Virus record (IMG/VR): IMGVR_UViG_3300032893_000086
Coordinates: 1-47,240 of that record
DNA length: 47,240 nucleotides
DNA from: a virus
Direction: 5' to 3' (one strand)
The notes under the pieces are model-generated. The model worked only from the letters and a program-made list of their open reading frames with translations. It did no database searches and was not told the DNA's origin. Below, piece after piece: positions 1-47,240 of the stretch. How positions within the stretch are numbered: the stretch's first letter is position 1; every line of letters begins with the position of its first letter. The position numbers were made by a program, and so were the translations under genes.

Positions 1-200
1 GTCAATTTTCTCACTTTAAAACACACCACGATTGACCTCTAACCCCCTCTAACTACTACATTTTTAGCAAAAATGCCTATATTTACACCTAATGTCTAGT
101 CTATATACACTTATAACCAATATATTGCCTATAAACTGGCCTAATAGATGCATTATAGGTTAGTATGAAGTTACTAAAACACCTATAAGGGGGAAAATAT
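1..200 (+). promoter_or_regulatory. Leader of the first small gene
   Basis: No gene is seen here. The stretch is AT-rich and contains several CCTATA words (about 76, 128 and 182) and the octamer GTCTAGTC at 94-101, which recurs at 562-569 ahead of the next small gene. An AAGGGGG ribosome site at 187-193 precedes the ATG at 201. A promoter is likely, but no canonical -35/-10 pair could be fixed by eye. Confidence 0.4.
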
Positions 201-440
201 ATGTCTAATAAACAATTTAAGACTTGTCGCAGTTTGGTACAGCACGTACTTGAGTCTCAACACGATACAGGGAAAACTCTGGCTCAATTTAAGAACGATT
301 CTCAAAATGGGATTGTTAAGTTTTACCAGAATGAGATTATTCCATTGTCTCATTTGTGTACTCGCCCTGTAACGTTTCAGTCCGTTAATCGCTATGTCGA
401 GATGTGGATTAAAACGAGACAAGCTAACCTGAATAAATAA
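201..440 (+). CDS. Hypothetical small phage protein, 79 aa
   Basis: Not recognised. The 79-residue product is basic and probably mostly helical, with no signal peptide or membrane segment and one Cys near each end region. The ATG at 201 is supported by a strong AAGGGGG ribosome site 7 bases upstream. It stands alone, rightward, with the same type of leader as the 30-codon gene at 609. It lacks the LYG tail of the small proteins further right. An early host-interaction role is only a guess from size and position. Confidence 0.7.
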   Translation: MSNKQFKTCRSLVQHVLESQHDTGKTLAQFKNDSQNGIVKFYQNEIIPLSHLCTRPVTFQSVNRYVEMWIKTRQANLNK

Positions 441-608
441 GTCCATATAAGCCTATATCGTACACTTGAGTATATAGCTTGAGTGTACCATTATGGGATT
501 ATGTGTTTATATAGTGATTACATATACTTATAGTAGAAAATAATTTTCATTTTTTACTAAAGTCTAGTCAATAGACGCCGATAAGTATATTGTAACAAGG
601 GGGAATAT
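441..608 (+). promoter_or_regulatory. Intergenic leader with inverted repeats
   Basis: GTACACT at 460-466 and AGTGTAC at 482-488 form a perfect 7-bp inverted repeat with a 15-base loop. GTCTA/TAGAC arms at 562-566 and 572-576 form a second, shorter one, and include the GTCTAGTC octamer shared with 94-101. AAGGGGG at 597-603 is the ribosome site of the gene at 609. The first repeat could be an operator or a weak terminator; no T-tract follows it. Confidence 0.4.
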
Positions 609-701
609 ATGAAAATCACTGTAGTAACTAAAAAGATGAGTGATAAGCAACTGAAACAATTGGAGAGTTTAGGCTTTAAGGTGACTGTAGTTATTAAATA
701 A
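609..701 (+). CDS. Very small hypothetical protein, 30 aa
   Basis: A 30-codon frame with ATG 5 bases after a strong AAGGGGG ribosome site and a TAA stop. The product is Lys-rich and looks like beta-helix-beta: an ITVVT strand, a KQLKQLESLG helix and a VTVVI strand. It is too short for family assignment. The leader, nearly the same as that of the gene at 201, is the main reason to believe it is expressed. Confidence 0.55.
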   Translation: MKITVVTKKMSDKQLKQLESLGFKVTVVIK

Positions 702-1064
702 TACTAATGTATCATAAGTGAACAATAGGTCTATTGTATCATATTGATATTGTTAGTAAATTTGAATAGTCTCAAAGTGGGACGTAGCAAAGGGGGATAC
801 GGCAGAAATTGTCACCTCCCCCGGACCCCCACCAGGGGTTTTCAGACCTTTCCCAAAATTTTAAAAAATTTAAAAATAGGCACTTCACATTTTAGTTATA
901 GCAATATATACAAATATGCAGTTTTGTGGCAAATACATACGTTTTAAGGTAGTATTCTAATGATTTCAAGCACTTACAAGAACCTTAAGGTTTACAATCT
1001 CCGCAAGGGTAGGCTTTAAATGAGGTTTATAGGGAAAAGGTACGATCTAAATTTTTAAAAAAAT
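702..1064. other. Gene-poor stretch between rightward and leftward genes
   Basis: About 360 bases without a convincing gene. It holds an orphan AAGGGGG at 790-796 that no good frame follows. A GC-only 4-bp hairpin with a T run (827-842) is a weak rightward terminator candidate. A 12-bp palindrome AACCTTAAGGTT lies at 981-992. Two near copies of an A/T run (about 852-878 and 1049-1075) are also present. A 19-codon frame at 960-1019 cannot be supported. Confidence 0.5.
827..842 (+). terminator. Weak candidate terminator hairpin
   Basis: CCCC at 827-830 pairs with GGGG at 835-838 across an ACCA loop, followed by TTTT. The stem is short but all G-C. It would end transcripts of the two small rightward genes. 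Confidence 0.3.
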
Positions 1065-1295
1065 TTAAAAAAGGGCTTTTATAGCGGTATGGACGCCTAT
1101 TTTGTAAAAACCGGCTAGAGAGCGCTCTCCGTAGAGGCCGTATAAACCATTTACTTCGATTTGACGGTTATTTAGCCTTTGAAACTTATATTGTCCTTTA
1201 AGGGGGTCGTATTCCAATATAGCTACAGGCTCATCACAATCAGACATGATAATATCTCCAACCTCAAAATGCGCTCTTGTATAAGTTCTAGCCAT
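1065..1295 (-). CDS. LYG-family small protein, 76 aa
   Basis: Last gene of the leftward array; function unknown. The N-terminal half has the set's FEVGDI start, as in SH3-like beta barrels, and the extreme C-terminus is KALF, a truncated form of the (V/A)L(Y/F)G tail. An internal GLYGLYGE also echoes the motif. The ATG at 1295 is chosen over one at 1316 because GGAG lies 10 bases upstream and the FxxGD start is then close to the N-terminus as in its relatives. The preceding gene stops 3 bases before this start. Confidence 0.7.
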   Translation of the reverse strand: MARTYTRAHFEVGDIIMSDCDEPVAILEYDPLKGQYKFQRLNNRQIEVNGLYGLYGERSLAGFYKIGVHTAIKALF

Positions 1296-1297
1296 GT

Positions 1298-1495
1298 TTA
1301 TAGGTCTCCAAACCATTCTGGAGGTTTTTGGTCAGTGTTCTTTAGGGCCTTCTTCAACTTACGTTGTTCCCAGGCTTCTAAAGCGCAAACTAGCCCTACC
1401 ACGAAGAATAGTATTGACAGGCATATAGCCAATTCTAACCAGGTTACAGGAGGGCCTTTAACGCAATTGTGGTGGAAATGGCAAGGAAGGATCAC
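1298..1495 (-). CDS. Small one-helix membrane protein, 65 aa
   Basis: Not recognised. One hydrophobic helix (about residues 19-40, running from WLELAICLSIL to LVCAL) is followed by a charged, Lys-rich tail of some 25 residues, so the likely topology is a short outer N-terminus, one membrane helix and a cytoplasmic tail. The start is GTG at 1495, overlapping the TGA of the gene upstream (GTGA). It pairs with the membrane protein at 1492-1707; together they could act at the host membrane. No lipobox is seen. Confidence 0.65.
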   Translation of the reverse strand: MILPCHFHHNCVKGPPVTWLELAICLSILFFVVGLVCALEAWEQRKLKKALKNTDQKPPEWFGDL

Positions 1496-1707
1496 TTAGC
1501 TACTACCTCTTTTATATATTGGTTATAATGGATGTGGGCTACTGAACTACCAATGGCTCCTACGCTGCTTAGGAGGCTCGCTGTAAGGAGCAGCTCAACG
1601 CAGGCTTGCATGGTCTTAGGTGCGCCGTCTTTCCATATGTTGGCGGCTATAATGAAGCTAAACCAGGCCCCAGCGTGTACGATGTAATGGTGTAGGTATT
1701 CAATCAT
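1492..1707 (-). CDS. Small membrane protein, 71 aa
   Basis: Not recognised. Two hydrophobic stretches are visible: about residues 13-26 (GAWFSFIIAANIW) and 35-54 (a Leu/Ala/Ser-rich helix). This suggests a two-helix membrane protein. The ATG at 1707 overlaps the TGA of the upstream gene (ATGA), and its own stop overlaps the GTG of the one-helix membrane gene downstream. Holin-like or superinfection-exclusion roles are possible, but nothing in the sequence decides this. Confidence 0.65.
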   Translation of the reverse strand: MIEYLHHYIVHAGAWFSFIIAANIWKDGAPKTMQACVELLLTASLLSSVGAIGSSVAHIHYNQYIKEVVAK

Positions 1708-1976
1708 TTTTTATTGTCCTTAAATAGTACCTTAGCTGCAGGGCTAAGTTGGGTTACTTCTTCTAGGTTTACTGGCTTCTTTAGTTTAGCGTTCCATAAG
1801 TCTGTACCTTCAGGGTCTAGGCCCATCTTCATTTGAAAGGCTTCCATCTCAGTTATATGGTACATAGTTCCAGTCTTTTTATCCTTATATAGTTTTTTGG
1901 TATGGTCGTCAGGCATTCCTGACCTTTTGCCTCTACCTATAGCCTTATTCTTTTTCTTGTAGTTAAACTCTTTCAT
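1704..1976 (-). CDS. LYG-family basic small protein, 90 aa
   Basis: Function unknown. The N-terminal 35 residues are very rich in Lys and Arg. The centre has a short beta-like TGTMYHITEME segment, and the C-terminus is AAKVLFKDNKK, a VLF variant of the shared tail. ATG overlaps the upstream stop (ATGA), and its own stop overlaps the next ATG in the same way. The VLF codons carry no embedded start, so the motif is kept here without that constraint. Confidence 0.75.
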   Translation of the reverse strand: MKEFNYKKKNKAIGRGKRSGMPDDHTKKLYKDKKTGTMYHITEMEAFQMKMGLDPEGTDLWNAKLKKPVNLEEVTQLSPAAKVLFKDNKK

Positions 1977-2293
1977 TTAGTGCCGTATAAAACCTTTAAA
2001 GTATTTAAGTCTACTTTTTCGCCTATAAGGGTGCCGTAATGTACTATTGTGTTTCTTTTTATAAACCTATTGTGAAATTGGTCTGTAAAGGTCTTTCCTT
2101 CGTTTAGTCCCTCTTCTTCAGGGGTAATCATAACTCTTTTGAGCTTCCACATGCCGTTAGAGTTCTTTTCTTTAACTTGGTAAAAGCCGAAGGCTCCTTC
2201 TACAACGTTAACTCCGCTCCAAGAAAAGCTCCTAACAATAGGGAACATCCAAACTTGCCCTAACCTAATGTAAGGTAAGTTATCGGTGGCCAT
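1973..2293 (-). CDS. LYG-family small protein, 106 aa
   Basis: Function unknown. The N-terminus has RLGQVWMFP, a variant of the family (F/Y)xxG(D/E/Q) start, followed by beta-rich sequence and the C-terminal tail LKVLYGTK. Tyr is encoded by TAC, so no ATG is hidden in the LYG codons; the next gene instead starts at an ATGA stop overlap. The gene's own ATG lies inside the TATGGC (Tyr-Gly) codons of the gene upstream, a 14-base overlap. Confidence 0.8.
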   Translation of the reverse strand: MATDNLPYIRLGQVWMFPIVRSFSWSGVNVVEGAFGFYQVKEKNSNGMWKLKRVMITPEEEGLNEGKTFTDQFHNRFIKRNTIVHYGTLIGEKVDLNTLKVLYGTK

Positions 2294-2516
2294 ACAAAGC
2301 TCTACCTGCTGGAGTATTGGGTATCCAATTTCCTGAAGTAACTTTTATACGTATCTCTTCTTTAGAGTAGCTGGGGCTGAAATGGGGAATGAACTCTCCC
2401 TCTCCGTTCTTACGGCTAGCAATCTGGCAACACGTTCCGTGTTTAGAAACGTTGAACAGCCTGTATACTATCCCAGTTTGCCACTCCAAGTATTCAGCTC
2501 CTTTTACCAGTTCCAT
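2280..2516 (-). CDS. LYG-family small protein, 78 aa
   Basis: Function unknown. A beta-rich protein with a YxxWQTG.VYRLFNV segment after the N-terminus, two adjacent Cys (about 29-30) and the tail GRALYGHR. Its ATG lies in the Tyr-Gly codons (TATGGA) of the upstream gene, a 23-base overlap, and the next gene's ATG lies in its own TATGGC. It has no separate strong ribosome site, so translation is probably coupled to the upstream gene. Confidence 0.8.
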   Translation of the reverse strand: MELVKGAEYLEWQTGIVYRLFNVSKHGTCCQIASRKNGEGEFIPHFSPSYSKEEIRIKVTSGNWIPNTPAGRALYGHR

Positions 2517-2784
2517 ATAGAATCCTGCTAGCTTCAGTGTCGGGTAGGGTTTCGTATTCTCCGTTCAATATCCCTTTAACCTTAACCCCTTCTGAGGAGT
2601 TTTGTAAAGTATATTTTAGTTCTGTTGAATCTTCGCCCATCTGTATTGGAGTAATGCTATAACGTTTATCGGCTAAGACGGCCCTAATGAGCGTTTTAAA
2701 GTCCTCCGGGCACGTCAGGATCTGAGCCTCGTATTCAGTACATTCTACTAATTCATTAGTTAATTTATTTCGTACAAGGGCCAT
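2494..2784 (-). CDS. LYG-family small protein, 96 aa
   Basis: Function unknown. A helical-looking first half (ECTEYEAQIL, then a Lys/Arg-containing helix) and a beta-rich second half end with SRILYGTGKRS. It lacks the clear xxGD start of most relatives. Start and end are both overlapped: its ATG is inside the VLYG codons of the upstream gene (20 bases), and the next ATG is inside its own ILYG codons. Confidence 0.8.
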   Translation of the reverse strand: MALVRNKLTNELVECTEYEAQILTCPEDFKTLIRAVLADKRYSITPIQMGEDSTELKYTLQNSSEGVKVKGILNGEYETLPDTEASRILYGTGKRS

Positions 2785-3031
2785 ATAGAACTTGTAAGCC
2801 TTTACCTTTAATAATTTCTAACTTTAATATAGTATCTGGAGTTATAACGTAACCTGCTATACTATCTTCTTCTAGTCTATCTATATACTCAAAACAATGT
2901 ACGTAAGGTTGAGGCTTTCCTTCGTAGTGGCAAGCGTGATGTTCTATGCCTCTATAACGTACAGGACGTAAGTCCCTTTCGTTGTTTTGCCCTTTTATAA
3001 TATATATTTCTCCAATATGTAAATCTTTCAT
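2765..3031 (-). CDS. LYG-family small protein, 88 aa
   Basis: Function unknown. It starts with the family pattern LHIGEIYIIKG, continues with several beta-like strands and a His/Cys-containing HHACHYEGK segment (about 33-41), and ends LQVLYGPCTK. ATG at 3031 is preferred because GGA lies 6 bases upstream. A TTG at 3049 that overlaps the previous stop (TTGA) is an alternative adding six residues. The VLYG codons contain the ATG of the next gene. Confidence 0.75.
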   Translation of the reverse strand: MKDLHIGEIYIIKGQNNERDLRPVRYRGIEHHACHYEGKPQPYVHCFEYIDRLEEDSIAGYVITPDTILKLEIIKGKGLQVLYGPCTK

Positions 3032-3045
3032 ATTAGATCCAATAA

Positions 3046-3321
3046 TCAATTGGTACGTTTAAAGAAAGTGTCAATTTCATCTTGAGTAGCTAAACGGTAA
3101 CTATTATCAGCGTATTGGAAAGTAAACCAATGTTGTTCTCTCTGTGAGTTACCGTCTCCAGTTCCTGGCACGTAGAAGGTTCCATTTGGGTTGGCTAGTA
3201 AATACCTATTACTTGTTGCGTCTATAGATATTACCACCTTTGGAGCTGGCCTCTTTTTAAACCTTCCGTCCATGTAAACTTCCTGAAGCATAAGTTTATC
3301 GCCTACGTTATATTTCGCCAT
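3046..3321 (-). CDS. Small beta protein, EID-tail paralogue A, 91 aa
   Basis: Function unknown. It has the family start YNVGDKLML but not the LYG tail; it ends YRLATQDEIDTFFKRTN. The gene at 3556 ends almost the same way (FRLADQYEIDLYFP) and has a matching GDK start and central strands, so the two are diverged duplicates separated by one LYG gene. ATG is embedded in the ALYG codons of the gene upstream (14-base overlap). Confidence 0.8.
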   Translation of the reverse strand: MAKYNVGDKLMLQEVYMDGRFKKRPAPKVVISIDATSNRYLLANPNGTFYVPGTGDGNSQREQHWFTFQYADNSYRLATQDEIDTFFKRTN

Positions 3322-3547
3322 ATAAAGCCTCTACTGTGGGGGTAAAAAGAAGCATGACTTTATAATCGTAGATTAAAGAGTGTAGTGTTTCTGGAGCTAA
3401 TGCCTTCTTTGCCTGGTATACAAAATCTGGGTCTGTTTTCTTCTTTAGAGAAAAGCTCCATGAACCCATATGAGTTTGTTCTTCCAGTTTATAAAGAGCT
3501 TGGTTAAACGTGCATAAGAATATTTGGCCTGGTTGTAGGATTAGCAT
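3308..3547 (-). CDS. LYG-family small protein, 79 aa
   Basis: Function unknown. Starts LQPGQIFLCTF (family xxGQ variant), then a YKLEEQ strand and a Lys-rich middle, and ends VEALYGEI. ATG at 3547 has its own ribosome site, AAGGAG 4 bases upstream, lying across the stop region of the preceding gene, so this gene can start independently. The ALYG codons contain the next ATG. Confidence 0.8.
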   Translation of the reverse strand: MLILQPGQIFLCTFNQALYKLEEQTHMGSWSFSLKKKTDPDFVYQAKKALAPETLHSLIYDYKVMLLFTPTVEALYGEI

Positions 3548-3555
3548 ATTGCTCC

Positions 3556-3819
3556 TTAAGGGAAGTATAGGTCTATTTCGTATTGGTCGGCAAGCCGGAA
3601 GTTATTTTCCAGGTCAAACTGGGTAAAACGTCTAGTTCCTGCTGCGTCTTTGTTATATGGGATTTGAACAAAATAGGTTCCAGTTTGTGCCGAAAAAGAG
3701 CTTACCACGTAAATGGTCGGTGGCGCATTGGTCTGCGCCCTCGGCGATAAGGGTTGCCGGACGAAGTAGGGGTTTTCGTATACTATCTTATCCCCCGGTT
3801 GGAACTTTGGGCTCGCCAT
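3556..3819 (-). CDS. Small beta protein, EID-tail paralogue B, 87 aa
   Basis: Function unknown. Starts FQPGDKIVYE, has a Pro/Ala/Thr-rich loop (about 24-34), then beta strands TIYVVSSF and TYFVQIPYN, and ends FRLADQYEIDLYFP. It aligns by eye with the 3046 gene over start, middle and tail. ATG is embedded in the TLYG codons of the upstream gene (32-base overlap). The last four residues lack the LYG motif of most neighbours. Confidence 0.8.
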   Translation of the reverse strand: MASPKFQPGDKIVYENPYFVRQPLSPRAQTNAPPTIYVVSSFSAQTGTYFVQIPYNKDAAGTRRFTQFDLENNFRLADQYEIDLYFP

Positions 3820-4123
3820 AAAGGGTCTCCGTGGTTTGTTGGCGTTTCTTTGCCTCTTCTTCAGGTATCCACTCAGCTACTTCGTATAGCCCTGACAAAT
3901 AAGATTGTTTGATTACGTCCTCGACTTGTTCAACAGTCAGTCCCTTCAATTCAGGAATAGCGTCAAGTTTGTGCAAAAGCTCTGCGTGGCCTTTCCAGCC
4001 TAACGGCCCCTGAGCTATCTTTATTCCCTCGTTAAGTTTTTCTACAAACTTCTCGTGAGGTACTCCAACTTTAGCTACAAGTACTTTACCTTCTAAAAAC
4101 TTATCTGCCTCTTCGTCAGCCAT
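3788..4123 (-). CDS. LYG-tailed helical protein, 111 aa
   Basis: Function unknown. Unlike its neighbours it looks helical and acidic: residues about 20-75 hold amphipathic helices with KFVEKLNEGIK and VEQVEDVIKQ. The C-terminus carries TETLYG followed by ten more residues, the longest extension after the motif in the set. This suggests that the tail motif is attached to more than one kind of fold. ATG directly follows the TAA of the small Lys-rich gene upstream. Confidence 0.75.
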   Translation of the reverse strand: MADEEADKFLEGKVLVAKVGVPHEKFVEKLNEGIKIAQGPLGWKGHAELLHKLDAIPELKGLTVEQVEDVIKQSYLSGLYEVAEWIPEEEAKKRQQTTETLYGEPKVPTGG

Positions 4124-4264
4124 TTAGTCTCCGTAGTTGATTTTATCGTATCCGATAGTAGAAGCTGGAGGAGTATATTTACTAAATCGCTTACTATCTT
4201 TTTTCTTTGAAGTTTTCTTAGGAGCCTTTTTAGTTGGCTTCTTTGTAGGTTTCTTTTTGCCCAT
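4124..4264 (-). CDS. Very basic 46-aa protein
   Basis: A 46-codon frame with nearly half Lys/Arg in its first 30 residues, made of repeated KKPTKK/KKAPKK units like histone-tail or DNA-condensing peptides, ending INYGD. It begins 1 base after the stop of the charged 132-aa gene, and its stop touches the ATG of the next gene, so it fills the gap exactly. Nucleic-acid binding is inferred only from charge. NYG resembles the neighbouring LYG tails but may be chance. Confidence 0.6.
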   Translation of the reverse strand: MGKKKPTKKPTKKAPKKTSKKKDSKRFSKYTPPASTIGYDKINYGD

Positions 4265-4265
4265 A

Positions 4266-4664
4266 TTAAACCTCTCTAGCTCCTGGATCTTTCTTTTCTA
4301 GTTCTGGAGTTGGCTCTGGGCGTTTCTTGTCGTTAAGTTTACGTTCTTTCTTATCTGCCTTCTTTGGAGCTTTTTCTTTCTTTTCAGACTTGCCGCTTTT
4401 GTTAACTGTAGGTCCAGTTTCTTCAGCTCCTTTTTCGGATTTGTGAGGCTTCACTCCGTTCTTAGCTCCGTCTTCTTTTATCTCTTTCAAACTAACGTAG
4501 TGTTCGCTTTTCTTCAAAGATTCTTCGTCAGCTCGTGGATGACGGTGGTCAATCTCGCCTCGTTCTCCTCGGTCGGAGGGAGAGCCTCGCTCTTTTTTAG
4601 CTGCGTTACTTGTTTCATTTACAGCGTTGGTATCTGCGTTTCCATCACTTCTTTTCTTAGCCAT
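4266..4664 (-). CDS. Charged, disordered protein, 132 aa
   Basis: Not recognised. Almost the whole chain is low-complexity Lys/Glu/Asp/Arg/Pro with no hydrophobic core, so it is probably disordered. The middle (about 52-65) has a short EHYVSLKEIKED segment that could form a helix. ATG is embedded in the Asn-Gly-stop codons (AATGGCTAA) of the gene upstream. It ends just before the equally Lys-rich 46-aa protein; the pair may act together, for instance on DNA or RNA. Confidence 0.75.
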   Translation of the reverse strand: MAKKRSDGNADTNAVNETSNAAKKERGSPSDRGERGEIDHRHPRADEESLKKSEHYVSLKEIKEDGAKNGVKPHKSEKGAEETGPTVNKSGKSEKKEKAPKKADKKERKLNDKKRPEPTPELEKKDPGAREV

Positions 4665-4863
4665 TATTTTCTCCTATAAGTTCATAATCATATTCAAGCG
4701 TAACCAAGCTCTCCCCTTTTTCTTTACCCTTTTTATCAACTAATACGTAAGCGTCGTATTCCATACGCTTCAATGTAAATTCTTCTTCAGTGTCAATATT
4801 TTTAAATTGAGTACCAATCTTATATTTAGGTTTTGGAATTGGATTTTTAACTCTAATTGCCAT
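4657..4863 (-). CDS. Small beta protein, 68 aa
   Basis: Function unknown. The N-terminus has a Pro/Lys-rich arm and then the family pattern YKIGTQFKN followed by strands FTLKRM, YVLVDKKGK and LVTLEYDYEL. It ends ENNG without LYG. The last codons still embed the next ATG (AATGGC), and its own ATG is in the VLYG codons of the gene upstream. It looks like a minimal form of the family domain without the tail. Confidence 0.78.
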   Translation of the reverse strand: MAIRVKNPIPKPKYKIGTQFKNIDTEEEFTLKRMEYDAYVLVDKKGKEKGESLVTLEYDYELIGENNG

Positions 4864-5095
4864 ATAACACTTGTAAAGTTTTAAGCTCCTCTTTAGGTAT
4901 TAGTATGAAGCTATACTTAAAATCGTAAGGGTCAATTCTATACCCATCTCCTGTCTTGATATTTTCTAAGAAGTAAATATGAGCTTTTCCGCCTTGAAAC
5001 CCGGACAGAGCTTTCAGGATAAAGACGGAGCCATCTATGCCTCTATAGAACATACCAGCGACAGCAGAATTAACTTGGGCGTCAGTTTGAGCCAT
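4853..5095 (-). CDS. LYG-family small protein, 80 aa
   Basis: Function unknown. A beta-rich domain (AGMFYRGIDGSVFILKAL, then AHIYFLEN) ends LKTLQVLYGN. The tail is close to that of the 2765 gene (LQVLYG). ATG shares one base with the stop of the Nfu-like gene upstream (TAATG), so the two are probably translated together. The VLYG codons contain the ATG of the next gene. Confidence 0.8.
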   Translation of the reverse strand: MAQTDAQVNSAVAGMFYRGIDGSVFILKALSGFQGGKAHIYFLENIKTGDGYRIDPYDFKYSFILIPKEELKTLQVLYGN

Positions 5096-5319
5096 TACCG
5101 CTCAAGCATTACGTCAATTAAACCTTCGCAATTTTCAAGTAGCAAAGGCTTAATTCCATTAAGAAAAGTCATTTGTCGGCCTGGGCAACCTTTGCAACCG
5201 CCTTGCATTCTGACCAGAGCGACAGAATCGTAAACGGTAACAAGCTCGCAACTTCCTCCGTGGGAAGCTAATTGAGGGTTAACAATTTCATTAATAACTC
5301 GTTTAATTTCGTTTTCCAT
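5095..5319 (-). CDS. NifU C-terminal domain (Nfu-type) Fe-S carrier
   Basis: The 74 residues match a single Nfu domain from end to end: an N-terminal helix (EIKRVINEIVNPQLASHGG), a strand with CELVTVYDSVALVRMQG, the cluster motif GGCKGCPGRQMT with the CxxC at about residues 42 and 45, and a final helix and strand (NGIKPLLLE..IDVML). In bacteria such domains hold a 4Fe-4S cluster between two subunits and pass it to target enzymes. An extra Cys is at about residue 24. A good ribosome site (AGGAG) precedes ATG 5319. It lies among LYG-family genes. The target is unknown: host Fe-S assembly or a phage Fe-S enzyme outside this window. Confidence 0.9.
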   Translation of the reverse strand: MENEIKRVINEIVNPQLASHGGSCELVTVYDSVALVRMQGGCKGCPGRQMTFLNGIKPLLLENCEGLIDVMLER

Positions 5320-5364
5320 TAAAGTCTCCTTTTTTCCAAAAGTAACTTACAGCCTAGCTGCGTG

Positions 5365-5607
5365 TCAAGAATTATTATATAAAATAATTTCGGTTGGGGT
5401 TGCGTGCCTTATGGCGTACTGATGGGTTTCTGATATAGTAGCCCCATCAAGGGTCGCCATAGTTATATAAACTTCCCAATGATTATCTTTGTATTCTTTT
5501 GTGTTACGAACTTCTATGATCTTCCATAGCCTAAAAGGAGAACCTTCAACTTCTGAGAAAAGTTGCTCCAAATTACTCACCACAATATCGCCAGCTTTAA
5601 AGTTCAT
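5365..5607 (-). CDS. LYG-family small protein, 80 aa
   Basis: First gene of the leftward array; function unknown. It has the family start FKAGDIVVSN, strands RLWKIIEVRN and WEVYITMATLDG, and the tail TEIILYNNS, an LYN variant. The ATG at 5607 has no clear ribosome site. A GATAAT-like -10 on this strand (positions 5628-5633) would give a leader of only about a dozen bases. About 45 bases separate it from the Nfu-like gene. Confidence 0.78.
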   Translation of the reverse strand: MNFKAGDIVVSNLEQLFSEVEGSPFRLWKIIEVRNTKEYKDNHWEVYITMATLDGATISETHQYAIRHATPTEIILYNNS

Positions 5608-5805
5608 GGTTTAGTTCTTTTCTAGGTATTATCCTGATCTAGTTCTTTTATATATTATATATTAACGCTCTTTTATATATTACAGTTCTTTTCTAGATTA
5701 ACTGTATTAATAACCTTCTAAAAACTTAACAAAAAGGTTACCTTTTGTAAAGCCTTCTTAAAAATAATTGTTGACACCTGTTTAAATTCTTGGCATAAGG
5801 TAGTA
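5608..5805. promoter_or_regulatory. Divergent control region of the two small-gene arrays
   Basis: About 200 AT-rich bases between the leftward and rightward arrays. AGTTCTTTT-type repeats lie at 5613-5621, 5641-5649, 5684-5692 and, degenerate, 5666-5674. An odd palindrome AAAAGGT-T-ACCTTTT is at 5732-5746. For rightward transcription there is TTGACA (5771-5776), 17 bases, then CATAAG (5794-5799). For leftward transcription, GATAAT is read on the minus strand at 5628-5633, with no good -35. The repeats and palindrome are candidate binding sites for one or more regulators. Confidence 0.6.
5771..5799 (+). promoter_or_regulatory. Sigma70-like promoter candidate, rightward
   Basis: Perfect -35 TTGACA, a 17-base spacer and a -10 CATAAG that matches four of six consensus bases. 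The expected start of transcription falls at or next to the ATG at 5806. TAAGG inside the -10 could instead be the ribosome site of that gene, in which case the real start lies further upstream. Confidence 0.5.
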
Positions 5806-6135
5806 ATGAGCTTAAAACCTGACGTTATATACATGAGTCCTAAAAACTACGATGACCTCCAAAAGCTATTGGACGACGATTACATTAAAAAGCACTACGC
5901 CAAGTGTCAAAAGTTTATGCAACTTTTCCACGAAGGCGTGGTATTTCAACATATTGGATCTGATATACACTGGGTAGTAGTCTCCACTTTTAAACATTGT
6001 GGGACTGGTGAAGTTAGGTGTAGGATTAGGTCTCTTTATGGTAAAGCCACAAAAGAGCTAAGTATGGATAAATTCAATCATTATAGGCTAATATATGCGC
6101 CCCCAGCGGTAGAGGTATTGTTTGGAGACAAATAA
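5806..6135 (+). CDS. LYG-family small protein, 109 aa
   Basis: First gene of the rightward array; function unknown. The N-terminus LKPDVIYMSP is a variant of the family start. The middle has a Lys-rich helix and strands HWVVVSTFKH and EVRCRIRSLYG; the tail is VEVLFGDK. Here the motif has Phe, encoded TTTGGA, and the next gene starts at the TTG inside it. AAGG 5 bases upstream of ATG 5806 is a possible ribosome site, but a promoter -10 overlaps it. Confidence 0.8.
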   Translation: MSLKPDVIYMSPKNYDDLQKLLDDDYIKKHYAKCQKFMQLFHEGVVFQHIGSDIHWVVVSTFKHCGTGEVRCRIRSLYGKATKELSMDKFNHYRLIYAPPAVEVLFGDK

Positions 6136-6418
6136 TGTCACCGCCCCTTTTCCAAAAGTAGGGGATTGTGTTGTTTTTACCAGCGAACATCACCTAGCTA
6201 ATGGAAATATCATCGAAAAAGGCCAATTTTGTGAAGTTTTGGAGGTTCAGATTCACATGAATAGTAGTTTTGGCGCTGAAATATGTAGTTATTTCATATA
6301 CTTATCTACAGCCAGTGGATATGTTATAGAATTTAATTACAGCCTACATTTGAAAAAGCTACAAATTGTGCCAAATTCAAAAACATCAAAGGTATTATAC
6401 GGAAGTGACAAGGTTTAA
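6122..6418 (+). CDS. LYG-family small protein, 98 aa, TTG start
   Basis: Function unknown. Family start FPKVGDCVVFT near the N-terminus, then beta strands, and the tail SKVLYGSDKV. The only start that keeps the GD region is TTG 6122, which lies inside the Leu-Phe-Gly codons (TTTGGA) of the gene upstream, exactly where other genes in the array have ATG inside Tyr-Gly codons. Its own Tyr is TAC, so no start is embedded and the next gene uses a GTG a few bases later. Confidence 0.75.
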   Translation: METNNVTAPFPKVGDCVVFTSEHHLANGNIIEKGQFCEVLEVQIHMNSSFGAEICSYFIYLSTASGYVIEFNYSLHLKKLQIVPNSKTSKVLYGSDKV

Positions 6419-6611
6419 AAAGGGAGATTTTGCTCTCCTGCAAGGACAACTAGTTGAAATTATTGACATAATTATTCCTGGTAAGAACTTCAAGATAGCT
6501 AGATTACGGGTAAAATTATTGAATACTAGGCTCACTAATTGGGTTATGGAGGATGAGATAGATAAATTATCTAGTCAAAATGCTCCAAAAGTACTTTTTT
6601 CGGCTCGCTAA
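6405..6611 (+). CDS. LYG-family small protein, 68 aa, GTG start
   Basis: Function unknown. Starts FKKGDFALLQG right after the N-terminus, has strands VEIIDIII and KIARLRVKLL and an MEDEIDKL segment like that of the EID-tail pair, and ends APKVLFSAR. GTG 6405 is chosen because it puts FxxGD at the usual place and overlaps the stop of the gene upstream by 14 bases; a longer frame to 6366 would add 13 atypical residues. Last gene of a three-gene run. Confidence 0.7.
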   Translation: MTRFKKGDFALLQGQLVEIIDIIIPGKNFKIARLRVKLLNTRLTNWVMEDEIDKLSSQNAPKVLFSAR

Positions 6612-6659
6612 ACGTTGACTTAGTATACACATTATAATAGGGTATGGAGCTATCACCCT

Positions 6660-6887
6660 ATGAATTTTCGAGTCGTATTATGGCAAAGCGCCATATTCAT
6701 TGTATTAGGTATAGGGTACAACAAGAGATTTGACCCGCCAGATGTGTTTTATGCGGTCCCCTTAAAAGATAGCCTAGTCAAATCCATTATAACGAATCTG
6801 GAGTTAACAGAGATACCCTTCCACGAAGCTACAGAAATCACTGATAAAAGCGTAATTAAAGCTATTTGGATACTTTATGGAAAGTAA
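6660..6887 (+). CDS. LYG-family small protein, 75 aa
   Basis: Function unknown. The N-terminal third (VVLWQSAIFIVLGIG) is more hydrophobic than in relatives but lines up with their strands. The tail is AIWILYGK with the next ATG embedded in TATGGA. ATG 6660 is preceded by GGAG with 10-base spacing. A 48-base gap with an AT-rich block separates it from the gene before, so a new transcript may begin here, although no good promoter was found. Confidence 0.7.
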   Translation: MNFRVVLWQSAIFIVLGIGYNKRFDPPDVFYAVPLKDSLVKSIITNLELTEIPFHEATEITDKSVIKAIWILYGK

Positions 6888-7104
6888 ATTCAGTATCGGT
6901 GATATAGTGTTATATGATGATAACCTATACAGGGTGATTAAATTATATGCACCCAATTGGAACTTGGATAATCCTTTTGTTTACGGCCTAGCGCTGATAA
7001 AGAGCGACCCCAAGGAACCTGTAGACGGTAAGTTGCTTACTGTTAGAGAGCCTTTGTTGTATCCAGTTTCTGGAACATGGAAGGTACTGTATGGCAAAGA
7101 CTAA
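6877..7104 (+). CDS. LYG-family small protein, 75 aa
   Basis: A typical member of the set: FSIGDIVLYDDNLYRVIKLY at the N-terminus reads as an SH3-like barrel start (GD turn, then a strand and a YRVI strand), and the tail is WKVLYGKD. The next ATG lies in its TATGGC codons, and its own ATG lies in the ILYG codons of the gene before. Function unknown. A structural model of this gene would be a good test of the family fold. Confidence 0.82.
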   Translation: MESKFSIGDIVLYDDNLYRVIKLYAPNWNLDNPFVYGLALIKSDPKEPVDGKLLTVREPLLYPVSGTWKVLYGKD

Positions 7105-7378
7105 AGAAACTTCCGATTACGTAAATGAGGTTATGGAGCATTTAATCAAAAAGACTAAAATAGCTCCGTTCGATCCTAATAAGAAATCTGTTGACTTTAA
7201 ATTGGCCGACATAGTAAAGTGCAGTTACATAAAAGGTTTATTCATGGTGATGGAAATTCACCCAAATGAGATATTGATTTATCCGTTTGATCATGAAGGC
7301 AAGAAGGAAGTTGTTAGACCCGGATTTTTAGAGAAACAAAACGTAAATAAAAATACAATGAAAGTCTTATATGATTGA
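7091..7378 (+). CDS. LYG-family small protein, 95 aa
   Basis: Function unknown. A 35-residue N-terminal extension with a basic helix comes before the family domain, FKLADIVKCSYIKGLFMVMEI. The tail is MKVLYD, ending directly after the motif with Asp in place of Gly. The next ATG is embedded in TATGAT. The extension suggests that the tailed domain can carry added N-terminal parts. Confidence 0.8.
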   Translation: MAKTKETSDYVNEVMEHLIKKTKIAPFDPNKKSVDFKLADIVKCSYIKGLFMVMEIHPNEILIYPFDHEGKKEVVRPGFLEKQNVNKNTMKVLYD

Positions 7379-7637
7379 CCCAGAAGTTGGAGACTACGTA
7401 ATATCTCCAAATAAGATATACGAAATTACTGGTAAGTATAAAGACGGATTGATTTTACGTTATAATGTGAGGCAAGTAGATAATCCTGCTGATGCTCTAG
7501 AATTTAACAATATAGAACAAATAGTAGATTATATAGATACAACAGCTATTACATTAAGTAAGTTGAGGCATTTAGGAGAGATAGTTAAAAAAGAGGAGGC
7601 TTCAAAAGCGTTAGAAGTTCTGTTTAAAAATAGCTAG
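7371..7637 (+). CDS. LYG-family small protein, 88 aa
   Basis: Last gene of the rightward small-gene run; function unknown. Starts PEVGDYVISPNKIYEITG (GD turn and YEIT strand), has a helical C-terminal third, and ends LEVLFKNS. The TTTAAA codons hold no start, and the next gene begins 17 bases after the stop with its own ribosome site. This marks the switch from coupled small genes to ordinary late genes. Confidence 0.8.
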   Translation: MIDPEVGDYVISPNKIYEITGKYKDGLILRYNVRQVDNPADALEFNNIEQIVDYIDTTAITLSKLRHLGEIVKKEEASKALEVLFKNS

Positions 7638-7654
7638 TTACTAAGGAGACTCCA

Positions 7655-8005
7655 ATGGCCAAAGTCAAAAAATCTAAAAAAGCTAAAACAGAAAAGAAGC
7701 CCAAAGTTGCAGAGGAGCCAAAGCAACTTAGCCCCACCGAATACGAACAATTAGGAAGAGACTTGGACACTTTTCAAGATTCTTTTCTTAGTTTCTTAGC
7801 AGGCACTTCTCAGTTCGAGGTAGTTCCTACTACCGATGAAGAAGGCAATCAAATTCCAGAAAAGAATTTAGAACTAATCCGACGAGAATGTACTCGATTA
7901 GGATTTAGAGTACTCTATTCTGTTGATTATGGAAAGAATGTTCTATTCATTAATCCGGATACGATGAAAATAGGAATAATGACTCACACTGTAGAGGTTC
8001 ATTAG
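7655..8005 (+). CDS. Hypothetical protein with basic N-terminus, 116 aa
   Basis: Not recognised. The first 25 residues are Lys-rich and probably disordered; the rest (about 30-116) looks like a mixed alpha-beta domain with a FRVLYSVDYG segment and a final strand. ATG follows a good AAGGAG. It sits between the small-gene array and the packaging genes, about 100 bases before the zinc-ribbon gene. It may belong to either block. Confidence 0.75.
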   Translation: MAKVKKSKKAKTEKKPKVAEEPKQLSPTEYEQLGRDLDTFQDSFLSFLAGTSQFEVVPTTDEEGNQIPEKNLELIRRECTRLGFRVLYSVDYGKNVLFINPDTMKIGIMTHTVEVH

Positions 8006-8077
8006 TTATAGGTTGATACCTTCTCACCCCTTAGCTTCAAAGCTCAAAGGAAGGCACTCCAACTATACAAACTAATA

Positions 8078-8103
8078 CCTCTTTTTGTGTTTCAGAAGAG
8101 GAG
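8078..8103 (+). promoter_or_regulatory. Hairpin that may cover a ribosome site
   Basis: CCTCTT at 8078-8083 can pair with AAGAGG at 8096-8101, which overlaps the GAGGAG ribosome site (8098-8103) of the gene at 8107. The 12-base loop makes it only moderately stable. It could tune the start of the packaging module. Confidence 0.3.
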
Positions 8104-8106
8104 ATT

Positions 8107-8331
8107 ATGTCACGCATTAAGTACAATTGTAAAAATTGTGGCTGGGAAACTTCTATTCGAGAAGAATGGGGAGACCTAAAGCCAAAGCGTTGCATGAATA
8201 AGAAGTGCAACACTAGTTTCATTAAGAACCCAGAGGCTCTTATTGTGACTAAACCTGAAATTAAGGTTGAAGAATCAAAACAAAAGAACCAGAAGAAGCC
8301 AAAGCATACAGAGGTATCTAAGGCTGAATAA
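8107..8331 (+). CDS. Small zinc-ribbon protein, 74 aa
   Basis: Four cysteines at about 8, 11, 29 and 34 (CKNCG ... RCMNKKC) form a probable zinc ribbon in the first 40 residues; the last 35 residues are Lys/Glu-rich and disordered. Such ribbons bind nucleic acid or proteins. Its place just before the small terminase gene suggests a role in packaging or late gene control, but this is inference. The GAGGAG ribosome site 3 bases upstream of ATG may be masked by a hairpin. Confidence 0.7.
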   Translation: MSRIKYNCKNCGWETSIREEWGDLKPKRCMNKKCNTSFIKNPEALIVTKPEIKVEESKQKNQKKPKHTEVSKAE

Positions 8332-8338
8332 GGTACAT

Positions 8339-8899
8339 ATGGAAAACGATAACAGCAATAACCCCAAACCTGAAGTTCAAGAGAAGATCGTAGCTAAGTT
8401 GGCTGCCCAAAAAGCGGTTAAAGCTCTTAGTAACGGCAATTCTAATTGGAATCTTACTCAAGAAATTCTTCAAGACGTTCACGCTGCACATATTGTCGCC
8501 AATCCTAACAAGCAACCTCCAGTAACAGAAATGGTTGAGGAGCTTAAAAGAGAGATAGAGACAAGGTACGCAGACGAACCGGAAACAAAGGAACTATTGA
8601 TTAATAGTATTCCTACTATTCAGAACGTCAGAGGATGGTTTAAGAAAGAAGGTTGGGAAGAAGCTGTTTGGAAAAAAGTAAGAGGAGATAGTTTATTCTC
8701 CCCTGAAAAACGAGCACAAGTAATTGAGGCTTTAAGAAAAAGATCTGTAGACCCCAATAAACCTTCAGACGTAGCAGCTAAAATTTGGCTGACTCTATCT
8801 GGAGACTATAGTGAAAAAATGGAAGTTACAGATAAGAGCCTTGATGCGTATAGAGAAATTAATAGTATACTTCATCGAAAGAGTCGAGAAGAGAAATAA
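8339..8899 (+). CDS. terS: Terminase small subunit, putative
   Basis: 186 residues, helical, directly upstream of the large terminase with 2 bases between them. Small terminase subunits recognise phage DNA and regulate the packaging motor. The C-terminal part (about 135-186: DVAAKIWLTLSGDYSEKMEV, then an Arg/Lys-rich helix) resembles the end of small terminase or terminase-associated proteins, and the N-terminal half could hold a helix-turn-helix (WNLTQEILQDVHAAHIV). ATG 8339 is chosen over an upstream in-frame start because it follows an AAGG and clears the previous gene. The call rests mainly on position and size. Confidence 0.65.
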   Translation: MENDNSNNPKPEVQEKIVAKLAAQKAVKALSNGNSNWNLTQEILQDVHAAHIVANPNKQPPVTEMVEELKREIETRYADEPETKELLINSIPTIQNVRGWFKKEGWEEAVWKKVRGDSLFSPEKRAQVIEALRKRSVDPNKPSDVAAKIWLTLSGDYSEKMEVTDKSLDAYREINSILHRKSREEK

Positions 8900-8901
8900 C
8901 T

Positions 8902-10518
8902 ATGTCAATTAAAGTCGAAGAAACAAATGAAGGTAAACCTTTACGAATACATGATCTAGACATCGAAGCTCTAGCTCAATATTTGATGCAAAAGAGAGTA
9001 AGAACTTCTCAAGGTAAGCTCATTGTTCCTTTGCACTCAGGACATAAAGAAGTATTGACCGACCCCGCCCGATTTAAAGTTTTAGCCTGCGGTAGACGCT
9101 GGGGCAAAACACTCTTAACAAGTTTGATTGCACTTGCAGTATTAATGCAAATGAACAGAAGAGTATGGATCGTTGCTCCTGACTACGGGCTAACTGAAAA
9201 GGTGTTCAGAGAACTCTATCATATCTTAGTTATTCAACTACAGATTATTCGTCCAGGCAGACCTGGAGGCGGTAGAGCCAGGAACCAAAAGGGAGACTAT
9301 TATTTAGAAACTCCTTGGGGATCAGTACTTGAAGCTAAATCAATGGAAAACCCAGACTCACTAGCCGGGGAAGCCAATGATTTAGTTATTGTCGATGAGG
9401 CGGCTTTGACGCCAACTCTAGACGATATTTGGACTCAGATGATTCGACCCACTCTTATGGATAAAGAGGGGTCGGCTATTTTCATTTCTACTCCTCGTGG
9501 AAAAAATAGCTTCTACAAAATGTTCATGTTTGGTAACGTTGGAAGAAAACAACGTAGTGGTAAGTTAGAAATCACTTACGACGAAGAAACTGGCACTACA
9601 AATGACCTGAGAGATTGGTCGTCATTTCAAAGAACAAGTTATGACAACCCATTGCTAGCGTCAAGTCCAGAAAAATCTAAAGAAGAAATTGATCTTGCTT
9701 ACCGTTCTGCGGTTCTAGAAGGCAAGGTTACTAAGTTCAAACAAGAATATTTAGCTGACTTTGAAGCTGTTGCTGATAGTTGTTTTCCAGGCTTCATAAT
9801 CGAAAAAGACGAAAAGCATCCCCATCCTAATGTCATTGATTATATTTGGCATCCAGATGAAGGCCCTATCTTTTCTTCTTCAGATTATAACTTTGCAAAA
9901 CCCGCTAGTACTATATTTGCCCAAGTGAATAAGTATGGAGATGTAGTTATCTTTGATGAAAGATTTACTGCTCATACTACCACTTATATGCAAGCCCAGC
10001 AAATTCTCGACAAAGAAGCAGAGCTTACTCGATCTGCTTTTAAGATTTGGAATAAAGAATATACTCCACAATCAGTACGCAGACATATTAAGTTTGCAGA
10101 GGTTATTGGGGATATTAGTGGAGACCAAGTTCAGTTGAATGGTCGAGCAGCTTGGGATGACATGGAATCTGTATTAAAACGGAGACCTGTCGGACTTAAG
10201 CAAGAAAGAGAAGTTGGTTGTAACATGGTCAGGCTGTGGATGAGTTATCCTCAGTTTGATGAACGTGGACGACCAATGTTAGATGAGAATAGAGAACAGA
10301 TCACTAGACCAAAACTCTTTATTAATAGTAACTGTGTGAATCTTATCTACGCTTTGAGTACAGCCACTTTCAAAAAAGGAAAGAATGGCGTTTTAAAAGA
10401 AGATTACGAGGAGACTCCCGAAGGACACGAAGGGCTATTAGATGCTTTACGTTATCTATTAGTTTTCTTGTTTCATGACCGTGGAGATAAAATGACAGTG
10501 ATTCAAGGAGTTAATTAA
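8902..10518 (+). CDS. terL: Terminase large subunit
   Basis: The 538-residue packaging ATPase/nuclease. Walker A is GRRWGKT at about 64-70, Walker B LVIVDE at 161-166, and the coupling segment FISTPRG at 194-200. The C-terminal RNase H-like nuclease begins with SSDYNFAKP (Asp near 328) and has a late Asp in the EGLLDALRYL segment (near 514). It drives DNA into the prohead through the portal and cuts concatemers. Length and motif spacing are normal. The TAA overlaps the next ATG by one base (TAATG). Confidence 0.95.
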   Translation: MSIKVEETNEGKPLRIHDLDIEALAQYLMQKRVRTSQGKLIVPLHSGHKEVLTDPARFKVLACGRRWGKTLLTSLIALAVLMQMNRRVWIVAPDYGLTEKVFRELYHILVIQLQIIRPGRPGGGRARNQKGDYYLETPWGSVLEAKSMENPDSLAGEANDLVIVDEAALTPTLDDIWTQMIRPTLMDKEGSAIFISTPRGKNSFYKMFMFGNVGRKQRSGKLEITYDEETGTTNDLRDWSSFQRTSYDNPLLASSPEKSKEEIDLAYRSAVLEGKVTKFKQEYLADFEAVADSCFPGFIIEKDEKHPHPNVIDYIWHPDEGPIFSSSDYNFAKPASTIFAQVNKYGDVVIFDERFTAHTTTYMQAQQILDKEAELTRSAFKIWNKEYTPQSVRRHIKFAEVIGDISGDQVQLNGRAAWDDMESVLKRRPVGLKQEREVGCNMVRLWMSYPQFDERGRPMLDENREQITRPKLFINSNCVNLIYALSTATFKKGKNGVLKEDYEETPEGHEGLLDALRYLLVFLFHDRGDKMTVIQGVN

Positions 10519-10832
10519 TGGCTCAACCTTATATTAATAAGAAACAGTCAGACCTAGCTAGGCAGAGAGTCAATGATAGTGATTCCTTAGCCACAGATCC
10601 TATGAGCGCCACTGGAAACCAAATTTTAGAACTTGGTATAGTGGCACAAAAAGTTACGGTAACTACTACTGGTACTTTATCTGCAACTGTAGATTTTAGT
10701 ATTGATGGACAAAACTTCTATGGAAGTTTTACTGCATCTAGTACTCCTACTACTTATAGTACCAATCTGGTAAAATTAGTTAGAGTAACTTGGATTTCAG
10801 GATCAGGAACAGCGGTCGCTGCGGCGGTCTAA
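10518..10832 (+). CDS. Small beta-rich virion-type protein, 104 aa
   Basis: Not recognised. After a polar 35-residue arm the chain is Thr/Ser/Val-rich with alternating strands (KVTVTTTGTLSATVDFSIDGQ, YSTNLVKLVRVTWIS), like a single beta-sandwich or head decoration protein. It starts inside the terL stop and its own stop overlaps the following ATG (TAATG), so all three are translationally coupled. A capsid decoration or connector role is plausible. Confidence 0.7.
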   Translation: MAQPYINKKQSDLARQRVNDSDSLATDPMSATGNQILELGIVAQKVTVTTTGTLSATVDFSIDGQNFYGSFTASSTPTTYSTNLVKLVRVTWISGSGTAVAAAV

Positions 10833-11062
10833 TGAAACAAGTAGTTTACCGTCAAAATAAATTATTTATCATAGACAAAAGTTTAATCGTAGCTCCTGCT
10901 AATAAAAAGGATTCTATTTGCAACGCTTTGTACGCTGCTATATACACAGAGTTTTTAGGCGCAAGCGAACATCCTACTTATAGCAAAATGACAAACTTCG
11001 ATAGGTATAAAGCCTTAAATAAGTTTGCATACGATTGGCTTAAGTCGAGAGGATTGATTTAA
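10832..11062 (+). CDS. Hypothetical protein, 76 aa
   Basis: Not recognised. Begins with two short strands (KQVVYRQNKLFIIDKSLIV) followed by a helical part with several Tyr (ALYAAIYTEFLG, FDRYKALNKFAYDWLKSRG). ATG 10832 overlaps the previous stop (TAATG) and is preferred to in-frame starts further upstream that would run through the preceding gene. Its stop overlaps the next ATG in the same way. It lies between terminase and portal genes. Confidence 0.7.
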   Translation: MKQVVYRQNKLFIIDKSLIVAPANKKDSICNALYAAIYTEFLGASEHPTYSKMTNFDRYKALNKFAYDWLKSRGLI

Positions 11063-11373
11063 TGAAAAAACAAAAACAGTCAACCATTGATCCCAAGGCT
11101 ATGCCAGAAATGGTCCATAACCACAGGATGAAACAGGTTTCTCCTCCACAGGAAGCTAACAGAGGCATGGACGGTAAATACGCCCTTAGCCGTGCTGAAG
11201 CTGCTCAATATTGGTTTAAAGCTGCAAAAGAACAACATCCAGATAATGGATTTCTTGGCGTTGGGCTTAAAGATGTTGATGCAAAAGAAGCTACTGGAAA
11301 GTTTGAAAATAACAGACCTGCCGAGGCGATGACCCTATACAAAGGCAAAAAGAAAGAAATTGTAGAGGAATAA
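11062..11373 (+). CDS. Hypothetical protein, 103 aa
   Basis: Not recognised. Polar and Lys/Glu-rich, with a helical middle (SRAEAAQYWFKAAKEQ) and disordered ends. No membrane segment. ATG overlaps the previous stop (TAATG). It lies in a run of four small genes between terminase and portal, and may be a minor head component or assembly factor. Confidence 0.7.
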   Translation: MKKQKQSTIDPKAMPEMVHNHRMKQVSPPQEANRGMDGKYALSRAEAAQYWFKAAKEQHPDNGFLGVGLKDVDAKEATGKFENNRPAEAMTLYKGKKKEIVEE

Positions 11374-11376
11374 TAC

Positions 11377-11727
11377 ATGGAAAGAAAACGTGAAGCGCAA
11401 GCATACGTACCAAATAGTACAAAGTCACCCGCTCCAGGCGAAGCTAAATATAAAGTCCCAGCCGGTGGCGGCAAAGCTCCTGATTTTGGAGATCAATCAA
11501 AAGCTCCAGCAACTGCTCCAGGTATGCAACCAAGTGTTCCTGAAGCTGAATGGCGTATTCCAGAGTCTGGTGCAAAAGCCCCAAACTTTGGCGCACAATC
11601 AGTAGCTCCAGAGCATAAAAAACGAGCACTTCCTATGAAGAATGCTCCAGTTGGCGTCCGTGGCGTCAACGAAGGTTCAGATTACCCTCTCCCCAAGTCT
11701 GGTGGAAAAGGCGAAACTGAAGTTTAA
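11377..11727 (+). CDS. Ala/Pro/Gly-rich disordered protein with repeats, 116 aa
   Basis: Not recognised. Composition is Ala, Pro, Gly, Lys with no hydrophobic core. Two diverged units are visible: KVPAGGGKAPDFGDQS (about 28-43) and RIPESGAKAPNFGAQS (about 61-76), each followed by (K/V)AP, with a partial third (YPLPKSGGKG) near the end. It is probably an extended linker-like protein; such chains can serve as capsid- or portal-associated tails. Hairpins follow the gene. Confidence 0.65.
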   Translation: MERKREAQAYVPNSTKSPAPGEAKYKVPAGGGKAPDFGDQSKAPATAPGMQPSVPEAEWRIPESGAKAPNFGAQSVAPEHKKRALPMKNAPVGVRGVNEGSDYPLPKSGGKGETEV

Positions 11728-11778
11728 TAACCCAATTATGGGTTACTTTTAACAGAGTAACCCTATTTCGGGATACTC
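11728..11778 (+). terminator. Tandem hairpins ahead of the portal gene
   Basis: TAACCCA (11728-11734) pairs with TGGGTTA (11739-11745) across a 4-base loop and is followed by CTTTT. A second hairpin follows at 11755-11778: GAGTA..CCC with GGG..TACTC, one A-A mismatch. The first resembles a weak intrinsic terminator; the pair could attenuate transcription or protect RNA ends between the small head genes and portal. Confidence 0.45.
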
Positions 11779-11825
11779 GTTGGTAGAGCCAATGAACCAG
11801 TTCCAAGAGTGGAAGAGGATGAAGT

Positions 11826-13748
11826 ATGTCATTTAATTTAGGCGTAGCAAATCACCCTATAAGTAGGCTAGGTGGACTTAGTTCCATTGGCGTCTATTTA
11901 TATGAGGACGTTTATTACCGTCAGTGGATTACAGAAGTAGCTCTTGCTTTTTATGAAGGCCGACAAGATGAGTTTGTTTGGTTGGATTTGCAGAGACAAT
12001 TTCGTAACCCTGAGAAACAGCAAATTCTTCCATCGAATCTCACAAAAGAGATTATCGACGGAATTTCTATTCTCTACCAACAAGATCCTATTTATCAAGT
12101 TGTTGATGAAGATGGAGAGGTTTTAGAGAAAGACCAGGATCTCTGGGAAGAAATCATGAGCCATAGTCGTTATTTAATGATTATGGATAAAGTTGACCGT
12201 TGGTGTCATCTATTAGGAACTGTACTAGTCAAAGTATCTTTTGTTGATCCAGAAACTGGAATGATGGTAAAAGAAACTAAGGGTGGTAAAGTTCAACTAG
12301 ATGTTATGCACGGTGGTATTTACGACCTAAAACATGGAGCTTCTCCATATTACATTACTGAACTACTAATTGGTTTTGGTAACAAGTTTGGCGGCTTCGC
12401 TAACGAAGCAGGCTCAGGCTCTAATCCACTTGGCTCGTCAGTCGCTTCAGGTATTCCAGATCCATCAAGCTATGGCGTTAATGACGCTACTCAAGCTAGA
12501 GACGGACTTAAATACCGAGAAGTAAAAGAACTTACAGAGCTTGGAAGATTAAATAGAATTTACTGGAGTCCAAATTCACACATTGTTGTGGATGAACAAA
12601 GTAAAGGCTATAAAACTACCAATCCATACGGTACAGTGCCTGCGATTCCATTTTTTAATATGGACCCAGCGCACTATTATTTTTTACCTATTAATGAACC
12701 TCTTATTTATGCTAACCACGCATTGAATATGAGGATTACTGATCTAAATCATATTGCTAAGTTCCAGTCTTTCGGAGTTCCCGTTGTTAAAGGCGTTGAA
12801 CGTCCCACGTCCACACGCCAAGGACGACCAGTAGATGATTTCAATAATCTAAAAGGCGGATCTGCTCAGTCTCGTTATGGAGGCGTTAGTGGATTTGCTG
12901 GTATTACTGCTGGCGGTCAATTTAGGACTTACGATACAGGTTTTGGTCTTTATCGAGATGGTAACGCTGATGCCAATATGCTTGGTTTCAGCCTTGGTCC
13001 CGATACTGCAGTAGCAGTTGGGGAAAAAGGTGACTTTAAATTTGCTCACCCCTCCGCTGATATTGTTGGTCTGGTAAAAGCCATACATTCAATCTCTGAC
13101 ATGGTTAGAATTAATCATGGTTTGAGACCAAAGTATGAGCAAACCTTGCCATCATCTGGATTCGCTTTGTTGATGGAAAAAATTGGAGTCATGGAAGAGA
13201 ACGTCCGACGTGCTCGGCTGTTCAAAGAACGTGAACAACAATTGTTTCAAACTATTAAAAAGTTATGGAACGTTCATCATGCAAAGGCTGGAGATCGAAA
13301 GTTTAGCGAAAACGCTAGCCTTGAGATCACATATAGAGATCCAGAATTTCCAGTAGATCCCAAAGTTAAAAAAGAGGATCTAATTATGGAACAGTCTATT
13401 TTGGATACGGGTGATAGACATGCTATCAAGAAACTATATCCTCATATGAGCGATGTAGAGATTGATAAATTGATTAAAGACCGGCAAAAAGATAGGCTAG
13501 CAGAAGCAAAATTCCAAGCAAAGATGGAAGTTGAAAAGGTTAAAATCCTTGAAGAAGCGGGCATCTTTACTGAACAATCTTCTGCAACATCTAGTATTGG
13601 AACTAGTAGAACTAGTAAGGCAAGTACAGTTACGGCTCAACCTAAACAGGATGGTAAGGGTGGAGATGTAGCAAAGCCTAAGATTGACAACCGAGCTAAG
13701 CAGGCAACGGATAGTTCTAAACAAGGTTCTGATCCCAGAAAAAAATAA
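11826..13748 (+). CDS. Portal protein
   Basis: The 640-residue product lies between terminase and scaffold genes and has the features of a myovirus portal: a helical N-terminal region (YYRQWITEVALAFYEGRQDEFVW), a long central stem/wing part, a Gly/Ser-rich loop (about 185-220), and a charged coiled C-terminal region (about 510-580) with a Gln/Ser/Lys-rich disordered tail. The dodecamer sits at one capsid vertex, passes DNA and joins the neck. GAGG precedes ATG. The identification rests on size, order and pattern rather than one catalytic motif. Confidence 0.85.
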   Translation: MSFNLGVANHPISRLGGLSSIGVYLYEDVYYRQWITEVALAFYEGRQDEFVWLDLQRQFRNPEKQQILPSNLTKEIIDGISILYQQDPIYQVVDEDGEVLEKDQDLWEEIMSHSRYLMIMDKVDRWCHLLGTVLVKVSFVDPETGMMVKETKGGKVQLDVMHGGIYDLKHGASPYYITELLIGFGNKFGGFANEAGSGSNPLGSSVASGIPDPSSYGVNDATQARDGLKYREVKELTELGRLNRIYWSPNSHIVVDEQSKGYKTTNPYGTVPAIPFFNMDPAHYYFLPINEPLIYANHALNMRITDLNHIAKFQSFGVPVVKGVERPTSTRQGRPVDDFNNLKGGSAQSRYGGVSGFAGITAGGQFRTYDTGFGLYRDGNADANMLGFSLGPDTAVAVGEKGDFKFAHPSADIVGLVKAIHSISDMVRINHGLRPKYEQTLPSSGFALLMEKIGVMEENVRRARLFKEREQQLFQTIKKLWNVHHAKAGDRKFSENASLEITYRDPEFPVDPKVKKEDLIMEQSILDTGDRHAIKKLYPHMSDVEIDKLIKDRQKDRLAEAKFQAKMEVEKVKILEEAGIFTEQSSATSSIGTSRTSKASTVTAQPKQDGKGGDVAKPKIDNRAKQATDSSKQGSDPRKK

Positions 13749-13757
13749 GAGGAGAAT

Positions 13758-14126
13758 ATGAGTACTGAGGAGAAAAAGGTCCCCTCTTATGCTCTTTTTA
13801 TACTTCGTAAAGATGAGCAACACATCGAAGTGTTAATGTCGTCAAATTATGATGAAGTATTTGAGAGGTACAAAGAGGTAAGTTCAAAATGGGCGCAAAG
13901 TATTAAGGATCAATCGCCATTTGAACTTTTAAAACCAGTTGTTACATCATTTGATCCTGGTTTGGTGTACGAAGTTACTATCAAACTAATGTCTGAAACA
14001 CCAGCTTCTAGATACGAGAACCCATACCAAAAACAAATGGAAAAGAATGGGTTAGGAAGTATGTTAAATAGACGCCCTCAACCAACAGCCCCTCAAGGAG
14101 ATTTGTTGGATGAAGGCTATAGATAA
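13758..14126 (+). CDS. Hypothetical head-module protein, 122 aa
   Basis: Not recognised. N-terminal two-thirds look like a small alpha-beta domain (SYALFILRKDEQHIEVLMSS, YEVTIKLM); the last 35 residues are polar and Pro-rich. It sits between portal and scaffold, where many phages have a head protease, but it has no visible serine-protease Ser/His motif and is too short for one. It may be a portal- or scaffold-associated factor. Confidence 0.7.
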   Translation: MSTEEKKVPSYALFILRKDEQHIEVLMSSNYDEVFERYKEVSSKWAQSIKDQSPFELLKPVVTSFDPGLVYEVTIKLMSETPASRYENPYQKQMEKNGLGSMLNRRPQPTAPQGDLLDEGYR

Positions 14127-14162
14127 TATCTTTAAGTAGTAGAGCTAATTAAGGAGTATATA

Positions 14163-15095
14163 ATGAGCGATATTTTAGGAAAATTCGCAAAGAAAGATTC
14201 GGCAGAAGGGGCAGCTAATGCTGCGCCAGGAGCAACGTCACGAAGCGCTTCAAATCCAGGTGAGCTGGACAGAGGCAAAAACCTTCTAGACAATGCCCAA
14301 AAACCAACTGAGAATGCCAATGCTGCCACGGCTACTCAGACTAGTGCTGAACCTATTTCAGCTTCTGGTGAAGGAGAGCCTTCCGGAACTGAACCCGTTA
14401 ATAATTCTGATTCTTGGTCTAAAGAAAGTGCCTTGAAAGAGGTTAAGAAACTAAGGGAAGAAAACAAATCTGTTAGACTTAAATATCAAGAACAAATTGA
14501 TAAGATTCGAGCTGAACAAGACGCTCGTGCTGCCGCACAGAAAGAAGAAGTTGAAAAACTCAAAAAAGCTCAGGATGAACTTGATAAAATCAAGGCCGAG
14601 CAAGAGGATAAAAAACGAGATCTTTCAGAAAAAGTAGCACATCGAGAGGCTAGACTAGCCGAGCTACAGGCATCGTTTGCTGCTCGTGAAGCTGATTTGC
14701 AACGTAAGATCCAGGATATGGATTCTGTTGTTAAGCAGTACCAAGCTGAACGTGACGCCGAAAGTGAAGTCTACAAGGCCAGAATTACAGAAGAAATTAA
14801 CAAAATTCCTGAAAAATATCGGGAAACTGCTAACCTACTCGTAAGGGGAGCAGGAGATGCTAGAGATGCTCTACTTGCATTGAATGAAGCGAAGTTAAAA
14901 GGTATGTTCGAGGAAAAGACTGTGGTTGTTAACCATAGCGTCCCTGGTGCCAAAGACGGAGCTAGATCAACGCAAGAGAGATTACAAGAAGCTGACAAAG
15001 AACAACGCTCAAAAATGTCTTCTAGTGCTAAAATTAGAAGCGGTTTAGAACAGATTCGTTCAGGTCAGCCTAATAGTGCATTTAGAATGAAATAA
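14163..15095 (+). CDS. Prohead scaffolding protein, putative
   Basis: A 310-residue protein directly upstream of the major capsid protein. The first 85 residues are Ala/Ser/Asn-rich and disordered, about 88-205 is a long Lys/Glu coiled coil (KEVKKLREENKSVRLKYQEQ and following heptads), and the C-terminal 30 residues are basic, as in scaffolds that dock to the capsid protein. It guides capsid assembly and leaves the prohead. A 12-base word, GTAGTAGAGCTA, before its AAGGAG ribosome site recurs before the gene after the capsid gene. Confidence 0.85.
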   Translation: MSDILGKFAKKDSAEGAANAAPGATSRSASNPGELDRGKNLLDNAQKPTENANAATATQTSAEPISASGEGEPSGTEPVNNSDSWSKESALKEVKKLREENKSVRLKYQEQIDKIRAEQDARAAAQKEEVEKLKKAQDELDKIKAEQEDKKRDLSEKVAHREARLAELQASFAAREADLQRKIQDMDSVVKQYQAERDAESEVYKARITEEINKIPEKYRETANLLVRGAGDARDALLALNEAKLKGMFEEKTVVVNHSVPGAKDGARSTQERLQEADKEQRSKMSSSAKIRSGLEQIRSGQPNSAFRMK

Positions 15096-15111
15096 TAAGG
15101 AGTTTATTTAA

Positions 15112-16446
15112 ATGGCTCAAGTTATTGCTTTAAGTGATGCAGCAGCCCTTTCCAACAACCTATTGGTTGAAGGCATTATCGCTGACATCGTTACTGTTGA
15201 TGAATGGTTTAAATATCTACCATTCGTCGTATTTGAAGGGCTAGCTTACACCTTCACTCGTGAGAATCAATTAGCTGCCGCTAATTTTGCTTCTCCAGGT
15301 ACTAACCTTAACCAGTCCAAGTACCAAAACGGCGCAACTTTCAATAGCGTAAACGTTAACCTTGCTGCTATCATCGCTGACATCATCATTGATGGTCAGA
15401 TCGAAGATCAGTTCTCGGAAACTAATGACCAACTTCAGGTCCAAATTTCCGCTAAGGCTAAACAGATTGCTCGTATTTATATGAACGCAATCGTTAACGC
15501 TCGCCGAAACAACCCTGCAGTTCTTACTCAGGCTAACAACGGTCCTATCGGTATCGCTGATCGCTTCAATGGTATGGCTTCCATCCTTGATGCTGAACAA
15601 GGTAACGTAGATGACGTTAACCATCCATTTTATAATGGTGGTACGCCCACTCAGACTCTTGATCTTGTTGAGGACGATCCTGCATCGGCCCGCAATGGTC
15701 TTGAAGGCCGAGTTTTCACACTTGAAGATCTCGACGATCTAATCGACCGAGTTACTGGTGCTAAACCAGATTTCATGATGATGAACGCTCGTGAAATCCG
15801 TACTCTTCGTACTTTGCTACGTAACACTGGCGGTGGTACTGATGCGTACATGATTCAACAACAAGGTCTTGGCAATGCTAAACCAATGTTGATGTATCAG
15901 GATATTCCTGTTTTCCGTAATGATTTTATTTCCAAAGCTGATGCTGTTAACTCAGTAGTTTTGGGAGTAGTTTCTTCTACGTCAAACACAATCACTCTTG
16001 CTTCCGACCCTGCTTCTGCATTGGGTGGTGCTGGCAATGTTAAGTGGTTGCTACTTCGTGGTCTCGATGGCGTTAACTATCGTTATCCCGTCACTGGCGA
16101 TGCTTCAGGTGTTTTGACTTGTACCGTTACTGGTACTTTCTTTGACCCTGAGCAAAACTCAGTCGTCGCTCGTCTTAACCTCAATGATCCTAACTTTTCA
16201 GGTGTCGCTACCGCTACGGTTGCTGAACGCTTGGATGGTTCTTCAATCTATTGTGGTGCTTGGGGCGAGTTGCGTGGTATCGTCGGTTTCACTTCGTCTA
16301 ACAACGCTGGTCTAAAACTAGAGTATGTTGGTCCTCGTGAGAACGAGAACGCTTACCAGTATCGTATGAAATGGTACTGCGGCTTCGACCTTTACAATCG
16401 TTTGAGCCTTGCTCGAATGAAAGCTGTATTGGGTCTTGGTGCCTAA
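15112..16446 (+). CDS. Major capsid protein
   Basis: A 444-residue HK97-fold type capsid protein by position (scaffold, then capsid, then terminator), size and composition: an N-terminal arm, an E-loop-like segment after FTRENQLAAANF, a spine helix around QISAKAKQIARIYMNAIVNARR, an ARNGLEGRVFTLEDLDDLID stretch, and a C-terminal domain with GAWGELRGIVGF and LEYVGPRE. Codon use is biased to CGT, AAC and GGT, unlike the AGA-rich neighbours, as expected for the most abundant protein. AAGGAG ribosome site upstream; intrinsic terminator downstream. Confidence 0.92.
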   Translation: MAQVIALSDAAALSNNLLVEGIIADIVTVDEWFKYLPFVVFEGLAYTFTRENQLAAANFASPGTNLNQSKYQNGATFNSVNVNLAAIIADIIIDGQIEDQFSETNDQLQVQISAKAKQIARIYMNAIVNARRNNPAVLTQANNGPIGIADRFNGMASILDAEQGNVDDVNHPFYNGGTPTQTLDLVEDDPASARNGLEGRVFTLEDLDDLIDRVTGAKPDFMMMNAREIRTLRTLLRNTGGGTDAYMIQQQGLGNAKPMLMYQDIPVFRNDFISKADAVNSVVLGVVSSTSNTITLASDPASALGGAGNVKWLLLRGLDGVNYRYPVTGDASGVLTCTVTGTFFDPEQNSVVARLNLNDPNFSGVATATVAERLDGSSIYCGAWGELRGIVGFTSSNNAGLKLEYVGPRENENAYQYRMKWYCGFDLYNRLSLARMKAVLGLGA

Positions 16447-16464
16447 TAGTTTTTAATAAAGTTT

Positions 16465-16496
16465 AGGGGCTGGGTTTCTGGCCCCTTTATTTTTTT
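16465..16496 (+). terminator. Intrinsic terminator after the capsid gene
   Basis: AGGGGC (16465-16470) pairs with GCCCCT (16481-16486) across a 10-base loop, followed within a few bases by a run of seven T. It would end or reduce transcription after the capsid gene. Confidence 0.8.
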
Positions 16497-16531
16497 CCTT
16501 TAAACCTGTAGTAGAGCTACAAGGAGACATT

Positions 16532-17191
16532 ATGAGTGTATGGTTAACTAGAAGTCTAGAGAGACCTAGAAATTATATAGTTTTGCAACATACGCTGAAA
16601 GGCGTGAATCACACTGTAAACGGAATCAAATTTAGGGATGGTTACGCAGTAGTGGAAAAAGATAGTAAAGTTTACTTGAATCTTAAAAAAATTCCAGTTC
16701 TCAGAGCATCTAAAGAATATCCACTTACGCACCTAAAGAAACTTCCTTTTATTACTAGAACTTCTGACATCAGGACTGTCTACGGACAGGACGTTTATGT
16801 GAAGTTCTTGGAGGAAGCAGAATTAGAAGCTGCACGATTAGAACAAGAAAAAGAACAAAAACGTATTGACGAACTTAAAGCTAAAGCTGATTTGGAAAAA
16901 CAATTAGCAGAAGCTCAAATCGCCAATAACGAAACTCTAATTGAAGAAATAAAATCCAATATTCCAATTATAGTAAAATGTTGTTATACAACTCAAGATG
17001 GAACTCTTTGTAAAGAGGATGCTGTAGAACATAGTCCAAGTGGACATTGTAATCAGCACCTACTTGAAGATCCACGCCTTGCCCAATACGGTTTTGAAGT
17101 TCCAAAGTTTATGACTAAGGATGAGCGTAGAGCTTTCCGTAGCAAAGTAAAAGAAGGAATGAAGAAAGCTAAGGCTCAAGGTAAATTTTAA
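16532..17191 (+). CDS. Coiled-coil protein with Cys/His zinc-binding motif, 219 aa
   Basis: Function unknown. Residues 1-90 look beta-rich; about 92-140 is a Glu/Lys/Ala coiled coil (EEAELEAARLEQEKEQKRI); about 150-176 has CCYTTQDGTLC ... GHCNQH, i.e. Cys 151, Cys 160, Cys 173 and His 176 as likely zinc ligands, a pattern seen in small C-C-C-H domains; the C-terminus is Lys/Arg-rich. It is the first gene after the capsid terminator. Candidates are a head completion, decoration or DNA-binding internal head protein. Confidence 0.7.
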   Translation: MSVWLTRSLERPRNYIVLQHTLKGVNHTVNGIKFRDGYAVVEKDSKVYLNLKKIPVLRASKEYPLTHLKKLPFITRTSDIRTVYGQDVYVKFLEEAELEAARLEQEKEQKRIDELKAKADLEKQLAEAQIANNETLIEEIKSNIPIIVKCCYTTQDGTLCKEDAVEHSPSGHCNQHLLEDPRLAQYGFEVPKFMTKDERRAFRSKVKEGMKKAKAQGKF

Positions 17192-17200
17192 GGATGTAAA

Positions 17201-17755
17201 ATGGGAACGAGTAGAGCTGCCGGAACACAAGTTACAAAAAAAGGCCCTATTCAGGGAGTAGCTCTTGTAGATCCTATTACTGGGCTTCCTATTGACGTTA
17301 TAGTAGACGAACACGGCACTAGACGACTAGCAGTAGATGCTAATATTACTGTTGACGACGTTACTGTTGAAACTCGTCCTTTAGATGCTTCCACAGATAA
17401 TGTAGGCATAAAAGATAAAGTCTCTGGATATAGCCTTAAGATTAATGCCGATGGTTCTATAGATGCCAATTGTGAAATAGATGCTGCTGGCGGAGATAAT
17501 ATACTTGTAGTTGGAACCGAAGATGGAACCAAAACAGGGATACAGCACGTATTAGAAATTGGCCCTGACGGAATGGCAAAAGTTGGAGACAATAATAAGC
17601 TAATTCCTAAAATATTTGATGATATAGAAGTTACTGCCAAAAATGGAAATGGAGATCCTGTAACTATTGTTTATAGGTCTAATACCGTCCAAGTGGCTGC
17701 TCTAACTGTACTTTATGACTCTGACGGAGATTTTCAAAGAGTGACGAGAACATAA
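17201..17755 (+). CDS. Beta-rich structural protein, 184 aa
   Basis: Not recognised with certainty. Val/Thr/Asp/Gly-rich, all-beta pattern (NITVDDVTVETRPLD, YSLKINADGSID, IQHVLEIGPDG, VTIVYRSNTVQVAALTVLYDSDGDF). Proteins of this look sit between capsid and fibre genes in many myoviruses and may be collar, whisker or fibre-base parts. It is 9 bases after the previous gene and 2 bases before the next, in one operon with the large fibre. Confidence 0.7.
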   Translation: MGTSRAAGTQVTKKGPIQGVALVDPITGLPIDVIVDEHGTRRLAVDANITVDDVTVETRPLDASTDNVGIKDKVSGYSLKINADGSIDANCEIDAAGGDNILVVGTEDGTKTGIQHVLEIGPDGMAKVGDNNKLIPKIFDDIEVTAKNGNGDPVTIVYRSNTVQVAALTVLYDSDGDFQRVTRT

Positions 17756-17757
17756 TT

Positions 17758-18105
17758 ATGAGTATAGAGAAAAAGAAACTAGGTATAGATCCCTTATCAG
17801 GCGAATTTGAATTTATATCAGAAGACAATTTTTCAATTAAAGAAGTTGCTTCTGGAAAAAAGACTGATGTAAGGGTTCGTCAACAAATGATTGTTGATGG
17901 AGAAATAGTAGTAAATGGGGAACTCAATGTTCAAGGAGAAGTCGTACTTCTAGCCGATCCCATTGATGAAGTTAGGTATGGGCAAGATTACATACCAGCA
18001 GGAGACAGACTAATTATACCAAGCCATAGACAACATATCATAACTCAAGAAATGATTGTACTTGGAGAATTAGTTATTGATGGACAACTTGTCCTATTAC
18101 CCTAA
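17758..18105 (+). CDS. Small beta-repeat protein, 115 aa
   Basis: Function unknown. It has a run of short turns in IVDGEIVVNGELNVQGEVVLL (about 44-64), and the same pattern returns at the C-terminus (MIVLGELVIDGQLVLLP). These six-to-seven-residue GE(L/I)V(V/I)xG steps look like a small beta-solenoid, as in bactofilin-like or fibre-base proteins. It lies just before the 1139-residue fibre and is probably its partner or attachment part. Confidence 0.65.
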   Translation: MSIEKKKLGIDPLSGEFEFISEDNFSIKEVASGKKTDVRVRQQMIVDGEIVVNGELNVQGEVVLLADPIDEVRYGQDYIPAGDRLIIPSHRQHIITQEMIVLGELVIDGQLVLLP

Positions 18106-18117
18106 TTAGGAGAAAAT

Positions 18118-21100
18118 ATGTCTGGAACAGATGGAGTAATTCGACTTCCTGAAGCTCCTACACCTGATACGCCTTCAACTGGCAATCACAGGGTTTACGT
18201 AGGAACTGATGGACATTTGAAAAAAGTTGATCCTACTGGAGCAGTATTCGATTACAATAATGCTACTTCATATTCTGACGCACAAGCTCAGAATGCAGTA
18301 GGAAATATTCTTGAAGATACAGCTACAATTGATTTTACTTATGTTTCTGGAGTAAGTCCATCTATTACAGCTAATGTAAATGATGCTTCTATTACTACAG
18401 CTAAATTAGCAGATAACTCAGTTGTTACTTCAAAGATAGTAGATGCGAACGTCACTAACTCTAAGTTAGCGGACAACTCTGTTTCTACATCTAAGATTCA
18501 AAATGCTGCAGTAGATAATACTAAGTTGGCTTCAGGTTCTGTTGCCCAAGCTAATCTACAAAGTAATTCGGTTGGCACAGCTCAAATTATTGACGCCAAC
18601 GTAACAAATTCTAAAATGGCGGCTAATTCTGTTGGAACTTCTAACATTATAGACGCTAACGTTACCAATTCAAAATTGGCAACGGATTCAGTAGCACAAG
18701 CAAACATGCAGGACAATTCAGTAGGAACTGCTGAATTGATTGATAATTCTGTTGTTAATTCAAAACTTGCTAATGCTGCTGTGGATAATTCTAAATTAGC
18801 TGACGCTTCAGTATCAACTTCAAAGTTACAAACTGGAGCTGTTACCACATCAACGATTGCAGACGCAAATGTCACTACGGCAAAACTAGCTACAAATTCT
18901 GTAGATAATACTATATTAGCAGATAACGCTGTAACAACGTCCAAAATTTCTGACGGAGCTGTAGTTACTAGTAAGATTCCTGACTCTAACATTACAAATG
19001 CTAAACTAGCAAACGGTTCAGTTGACAATAGTAAACTAGCCGCAAATGCTGTACTAGATTCAAATGTTGCTTCTGGCGCTGCAATAGCTCTTTCAAAATT
19101 AGCAGCTTTACCTGGCCACAATAAAGCCCTTCAAAGTGACGGCGCAGGAATAATTACTGAATCTGCGGTAACTTCTACAGAATTGGGATATGTTTCTGGA
19201 GTTACAAGTGCAATTCAGACCCAAATAGACAGCAAACAAGCCACCGGAAATTATATTACTGGCTTGACTAGTGATGTAAGTGCCTCTGGACCAGGAAACG
19301 TTCCTGCTACAGTAAATTCTGTAGGAGGATCTACAGCAGCAAATATTCATAGCGCAGAATTAGCTGCAAATGCTGCTACTAATGCTAATACAGCTTCTAC
19401 TATAGTAAAACGTGGAGTAGCTGGAGAAATTGCTACTGGAGCTATTACTGCTACTTCTGTAGCAGCTTCTGGAACTGTAACAGGATCTAATCTTTCTGGT
19501 ACAAATACTGGAGATGTTACTCTAAATCCTGTAGGTTCAAGTCCAAATGCTAATGCTGCCAGTTTATCAGGACAGGCTTTAACTCTACAACCAGCAGACG
19601 CAACTCATCCTGGAGTAGTTTCTACAGGCGCTCAAACATTGGGCGGAGCTAAGACTTTTAGTAGTCCAATGACTGTTTCTGATACCTCTACTGCTGCTTT
19701 AACTGTTAATAGTTCTTCATTAGTAGTTGATGCTTCAAATAACGCTGTAGGTATAGGTACTGCTCCTTCTATTTCTGCATCTTTAGATGTTGTAAATAAT
19801 AGTGGAGCTACTAAAGCTGTTCAATTGACCGGATATGGTTCTAACGTAGGAGTAAGAGGCCGTTATGCCAACGGAACTCTTGGATCTCCAACCGCTGCCA
19901 ACACTGGAAATATTCTAGAATTTATTAGCGGTAGAGGCTACGGAGCGACAGGTTTCGCTGCCGCCTCAACAGGAATAATCAATTTTGTAGCTGGAGCATT
20001 GTTTACAGATACGTCAATGCCCACGTATATAAACTTTCAAACAACTCCTACTGGTTCAGTAACAAGCGTTGAAAGAGTTAGAATAACTCCAACAGGTAAC
20101 GTATTAATCAATACGACTACTGATAATGGAACCGATTCTTTACAAGTTAACGGTTCATCAAATGTTTTGGCTGGAACTATTTCTGGTACAGCCGGATCTG
20201 GATTTGTTAATTATAAACCTCAAAGTTCTGCTCCAACCACGCCCTCCAGCGGCTATAAGCAATATGCTGATGCTTCCGGACGTTTGGCTTGGAAAGGTAC
20301 TAATGGATTCATTAGAGTTTTTGATGCTATATCAAATACTGCAGATAGAACATATACACTTCCAGACTCTTCTGGAACATTGATACTTGATCCCACCACA
20401 ACAAATGGGGATATAGTTTATAGAGCAGGTGGAATTTTAACTCGACTACCAGCTAGTTCTACAGATGGTCAAGTTTTAACTATAGCCTCAAGTTTGCCTG
20501 TTTGGGCCGACCCAAATATCAAAAGAATGTTTGGTGGAGGAACTGACGGTAGTATAACCGTTAGTGGAGTTATTACTCTTACTCAAAATACCTATTATGA
20601 CGTAGTCACAATGGTATCAGGTGGACAAATTATCACCGGAGGGTATTCACTTTATTGTAATAAACTTGATCTTACTAACGCAGACGCAAATTGTATCAAT
20701 TGGAATGGTACTGATGGATTATCTGCTACCACACAAACTGGAGCCGCAAATGGAGTCAGTCAAGTAAATGCGTATTTGGGCGGCGGCGGCAATGGTAGTA
20801 ATGGAGCAACTGGAACGACTGGCGCAGGCGCAACTGCTGCTGCAGTTTCTGCCTCAAGCCCATCAAATGGTGGACAAGGCGGCAAGTCCGGCGCAGGCGG
20901 AACTGGAAATGGCGGAGCCAATGCCGGGGGCGCAGTACGTGCTGGCGGCACTGTTGCAAACAATATTACATTTGATAGATTTGAAGACCAATTTCTTCGT
21001 GGTGGAACTCTTATTAACGGCGGCAACGGCGGCGGTGGGGGAGCTTCTGGCGGCGGAGATGGAACAGTTACTGGTGGCGGTGGCGGCGGAGGAGGAAACG

Positions 21101-21537
21101 GCGGCGGCGTAGTAGCAATTTTTGCATACGAAATCGTGACTGGAGCTTCTACTCCTGCTGGAGTAATTCGTGCTACTGGTGGCAAAGGCGGTAACGGCGG
21201 TAAAACTACGCCAACAGGAAATATTGGTGGAGGAGCTGGTGCAGGCGGTGGCGGAGGCGGCTATCTTTATGTCATTTATGTCAAACGCACTGGACCTACA
21301 GTTAACAACGGATTAAATGCAAGTGGCGGTAACGGTGGAAACGGCGGAAATGGTAACGGAACTGGTATAGGCGGAAATGGCGGCTTTGGAGGAGACGGAG
21401 GAAGGATTCGTCTATTTAATGCTACAGCAAATACTAGTACATTTAATTCTGGTAATCCAGGTAACACAGGTACTAATGGATCTGGAACTACAGGTGGCAC
21501 AGGCGGAAGCGGTGGAACTTGTACTTTAAATCTTTAA
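18118..21537 (+). CDS. Large fibre protein with decapeptide repeats and Gly-rich tip
   Basis: A 1139-residue fibre. Residues 1-88: base domain. About 89-318: 23 contiguous ten-residue units without gaps, consensus (D/x)N(S/A)V(x)(T/N)(S/A)K(L/I)A, the type that builds thin trimeric shafts. About 319-365: a SGAAIALSKLA..DGAG module shared with the fibre at 45556. About 530-780: blocks common in fibres (VGIGTAPS..SLDV, VLINTTT..SLQV, RTYTLPDSSGTLIL). From about 883 to the end: Gly-rich sequence with GG, GGN and GGGG runs, like polyglycine-helix receptor-binding tips. Its place in the head/neck block suggests a head, collar or side fibre. Confidence 0.85.
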   Translation: MSGTDGVIRLPEAPTPDTPSTGNHRVYVGTDGHLKKVDPTGAVFDYNNATSYSDAQAQNAVGNILEDTATIDFTYVSGVSPSITANVNDASITTAKLADNSVVTSKIVDANVTNSKLADNSVSTSKIQNAAVDNTKLASGSVAQANLQSNSVGTAQIIDANVTNSKMAANSVGTSNIIDANVTNSKLATDSVAQANMQDNSVGTAELIDNSVVNSKLANAAVDNSKLADASVSTSKLQTGAVTTSTIADANVTTAKLATNSVDNTILADNAVTTSKISDGAVVTSKIPDSNITNAKLANGSVDNSKLAANAVLDSNVASGAAIALSKLAALPGHNKALQSDGAGIITESAVTSTELGYVSGVTSAIQTQIDSKQATGNYITGLTSDVSASGPGNVPATVNSVGGSTAANIHSAELAANAATNANTASTIVKRGVAGEIATGAITATSVAASGTVTGSNLSGTNTGDVTLNPVGSSPNANAASLSGQALTLQPADATHPGVVSTGAQTLGGAKTFSSPMTVSDTSTAALTVNSSSLVVDASNNAVGIGTAPSISASLDVVNNSGATKAVQLTGYGSNVGVRGRYANGTLGSPTAANTGNILEFISGRGYGATGFAAASTGIINFVAGALFTDTSMPTYINFQTTPTGSVTSVERVRITPTGNVLINTTTDNGTDSLQVNGSSNVLAGTISGTAGSGFVNYKPQSSAPTTPSSGYKQYADASGRLAWKGTNGFIRVFDAISNTADRTYTLPDSSGTLILDPTTTNGDIVYRAGGILTRLPASSTDGQVLTIASSLPVWADPNIKRMFGGGTDGSITVSGVITLTQNTYYDVVTMVSGGQIITGGYSLYCNKLDLTNADANCINWNGTDGLSATTQTGAANGVSQVNAYLGGGGNGSNGATGTTGAGATAAAVSASSPSNGGQGGKSGAGGTGNGGANAGGAVRAGGTVANNITFDRFEDQFLRGGTLINGGNGGGGGASGGGDGTVTGGGGGGGGNGGGVVAIFAYEIVTGASTPAGVIRATGGKGGNGGKTTPTGNIGGGAGAGGGGGGYLYVIYVKRTGPTVNNGLNASGGNGGNGGNGNGTGIGGNGGFGGDGGRIRLFNATANTSTFNSGNPGNTGTNGSGTTGGTGGSGGTCTLNL
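18382..19071 (+). repeat. Coding array of 23 thirty-base units
   Basis: The decapeptide repeats of the fibre gene give a strict 30-base period with no insertion or deletion over 690 bases. Synonymous codons differ between units, so the order is kept at the protein level and the array is old rather than a recent DNA duplication. It is not a CRISPR array. Confidence 0.85.
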
Positions 21538-21546
21538 GGATTGTAT

Positions 21547-21912
21547 ATGGTAAAAAATATTTTAGATTACCAAGGCAATGTAATAGGTCAACTAGAATTG
21601 CCTGATGATACTCCTGATGAAGTATGGGCGGAGAAACTGGCAGTTTATGCTCAGCCTCCGCCAGCAAAAGTAATTCCAGATGTTACGCCAAGACAAATGA
21701 GATCGGCTCTACTCTTGAATGGAATAACTGACGATCAAATTACCGCAGCTATAAATACACTATCTTCTCCTCAAAAAGACTTAGCAATGATAGCATGGGA
21801 ATATTCTACAGCCTTTCAAAGGAATAATCCTTTTACTATTCAAGTAGCAGCTATGCTTGGCTGGACTGATGATCAGTTAGACCAGCTTTGGTATTTTGCA
21901 GCTACTTTGTAA
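21547..21912 (+). CDS. Fibre-associated small protein, 121 aa
   Basis: A Pro-rich first part (DYQGNVIGQLELPDDTP, then PPPAKVIPDVTPRQM) is followed by a helical domain (RSALLLNGITDDQITAAINTL ... AMLGWTDDQLDQLWYFA). This kind of helical domain occurs next to fibre genes in tailed phages, so an assembly or accessory role for the fibre is likely. ATG 21547 follows AAGGA with 6-base spacing; a TTG six bases earlier is a poorer start. Confidence 0.6.
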   Translation: MVKNILDYQGNVIGQLELPDDTPDEVWAEKLAVYAQPPPAKVIPDVTPRQMRSALLLNGITDDQITAAINTLSSPQKDLAMIAWEYSTAFQRNNPFTIQVAAMLGWTDDQLDQLWYFAATL

Positions 21913-21919
21913 GGAAAAT

Positions 21920-22411
21920 ATGAAAACAATTAAAGTAGGATTCTCCAGACCCAAAAGTTGGTTCGTTCCCGTTAGTTGGCTCATACGTCTATTTTTATGG
22001 ACTCCTTATTCTCATGTATACGTTAAATATCATTCCGATTCTCTAGATAGAGATATTATATACCAGGCTAGTGGATTAAAAGTAAATTTCGTAGGAAATA
22101 CTCTTTTTCAAACTGAGGAATTAGTTGTAAAAGAGTTTTCCTTGAATATACCAGATGATTTTTACAATAAAATGTTGCAAGAGTCGGTCGATGAAGCTGG
22201 AGTACCTTACAGTATGATGCAAATATTCAATACCCTTGGATATTTATTATTCAAAACTGAATTTTTTAAAAATAAGATAGCAGGGTATGATTGCTCAAGG
22301 CTAGTAGCCCAGATTTTGGAAATAGACCCTCAATATAATCTACCCCCATTAAGTATAGTTACCCCTAAAGATGTATATAATTATTTAGAAAAGAAGGAAC
22401 AAAATGGCTAG
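21920..22411 (+). CDS. Permuted papain-like (NlpC/P60-type) peptidase, putative
   Basis: 163 residues with a His early (TPYSHVYVKY, His 32) and a Cys late (GYDCSRLVAQIL, Cys 125). The Asp-Cys-Ser core is that of NlpC/P60-like peptidases, and the His-before-Cys order is that of the permuted (YiiX/LRAT-like) branch. Members cut peptidoglycan peptides or acyl/amide bonds. A one-helix membrane protein and a holin follow, so a lysis role (endopeptidase) is plausible; cell-entry during infection is an alternative. ATG 21920 follows AAGGA. Confidence 0.65.
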   Translation: MKTIKVGFSRPKSWFVPVSWLIRLFLWTPYSHVYVKYHSDSLDRDIIYQASGLKVNFVGNTLFQTEELVVKEFSLNIPDDFYNKMLQESVDEAGVPYSMMQIFNTLGYLLFKTEFFKNKIAGYDCSRLVAQILEIDPQYNLPPLSIVTPKDVYNYLEKKEQNG

Positions 22412-22541
22412 ATTAGATAGACATTCAAATGTGATACCTTTAAAGCCAGCTAACCAAAGGATGAATGTATACAAAACTTTAGCTTGGTTAAATTTGATTC
22501 TTATATTAGGGATATATTTAATACTTCTACTTAAAATGTAA
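22404..22541 (+). CDS. One-helix membrane protein, 45 aa
   Basis: A 45-codon gene whose ATG lies in the Asn-Gly-stop codons of the peptidase gene (8-base overlap). A basic N-terminal 22 residues is followed by one hydrophobic helix (about 24-43, ending LILILGIYLILLL) and a terminal KM. Between a peptidase and a holin it may be an antiholin, an accessory holin or the inner part of a spanin; no lipobox gene is seen beside it. Confidence 0.6.
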   Translation: MARLDRHSNVIPLKPANQRMNVYKTLAWLNLILILGIYLILLLKM

Positions 22542-22549
22542 AGGTTTTT

Positions 22550-22972
22550 ATGAAAGATTGGGTATCTTCTTTAGGCGTAGCTGCTGTAGCTGCGCTGGCC
22601 CCTATTCAAGCTGTTCTTATCAGCGCAGGGGTTATGATCTTTGCCGATCTATTTACAGGGATGTTGGCGGCTAGAAAAAAAGGGGAGAAGATAACTTCTG
22701 CTGCAATGAGGCGAACAATATCTAAAATACTTATTTACGAAACAGCTATTATATGCGGATTTTTACTAGAAACTTACTTGCTTTCAAGTTTGATTCCAGT
22801 ATCTAAGCTAGTAGCTGGAGTTATAGGTTTGGTAGAGTTTAAATCTATCTTAGAAAATTGTAACGTCGTTTTAGGCCAAAACATTTTTGAAACAGTTTTA
22901 TTTAAATTAGGTTCAGATAATGATCCTAAAAAAGCTAAAAAGAACTTTGATGAAAAAGATAACAAGGAGTAA
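22550..22972 (+). CDS. Holin, phage_holin_4 (PF05105)-like
   Basis: 140 residues with hydrophobic segments at about 9-35 (VAAVAALAPIQAVLISAGVMIFADLFTG), 60-80 (ILIYETAIICGFLLETYLLSSL) and 85-100. The order D-L-x-T-G-M-L-A-A-R-K-K-G-E-K-I-T-S (about 33-50), then RRTISK, then a GLVEFKSILEN segment (about 95-105) is typical of the holin family with a DxxTG loop. The Lys/Asp-rich C-terminus is cytoplasmic. It would open the inner membrane at lysis. It completes a compact lysis-like set inside the structural genes. Confidence 0.8.
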   Translation: MKDWVSSLGVAAVAALAPIQAVLISAGVMIFADLFTGMLAARKKGEKITSAAMRRTISKILIYETAIICGFLLETYLLSSLIPVSKLVAGVIGLVEFKSILENCNVVLGQNIFETVLFKLGSDNDPKKAKKNFDEKDNKE

Positions 22973-22975
22973 GTA

Positions 22976-23734
22976 ATGGCAAGAGTTATAAGCTCCGTAT
23001 CTGGCACCAGGACAGAACCTAAAGACGGATACATATTTGTTAGAGGCACGACAGCTACGTTTAAAATTATCTTTACTTCTGATGGCAGACCTACGACTGT
23101 TGATACAGACACAGTTCCTGTAGCTCACGTATTTAATCCCGTATTTTTGAACCAAGGTGGTTCTCCAGTACCAGAAATTGTGACTACAATGGAAGGAGTA
23201 TTAACTCCTGGACAAGATTTTGAATATAGCTTTACTTGGAATATCCCTCTAAATCAGACCCCAACTCCTGAATACATGATTAGTTATCAGGCTGAAGTTG
23301 GCGGCCAAATGATGAACTTCGGGGATGAGTACTTTGAGGTTGCTGCTGAAAATGGAATGATAAATTTGAATTTTCCTTCTTACGCTACAGTTGATGACGT
23401 TAGAAAAAAGAAATTCAATATCGATGATTTCCTACCAGACATCTTTAAAGCTGATTTAGATACTCGTAATGCTCTAATTGATGATCACCTTCAAGATGCT
23501 GCGGCTAGACTAAGGGAAGAACTTAGTTTATTTAAGGCTAGAGGTATGAGTCAAAATTACCGTCTATTTTGTGTATATTATACAGTATGGAGCATTCTCC
23601 TAGCAGCTAGAGGAGAAGATGGAAGCTCAGTTAGTTCTGAGAACCTTCAATTCTGGCAGAATGAATGGCAACGTATCTTAGCTCAAGAGAAACGTGAAGG
23701 AGTAATGCAAGGCATCCCAATGGGTAGGGGATAA
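22976..23734 (+). CDS. Neck/head-tail connector protein, putative
   Basis: 252 residues in two parts: about 1-135 is beta-rich and Ig-like (FVRGTTATFKIIFTSDG, DFEYSFTWNIPL, YMISYQAEVGG), and about 136-252 is helical (TVDDVRKKKFNIDDFLPDIF, DDHLQDAAARLREELSLFKAR, SSENLQFWQNEWQRI), like the helical head-completion proteins that dock under the portal. Fusion of a surface beta domain to a connector is known in some phages. Position between holin and tail genes supports a neck role, not proven. Confidence 0.55.
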   Translation: MARVISSVSGTRTEPKDGYIFVRGTTATFKIIFTSDGRPTTVDTDTVPVAHVFNPVFLNQGGSPVPEIVTTMEGVLTPGQDFEYSFTWNIPLNQTPTPEYMISYQAEVGGQMMNFGDEYFEVAAENGMINLNFPSYATVDDVRKKKFNIDDFLPDIFKADLDTRNALIDDHLQDAAARLREELSLFKARGMSQNYRLFCVYYTVWSILLAARGEDGSSVSSENLQFWQNEWQRILAQEKREGVMQGIPMGRG

Positions 23735-23735
23735 T

Positions 23736-24803
23736 ATGAAAATCGAGATCAAAAATGCTGGATCTATAGTTTCAGACCTAAAAAAGTTTAGCAAAGAAAT
23801 TAGAGGTTCAATAGAAGATGGTCTCGACATTGATTTGGATAAAGGCGTTGAGGACTTAAAAAGTACCTTAATGGACTATATTAATTTCCAGATCACAGAA
23901 AAGACTCCAGATCCAATGGATCAGACTCAAAAGATTGATGTGCCAAAATCTAAAATTGAATTGATGAAAGAAATATTCAATGTAGATATTCAAAATTCTG
24001 ATGTAATGAAGCCTACTTCAAAAGGTAGAACTTTGGATGATAAATCTAAAGTCATGGTTATGAAGCAGGGTAGAATTAAGGCTTGGCAAAACGTAAATGA
24101 TGCTTCCACATATTTTGGTCAAGAGTACTATTTTAAAGAACGCTTGATGGATGGCATAGTATACGACGCTGATAAAGGTAAAATGTATAAACTCCCTGAA
24201 AATTCAGTTAAAGGGATAAAGTTAGATTGTAGTACAGATACAGGGCAAACGTTGAACAGCGAAAAAAAATTCACGGCCTATAAACAATCTGAAAAGATAA
24301 CGAGGAGAAAAGGGGATTCCCCAGATCAAAGAATTGCAGTTTGGACAACTCGTAAAGAGGATCTAAACTTTATGATGAGAAACGCAATTGATCTAGACAC
24401 CTTGATTATAGATGTTTCTGAAGGAAAATACGACACAGCTATAACAAAACTTCAGACACACGATACCAAAGGGATATATAGAGATCCTATAGAAAAGATT
24501 CAGAATATCAAGGCAGGCAAAGTAGCTCAACCTGGAACTAAAGTATACTTACAAATACAAGATTTAGTTAAAAATCTTAAAATCAGGAAAAGAGTTGCTG
24601 ATTATAAGACTACATATACTCTAGTAACCAGTTACGCTAAGGCTTTGGATTCTAGCGAACAAGGTATGTTAGACGATAGCGAAGATTCATTTCTACACGT
24701 TCTAAGACAACAGATCTTCATTTGGGAGATCGAAAATGAACAACAGTGGTTGGATACAATCACTAAAAAGGTAGAAGAACTTATTAAAAGATATAATAAG
24801 TAA
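23736..24803 (+). CDS. Structural protein of the neck region, 355 aa
   Basis: Not recognised. Charged, mixed alpha-beta protein: a helical N-terminus (SIVSDLKKFSKEIRGSIEDG), a middle with Lys-rich loops, a beta part (about 165-235), and a helical C-terminus (VTKKVEELIKRY type). No catalytic motif seen. The N-terminal helix pattern recalls gp10-type tail-completion proteins, but the length is larger. It is coupled closely to the genes on both sides. Confidence 0.55.
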   Translation: MKIEIKNAGSIVSDLKKFSKEIRGSIEDGLDIDLDKGVEDLKSTLMDYINFQITEKTPDPMDQTQKIDVPKSKIELMKEIFNVDIQNSDVMKPTSKGRTLDDKSKVMVMKQGRIKAWQNVNDASTYFGQEYYFKERLMDGIVYDADKGKMYKLPENSVKGIKLDCSTDTGQTLNSEKKFTAYKQSEKITRRKGDSPDQRIAVWTTRKEDLNFMMRNAIDLDTLIIDVSEGKYDTAITKLQTHDTKGIYRDPIEKIQNIKAGKVAQPGTKVYLQIQDLVKNLKIRKRVADYKTTYTLVTSYAKALDSSEQGMLDDSEDSFLHVLRQQIFIWEIENEQQWLDTITKKVEELIKRYNK

Positions 24804-24814
24804 GAGGTATCTTA

Positions 24815-26275
24815 ATGGGAACTACTCCTAGAGTTTTTCATGACGTGGAAGAAGGATTGTCACGAGCAGTTCGTAGAATCACCTTTCACGATCCAGTAAC
24901 TAAAGATAGAACAGTATTGAAAGATACCTACGATCCTTTTACTGGAGAAGTTATACAAGCTCCAATAACGGCTAAATTCTATGATTCTAGCGCTGACGCT
25001 AATCATATTCAAGACCCAAACTTTTTCATTAGATTGATGAAAACTAGAGAAGATAGATTTACAGGCCGGGTAGTTCCAGAGTACGGACAATGGATTCAAA
25101 CTCCAGTTCAAAACTCTCCAGGAGCTTTTCAGATTATAATTAACGGCATAGATGGGATTATAAACCCTGCCGGAAATAACCTAGTTACGACAATCTTTCA
25201 AATTAGAAAGGTTCAACCAGGTTATCTTATTAGACTTCTAAATGGGAATAATAAAGGAACGTATTACGTTTCCAGTATTACTCCAGCAGGTAATGGAAAC
25301 CATACGATTACGGTTTCAAATACAATAGTACAAAATCTACCAGTTAGCCTATTCGATCCAAATACTAGGATTGTTTATTTTCAAGGCGGCGTAGATTTAT
25401 TCACAGTGCAGGTAGGCGATGTATACACGGATGCAAGTTCTAATGTTTTCAATATCACTGCAGTTGATCCCAATATGGGAACCATTACTATTGACGGCGT
25501 TACTATTCCTAGCTTGTTGGTAAATTCAACAATCACTAGAACAGGTAATGTTTTTAAAAATGTAGATTTAAGTTCTGTTAGATATTTAGTTATGGACCCT
25601 ACACAACCAGTCCAAGTAGCAGGAGTGTTTGGAGTAGTAGATCAAAAGGCAAATACCGAAGGAGTGAGTCCTCCGATTCCTATTGACGCATACTATCTAA
25701 TTAGAATTGACTCTAAGACACGTCAAAATCATATTGACGTTCTTAATAGAATGTGGGAGGAATTTAATCCTCCTCGGACGGCTTTGCCAGTGATCCAAAG
25801 ATCATCCCTTAGTGCAGAGCAGTTCCTGACGGCTGATGTTTCATCTGGAGGCAGCAATACAATCCAGGTGAAAGACTCAAGTAATTTCTCGTTAGGAGAT
25901 CAGGTTTTTGTTATAGATCATCTTCATCCTACGAGTTTACAATCTGGCGCAGGATATGAACGACCCTTTGAATCAAAGGTAGTTGCTATCCCCTCGCCAA
26001 CTTCAATACAATTGCAAGACGTTGTACCAGACTCTTTTACTACAGCGAACTTCTCGAAGATCGTTAGTAATTGTGAGTTTCAACTGTTTATGTTTCATTT
26101 CGTCGATCACGTAACCAAAGATGTTGAGGGTTCCCAATATTGGGTACACGAGTTTACATTTTGGGTACAAATTTGGGTTGACAGACTTGAAACTCCAGGA
26201 AACCTCACCCCTGTTACAGATATTGCAACTCCTATTGAAGATTTACAAGGTAATGTAATTATAGAAGATAATTAA
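24815..26275 (+). CDS. Tail-terminator/neck protein, putative, 486 aa
   Basis: Directly upstream of the sheath. The outer parts (about 1-120 and 290-486, with YYLIRIDSKTRQNHIDVLNRMW and HEFTFWVQIWVDRLE) look like a tail-terminator or completion fold. The centre (about 100-265) is a series of beta repeats such as LLNGNNKGTYYVSSITPAGNG and FTVQVGDVYTDASSNVFNIT that resemble modules in the baseplate proteins further on, so extra surface domains were probably inserted. Call based on position. Confidence 0.5.
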   Translation: MGTTPRVFHDVEEGLSRAVRRITFHDPVTKDRTVLKDTYDPFTGEVIQAPITAKFYDSSADANHIQDPNFFIRLMKTREDRFTGRVVPEYGQWIQTPVQNSPGAFQIIINGIDGIINPAGNNLVTTIFQIRKVQPGYLIRLLNGNNKGTYYVSSITPAGNGNHTITVSNTIVQNLPVSLFDPNTRIVYFQGGVDLFTVQVGDVYTDASSNVFNITAVDPNMGTITIDGVTIPSLLVNSTITRTGNVFKNVDLSSVRYLVMDPTQPVQVAGVFGVVDQKANTEGVSPPIPIDAYYLIRIDSKTRQNHIDVLNRMWEEFNPPRTALPVIQRSSLSAEQFLTADVSSGGSNTIQVKDSSNFSLGDQVFVIDHLHPTSLQSGAGYERPFESKVVAIPSPTSIQLQDVVPDSFTTANFSKIVSNCEFQLFMFHFVDHVTKDVEGSQYWVHEFTFWVQIWVDRLETPGNLTPVTDIATPIEDLQGNVIIEDN

Positions 26276-26294
26276 TCGAATGGGAGAAAAATAA

Positions 26295-27764
26295 ATGGCT
26301 TTGTTAAATACCGCTATCGGCCCTGAACGGGTACAGGTGTTTGATGTACCAATCGGTACAGTTCAAATTGCTGGAACTGCCACTTCGATCACAGCTTTTC
26401 TTATCAGTACTACTCAAGTTGGAGCACCAGTAAATTCTCCAACCGCAATTACTGATTTAACTACTTTCGTTAGCACCTTCGGTGGTCCTGATGAAGTTTC
26501 GTATGACGCCTACTACGCAGTAGAAGGCTATTACAACAATGCTGGATCTGGTGCAACCGCAATTATCGTCAATGTCGGCACTTCTCCTACAGCTAACTCC
26601 TTTATTGGTAACGCTTCTCTTGGTACGGGTCTCCGTGCCTTGGACGCTATTGATGAAGTAGGTCTAGTATGTATTCCTGGACTTCCACTAAGCCTTGCTT
26701 GGGAAGTTCATCCTGCTCTTATCGAGTATTCACTTACTGTACGAGCAGAATTTGGTGCCACGCTTTCGACCACTTACTCTCTTTTGGCCATTCCAAAGGA
26801 GATTTCTAGCGCACAGAACGATGTATTGCTGTCAAACGCAGCTAAATTCGTATCTATTTCAGGCTCTGGCCCTTATGTCATTACTTATGACGATGGTGCT
26901 GGACACCCTGTAACTTTACCTGCAACAGTAGTTCCTGGTACTCTATTACAGAATACCGCTGCTTCTTTTTCAGGTGTAATTTCAGCAGTAACAGGCACAA
27001 CTATCACGATTCTTACGAATCCTTCACCAGCTTTTACTGCTGGCGATACGTTGAACCTTATGATGCCTTCAGCTATTGACTACAAAGATAAAGTAGTTAA
27101 TGTTCCTTCAAGGGTAGCTGCATGGTACTACAATGATGTTATTGTTAGTGATGAAGGTTCTTTGGCTATGCCAGGTTCCGTAAAAGGCGTTGACCCAATT
27201 GGTCACGTTGCTGGAGTTATTGGTCGAATTGACGCAAATATTGCTATTGGAGGCGTATCGCACGCCCCTGCTGGCATTCAATTTGCTGGTATTTCTGGAA
27301 TCCTTGGCTTAAGCCTCTCGATTTCAGAAAGAGTAGACGCTGGTCCACTTAGACTAGCTTTCATTAATAGAATTACTTCTTTTCCTGCTTCTGGTAACGT
27401 CATCTTTGGTGGCTACTCTGCAGGCGGAGCTTCAGTTACTGCTGACGAACAACTTATTCAAGTTATGCGTACTTTGCAGTATATTAAAGGTTCTTTGGAA
27501 AGAGGCTTGCGAGGTTTCTTGTGGGAGAATTTCTCACCTGCAACTCAGTCAGCCGTAGCTGCTGCAATTCTAGCTTTCTTGCGGAATAACAATTATTTGT
27601 TCCCTGCAGGTTTGCCTGAAGCTCAACAGTTTAAGGTAATTTCTATCACTCCTACTCAAAACGAACTAGACGAAGGTCTATTGCGAGTTCGGGTACAAGT
27701 ACGTCCTAATAAGGCAGTTCGCTTTATTGAGATCGCTCTTGAATTTCCAATTCCAACAGCTTAA
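26295..27764 (+). CDS. Contractile tail sheath protein
   Basis: 489 residues. Opening PERVQVFDVPIGTVQIAGTATSITAFL, a ITDLTTFVSTFGGPDEVSYDAYYAVEGYYNN block and the C-terminal handshake region (LRVRVQVRPNKAVRFIEIALEFP) are typical of sheath proteins. The fully conserved-looking RGLRGFLWENFSP segment (about 398-410) is the sheath core. An inserted beta domain is visible at about 190-255. The polymer contracts to drive the tube into the host. Codons are biased toward highly expressed use. GGGAG precedes ATG. Confidence 0.93.
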   Translation: MALLNTAIGPERVQVFDVPIGTVQIAGTATSITAFLISTTQVGAPVNSPTAITDLTTFVSTFGGPDEVSYDAYYAVEGYYNNAGSGATAIIVNVGTSPTANSFIGNASLGTGLRALDAIDEVGLVCIPGLPLSLAWEVHPALIEYSLTVRAEFGATLSTTYSLLAIPKEISSAQNDVLLSNAAKFVSISGSGPYVITYDDGAGHPVTLPATVVPGTLLQNTAASFSGVISAVTGTTITILTNPSPAFTAGDTLNLMMPSAIDYKDKVVNVPSRVAAWYYNDVIVSDEGSLAMPGSVKGVDPIGHVAGVIGRIDANIAIGGVSHAPAGIQFAGISGILGLSLSISERVDAGPLRLAFINRITSFPASGNVIFGGYSAGGASVTADEQLIQVMRTLQYIKGSLERGLRGFLWENFSPATQSAVAAAILAFLRNNNYLFPAGLPEAQQFKVISITPTQNELDEGLLRVRVQVRPNKAVRFIEIALEFPIPTA

Positions 27765-27779
27765 TAAGGAGTAATTAAT

Positions 27780-28355
27780 ATGGCAAGAAGCGCCGCTGTA
27801 GATCCAATGGAGAAGTTTCGGTTCCAGATTACCTGGTCTAATGACGCAGGTTCTGAACCAACTGCTTTAGTCCGTTTGGGTTTTCACGATGTTCAAATGC
27901 CTAAACGATCCACTACAAAAATTTTGTATCGTGAAGGTATTGACCAAGATGTTAGTATGCACTCTCCTGGATTAAGCACTATGGAAGACGTTGTTATGAG
28001 CCGGGGATTAATCATCTCTGATCCAAATAACGAATTTTATAAGTGGGCTAGCGCAGTAGCCAATCCAAGTTCAGGTTTGCAAGGTAGAGCAGCTTTAGCT
28101 GGTCGCCCTGGAAACTCAGCATCTAATCTTTTCCGAAAAGACGTGACTGTGGAGATGCTAGATCGTGAAGGCAATATTGCTCGTAGATGGGTTCTCTATC
28201 AAGCATGGCCAGTGAACTTTGTTCCTGGTTCCGACTTAAATGCCGGTGAAGATGGAGACAAGTCTATGGAGTCATTGACCTTGACCTATGAAGATTTTCA
28301 GGAAATGGCCCTCGACGGCTCTGCTCCTCAGAATCCTTCAGCAGACTATCCATAA
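27780..28355 (+). CDS. Tail tube protein 1 (gp19-like), major tube
   Basis: 191 residues with the T4 gp19-type pattern: MARSAAVDPMEKFRFQITW at the start, TALVRLGFHDVQMPKRSTTKILYREG, then a VMSRGLIIS segment, a RKDVTVEMLDREGNIARRWVLY beta pair, and a final MESLTLTYEDFQEM. Such proteins stack as hexamers inside the sheath. A strong terminator follows, and codon use resembles capsid and sheath, so this is probably the abundant tube subunit; tubes 2 and 3 downstream are paralogues. Confidence 0.9.
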   Translation: MARSAAVDPMEKFRFQITWSNDAGSEPTALVRLGFHDVQMPKRSTTKILYREGIDQDVSMHSPGLSTMEDVVMSRGLIISDPNNEFYKWASAVANPSSGLQGRAALAGRPGNSASNLFRKDVTVEMLDREGNIARRWVLYQAWPVNFVPGSDLNAGEDGDKSMESLTLTYEDFQEMALDGSAPQNPSADYP

Positions 28356-28365
28356 AGAATTTGAA

Positions 28366-28393
28366 GGGGGAGCTTATGCTCCCTCTCTTTTTT
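28366..28393 (+). terminator. Intrinsic terminator after tube 1
   Basis: GGGAGC (28368-28373) pairs with GCTCCC (28378-28383) across TTAT, with possible extra pairing outside the stem, followed by TCTC and six T (28388-28393). It separates highly used capsid/sheath/tube genes from the following tail genes, lowering their transcription. Confidence 0.88.
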
Positions 28394-28404
28394 AAGGAGA
28401 TATT

Positions 28405-29094
28405 ATGGCCAGATCAGGTTCTGTTGATCCACTAGATAAATTTAGATTCAGAGTTACAGTTATCTCTCTTGACTTGAGCGTTACTGGAGCTATTGAAACA
28501 ATCGCAGGTTTGTCTGGAGGCGGAACGGCCTTTAAAGAAAATTTGGCTGTTATCTCAAGGGCAGGTTTTCAATCTGTTAATTTGCCAAAAGCAAATGTCG
28601 GTGAGATGACCTACAGGGAAAATATTGACAATCTGCGTTCAATTAAAGTCCCTGGTCTCGTTAAGTACGACCCTATCTCTCTTAGTAGAGGAGTTACAAC
28701 TAGTCGTGATTTGTACGATTGGTATAGACTCGTAAACCAAGAATTAGCTCTACTATCAGTAGCAGGTGAACTTGCAAGAGACACTCAGTTTTCGCCCTCG
28801 CAAACTGATAACTTCAGAAAAGACGTTATCATAGAAGTCCTGGACAGAGAAGGCAATCCCACCAAGGCATGGTATTTATTTAATGCTTGGCCAAGTGTGT
28901 ATGCGCCAGGAAATGATTTGAATGCTTCCTCAGAAGAGAAACTAATTGAAAGCCTAACTCTAACTTATGAATATTTTCTAGAGTTAGAAGGTGGACCAGA
29001 CGGTTTCTTGAAAGAAATGGCAAGAGGTTTAGCAACCCTAGCTGTTGGAGCAGGCTTAAACGCTTTCGACGCAGCTACTGGATTACCAATTTAA
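28405..29094 (+). CDS. Tail tube paralogue 2 (gp19-like)
   Basis: 229 residues, same start (MARSGSVDPLDKFRFRVTV), same MTYRENIDNLRSIKVPG loop, same FRKDVIIEVLDREGNPTKAWYLFNAWP core and ESLTLTYEYF end as tube 1. It has an insertion of about 20 residues (IETIAGLSGGGTAFKE) near the N-terminus and an added C-terminal helix (LKEMARGLATLAVGAGL). Located after the terminator with its own AAGGAG, it is probably low copy: a tube initiator or baseplate-proximal ring, as the multiple tube proteins of contractile injection systems are. Confidence 0.85.
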   Translation: MARSGSVDPLDKFRFRVTVISLDLSVTGAIETIAGLSGGGTAFKENLAVISRAGFQSVNLPKANVGEMTYRENIDNLRSIKVPGLVKYDPISLSRGVTTSRDLYDWYRLVNQELALLSVAGELARDTQFSPSQTDNFRKDVIIEVLDREGNPTKAWYLFNAWPSVYAPGNDLNASSEEKLIESLTLTYEYFLELEGGPDGFLKEMARGLATLAVGAGLNAFDAATGLPI

Positions 29095-29102
29095 GAGGTT
29101 AT

Positions 29103-29726
29103 ATGGCTCGTCCATCTTCAAAAGACCCATTGGATAAATTCAGATGGGGAGTTCAAATCGACGGATTTACTAGGCTTGGATTTACTACATGCGATGTTCC
29201 AAGCTATCAGATACAGACAAAGGCTTACCCTGAAGGCGGCCAACATTTAGCTCCTCTTCAAATAGTCGATTCCATAAGTTATAAACCAGTCACTTTGACT
29301 AGGGGAGTAACTTCTAATATGGATTTTGACGGTTGGGCAAGACAGCCTTTTGAATTAGTTAACGGAAAGACTACTATTGTGGAGACCCAGGTTACTCATC
29401 CTGGAGGTAGTATTCCAGAGTTAGGTTTAGAGCTTCCTGCTCAGACAACTACTAACTTGAATGACTTTCCTGTAGATTATAGGAAAACAGTTACAATTAC
29501 CCATTTAGATAGAAAGGGTAATAAAGTTAAAACATATACACTGTATAAGGCTTTTGTTATTGAGTACGAACCAGCTTCTGAATTTAGTTCGGACGCCGAT
29601 GATACTCTCAGTATTGAAAAGCTAGTTCTAGGTTACGAAAGTTTTGAAGTTACGAGCACTGCTCAAGACTCCAATCCCTTCGACGTTAGAGACATTGCTA
29701 AGAGACTTACAGGTAGATTATTTTAA
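29103..29726 (+). CDS. Tail tube paralogue 3 (gp19-like)
   Basis: 207 residues. The start (MARPSSKDPLDKFRWGVQI), the RGVTSNMDFDGW turn, the DYRKTVTITHLDRKGNKVKTYTLY beta pair and the LSIEKLVLGYESF end match tubes 1 and 2. It has its own extra loop (VETQVTHPGGSIPELGLELP, about 99-118). The third copy in a row suggests specialised rings of the tube, for example the layer that joins the baseplate hub. Low-copy role inferred from the terminator upstream. Confidence 0.85.
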   Translation: MARPSSKDPLDKFRWGVQIDGFTRLGFTTCDVPSYQIQTKAYPEGGQHLAPLQIVDSISYKPVTLTRGVTSNMDFDGWARQPFELVNGKTTIVETQVTHPGGSIPELGLELPAQTTTNLNDFPVDYRKTVTITHLDRKGNKVKTYTLYKAFVIEYEPASEFSSDADDTLSIEKLVLGYESFEVTSTAQDSNPFDVRDIAKRLTGRLF

Positions 29727-29747
29727 GCATAATAAGAGGAGAAAATT

Positions 29748-30515
29748 ATGTTGGTACAATTACCTAACGGTCTGATTGATGGTGTCGATTTCTTTAATTA
29801 CGCAGAGATCGACGAGTTGCGTGGTAAGCAACAAAACTACTTGGCTAATAAAGATTTAGTCGTAGGCAATATCGGACACGTTCCAAAGATTTTGGAAGAT
29901 TGCGTATTATCCCTACAAACCAAAGAAGGTTTGAAATGGGGCGGAAAGATGGCTGATGCCATTCAGAAATTACCAGTAGGAGATCTTGAAGTTCTTTTGA
30001 TTAAGATTCGAGAAAATACTTATGGTGAGCGGTTCTATTTTGAGGCAGAATGTCCTCATTGTAACACGAAGAATAAAGACTTGCGAATCAATCTGAATGA
30101 GTTGGAACTAGATATACTTCCAATTGAAACTCAGATGGATAAACAACGAATAACCTTCATGCTCCCCAAAGCTGGGCAAGAAGTAGAAATTAAGCCTTTG
30201 TATCTAAGAGACTTGTTCGATTCAATTAAAACATTGAAAAACAAACAAGACGAATTGGTAACTGGCGTATTAGCTCTTTCCTTAAAACGACTTGGAGACA
30301 ACACAAAAGTTACTCCAAAGGACGTAGAGAAACTATCAGTAAAAGACTTGATGTTTCTTAAAGAAAAACTTGAAGGCGTAAAAATTGAAGGCACAATTGA
30401 CACTAACGTTGAAATGACGTGTAAGAATTGTGGTAAGAATTCGTCCAGTAAAATGGACGTATTTGGTGCCGATTTTTTCGACCCTACCAAGGCATCTTCA
30501 ACTTCGTCTACGTAA
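29748..30515 (+). CDS. Tail assembly chaperone, short form (zinc-ribbon type)
   Basis: 255 residues in the zero frame. Two Cys pairs, CPHC at about 101-104 and CKNC at about 225-228, probably form one zinc site. The middle is helical and acidic. Position between tube genes and tape measure is that of the tail chaperone that is made in two lengths. The short form ends soon after the slip site T TTT TTC (30473-30479). GAGGAG precedes ATG. Confidence 0.8.
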   Translation: MLVQLPNGLIDGVDFFNYAEIDELRGKQQNYLANKDLVVGNIGHVPKILEDCVLSLQTKEGLKWGGKMADAIQKLPVGDLEVLLIKIRENTYGERFYFEAECPHCNTKNKDLRINLNELELDILPIETQMDKQRITFMLPKAGQEVEIKPLYLRDLFDSIKTLKNKQDELVTGVLALSLKRLGDNTKVTPKDVEKLSVKDLMFLKEKLEGVKIEGTIDTNVEMTCKNCGKNSSSKMDVFGADFFDPTKASSTSST

Positions 30516-30667
30516 GTCATAAAGAGGATCTCTTAGGAGATTACGCTTTCTTCGCACAGGTATGGCAATGGCCTCCTTCAGAGGTTGACGCTATGCGATG
30601 GTCGTGGCGAAAAGAACTTAAACAGGCTTACCAAGATCACATTGTTAATTCTGATGGGAAGAAATAA
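29748..30667 (+). CDS. Tail assembly chaperone, -1 frameshifted long form
   Basis: The long product of the same start by -1 slip at T TTT TTC (30473-30479, in the zero frame T|TTT|TTC). Reading then continues from CGA at 30479 to the TAA at 30665-30667, adding 62 residues for a total of about 306. The added part includes GDYAFFAQVWQWPPSEVDAM and a WSWRKELKQAY helix, typical of chaperone C-termini that hold the tape measure. The -1 stop overlaps the tape-measure ATG (TAATG). No strong stem is seen right behind the slip site. Known in most long-tailed phages. Confidence 0.85.
30473..30479 (+). promoter_or_regulatory. -1 ribosomal frameshift slip site
   Basis: Canonical heptamer TTTTTTC in frame X XXY YYZ. 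The downstream -1 frame is open for 62 codons and ends at the next gene. Confidence 0.85.
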
Positions 30668-33141
30668 TGGCTCTACGTAATTTAGAAGTAGTCGTTACAG
30701 TTGTTGACAAAGCTAGTAAGGACTTAGAAAAAATTGAAAATAAGGTGCGAGACACTGGTAAAGCAGCGGCGAAATCTAACGTAGATTTTACTGGCTTTAA
30801 CAGAACGTTGTTTGCTACCACAGCATTTGTGGGCACCTTTATTAAGGCTTTTTCAAGCCTAACTAAGTCCTTTGAAGCTGGTTCTGAATTGGATAGATTG
30901 TCCAATCAGTTTGAACGAGTATTAGGTCCTAAAGGGGATCTATTCACTCAGATTAGCAATTTAACTGACGCTTCTATTGATAAGTTCGAGGCTATGAGGG
31001 AAGGTATTTCCCTTCGATCCCTTGGAATAGTACATAGCACTGAGCAAGTGGCCGATATTATGGCCAAGTCCGGCGTAGCCGCTAAATTAGCCGGTAAAGA
31101 TTCAGGAGAAGGTATTAAAGCCTACTCTGATTTCTTGAAAGATGGCAGTGAATCTCATTTAGAATTTCTAAATCTGATCGCTAAAACAAATCCTGCACTT
31201 CAGGCTCAAATGGCTATCCTGCATAAAGCAGGAGGCATGATGGGCGGCGTAATCAGTACGCAAGCTCGCCTAGCTTTAGGCCAAAGCCTATTGAACGCAG
31301 CAGTAAGAGGAAACTTAAAAGGTTTCAGAGATCTTAGAGACATTTTACTCGACGCAAAACAAAACTTTGCGTTGTTTAGAGGTGAACTAGGTAGACTATT
31401 ATTGACGGCCCTTGGCCCAATAGTAGATAAGATTTCTACCCTAGCTCTAAAAATGTCCATGTTTATTGACAACGTAAGAAAGAATGAGAAGAACCTAGTA
31501 TTCCTAACAAAAGCTATTCTAGTTACTACTGGAGCAGTTCTAGGTCTTGCGGGAGCGTTAGGAACGCTTCGTTTAGCTACTATTGCACTAAGTTCACTAG
31601 GTTTGGGACTACCAAGACTATTGTTTTTAGTTGTATCGTTAGGTTCGGCTTTTTTAGGTATCACTCACAAAGCAGACAGTTTTATTGATAGGCTTAAAGT
31701 CTTTGCTGGCTTCGTAAAAGGAGTTTGGCAATTGGTTACTAGCCTTGATAGAAAAACTGGTATTTCTCAAATTGACGACGACATTAAAAAACTACTGGAA
31801 AAGAACGGTATATTTGTTTTTGCTCAAAACGTAGCAAGGGCAATATCAGTTGTTCAGACCGTAGTTAAAGATATGATCGACGCCTTTAGGTATGCTGCAA
31901 AGACTCTTGATTTTCTATTTGGCGGTATGGCTAGAAAGTTCGTACAGCTAGTAGAAAAGTTTAAGGAGCCTTGGGAACATTTTTGGATAGATGAATCATT
32001 AAGCCCAATCGAAAAGTTCATAAGAGGATTTACTGTTCTAGGAACTACCTTTGGTACTTTATTTGCTGGACTCTTTATTAAAAGCGTTCTTGGCAAAGTG
32101 GCTGGAGGTTTGCTATCTAAGGTTCCCATTATTGGGAAACTTTTTGGAGGCGGTAGAGGACCTTCTGGACGTAAGTCTGATCCTATCTATACTCGTGCGG
32201 CTGATAGTATTGGTAAAAGTCTTTTAGGCGGAATAAAATCTGTTGGCGGTACTTTATTCGAGCCACTAATGAAATTCCTAGCCCCAGTAACTAAGTTATT
32301 CGGAGAACTAAACACTGTTCTTGAATACACTGCAGAATATGGACTACAAGGGTTACGGTACGCTTTAGGCGAACTTATCGAACCTATATTAGCTTTAGGT
32401 AAAACAGTACTTACAGATGTTGTAGCTCCTTTAATGGTTTTCGGATCTGCTCTTTATGGAGCTATTCAAGGTATCGCAGAAACTTTCGATGATTGGAAGT
32501 CTTTCTTTGGCGGTATCATGGATTTGGGTAAAGCGGTAGCTGGGGTTGTAATCCAGTTTATCGAAAGCCAAAAGTATTTGATGATGTTTGTAAAAGCTGT
32601 GGGCACGGTAGCTTCTGAGTTGTTCAGATTTGCTAAGTTCATGGTAACTGAAATGCCTATAGTTCTTATGAAACTAATAGCTATGGGTTTTAAAAATATT
32701 TTTGGATGGTTAGGGATAGGCGCTGGAACTCTTGGAAAAGAGATGTCTGCTCTAGCTAAAAAATGGTCTCCAACTTCTTTTCCTGACACTGGAATACCAA
32801 CTGCAGAAGAAGATAAGAAAAAACAAAATACCGCTGGAATGGATGGAGATAAAACTAATATCTCAATTCCAGATACTCCAGGTGCCGGTGATCAAGAAGC
32901 TCAGATTAACATGCTGGGAGAACATTTAAAAACTCTTAGTGGAAGTCAACGAGCAGCTACACAAAGAACTATTGAAGACGCTTTACGTTCAGATTCTGCT
33001 GGCGGTTCAGCTATTACTGCTGAAGAGATGCAGAAAATTATGGATAATAGTAATAGCGATCAAGTTTCTGTTCTACAAAAAATTGAGGCTAATACTAGAA
33101 CTCCAACTGGTGGAGCACTTCAAAATCGTAGAGGACCATAA
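30667..33141 (+). CDS. Tape measure protein
   Basis: 824 residues. The start is helical (VVTVVDKASKDLEKIENKVRDTGK, a phi29/lambda type opening), followed by Ala/Leu helices, several hydrophobic segments (about 275-335 and 448-480 and 568-610), and a polar, Gly/Asp-rich tail. It sets tail length and carries proteins or DNA passage function at the tail tip. With the usual rule of about 0.15 nm per residue the tail would be near 120 nm. Its ATG overlaps the frameshifted stop of the chaperone. Confidence 0.88.
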   Translation: MALRNLEVVVTVVDKASKDLEKIENKVRDTGKAAAKSNVDFTGFNRTLFATTAFVGTFIKAFSSLTKSFEAGSELDRLSNQFERVLGPKGDLFTQISNLTDASIDKFEAMREGISLRSLGIVHSTEQVADIMAKSGVAAKLAGKDSGEGIKAYSDFLKDGSESHLEFLNLIAKTNPALQAQMAILHKAGGMMGGVISTQARLALGQSLLNAAVRGNLKGFRDLRDILLDAKQNFALFRGELGRLLLTALGPIVDKISTLALKMSMFIDNVRKNEKNLVFLTKAILVTTGAVLGLAGALGTLRLATIALSSLGLGLPRLLFLVVSLGSAFLGITHKADSFIDRLKVFAGFVKGVWQLVTSLDRKTGISQIDDDIKKLLEKNGIFVFAQNVARAISVVQTVVKDMIDAFRYAAKTLDFLFGGMARKFVQLVEKFKEPWEHFWIDESLSPIEKFIRGFTVLGTTFGTLFAGLFIKSVLGKVAGGLLSKVPIIGKLFGGGRGPSGRKSDPIYTRAADSIGKSLLGGIKSVGGTLFEPLMKFLAPVTKLFGELNTVLEYTAEYGLQGLRYALGELIEPILALGKTVLTDVVAPLMVFGSALYGAIQGIAETFDDWKSFFGGIMDLGKAVAGVVIQFIESQKYLMMFVKAVGTVASELFRFAKFMVTEMPIVLMKLIAMGFKNIFGWLGIGAGTLGKEMSALAKKWSPTSFPDTGIPTAEEDKKKQNTAGMDGDKTNISIPDTPGAGDQEAQINMLGEHLKTLSGSQRAATQRTIEDALRSDSAGGSAITAEEMQKIMDNSNSDQVSVLQKIEANTRTPTGGALQNRRGP

Positions 33142-33143
33142 AA

Positions 33144-33902
33144 ATGGCAGTAAAACAGAATCCAAAATCTTCTACAAATCTAGCTAATGCTTATAGCTTT
33201 AAAGATCCACAGGACGTGGGTCTTAGGGCGGCTGGGCTATTTATAGTAGATTCTGACGGAACTATTGAAACAGATAATGAAGTAGGAGTGTTTTTAATTA
33301 ACCCTTCTACTTGGACTGATTCAAAGTCTGCTAACTGGGTAGAACAAGCTGTCCCAGGACAATCTGATCCTGTTTTACAATGGGTATCATCAGGGGCTAG
33401 AAAGGTTTCTTTCTCAGCCCTAGTAACGGCTGATACATCTTACTTTGTATCTGGTCAAAAGTACCAGCCAGGTAAGTCTGGAAGCAGTACCCTAGACCAA
33501 GCTAGCGCTATCTTTGGAGGCATTGCTTCAGCATTCGCTAAAGTTTCAACTCCTCCTCCAAGAGTGGCAACAGGAGCTAAACCTTCTGATTTAGATATTA
33601 GCTTATACTTAGACTATTACAGATCTCTACTTTATCCTACTTATGATGATGTAGAAGATCCAAAGAAGTTAGAACAAAGTCCTCCACTTGTAGTTTTGTT
33701 TTCTGGCAAAACTATCAACAAGTTTCCTTTTGGATTTAAAGTAACTTCTCAAAATGATTTGTGGGTAGTAACTAACCTTGAAATTAACGTGACCAAGATG
33801 TTACCAAACTTAGCTCCTATGGAAGCTACAGTTACCTTTCAGTTGACTCAATACAACATCAGGTCATTTAGCAGAGATAGATTCTTAAGACAGGATCAAT
33901 AA
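33144..33902 (+). CDS. CIS_tube-type baseplate protein
   Basis: 252 residues. The core is FLINPSTWTDSKSANWVEQAV followed by PGQSDPVLQWVSSGARKVSF, the N-terminal domain pattern of CIS_tube proteins (Afp7/Pvc7 type) that join tube to baseplate hub. A Gly/Ser/Lys loop (about 105-150) is inserted, and the C-terminal part ends with a long strand pair (MLPNLAPMEATVTFQLTQYN). The stop and the next ATG overlap (TAATG), which fits a split of a two-domain protein. Confidence 0.8.
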   Translation: MAVKQNPKSSTNLANAYSFKDPQDVGLRAAGLFIVDSDGTIETDNEVGVFLINPSTWTDSKSANWVEQAVPGQSDPVLQWVSSGARKVSFSALVTADTSYFVSGQKYQPGKSGSSTLDQASAIFGGIASAFAKVSTPPPRVATGAKPSDLDISLYLDYYRSLLYPTYDDVEDPKKLEQSPPLVVLFSGKTINKFPFGFKVTSQNDLWVVTNLEINVTKMLPNLAPMEATVTFQLTQYNIRSFSRDRFLRQDQ

Positions 33903-34219
33903 TGGCTAATTTTCAACCACAATCCAGATACAACAACGGCACTATTGCTACAAATAGAGCAGGAAAGAATTTTCTTGTTCTAAGACAGCCATTGAATCTT
34001 TCTCCAGACGCTGGAGATATTCTAGTTACTGTCACTCAGGATATGGAAAAACGGCCTGATATTGTAGCGGATTACGCTTACGGAGACCCTCAGTTATGGT
34101 GGGTCATATACGAATTTAACCAAATCAGAGATCCATTCTTTGGTCTGCCTAAAGGAACTATCTTGAGGCTTCCAACTCTGGAAAGAGTTCTAGCAGCAAT
34201 TGAACAATTAGGAACTTAA
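33902..34219 (+). CDS. LysM/gp53-like baseplate protein
   Basis: 105 residues. RPDIVADYAYGDPQLWWVIYE and FGLPKGTILRLP are the LysM-like signature of T4 gp53, tail protein X and the C-terminal half of CIS Afp7 proteins. It binds between hub and wedge in the baseplate. Its ATG overlaps the TAA of the CIS_tube gene, so the pair are probably the two halves of one Afp7-type protein. Confidence 0.82.
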   Translation: MANFQPQSRYNNGTIATNRAGKNFLVLRQPLNLSPDAGDILVTVTQDMEKRPDIVADYAYGDPQLWWVIYEFNQIRDPFFGLPKGTILRLPTLERVLAAIEQLGT

Positions 34220-34220
34220 T

Positions 34221-35858
34221 ATGGCAGCAGATTATCGCAATTTTAAGACTCCTTACTACGAAATAGAAGTAGGGGATTCGACAGGAAAGAGGCTTGTAAA
34301 ATTGCCTCACCATATTTTGCGATTGGTGGAAAAAGTAGAAATAGTCGAAGCCTTCACACCTGAAGTAGCTTTTTCTACCATCACCATTGATTTCGTAGAA
34401 GGTTCTCGTGAACCAGCAAGTCCTGATGCTTCATTAGGAACAAGCGGATTATATAAGATTCCTATCAGCGCTGGCGTTGACGGTTACAACCCAGACATGA
34501 ACGTTGCAGGTTCTATTACTAATAGAGCAGGCAGTATTTCAGATTTACGCTTTAGCGGCAATGGAGGAATAACCTTCATTACTTCAGGCGAAAAGAACGC
34601 CCAAGCTATCAGTACTTCTGAACAAGAAAATATTGTTGGGGATACTGTAACTAGAGCGCATACTAGAGAGCCAAAAAGACCTTTGTTTCTTTTTCAAGAA
34701 AGAAATCAGGTTAGAATTACATGGGGTTATAAAGAAGACCCTAAGAGCAAACGATCAATTAGAGGATACATTATCATGTTACAGACTACCTTTCCTGAAA
34801 ATGGAATGGTTAGAACTACTGTGACGTGTCAACCTACTCTAGCATTTTTAGATCAAATTGCTCCAACAAAAGGTATTAAATTTGGTACTAGAAAAACCGT
34901 AAAAGGTAATTCTATTGTAACCTTTGAAGATACTGAAACTGACGCTCTCTTGCATAAGATTGCCAGCGACGCTGGTATGTCAGCCATCATAAGTAAAAAC
35001 TTACTTGGCCCTACTGTAGATTCAGATAAAACTAAAATGTGGATAGCAGGAGAGAGTTTTAATCAGTTCATGATGAGGCTTGCAGCTATTCATGATTGCT
35101 ATTATGAAGTCATACCTCACCCAGAGACTGGTCAAGATACTCTAATCTTTATCAAAAGAGCGGATTTTGAATCTAGACTAGTCATTACTGATAGAGATTT
35201 GACTACTTGGAAATACCCAGGAAGCATTCTTAAAAGCGTACAAATTAAAGCCGACTTCGGGTTTCCACAGGGAAACATGCAGAAGGGTTTAAACGACGAC
35301 GATAAGAAGGCTGGAGTAGCAAACGACATTTCAAACGTACAGCAATTTTATAAGGCTTCTAATGGTAAATTGGAACAGGCTATGCCTAGCAATCCAGTAT
35401 ACCAAGGGAACCCAATTTCTGCTGCTGTAGGCGTTCATAAGAACATCGCTGGTGGGAGTACTACTGGTACGCTGGATGTGAACCCCTCTAATAGCAGAAG
35501 CCGACAAGACGCTATGTCTCAAGCCTACGCTAACAAGAACAGTAGAAATATTATTCTAGAGTTCACTACTCTGGGATATACAAAGTTTTCTCCTGGAGTA
35601 ATTGAGATTAGAAACATAGGAGTAAGATATAGCGGAAAATATAGGCTACAAACAGTTACACATACTCTTGATAGTTCTGGTTATGTAACTAAAGGAACAG
35701 CCGTTAGCTTTGCTCTAGCTGCTGGCGGAGTTACCATTAACGAAGCTCCAAAAGCTCCAGAAGAAGTTAAGAAAGATAACGTACAGCAGTTTAAGCCTGC
35801 TACAAATAACAACCAAGTTATTAACGATTATCAGAAACTTAAACAAATCAGGAAGTAA
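34221..35858 (+). CDS. Baseplate hub protein (gpD/gp27-like)
   Basis: 545 residues. Two tube-like barrels: a first region (YYEIEVGDSTGKRLVKLP, VEAFTPEVAFSTITIDFVEG) and a second around NQVRITWGYKEDP and GYIIMLQTTFPENGMVRTT, with a DTETDALLHKIASDAGMS helix and a FNQFMMRLAAIHDCYYEV segment, the order of late-control protein D/gp27 hubs. The hub connects tube to spike. The Gly/Lys-rich loop at about 105-150 and C-terminal tail may be surface features. The spike gene follows 2 bases later. Confidence 0.88.
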   Translation: MAADYRNFKTPYYEIEVGDSTGKRLVKLPHHILRLVEKVEIVEAFTPEVAFSTITIDFVEGSREPASPDASLGTSGLYKIPISAGVDGYNPDMNVAGSITNRAGSISDLRFSGNGGITFITSGEKNAQAISTSEQENIVGDTVTRAHTREPKRPLFLFQERNQVRITWGYKEDPKSKRSIRGYIIMLQTTFPENGMVRTTVTCQPTLAFLDQIAPTKGIKFGTRKTVKGNSIVTFEDTETDALLHKIASDAGMSAIISKNLLGPTVDSDKTKMWIAGESFNQFMMRLAAIHDCYYEVIPHPETGQDTLIFIKRADFESRLVITDRDLTTWKYPGSILKSVQIKADFGFPQGNMQKGLNDDDKKAGVANDISNVQQFYKASNGKLEQAMPSNPVYQGNPISAAVGVHKNIAGGSTTGTLDVNPSNSRSRQDAMSQAYANKNSRNIILEFTTLGYTKFSPGVIEIRNIGVRYSGKYRLQTVTHTLDSSGYVTKGTAVSFALAAGGVTINEAPKAPEEVKKDNVQQFKPATNNNQVINDYQKLKQIRK

Positions 35859-35860
35859 GC

Positions 35861-36586
35861 ATGTTTCGTACTAAGGACTCTAACGGAAACGTTAAATATT
35901 CAGGAAAGTCTAAAGCTACGGTTTTAGACACTAGAGATCCTTTGCATAGGGGTCGAATCATAGTAGATCATCCTTTACTTGGGGAAACTGTTTGGATTGA
36001 TTATTTGAATACTCCAGGACAATATAACCCTCCTTCTATTGGGGACATTGTTTTTGTGGGGGTAGAGGCAGGAGTACAAGAGTTTCCTTATGCCTGGGGT
36101 AACGTAGTTCAAGGAGAGGACGCTGATCCAAGCGTACCTGAACAGTTCCAAAGAGACGTGCCTTCTAATAGGGGCTGGAAGACTCCTGGAGGCCACCTCA
36201 TTGAATTGGATGACGGAGTAGCCACAGTCACTGATGCACCTAATGATACGACGTTTACGACGGAAAATAGGGGTGTCAGGATAACGACTAGCGGCGGCAA
36301 CATAATCCATATAGACGACGCCAATAACGTTATTCTTATTCAAAATAAGCAAGGTAAGATATTCAAGCTAACGGATAAGCAGATTTTAGGCCAGGGCACA
36401 GAACATATGGTTCTGGGAGACACTTGGTTTAATATGATGAATACCTTTCTTAGTTCTGTTATTAGTGGAATCATGCCTGGAACTCCAGGCCAAAACGCTG
36501 CATCATTACTTGCTATAAAATCTGCTGCTAATACTTTACAAAGTAGTTTACCTACTTTAAAAAGTCCTAACTCTTTTACAGATTAA
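35861..36586 (+). CDS. Baseplate spike protein (gpV/gp5-like)
   Basis: 241 residues. An N-terminal OB-fold (KATVLDTRDPLHRGRIIVDH, GDIVFVGVEAGVQEFPYAWG) and a beta-helix part (GGHLIELDDGVATVTD, VRITTSGGNIIHIDDANNVILIQN) with regularly spaced D-D and N-N turns are the spike pattern. The C-terminus is helical and polar. It pierces the outer membrane. No separate tip (PAAR) domain is seen in this gene; a small gene follows. It lies 2 bases after the hub gene. ATG is preceded by AGGAAG. Confidence 0.85.
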   Translation: MFRTKDSNGNVKYSGKSKATVLDTRDPLHRGRIIVDHPLLGETVWIDYLNTPGQYNPPSIGDIVFVGVEAGVQEFPYAWGNVVQGEDADPSVPEQFQRDVPSNRGWKTPGGHLIELDDGVATVTDAPNDTTFTTENRGVRITTSGGNIIHIDDANNVILIQNKQGKIFKLTDKQILGQGTEHMVLGDTWFNMMNTFLSSVISGIMPGTPGQNAASLLAIKSAANTLQSSLPTLKSPNSFTD

Positions 36587-36593
36587 GGTATAT

Positions 36594-36809
36594 ATGGCTT
36601 TAGATCTAGCTGATTTAAAAACTGCATTAGAAAGTGCCTTTGGAGTAGATCAAGTATCTGACGCCACGGCTAAAGCTAATATCAAGTCTATGGCTGATGC
36701 TGTTGCTACAGCTATTGATGTTTACGTAAAAACAGGCACAGTAATTGTCACAATTCCTGTAACTAGCTCCCCTGGATCTCCTTCTTCTGGAACAGGTACT
36801 ATTACCTAA
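36594..36809 (+). CDS. Small baseplate-region protein, 71 aa
   Basis: Not recognised. A helical first part (LADLKTALESAFGVDQVSD, AVATAIDVYVKTG) and a Ser/Gly/Thr/Pro-rich end (VTSSPGSPSSGTGTIT). Small proteins of this kind often lie between spike and gp25 genes, where they may form a tip or an assembly factor. AAGG precedes ATG. Confidence 0.65.
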   Translation: MALDLADLKTALESAFGVDQVSDATAKANIKSMADAVATAIDVYVKTGTVIVTIPVTSSPGSPSSGTGTIT

Positions 36810-36817
36810 GAGGGTTT

Positions 36818-37231
36818 ATGGCTAAAATTAACTCAGTACAAAGTAGCCTGGCATCACGACTAGGATCAGACGCAAGATTTCCTATCGCAGGAAATTTTCA
36901 AACTATTTCTGGTCAAGATGTGCTATTGCAAGATATGCAAATGTTGCTACTAACGATACCTGGAGAACGACCCATGAGGCCGGGATATGGGTGTCACTTA
37001 AGAGATCAAATTTGGGAAAATATGCAAGATGCTGCCGCTGATGGAGCTTCTGCTATTAGAGACGCCCTGAATCTCTTTGAACCTAGAATTACCGTGTTAA
37101 GTGTTGCTCCAACCATATTTGAAAATACTGGTTTGATAACCTTTAACATAGGGTTCGTAATTAAAACCACAGATACTGCATTGAACTTAGTCTTTCCTTT
37201 TAGGGTAGGGACACAATTATCTTTCTCATAA
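36818..37231 (+). CDS. gp25-like baseplate wedge protein (gpW/gp25)
   Basis: 137 residues. The central IPGERPMRPGYGCHLRDQIWE motif, with its Arg and the PGYG turn, is the gpW/gp25 signature; a helix (AASAIRDALNLFEPRI type) follows. It forms the wedge contact with the sheath that triggers contraction. Related lysozyme-like names are historical. AGAGGG precedes ATG. Confidence 0.9.
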   Translation: MAKINSVQSSLASRLGSDARFPIAGNFQTISGQDVLLQDMQMLLLTIPGERPMRPGYGCHLRDQIWENMQDAAADGASAIRDALNLFEPRITVLSVAPTIFENTGLITFNIGFVIKTTDTALNLVFPFRVGTQLSFS

Positions 37232-37240
37232 GGTAGGAAC

Positions 37241-40200
37241 ATGGCTAGCACTACTATTACTGCGAATCTAGATATTGACTACATACAGAAGGACTTTTCA
37301 AGTACAGTTGACGCTATAATTGCATTTGCAAACGTTAACTACGGACCTGGAACTTCTGCAAATCGTCTTTGGACGGATTTCAACGCCGATTCCTTTTCTC
37401 GGAACTGGCTAGAAATCGTAGCCTTGGTAGCGGACGTATTTTTCTTTTACTTCGATAACCAAGCCACTCAGTCTTATTTGCAAACAGCCACATTACAAAG
37501 CGCAATCCAAGATATTGCAAAGCAATTTGGATTCACACCAGCTTCAGCTACTAGCGCCTCTGGAACAGCTAATTTTACTGTTACAGGCGCAGGTACAATT
37601 TCACGAGGTTTTAGAGTTGCTTCTTCAAACGGAGAAGACTTCTACGTAACCAATGATATTATAGCTGTTTCTGCTGGAACAGTTAGCGGTAACGTACTAC
37701 AAGGTATTATTGTAAACCAACAATTTACTGCTCAAGGTTTACAGAACGAAGAATTTGACTTACAAGGTCCAAACGTAGTTGTAGACAGTACAAATTTAAA
37801 TCCACAAGATATTAGCCCACAATTGACAGTAAATGGAAACAATTACAGTCTTGTTTCTACTACTATCAACAATAATGGGACCGACACAGCCCCAGTGGTT
37901 GACTCGCTAGGAAATATCATCGGAGGCGGCGGCCGGGTTTATACTTTGAGTATTAGACCTGATGGCACCCCTTATGTAACTTTCGGCGATGGAATCTTTG
38001 GTAGAAAATTGAATGCTGGCGAACTAATCACCATTACCTATCGTACTGGTGGAGGTTCAGCAGGTAACATAGATAAGCAAACTCTTAATACTTTAGTGGA
38101 TACTAGCCCCATTGTATCGTCGGTAAATAATTCTTCTGATTTTTCAGGGGGCGCTGACGCTCAGAGTATTGCTCAATTAGCTCAGTTGATTCCTGCTAGC
38201 TTACGAACCCTAGATAGGGCCGTTGCTGCTCAAGATTACGCAGATATTCTTGTGGCTAATTTTAGCTCAGTATTTGCAGCTTCAGCAGAAGCAAATCTTA
38301 CTCAACCAGGCATTGATTTAAATATTTACGTTGTTCCTCAAGGAAATGGTATTACTAGTATCGTAGACAACGTAATATTGAAGAATACTCTTTCATCTTT
38401 TATCGACCGTAGAAAAATGGTCACTACTCAATTCCAGATTCTAGATGCATTTGGAATTAGCACCCTTATTTCCATGCAGGTGTTCATTTCGGACACAGCC
38501 AGCAAGACTAACGTTACTAGAGCTATTCAAACAGCTTTGACTAATTATTTTAGTCTAACTACTGGAGGACCTAATGGGTCGGGAATTGGGTTTGCTGCAC
38601 AGATTTTGTTAAAGGACATCAACAATCTAGTTCAAGCTATTACAGGCATTGATAGGTTTGAGATTACTCAATTAACTTATCGACCAAGAGTGGCAGAAAC
38701 TGTTATTGGATTAGTAAGCGGTTATAATATAAGCGCAGTACAGATTTATCCAAATATTGAACAAGCTGAATGGCTTTTGTGCGCTTCTGGTCCTCAGACT
38801 AGAGCAACAGGAACTGTTCTATATGATAATACAAGTTTGATTGCATTTACATATACTTCGGGCACTGGTGTTATTCAATACGCATTTCCAGTTGATTTGA
38901 CATTAGTAGCTCCTGGAGATCAATTCAAAGATCATACAGGAACAGAGTTCACTATTCTAGGAGTTGATACAGTAAACAATAACGTTACTCTATCACCAGG
39001 ATTAACTATAAATAATACTGTAAGTTCCCACACTGACGGGGCTATTTACAGCGGTGGAACTCAATTTGAAGGTTTCAAATGCTTTAAGAAAATTCTAGCA
39101 AATGCTACGAATCTTTCTATTGATAGCATTACTGACATAAATCTTGACCTTTCTGTATTGACAGGATCTGGAACTGCCGTAGGCCCTCGACTACTTTTGG
39201 ATAATACTAACGTATTTATTCCAAACCAGTATTCAACCGGAGCATTCTTTCTACAAGACGCTTCAGGAAATATTTGGCAGATTTTAAGTAATACTAGTAA
39301 TACACTTTTTACTAGCGTGAGCGCTATTAATGACGCTTCCGTAGTTAACGTAACTAGCGGAACGTATAAAATAGTAAGGAATATGACTGGAAGGCAGATC
39401 GTTTTCCAGGATAACATCTTTAATATTGAATATAATAGTGATAATACTCTGGTTTCAATTGGAGCAGAATTTAGCCAAATTGGAACTATTGGGGACGCAT
39501 TTGCAATCAGCCAACTACAAACTAACGTTGGCAATATTGGAGTACCAGTAGATATTATTACTGCTTCAGGAGGAGTTGTTCGATTAAATGGCTCTCCAAA
39601 CTTAGAAGGAGTAAATTCTACTTATTCTTTGATTGATTCTACTGGTCAAATATTTAATGTTGTTGCAGTTGATGATACTTCTCAACCTTCTGTTTTCTAT
39701 GATGTATCTCATCAGAACGATCAATACGTTTTGACTGGTTCAGGTATAGGACAACAAATTGCACAAGGTTTCCAAGTAGGAACTACAGATATGTACGCTG
39801 TAGTTGGGGTTCAATTACAACCTAAAGGTAATATTTTAGGTAATTTAACTTTAAAGATAGTAAATGACAGCGGAGGATTACCAAATCTAAGTTCTGTGGT
39901 AGCGGTTTCTACCCCTATTTCAGTAACTTCATTCGCTCCAGATGTTTTTAGCCAGGTGTTGTTTAGTTTCACTACTCCACCCACTTTAAGCGCAAGCACT
40001 CAATACCATATGGTAATAAATGGAGATGCGGCTTATAATGCGGCTGAAGATAATGGAACCGCAGCCTTTACTAATACAGGCTTGATTGGGTTTTCTTATA
40101 ACGCAGTTAACGGTTTAGTTCAATATGCTTCGGCTGTGAATCTATCAACTGTTAAGCCTGGAAATTATTTTAAAGACAGCGGCGGATCTTATTTCAAAGT

Positions 40201-40762
40201 CCTAGCTGTTGATGCTGTAGGAAATAACATCACTATTCCTTCAGGTCAATCTGTAAATACTAGCGTCCCCTCTTCATCAGATATGGGAGCTATTTATGTG
40301 TTTGACTTGGTTGAAATTGGTTTAAATACTGGAGGACCTACATATGCTGGAGGAGAATTTTCCAGATATGACGGAACTTCTTGGTCAAATTCTACATTAG
40401 GCCCACATCCTTCTGGTTCTCAACAGACAGCAATTTTTGTTGTTGAAGGAACTAAGAGCGTCACAGTGGATAGTAATCTTACTCCTGTTGTAGGCCTCGG
40501 AGCTACTCTTAGCGCTAGGTATTACGACGATAACAATGAGATTTCTTTAATTGTAGGTTTGTCCGCAGGATCAGATACTTTTGCTGCTGATGCTAACGCA
40601 TTAGCTAAAGGTACTGTTGCTAGCGTTCCAAATAGACCAGTTGATAATTTTGTGTTCCGAAGTTCTCCATACGTTGACGATATTGTTAACTTGAGGGCTA
40701 TGGAAATTCCACAGATCACTACAAGCGACATCAATATACAAATATTTGGTGGAGTAGATTAA
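37241..40762 (+). CDS. Baseplate J-type wedge protein with added beta domains
   Basis: 1173 residues, against about 300-500 for usual J/gp6 proteins. About 1-500 is the J core: FNADSFSRNWLEIVALVADVFFF at 46-68 region, the FTVTGAGTISRGFRVASS strand, a GDGIFGRKLNAGELITITYRTG block, a QDYADILVANFSSVFAA block and a helical end. About 528-604 and 944-1020 are two copies of a domain (SLIAFTYTSGTG.IQYA / GLIGFSYNAVNG.VQYA) in which the second is a clear duplicate. About 650-750 is a DASGNIWQILSN module also seen in the gpI-like protein, and about 838-940 looks like a jelly-roll/carbohydrate-binding type domain (FQVGTTDMYAVVGVQL). The extra domains may bind surface sugars. Confidence 0.85.
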   Translation: MASTTITANLDIDYIQKDFSSTVDAIIAFANVNYGPGTSANRLWTDFNADSFSRNWLEIVALVADVFFFYFDNQATQSYLQTATLQSAIQDIAKQFGFTPASATSASGTANFTVTGAGTISRGFRVASSNGEDFYVTNDIIAVSAGTVSGNVLQGIIVNQQFTAQGLQNEEFDLQGPNVVVDSTNLNPQDISPQLTVNGNNYSLVSTTINNNGTDTAPVVDSLGNIIGGGGRVYTLSIRPDGTPYVTFGDGIFGRKLNAGELITITYRTGGGSAGNIDKQTLNTLVDTSPIVSSVNNSSDFSGGADAQSIAQLAQLIPASLRTLDRAVAAQDYADILVANFSSVFAASAEANLTQPGIDLNIYVVPQGNGITSIVDNVILKNTLSSFIDRRKMVTTQFQILDAFGISTLISMQVFISDTASKTNVTRAIQTALTNYFSLTTGGPNGSGIGFAAQILLKDINNLVQAITGIDRFEITQLTYRPRVAETVIGLVSGYNISAVQIYPNIEQAEWLLCASGPQTRATGTVLYDNTSLIAFTYTSGTGVIQYAFPVDLTLVAPGDQFKDHTGTEFTILGVDTVNNNVTLSPGLTINNTVSSHTDGAIYSGGTQFEGFKCFKKILANATNLSIDSITDINLDLSVLTGSGTAVGPRLLLDNTNVFIPNQYSTGAFFLQDASGNIWQILSNTSNTLFTSVSAINDASVVNVTSGTYKIVRNMTGRQIVFQDNIFNIEYNSDNTLVSIGAEFSQIGTIGDAFAISQLQTNVGNIGVPVDIITASGGVVRLNGSPNLEGVNSTYSLIDSTGQIFNVVAVDDTSQPSVFYDVSHQNDQYVLTGSGIGQQIAQGFQVGTTDMYAVVGVQLQPKGNILGNLTLKIVNDSGGLPNLSSVVAVSTPISVTSFAPDVFSQVLFSFTTPPTLSASTQYHMVINGDAAYNAAEDNGTAAFTNTGLIGFSYNAVNGLVQYASAVNLSTVKPGNYFKDSGGSYFKVLAVDAVGNNITIPSGQSVNTSVPSSSDMGAIYVFDLVEIGLNTGGPTYAGGEFSRYDGTSWSNSTLGPHPSGSQQTAIFVVEGTKSVTVDSNLTPVVGLGATLSARYYDDNNEISLIVGLSAGSDTFAADANALAKGTVASVPNRPVDNFVFRSSPYVDDIVNLRAMEIPQITTSDINIQIFGGVD

Positions 40763-40763
40763 T

Positions 40764-42518
40764 ATGGCTCTTGCGACTAATTTTACAGCTTCTGTTTCAG
40801 GCTCAAATCAAATTGGCTTGAATTGGGCAGCACCAGTAGGATTTAACAATACAACTGACCAGTTGGTTGTTACAAGAACTATCTCTCATTATCCTGTAGA
40901 ACTCTTCAATCCAGCTTTTCCAAACAGAGCTACGGATAGTAGACCTATAGAGATTTTTAGAGGCAGTACTATAGTTGGACTGAATACTGGCACTATTTCA
41001 GTGTTAGGGAACGTCCTAACGGATACTTCAGCTACTTTTCCTACGGCTCCTCCACTAAACGGACGGTTCGTAAGAGATTCGCAAAGTCAGGTTTGGAAAA
41101 TCGTCTCCAATACGGCTACCTCTTTAACTTTGAGTGGTAGTCCAGCTAATGGAGTTTATGTTGTACTTCCAGATTTTGGAACTACTGACAGAATCCAAGA
41201 AAACTATGAATTAGACATTAGAACTATAGTTGGACCAGGATTCATTCAAAATTTAGTAATTTCTACTGGAGGATCACTTTTAGTAAAAACTTTTGTTCCA
41301 GACGAACTTGTTAATTTGATTTTCAAGGACGGCAACGGAACTAGATTTATAGTAAAAAGCAATACTGCTGATACTGTATATTTCTTTCAATCTTCTACTC
41401 CTGTACTTGGAGTAGGAATGTCAATGCTGACTAGCTATTTTAATAGTCAGCCACTTCCTTATATTGATACGTTTCTTACTGATGTAGAAGCGGCCAACAG
41501 AGTTGGAAGTGCATTGTTAGACAATACTTTTTATTATTACACAGTATTCACCATTCCTACTGGAGCTAATGTGGCGCAAGCCCAGTTTGCTCAGGTTGAT
41601 AGCGGAGTCTCAACACAGGCTTATGCAATCAGCGCACAGAATAGAGATTTCTCAGGTATCTTGTATGGCTTATGGCCTTCTCTACAAAGAGAACTAGATA
41701 GTACTGAGGATTTACAAGATATTATGGCAGTATTCGGCAATTTCTTTAATGAGTTGCACGCTTACATTGATACCTACACTTTACAATCATCAGATAAAGC
41801 CTTAGTAACGGCTGTACTTCCTTTGTCAGAACAGACTGGATTACCTTCAGTTGGTTATACAATAGGAGCAGACACTCTACGTAGAATAGCTAGAGAGCTT
41901 ATTGGTTGTTGGAAATTGAAGGGAAGTAAAGAGGGTATAGCTCGATTTATCAGAGTCATTACTACTTGGGACGTTACAAACGGCACTGGAGATTTCTCTG
42001 GTAGCATTCAGGACTTTTTGCCCAACGTTGCGGCACTAAGATTCTTTGATCCCAATTTAGGTAATCTTAACACTAGAATGACAAATACAAATCCTTTTAC
42101 TGCTGGAGGTAGATTTGCTAAATCTCTTCCAGGCGTAGTCATTCCAGGATTCTTTACCTTTAGAGAGTTCGTAGTAACCCTTCCAAACATAGCTCTGTTT
42201 ATAGGAACTAGCACTGGATTTAGTATATCCAACGGTACCACTACCATGACTGATTCAAGCCAAAACTTTGGAGCAGTAGATAGTTTAAAAGGTAATTTTC
42301 TAATTCCAAATACAGACGAAGTGAATGATATATACCAAATCGTAGGCAACACAGCTACAACTGTGACTGTTCAAGGAGTAATTAATAATAGGGTGCCTGG
42401 TGGTAAATACGCTGTGCTCTCTCCTTTGAACACTAACCGATTTGTTATATTAAATAAGTTGTTGCCAGTTTACATCCCCTTTGGCACCCGTCCAGGGTTC
42501 TTGTTCACTATTTCATAA
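40764..42518 (+). CDS. P2 gpI-like tail protein with beta modules
   Basis: 584 residues. The P2 gpI-type core is about 292-400: NRDFSGILYGLWPSLQREL, then FFNELHAYIDTYT, then RIARELIGCWKLKGSKEGI, with the RFIRVITTWDV end. Flanking it are two related beta modules, about 74-133 (FVRDSQSQVWKIVSNTATSL) and 481-551 (EVNDIYQIVGNTATTV). It links wedge to fibres. It begins 2 bases after the J gene. Confidence 0.78.
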   Translation: MALATNFTASVSGSNQIGLNWAAPVGFNNTTDQLVVTRTISHYPVELFNPAFPNRATDSRPIEIFRGSTIVGLNTGTISVLGNVLTDTSATFPTAPPLNGRFVRDSQSQVWKIVSNTATSLTLSGSPANGVYVVLPDFGTTDRIQENYELDIRTIVGPGFIQNLVISTGGSLLVKTFVPDELVNLIFKDGNGTRFIVKSNTADTVYFFQSSTPVLGVGMSMLTSYFNSQPLPYIDTFLTDVEAANRVGSALLDNTFYYYTVFTIPTGANVAQAQFAQVDSGVSTQAYAISAQNRDFSGILYGLWPSLQRELDSTEDLQDIMAVFGNFFNELHAYIDTYTLQSSDKALVTAVLPLSEQTGLPSVGYTIGADTLRRIARELIGCWKLKGSKEGIARFIRVITTWDVTNGTGDFSGSIQDFLPNVAALRFFDPNLGNLNTRMTNTNPFTAGGRFAKSLPGVVIPGFFTFREFVVTLPNIALFIGTSTGFSISNGTTTMTDSSQNFGAVDSLKGNFLIPNTDEVNDIYQIVGNTATTVTVQGVINNRVPGGKYAVLSPLNTNRFVILNKLLPVYIPFGTRPGFLFTIS

Positions 42519-42529
42519 GAGGGTAGAAA

Positions 42530-45187
42530 ATGTTAAGGTTTAATACATTTAGAGCAACACGGTATCTACGCTCAAAGTTCGTTGAAGGAAAATACCTTCT
42601 AGCGTCCGAGGCTTCTGACATTGAGTTAGAGCTTATAGATTTGCTACGAACTATGACCAAGAATGCTATTGGTGACGTAGCTATTGAAAACGCTTGGAAA
42701 GTTAGTAGACTTAGTACTACTCAACTTTTGATCGCTCCTGGCGAAGCCTGGCTTAAAGGTTTACCTTTTATTTTCAGGTATGGCAAAGACGAACTAGTTT
42801 CTGGAGCTACACTTTCTTTAGGCACAGTGCCTGTAGGAGTGACAGCAACAGACGATAGTTCAGGTAACGGTAAAGTAATTACGTTCAATAACGCAGCTAC
42901 TACTCCATCCAATACTTATAGGCTAGTCATTACTGCCTCTGAGGAATTGATTACGGACGTACAAGATCCGTTTTTGAAGAACGTAAACATTACCGAAGAT
43001 ACTGGTCAAAAGATTCGCCTACATTTTAGGCTAAACATTGTTCCAGACGCTCTACAATCAGAATCTCCAATTCCTTATACGGACGAGAATAGTACTGCTG
43101 GAAGTCCAACAAACTTTCCATCAGCAGGAGGATTTGCTTCTCCTAATTATTCAAATAGAGTTACAGTTACTCCTGTTGCTGCAGGTAACGGAGAACTAAT
43201 TGCCACTAATATTATCAGTGGTTCTGAAGGAATTGACGGACGTTCTGTAGAATTGACTGTCAGAAATAACCCTGGCCTTGGTGGTGGAAATCCTCTACCA
43301 AACGGTTCAACGGCTCAACAAGCCTTTTCAAATGGGTTTTTGATTGACAGTAACGGTTCAGTTTTTTACGTAAACGCTATTTTTAATGACGTAGTAAATA
43401 CTCAACTGATTATTCGGATTGACCAAGAATATACTCAACCTATTCCTGAAATTATAAACACTAGACCCTATATTTTGATTAAGAGGGACGTATACGTTAC
43501 AGATGACGTAAACGGCACGCCTCAAGGTCAAATGCACTGGCCAATTGCTAAGGTTGTTTGGGACAGTTCAAATCATTTTGTTCATGATTCTGTAGTAACA
43601 GATTTAAGAAATTCTATTAATGAAGAAGATTTTTATCAGAAATTGGTAAATGATCGCTTCACTTTAAATACTATAAGTGCCGCTAACTTTAGCTTAGCTA
43701 TTGATGGTGGAACTCTTAGTTGGGACGCTGCGGTTGAGTTGATTGGACCTTCCTTTTCTACTCAAACCATAGCTGCTGGCTCTGGTTATCTAGTAGATGG
43801 TGGATTCTTAGTTTATGAAATGGATTTAGATACTCCTTCAAGTATTTTGAAGGGATCTCTATCTGTAACTAGCACTACTACTGGAACTTCCATTTCTTTA
43901 AGTGGTAGTCCAAGTCTAGCTTCAGTTTCTAAAGGAAACATCTTTGTAATTGGTTCGCAATCGGCTGAAATTATAGCTATTGATGACGTAAATAAAACTC
44001 TTACTCTTGCTACATCGGTTTCTAGTTCCGGTTCTGCAACAATTTATTTAGATTCTTATGCTTCAGCCTCATACATAACTGGCGCAAATACTTATGTACT
44101 TGCTAGCAGAGTCGGCTCTGTTGTTTTAGTTGCCGATATTATGACTTTAGCTCCTGGCCAATCTGGTAAACTAGGAGTTCCTGCTCCTTCTGGAGTGGTT
44201 AAAGCTAGATTGTACGATGCAGTAGACACCACTTTGCCTACTGGAACATCGGCCACAATTGATGGAGTATCAGTAGCGAACGGAGATCTAGTATTATTTA
44301 GTAATCTAGCTTCTGGAAACAACGAAGTATATAAGGTAAGTGGAGTTGGAACTTCGCTAGTTTGGTCCCCTATTGGCATTTTTGGAGGCAATACAACACC
44401 AACAGCAGGAGATTTAATTATCTTTTCTGCTGGAACTCAGTTCGCTAATCAACTAGCTGAGTTTAATGGAACTACTTTTCAAATCAATAATCCTGTACGT
44501 TATTTTAATGGAACGGATTTTTGGGAATTAAGTTCCATACAGAACTCAAGTCTTAGCGATAACTCGTCTGGTACAATTTTTAGCGTAGATTACACAGGTA
44601 GTGAGAATATTCTTGTAGATTACTCTTTAAGCCGTGGAGGTTTAAAAGAAGTAGGAACATTGTGGATAACTAACGATCATACTAGTGCGTATGTAGGTTT
44701 AGGTGGAACTAGTTCAGGTACTCTTGGAGTATCTTTTACTGCTGCAATAAGTGGATCTAACGTACAATTGAATTATACAACTACTAGTACTGGTTCTTCT
44801 GCCAGTATGAAGTATACAGTTAAACGTTGGTCTGATACTGGAGGAGGCCCTACAGGACTACCTTCGTATAGTCCTGGAATCCCAGGTACCATTAGTAATG
44901 CAGCATTCGTTATGTCAGATAACTCTGGCACACCTTTGAATTGTAATCCAACATTTAATATCTTAAGTAAAACTAACGTCACTCTAACATTTTCTTATGT
45001 AGTTAACAGAAATGCAGGCACTACTGTTGGAGATTTGGATGTATATGTAAATGGACAAAGAACTCCCAGATTCGTTTCAGGAGTGACTTTGGATGGATAT
45101 TATACAGAAGTCAGTGCTACTCAGATTCAATTTAGCAGCAACTTGCAAAGTACTGCTCTTTCAATTGAAATTATAAAGAGGGTATAA
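42530..45187 (+). CDS. Baseplate/fibre protein with shared receptor-type module, 885 aa
   Basis: Not recognised as a whole. The N-terminus (LRFNTFRATRYLRSKFVEGKY, then a helix ASDIELELIDLLRT) could attach to the gpI-like protein, as phage fibre-base (DUF4815-like) proteins do. The middle is all-beta with Gly/Asn/Ser loops. About 671-766 is a module (VDYSLSRGGLKEVGTLWITN ... SGSNVQLNYTTTSTGSSASM) that recurs as most of the 117-aa protein at 45190. The C-terminus is a second beta domain. Probably a fibre base or short fibre. Confidence 0.6.
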   Translation: MLRFNTFRATRYLRSKFVEGKYLLASEASDIELELIDLLRTMTKNAIGDVAIENAWKVSRLSTTQLLIAPGEAWLKGLPFIFRYGKDELVSGATLSLGTVPVGVTATDDSSGNGKVITFNNAATTPSNTYRLVITASEELITDVQDPFLKNVNITEDTGQKIRLHFRLNIVPDALQSESPIPYTDENSTAGSPTNFPSAGGFASPNYSNRVTVTPVAAGNGELIATNIISGSEGIDGRSVELTVRNNPGLGGGNPLPNGSTAQQAFSNGFLIDSNGSVFYVNAIFNDVVNTQLIIRIDQEYTQPIPEIINTRPYILIKRDVYVTDDVNGTPQGQMHWPIAKVVWDSSNHFVHDSVVTDLRNSINEEDFYQKLVNDRFTLNTISAANFSLAIDGGTLSWDAAVELIGPSFSTQTIAAGSGYLVDGGFLVYEMDLDTPSSILKGSLSVTSTTTGTSISLSGSPSLASVSKGNIFVIGSQSAEIIAIDDVNKTLTLATSVSSSGSATIYLDSYASASYITGANTYVLASRVGSVVLVADIMTLAPGQSGKLGVPAPSGVVKARLYDAVDTTLPTGTSATIDGVSVANGDLVLFSNLASGNNEVYKVSGVGTSLVWSPIGIFGGNTTPTAGDLIIFSAGTQFANQLAEFNGTTFQINNPVRYFNGTDFWELSSIQNSSLSDNSSGTIFSVDYTGSENILVDYSLSRGGLKEVGTLWITNDHTSAYVGLGGTSSGTLGVSFTAAISGSNVQLNYTTTSTGSSASMKYTVKRWSDTGGGPTGLPSYSPGIPGTISNAAFVMSDNSGTPLNCNPTFNILSKTNVTLTFSYVVNRNAGTTVGDLDVYVNGQRTPRFVSGVTLDGYYTEVSATQIQFSSNLQSTALSIEIIKRV

Positions 45188-45189
45188 AT

Positions 45190-45543
45190 ATGCCATTGTT
45201 TCCAAATGTTGACTATTTTATTCAACCTCCCTTGAGCACTGATATTGTTATATTGAATGACCAGAATAGCCCAGCTACTCTTTTTACTCTAGATATTTCT
45301 AGTATTAAATCTTACGTAGTTGAGTATTCTATAATGAGGAGTACCACTGCAGAAGTAGGTAGGATTTTTATAACTACTGACGGTACTACATTGAGTTTTG
45401 AAGTTGATAACGCTAATAACGCAGATACTGGGGTTTCCATATTCGGCAACCTCAGTGGAAGTAACGTTGTAGCTCGATATATGTCTACTAATACTGGCCA
45501 AACAGGAATATTTAGATATTCCTACAGAAGTTTGATGAATTAA
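45190..45543 (+). CDS. Small beta-module protein, 117 aa
   Basis: Function unknown. Almost the whole chain is one beta module (YVVEYSIMRSTTAEVGRIFIT ... SGSNVVARYMSTNTGQTG) that matches about residues 680-766 of the preceding 885-aa protein. It is a free-standing copy 2 bases after that gene, so the two may form a mixed trimer or be a gene duplication. Such modules occur near receptor-binding proteins. Confidence 0.7.
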   Translation: MPLFPNVDYFIQPPLSTDIVILNDQNSPATLFTLDISSIKSYVVEYSIMRSTTAEVGRIFITTDGTTLSFEVDNANNADTGVSIFGNLSGSNVVARYMSTNTGQTGIFRYSYRSLMN

Positions 45544-45555
45544 TGGAGTCTTAAA

Positions 45556-47240
45556 ATGGCTAATGAACTTAAACTTAGTAATCCTATAGTAGTTGGTAGT
45601 TTTAGCTCCGACCCTGCTACTGGCTATAATGGAGAGATTTATTACAATACTACTAGCAATTTTTTCCGAGTTTACGCCAACGGCGCTTGGACAAACATGG
45701 CTACTGGCACAGGAAGTTTGACTGGGCAATCATTAAACAGTCAAAATATTATTGTAGGTAACGGCTCCAACCAGTCGGTTGCAGTTGATACTACTTCCAC
45801 AGGGGACGTAACAGCTAATAGCTCTACTGCTTTGACTATTAAATCAGCAGCAGTAACTAACGCTAAATTAGCTAATATGGCGGCTAATACCCTAAAAGGT
45901 AACAACACTGGAAGTCCTGCTGCCCCTCTTGACTTGACAGTTTCTCAAGTCAACGCAATGCTGGGAACAATTCTTGCTAGCGGAGCAGTTGATTTTTCAG
46001 GCAACCAATCTATGGGAGGAAATAGGCTCACCAATTTAGGTGACGCTGTTAACCCTCAAGACGCTATTCCATTAAGTCAGGCGCAATCATTGTTAGCCTC
46101 TCTTTCTTGGAAAACAGTTGTCCGATCAGCCACCACTACTCAACTTCCTTCTTATACATATGATAACGGAAGTTCTGGAGTTGGAGCAACTTTAACTGGC
46201 AGTAGTAACGGCGCTCTTACGGCACAAGATGGCGTAACATTGATTTTTGGCGACCGATTGTTAGTTAAAAATGAGATTTCAGGTAATGCTGCTTACAACG
46301 GTATTTATACGTTGACTCAAGTTGGCGACGCTGGAACTCCTTATATTTTGACAAGAGCTACAGACTCAAATACTGCCGTAGAGCTTACTGGCGAAGCAGT
46401 TCAAGTAGGCGCTGAAGCCTCCACTCAAGCTGGGTATGCTTATAGACAAACAGCAACTAGTATTACTGTAGGCACAACAAATATTGCCTATACAAATTGG
46501 GCAACAGGAATTGTTTACAATTTTAATAATGGTTTGACTACTAGTGGCAATAACGTAAACGTTGCTCCAGGTGACGCCTCGTTGTTAGCTACTCCAGGTA
46601 GCCTTGTAGTTCAAGAAGATCCTGCTGGTGCTATTACGACTAGCGGTAGCGGTATTAAGGTCCAAACGGACGGTTCCACTACTCAGATTACTTCTAATCA
46701 AGTAGCAGTTAAGCTAGATACTGGCGCAACTACAGGTAACATTATTTCTTCTGGTTCAGGTTTGAAAAACCAACTAGAAGCAAGTAACCCAACTCTACAA
46801 ATTTCTTCAAACGCTCTAGGAGTTAAACTAGACGGCGCACGAGCTATTACAACTGGTGCGAGCGGCATTGGAGTAAATGTAGATAACAGCACTATTGATA
46901 TTTCTGGTAACGCTATCGAAGTTAAATCTGGTGGTATCACTAATACTCAAGTTAGTTCTTCTGCAGCTATTGCTTATTCTAAATTGGCGGCTCAAAACGC
47001 AAACCGAGTTCCTGTAACTGATGGAACAGGACATATTACAGACAATACTGCAAGTGACGTAGAACTTATTTCAAATAGCTTACAAAGAGCTAAAAGTTCT
47101 GGAAGCCACGTAGTAGAAGAATACATACATTCTACCACTCTAGTAGATAACACATCAGCAGCTTCTGTCGGAGCTTTTACGTTTGCTCATGGAACATACG
47201 CTGGCGAAGAATTTGCTTATGTTATCCAAACTGGGGCAGG
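45556..47240 (+). CDS. Tail fibre protein, partial (cut by window end)
   Basis: At least 561 codons with no stop before the window end, so C-terminal part is missing. Residues 1-60 hold a SSDPATGYNGEIYYNTTSNFFRV attachment-like strand. About 60-175 has fibre repeats (NIIVGNGSNQSVAVDTTSTGD, KLANMAANTLKGNNTGSPAAP, MGGNRLTNLGDAVNPQDAI). About 190-320 is a domain common in fibres (TVVRSATTTQLPSYTYDN, GDRLLVKNEISGNAAYNGIYT). About 468-510 shares SSAAIAYSKLAAQ..DGTGHITD with the large fibre at 18118. Receptor tip lies outside. ATG 45556 is preceded by GGAG. Confidence 0.85.
   Translation, partial: MANELKLSNPIVVGSFSSDPATGYNGEIYYNTTSNFFRVYANGAWTNMATGTGSLTGQSLNSQNIIVGNGSNQSVAVDTTSTGDVTANSSTALTIKSAAVTNAKLANMAANTLKGNNTGSPAAPLDLTVSQVNAMLGTILASGAVDFSGNQSMGGNRLTNLGDAVNPQDAIPLSQAQSLLASLSWKTVVRSATTTQLPSYTYDNGSSGVGATLTGSSNGALTAQDGVTLIFGDRLLVKNEISGNAAYNGIYTLTQVGDAGTPYILTRATDSNTAVELTGEAVQVGAEASTQAGYAYRQTATSITVGTTNIAYTNWATGIVYNFNNGLTTSGNNVNVAPGDASLLATPGSLVVQEDPAGAITTSGSGIKVQTDGSTTQITSNQVAVKLDTGATTGNIISSGSGLKNQLEASNPTLQISSNALGVKLDGARAITTGASGIGVNVDNSTIDISGNAIEVKSGGITNTQVSSSAAIAYSKLAAQNANRVPVTDGTGHITDNTASDVELISNSLQRAKSSGSHVVEEYIHSTTLVDNTSAASVGAFTFAHGTYAGEEFAYVIQTGA

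Follow-up and report, generated by a model that had tools for sequence, protein, structure and literature searches.

A C-terminal peptide shared by unrelated small proteins of one group of phages, overlapping the start of the next gene in about half of the cases

Short terminal docking peptides shared by many proteins are represented by the encapsulin cargo-loading peptides and the T4 capsid-targeting sequence, where one short peptide is found on unrelated proteins, often after a flexible linker. The T4 sequence is N-terminal and cleaved. The bacterial sliding-clamp binding motif QL[S/D]LF and the gp45-binding C-termini of T4 proteins likewise present a hydrophobic L-F/Y close to the C-terminus, with Q at -3 and a hydrophobic residue at -2. 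The ssrA-like degrons for ClpXP are C-terminal signals on many proteins and need a free C-terminal LAA. Finally, overlapping genes can couple translation (PMC12548453), which does not require a fixed peptide. Most small early phage proteins have no known function. Here, we analyzed a 47,240-nucleotide stretch of viral DNA (IMG/VR record IMGVR_UViG_3300032893_000086, hereafter the window), in which many small array genes end in a similar short peptide. This peptide resembles the docking peptides in its occurrence on unrelated bodies, but its sequence is unlike theirs and no evidence of packaging was seen. As in coupled genes, the next gene starts inside the end of the previous one in about half of the cases, yet the peptide persists without overlap. 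Literature searches for a described phage-wide C-terminal motif gave nothing relevant, although only open-licence papers were covered and an earlier description cannot be excluded.

Tailed proteins in the window and in related phages

The first-pass annotation had listed at least 17 small genes on both strands ending in a (T/A)xx(K/E/Q/R)(V/A/I)L(Y/F)(G/D/K/S/N) pattern, and this observation was confirmed. All 17 tails exist and follow [A/T]-x-[K/E]-[V/I/A/T]-L-[Y/F] (Table 1). Position -4, counted from the Leu as position 0, is A or T in nearly all window tails, as the annotation had stated. With an automatic gene caller, 16 of 39 small window proteins carried [VAITLMC]L[YF] in the last 16 residues, compared to 2.2±1.4 (maximum 8 of 2000) with shuffled tails. 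The motif is, however, not "LYG". The G following Tyr belongs mainly to the start codon context of the next gene (63/84 in tails overlapping a start and 22/99 in the others).

Table 1. Features of the two arrays in the window. Tails are given up to the last residue.
Coordinates	Strand	Description	Tail	Relation to a downstream start	Further observations
1065..1316	-	small ORF	..HTAIKALF	array-terminal, no downstream start
1704..1976	-	basic small ORF	..SPAAKVLFKDNKK	no overlap with a start at the motif
1973..2293	-	small ORF	..LNTLKVLYGTK	no start inside motif	Tyr codon TAC
2280..2516	-	small ORF	..TPAGRALYGHR	TATG is start of 1973-2293
2494..2784	-	small ORF	..DTEASRILYGTGKRS	TATG is start of 2280-2516
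2765..3049	-	small ORF	..GKGLQVLYGPCTK	TATG is start of 2494-2784	TTG start listed; ATG within
3308..3547	-	small ORF	..TPTVEALYGEI	TATG is start of 3046-3321
3788..4123	-	helical-bodied ORF (predicted)	..QTTETLYGEPKVPTGG	TATG is start of 3556-3819	AlphaFold2 body pLDDT mostly 80-89, residues 99-111 below 50
4853..5095	-	small ORF	..LKTLQVLYGN	TATG is start of 4657-4863
5365..5607	-	SH3-like-looking ORF	..TPTEIILYNNS	no overlapping start
5806..6135	+	small ORF	..PAVEVLFGDK	TTTG gives TTG start of 6122-6418
6122..6418	+	SH3-like-looking ORF	..SKTSKVLYGSDKV	no overlapping start	Tyr codon TAC
6405..6611	+	SH3-like-looking ORF	..QNAPKVLFSAR	end of the sub-array, no overlapping start	GTG start
6615..6640	+	conserved promoter-like element between sub-arrays			TTGACTTAGTATACACATTATAATAG
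6660..6887	+	beta-rich-looking ORF	..KAIWILYGK	TATG is start of 6877-7104	orthologues in other records keep L(Y/F)
6877..7104	+	SH3-like barrel ORF (predicted)	..GTWKVLYGKD	TATG is start of 7091-7378	AlphaFold2 residues 60-68 and 73-75 pLDDT below 50; LYG is the only run of consecutive invariant columns in six orthologues
7091..7378	+	small ORF	..NTMKVLYD	TATG is start of 7371-7637
7371..7637	+	SH3-like-looking array-terminal ORF	..KALEVLFKNS	no downstream start at the motif	orthologues keep KTLFG / EILFK / KILYG / KILYD

To test whether the tail extends beyond the window, 12 related phage records were examined. In these, 183 of 763 small proteins carried the tail in their last 16 residues, while shuffled tails gave 36.7±5.6, mid-protein stretches 3.4% and large proteins 1.7%. 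The records are metagenomic, many of them fragments, and genes were called by a home-made caller. In individual phages, roughly a sixth to a half of the small proteins share the tail. Four sister phage records, sharing the capsid protein (MCP) at 63-67% identity, showed only background (4/122, 2/138, 3/107 and 2/59). The same was observed for RHEph10, T4, P-SSM2 and distant-terminase loci (0-4.3%). The tail is not found equally often in unrelated proteins, an outcome that the first-pass annotation had named as a refutation.

Conservation of the peptide and overlap with start codons

Two layers are superimposed in the tail. At the protein level, Leu is encoded by both TTR and CTN codons. When only the flanks were required, residue 0 was Leu in 132, Ile in 23 and Phe in only 1 of 190 tails, and no such preference was seen mid-protein. 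In one record (G007), the Leu codons at -4 follow genome usage. The Tyr or Phe codon is TAC or TTC in 35 tails of the clade. Two of these are the TAC examples at 1973 and 6122 named in the first-pass annotation, which were correct. Among 61 orthologue pairs identified by their bodies only, both members carried the tail in 50, although body Leu was kept in only 46%. Array-terminal genes also keep the tail. The 17 window bodies tested were all mutually unrelated (17/17 at E<1e-3).

The tail follows a lineage dialect ([A/T]xxVL[Y/F]; ELxxA[I/L]Y; WxEILY). The dialect at -4, -1 and 0 persisted after related bodies were collapsed (permutation p 0.001). Furthermore, orthologues switch dialect with the genome (TEAAIVLFGGK/TELASAIYT, PTTKILYGK/TEMTKAIYE, TEASDILYGK/TDEWWEILYKE).

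At the DNA level, the Tyr/Phe codon contains the start codon of the next ORF (T-ATG or T-TTG) in 84 of 183 tails of the clade and in 10 of 17 in the window. This overlap, and that the G is mostly a by-product of it, had been missed in the first-pass annotation. The codons for K/E and V/A favour Shine-Dalgarno-like letters. AAGG/GAGG is enriched at the overlapping starts, and a skew towards AAG, GAG and GCT was found in G007.

Predicted structures and searches for a partner

AlphaFold2 models were obtained for the proteins at 6877 and 3788. The former is predicted as an SH3-like barrel, the latter as a helical fold. In neither model is the tail a buried final strand, the other refuting outcome named in the first-pass annotation, and its residues are left unplaced with pLDDT below 50, but both alignments are shallow (6 and 3 sequences) and the low pLDDT may reflect missing data. 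Indels between body and tail were seen in orthologues. The 6877 model aligns with SH3-like/KOW barrels (EF-P domain I, CarD, NusG) at Z 5.4-6.9 and rmsd 2.2-4.7 over 51-62 residues, which is a common arrangement only. Searches with the 3788 model gave no credible match in PDB or viral models. Pfam and PHROGs searches of ten tailed window proteins, and Pfam searches of others, returned nothing above a curated cut-off for the tailed proteins. An Rfam search of window positions 1-9000 gave no hit.

To find a phage-encoded partner, a phylogenetic profile was computed for genes present in all four large tailed records and in none of three untailed records. This yielded only a list of clade-specific genes, including an RNase H-like exonuclease, CYTH and DUF736 proteins, with no obvious reader of the tail. 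Terminase and capsid scans of genome contigs for a host returned none. Binding to a sliding clamp is not supported by the pattern, as position -2 is mostly K/E/R/Q and -3 is mixed in the 183 tails, and no clamp family was found among the 20 proteins scanned of one tailed record (G006).

Interpretation of the shared tail

Conservation at the protein level, the occurrence on different bodies, the restriction to one clade, the dialects and the overlap with starts were read directly from the data. These results suggest, with moderate confidence, that the tail is a C-terminal docking (address) peptide read by one common phage or host partner. It would probably form an amphipathic helix with hydrophobic contacts at -4, -1, 0 (Leu/Ile) and +1 (Tyr/Phe). 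The helix, the docking, the binding of a single partner and the coupling of translation are inferences; no partner, binding, degron or localization could be shown. In this view the dialects are as expected if the partner's groove drifts and all tags follow, and the re-use of the tag codons as Shine-Dalgarno-like sequence and start codon would couple translation along the array. The interpretation given in the first-pass annotation, a common C-terminal peptide perhaps docking to one host or phage partner, is partly supported: the common peptide on different bodies is, whereas the docking remains inferred. If the reading is true, the tagged proteins would act at one place, and the partner would give a handle on all of them at once. 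The double use of the codons is also a clean example of coding and start-signal constraints on the same bases. More tentatively, the tag might be part of a phage-wide addressing system, in which a lineage-specific tag recruits dozens of unrelated small proteins to one shared hub (a phage or host protein), tag and hub co-evolve and the re-use of the tag's codons as the translation start of the next gene allows new tagged genes to be inserted as cassettes.

The main rival is that the tail is the ordinary C-terminal helix of a widespread small SH3-like fold (final strand then helix, as in ..RIATPAGKVLFG), packed on the protein's own barrel, the non-barrel carriers having acquired it by gene fusion or being chance. 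This seems unlikely but possible. The tail is enriched on SH3-like-looking (G[DQESN]-containing) bodies (131/220 vs 168/542), as a shared ancestral fold end would give, and many tails follow what looks like a final strand plus TP or EL. Moreover, the 6877 model is itself an SH3-like barrel, and two untailed window genes end in a related-looking RLA(T/D)Q.EIDxxF. On the other hand, 89 of 220 carriers lack the G[DQ] signature, a predicted helical fold carries the tail, the linker length varies, and the tail pLDDT is below 50 in the two models, which rest on shallow alignments. Genome-wide dialects are not expected from separate own-core packing, and sister phages with many small genes lack the tail.

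A degron is improbable. A signal for regulated proteolysis, possibly by the phage-encoded ClpP with a host unfoldase, could clear early proteins, and a Pfam Clp_protease gene lies beside the DNA polymerase in G006, with ClpP-like genes in all four large tailed records. However, ClpP-like genes also occur in the untailed record G016 and its relative G020, and thus do not track the tail. In addition, 0 to 13 residues follow the motif and no last residue is fixed, unlike in ssrA-like ClpX signals.

A mere by-product of the next gene's ribosome-binding site and start codon (AAG-GTN-CTN-T-ATG-G), although suggested by the overlap and the codon skew, is contradicted as the sole cause by the 99 of 183 tails without overlap, the TAC/TTC tails, the array-terminal genes, the use of six Leu codons with Phe almost never found, and the -4 Leu in G007, which lies outside the start region. 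A recombination seam for shuffling gene cassettes, with the peptide as its translation, is equally unlikely, since no fixed DNA word marks the junctions (Leu codons vary freely and TAC/TTC variants exist), although arrays differ strongly in gene content between relatives and tails sit at gene junctions.

The gene caller also flagged 11062-11373 (TLYK) in the head region; this small family (..MLYKGKKK) matches the pattern but relatives lose it. It is probably a separate family and was left out.

Occurrence of the C-terminal tail

The window, an IMG/VR virus record of 47,240 bases, represents a fragment of a tailed phage, encoding a terminase, a major head protein and a baseplate wedge protein. 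In its two divergent arrays of small genes, seventeen genes end in [A/T]-x-[K/E/R/Q]-[V/I/A/T]-L-[Y/F] within the last 16 residues, a few of them with other residues at -2 or -4 (the Leu being position 0). When genes were predicted with an automatic gene caller, 16 of 39 small window proteins carried [VAITLMC]L[YF] in this region, compared to 2.2 ± 1.4 after shuffling of the same tails. The tails listed in the first-pass annotation were correct, although the final Gly included there is not part of the core.

To determine how widespread the tail is, relatives were identified via the terminase (69-80% identity). Their small-gene arrays show the same tails. In 12 records, including the window, 183 of 763 non-redundant small proteins have the tail, while shuffled tails gave 36.7 ± 5.6 (maximum 55 of 200). 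The pattern was found in 4.7% of N-terminal stretches, in 3.4% of mid-protein stretches and in 1.7% of large proteins. Sister phages found through the head protein at 63-67% identity showed only background (records G016, 4/122; G017, 2/138; G018, 3/107; G019, 2/59), although most of them encode over a hundred small proteins. RHEph10, T4, P-SSM2 and loci with distant terminases gave 0-4.3%. The tail is therefore a property of one subclade.

Overlap with downstream start codons

In 84 of 183 tails the Tyr/Phe codon contains, one base in, an ATG or TTG that opens a downstream frame of at least 40 codons, while this is not the case in the remaining 99. This overlap explains several features. Gly follows the Tyr in 63 of 84 overlapping tails, but only in 22 of 99 others, and AAGG/GAGG is more frequent upstream. 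In the related record G007, the codons AAG, GAG and GCT are preferred far beyond its codon usage. However, the overlap does not explain the peptide. In 35 tails TAC or TTC is used, and Leu is encoded by both TTR and CTN. When only the flanks [KREQ][VIATLM].[YF] were required, the middle residue was L in 132, I in 23 and F in 1 of 190 cases, whereas the middle of the same proteins showed no such preference. In G007, Leu at -4, which lies upstream of the Shine-Dalgarno-like letters, follows genome codon usage. Array-terminal genes without an overlapping next gene keep the tail as well, as observed for the family of the gene at 7371 (EVLFK, KTLFG, EILFK, KILYG, KILYD). Of 61 pairs matched by body alone with at least one tail, 50 have the tail on both sides, although body Leu is kept in 46% and Y/F in 67%. 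Several of the 11 exceptions are near misses (AIYT, AIYE, SLYD) or belong to the family of small head-region proteins.

Protein bodies and lineage dialects

The 17 window bodies tested fall into 17 clusters at E<1e-3; a looser tail pattern was used here, and two of the 19 entries were too short to test. For the tailed window proteins scanned, no Pfam family reached its cut-off and no PHROG reached E 0.01. AlphaFold2 predicted an SH3-like barrel for the protein encoded at 6877 (mean pLDDT 64), with Z-scores of 5-7 to EF-P domain I, CarD and NusG, which is a generic arrangement. For the protein encoded at 3788 a helical fold was predicted (body mostly 80-89), for which no match was found. In both models most of the tail is below 50, but since the alignments were shallow this disorder is suggestive only. 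In six orthologues of 6877 the linker varies in length, while L-Y-G are the only consecutive invariant columns. Tails are enriched on G[DQESN]-type, SH3-like-looking bodies (131/220 compared to 168/542), but 89 carriers lack this signature.

The consensus of the tail differs between records: [A/T]x[K/E]VL[Y/F] in the window and the related records G001, G003 and G006, [G/T/S]ELx[E/K]A[I/L]Y[E] in G007 (Leu at -4 in 36 of 42), E[L/M]x[K/R][V/I/L]LY in G005 and, more loosely, in G012, and WxEILY in G011. Residues at -5, -4, -1 and 0 depend on the genome (permutation p 0.001). At -4, -1 and 0 this was also the case with one representative per related body, and at -4 for TAC/TTC tails alone. Orthologues change dialect with the genome. 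This is what one expects if all tags of a phage are read by one partner.

Taken as a whole, the analysis shows that the tail is real, conserved at the protein level and clade-specific, and that the start-codon overlap, which the first-pass annotation had regarded only as something to exclude, is a true second layer. That the tail serves for docking, as proposed there, is the best of the readings but remains an unproven inference, and an amphipathic helix is inferred merely from the spacing of the residues.

Candidate partners and further features of the arrays

No partner was found among the genes examined. The large record G006 encodes a PolA-type polymerase, DnaB helicase, ligase, RecA, ERF, EndoVII, a B12-type RNR, ClpP, SPFH and VWA proteins, but no clamp among the proteins scanned. 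ClpP-like genes occur in all four large tailed records, but also in untailed ones. Of the genes present in all four tailed and in no untailed large records, none is an obvious reader. Further features of the window and its relatives are listed below.

Positions of the arrays and of additional features in the window and in loci of related records (L handles)
Record or locus	Position	Strand	Feature
Window	1065-7637		Two divergent arrays of small genes upstream of the terminase genes
Window	6615-6640		Promoter-like element TTGACTTAGTATACACATTATAAT with an inverted GTRTAYAC core; possibly an early promoter with an operator
L037	12099, 13156		Same element, at corresponding places of the arrays
L068	7837, 8914		Same element, at corresponding places of the arrays
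L057	14107, 13040	-	Same element, at corresponding places of the arrays
L060	15789	-	Same element, at corresponding places of the arrays
L041 (G006)	9179-9781	-	Phage ClpP-like protease close to the DNA polymerase gene, also in G012, G013, G014, G016 and G020; second, more distant ClpP-like copies in several records
L041 (G006)	12505-14559	-	Protein with a LigD-type primase-polymerase region and a DnaB helicase domain
L042 (G006)	3970-5169 and 8134-9594	-	SPFH/Band 7 protein and a DUF2201 metallopeptidase/VWA-like protein in the early region
Window	3046-3321 and 3556-3819	-	Two related-looking untailed proteins ending in RLA(T/D)Q.EID.(F/Y)F, perhaps another form of the same C-terminal element
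Window and relatives	11062-11373 (window)	+	Small head-region protein ending in (D/E)MLYKGKKK in several relatives; resembles the tail but is lost in others
Window	5095-5319	-	Small protein with a NifU C-terminal-type domain (Pfam NifU, E 4e-18); phage-encoded Fe-S scaffold-like gene inside the array
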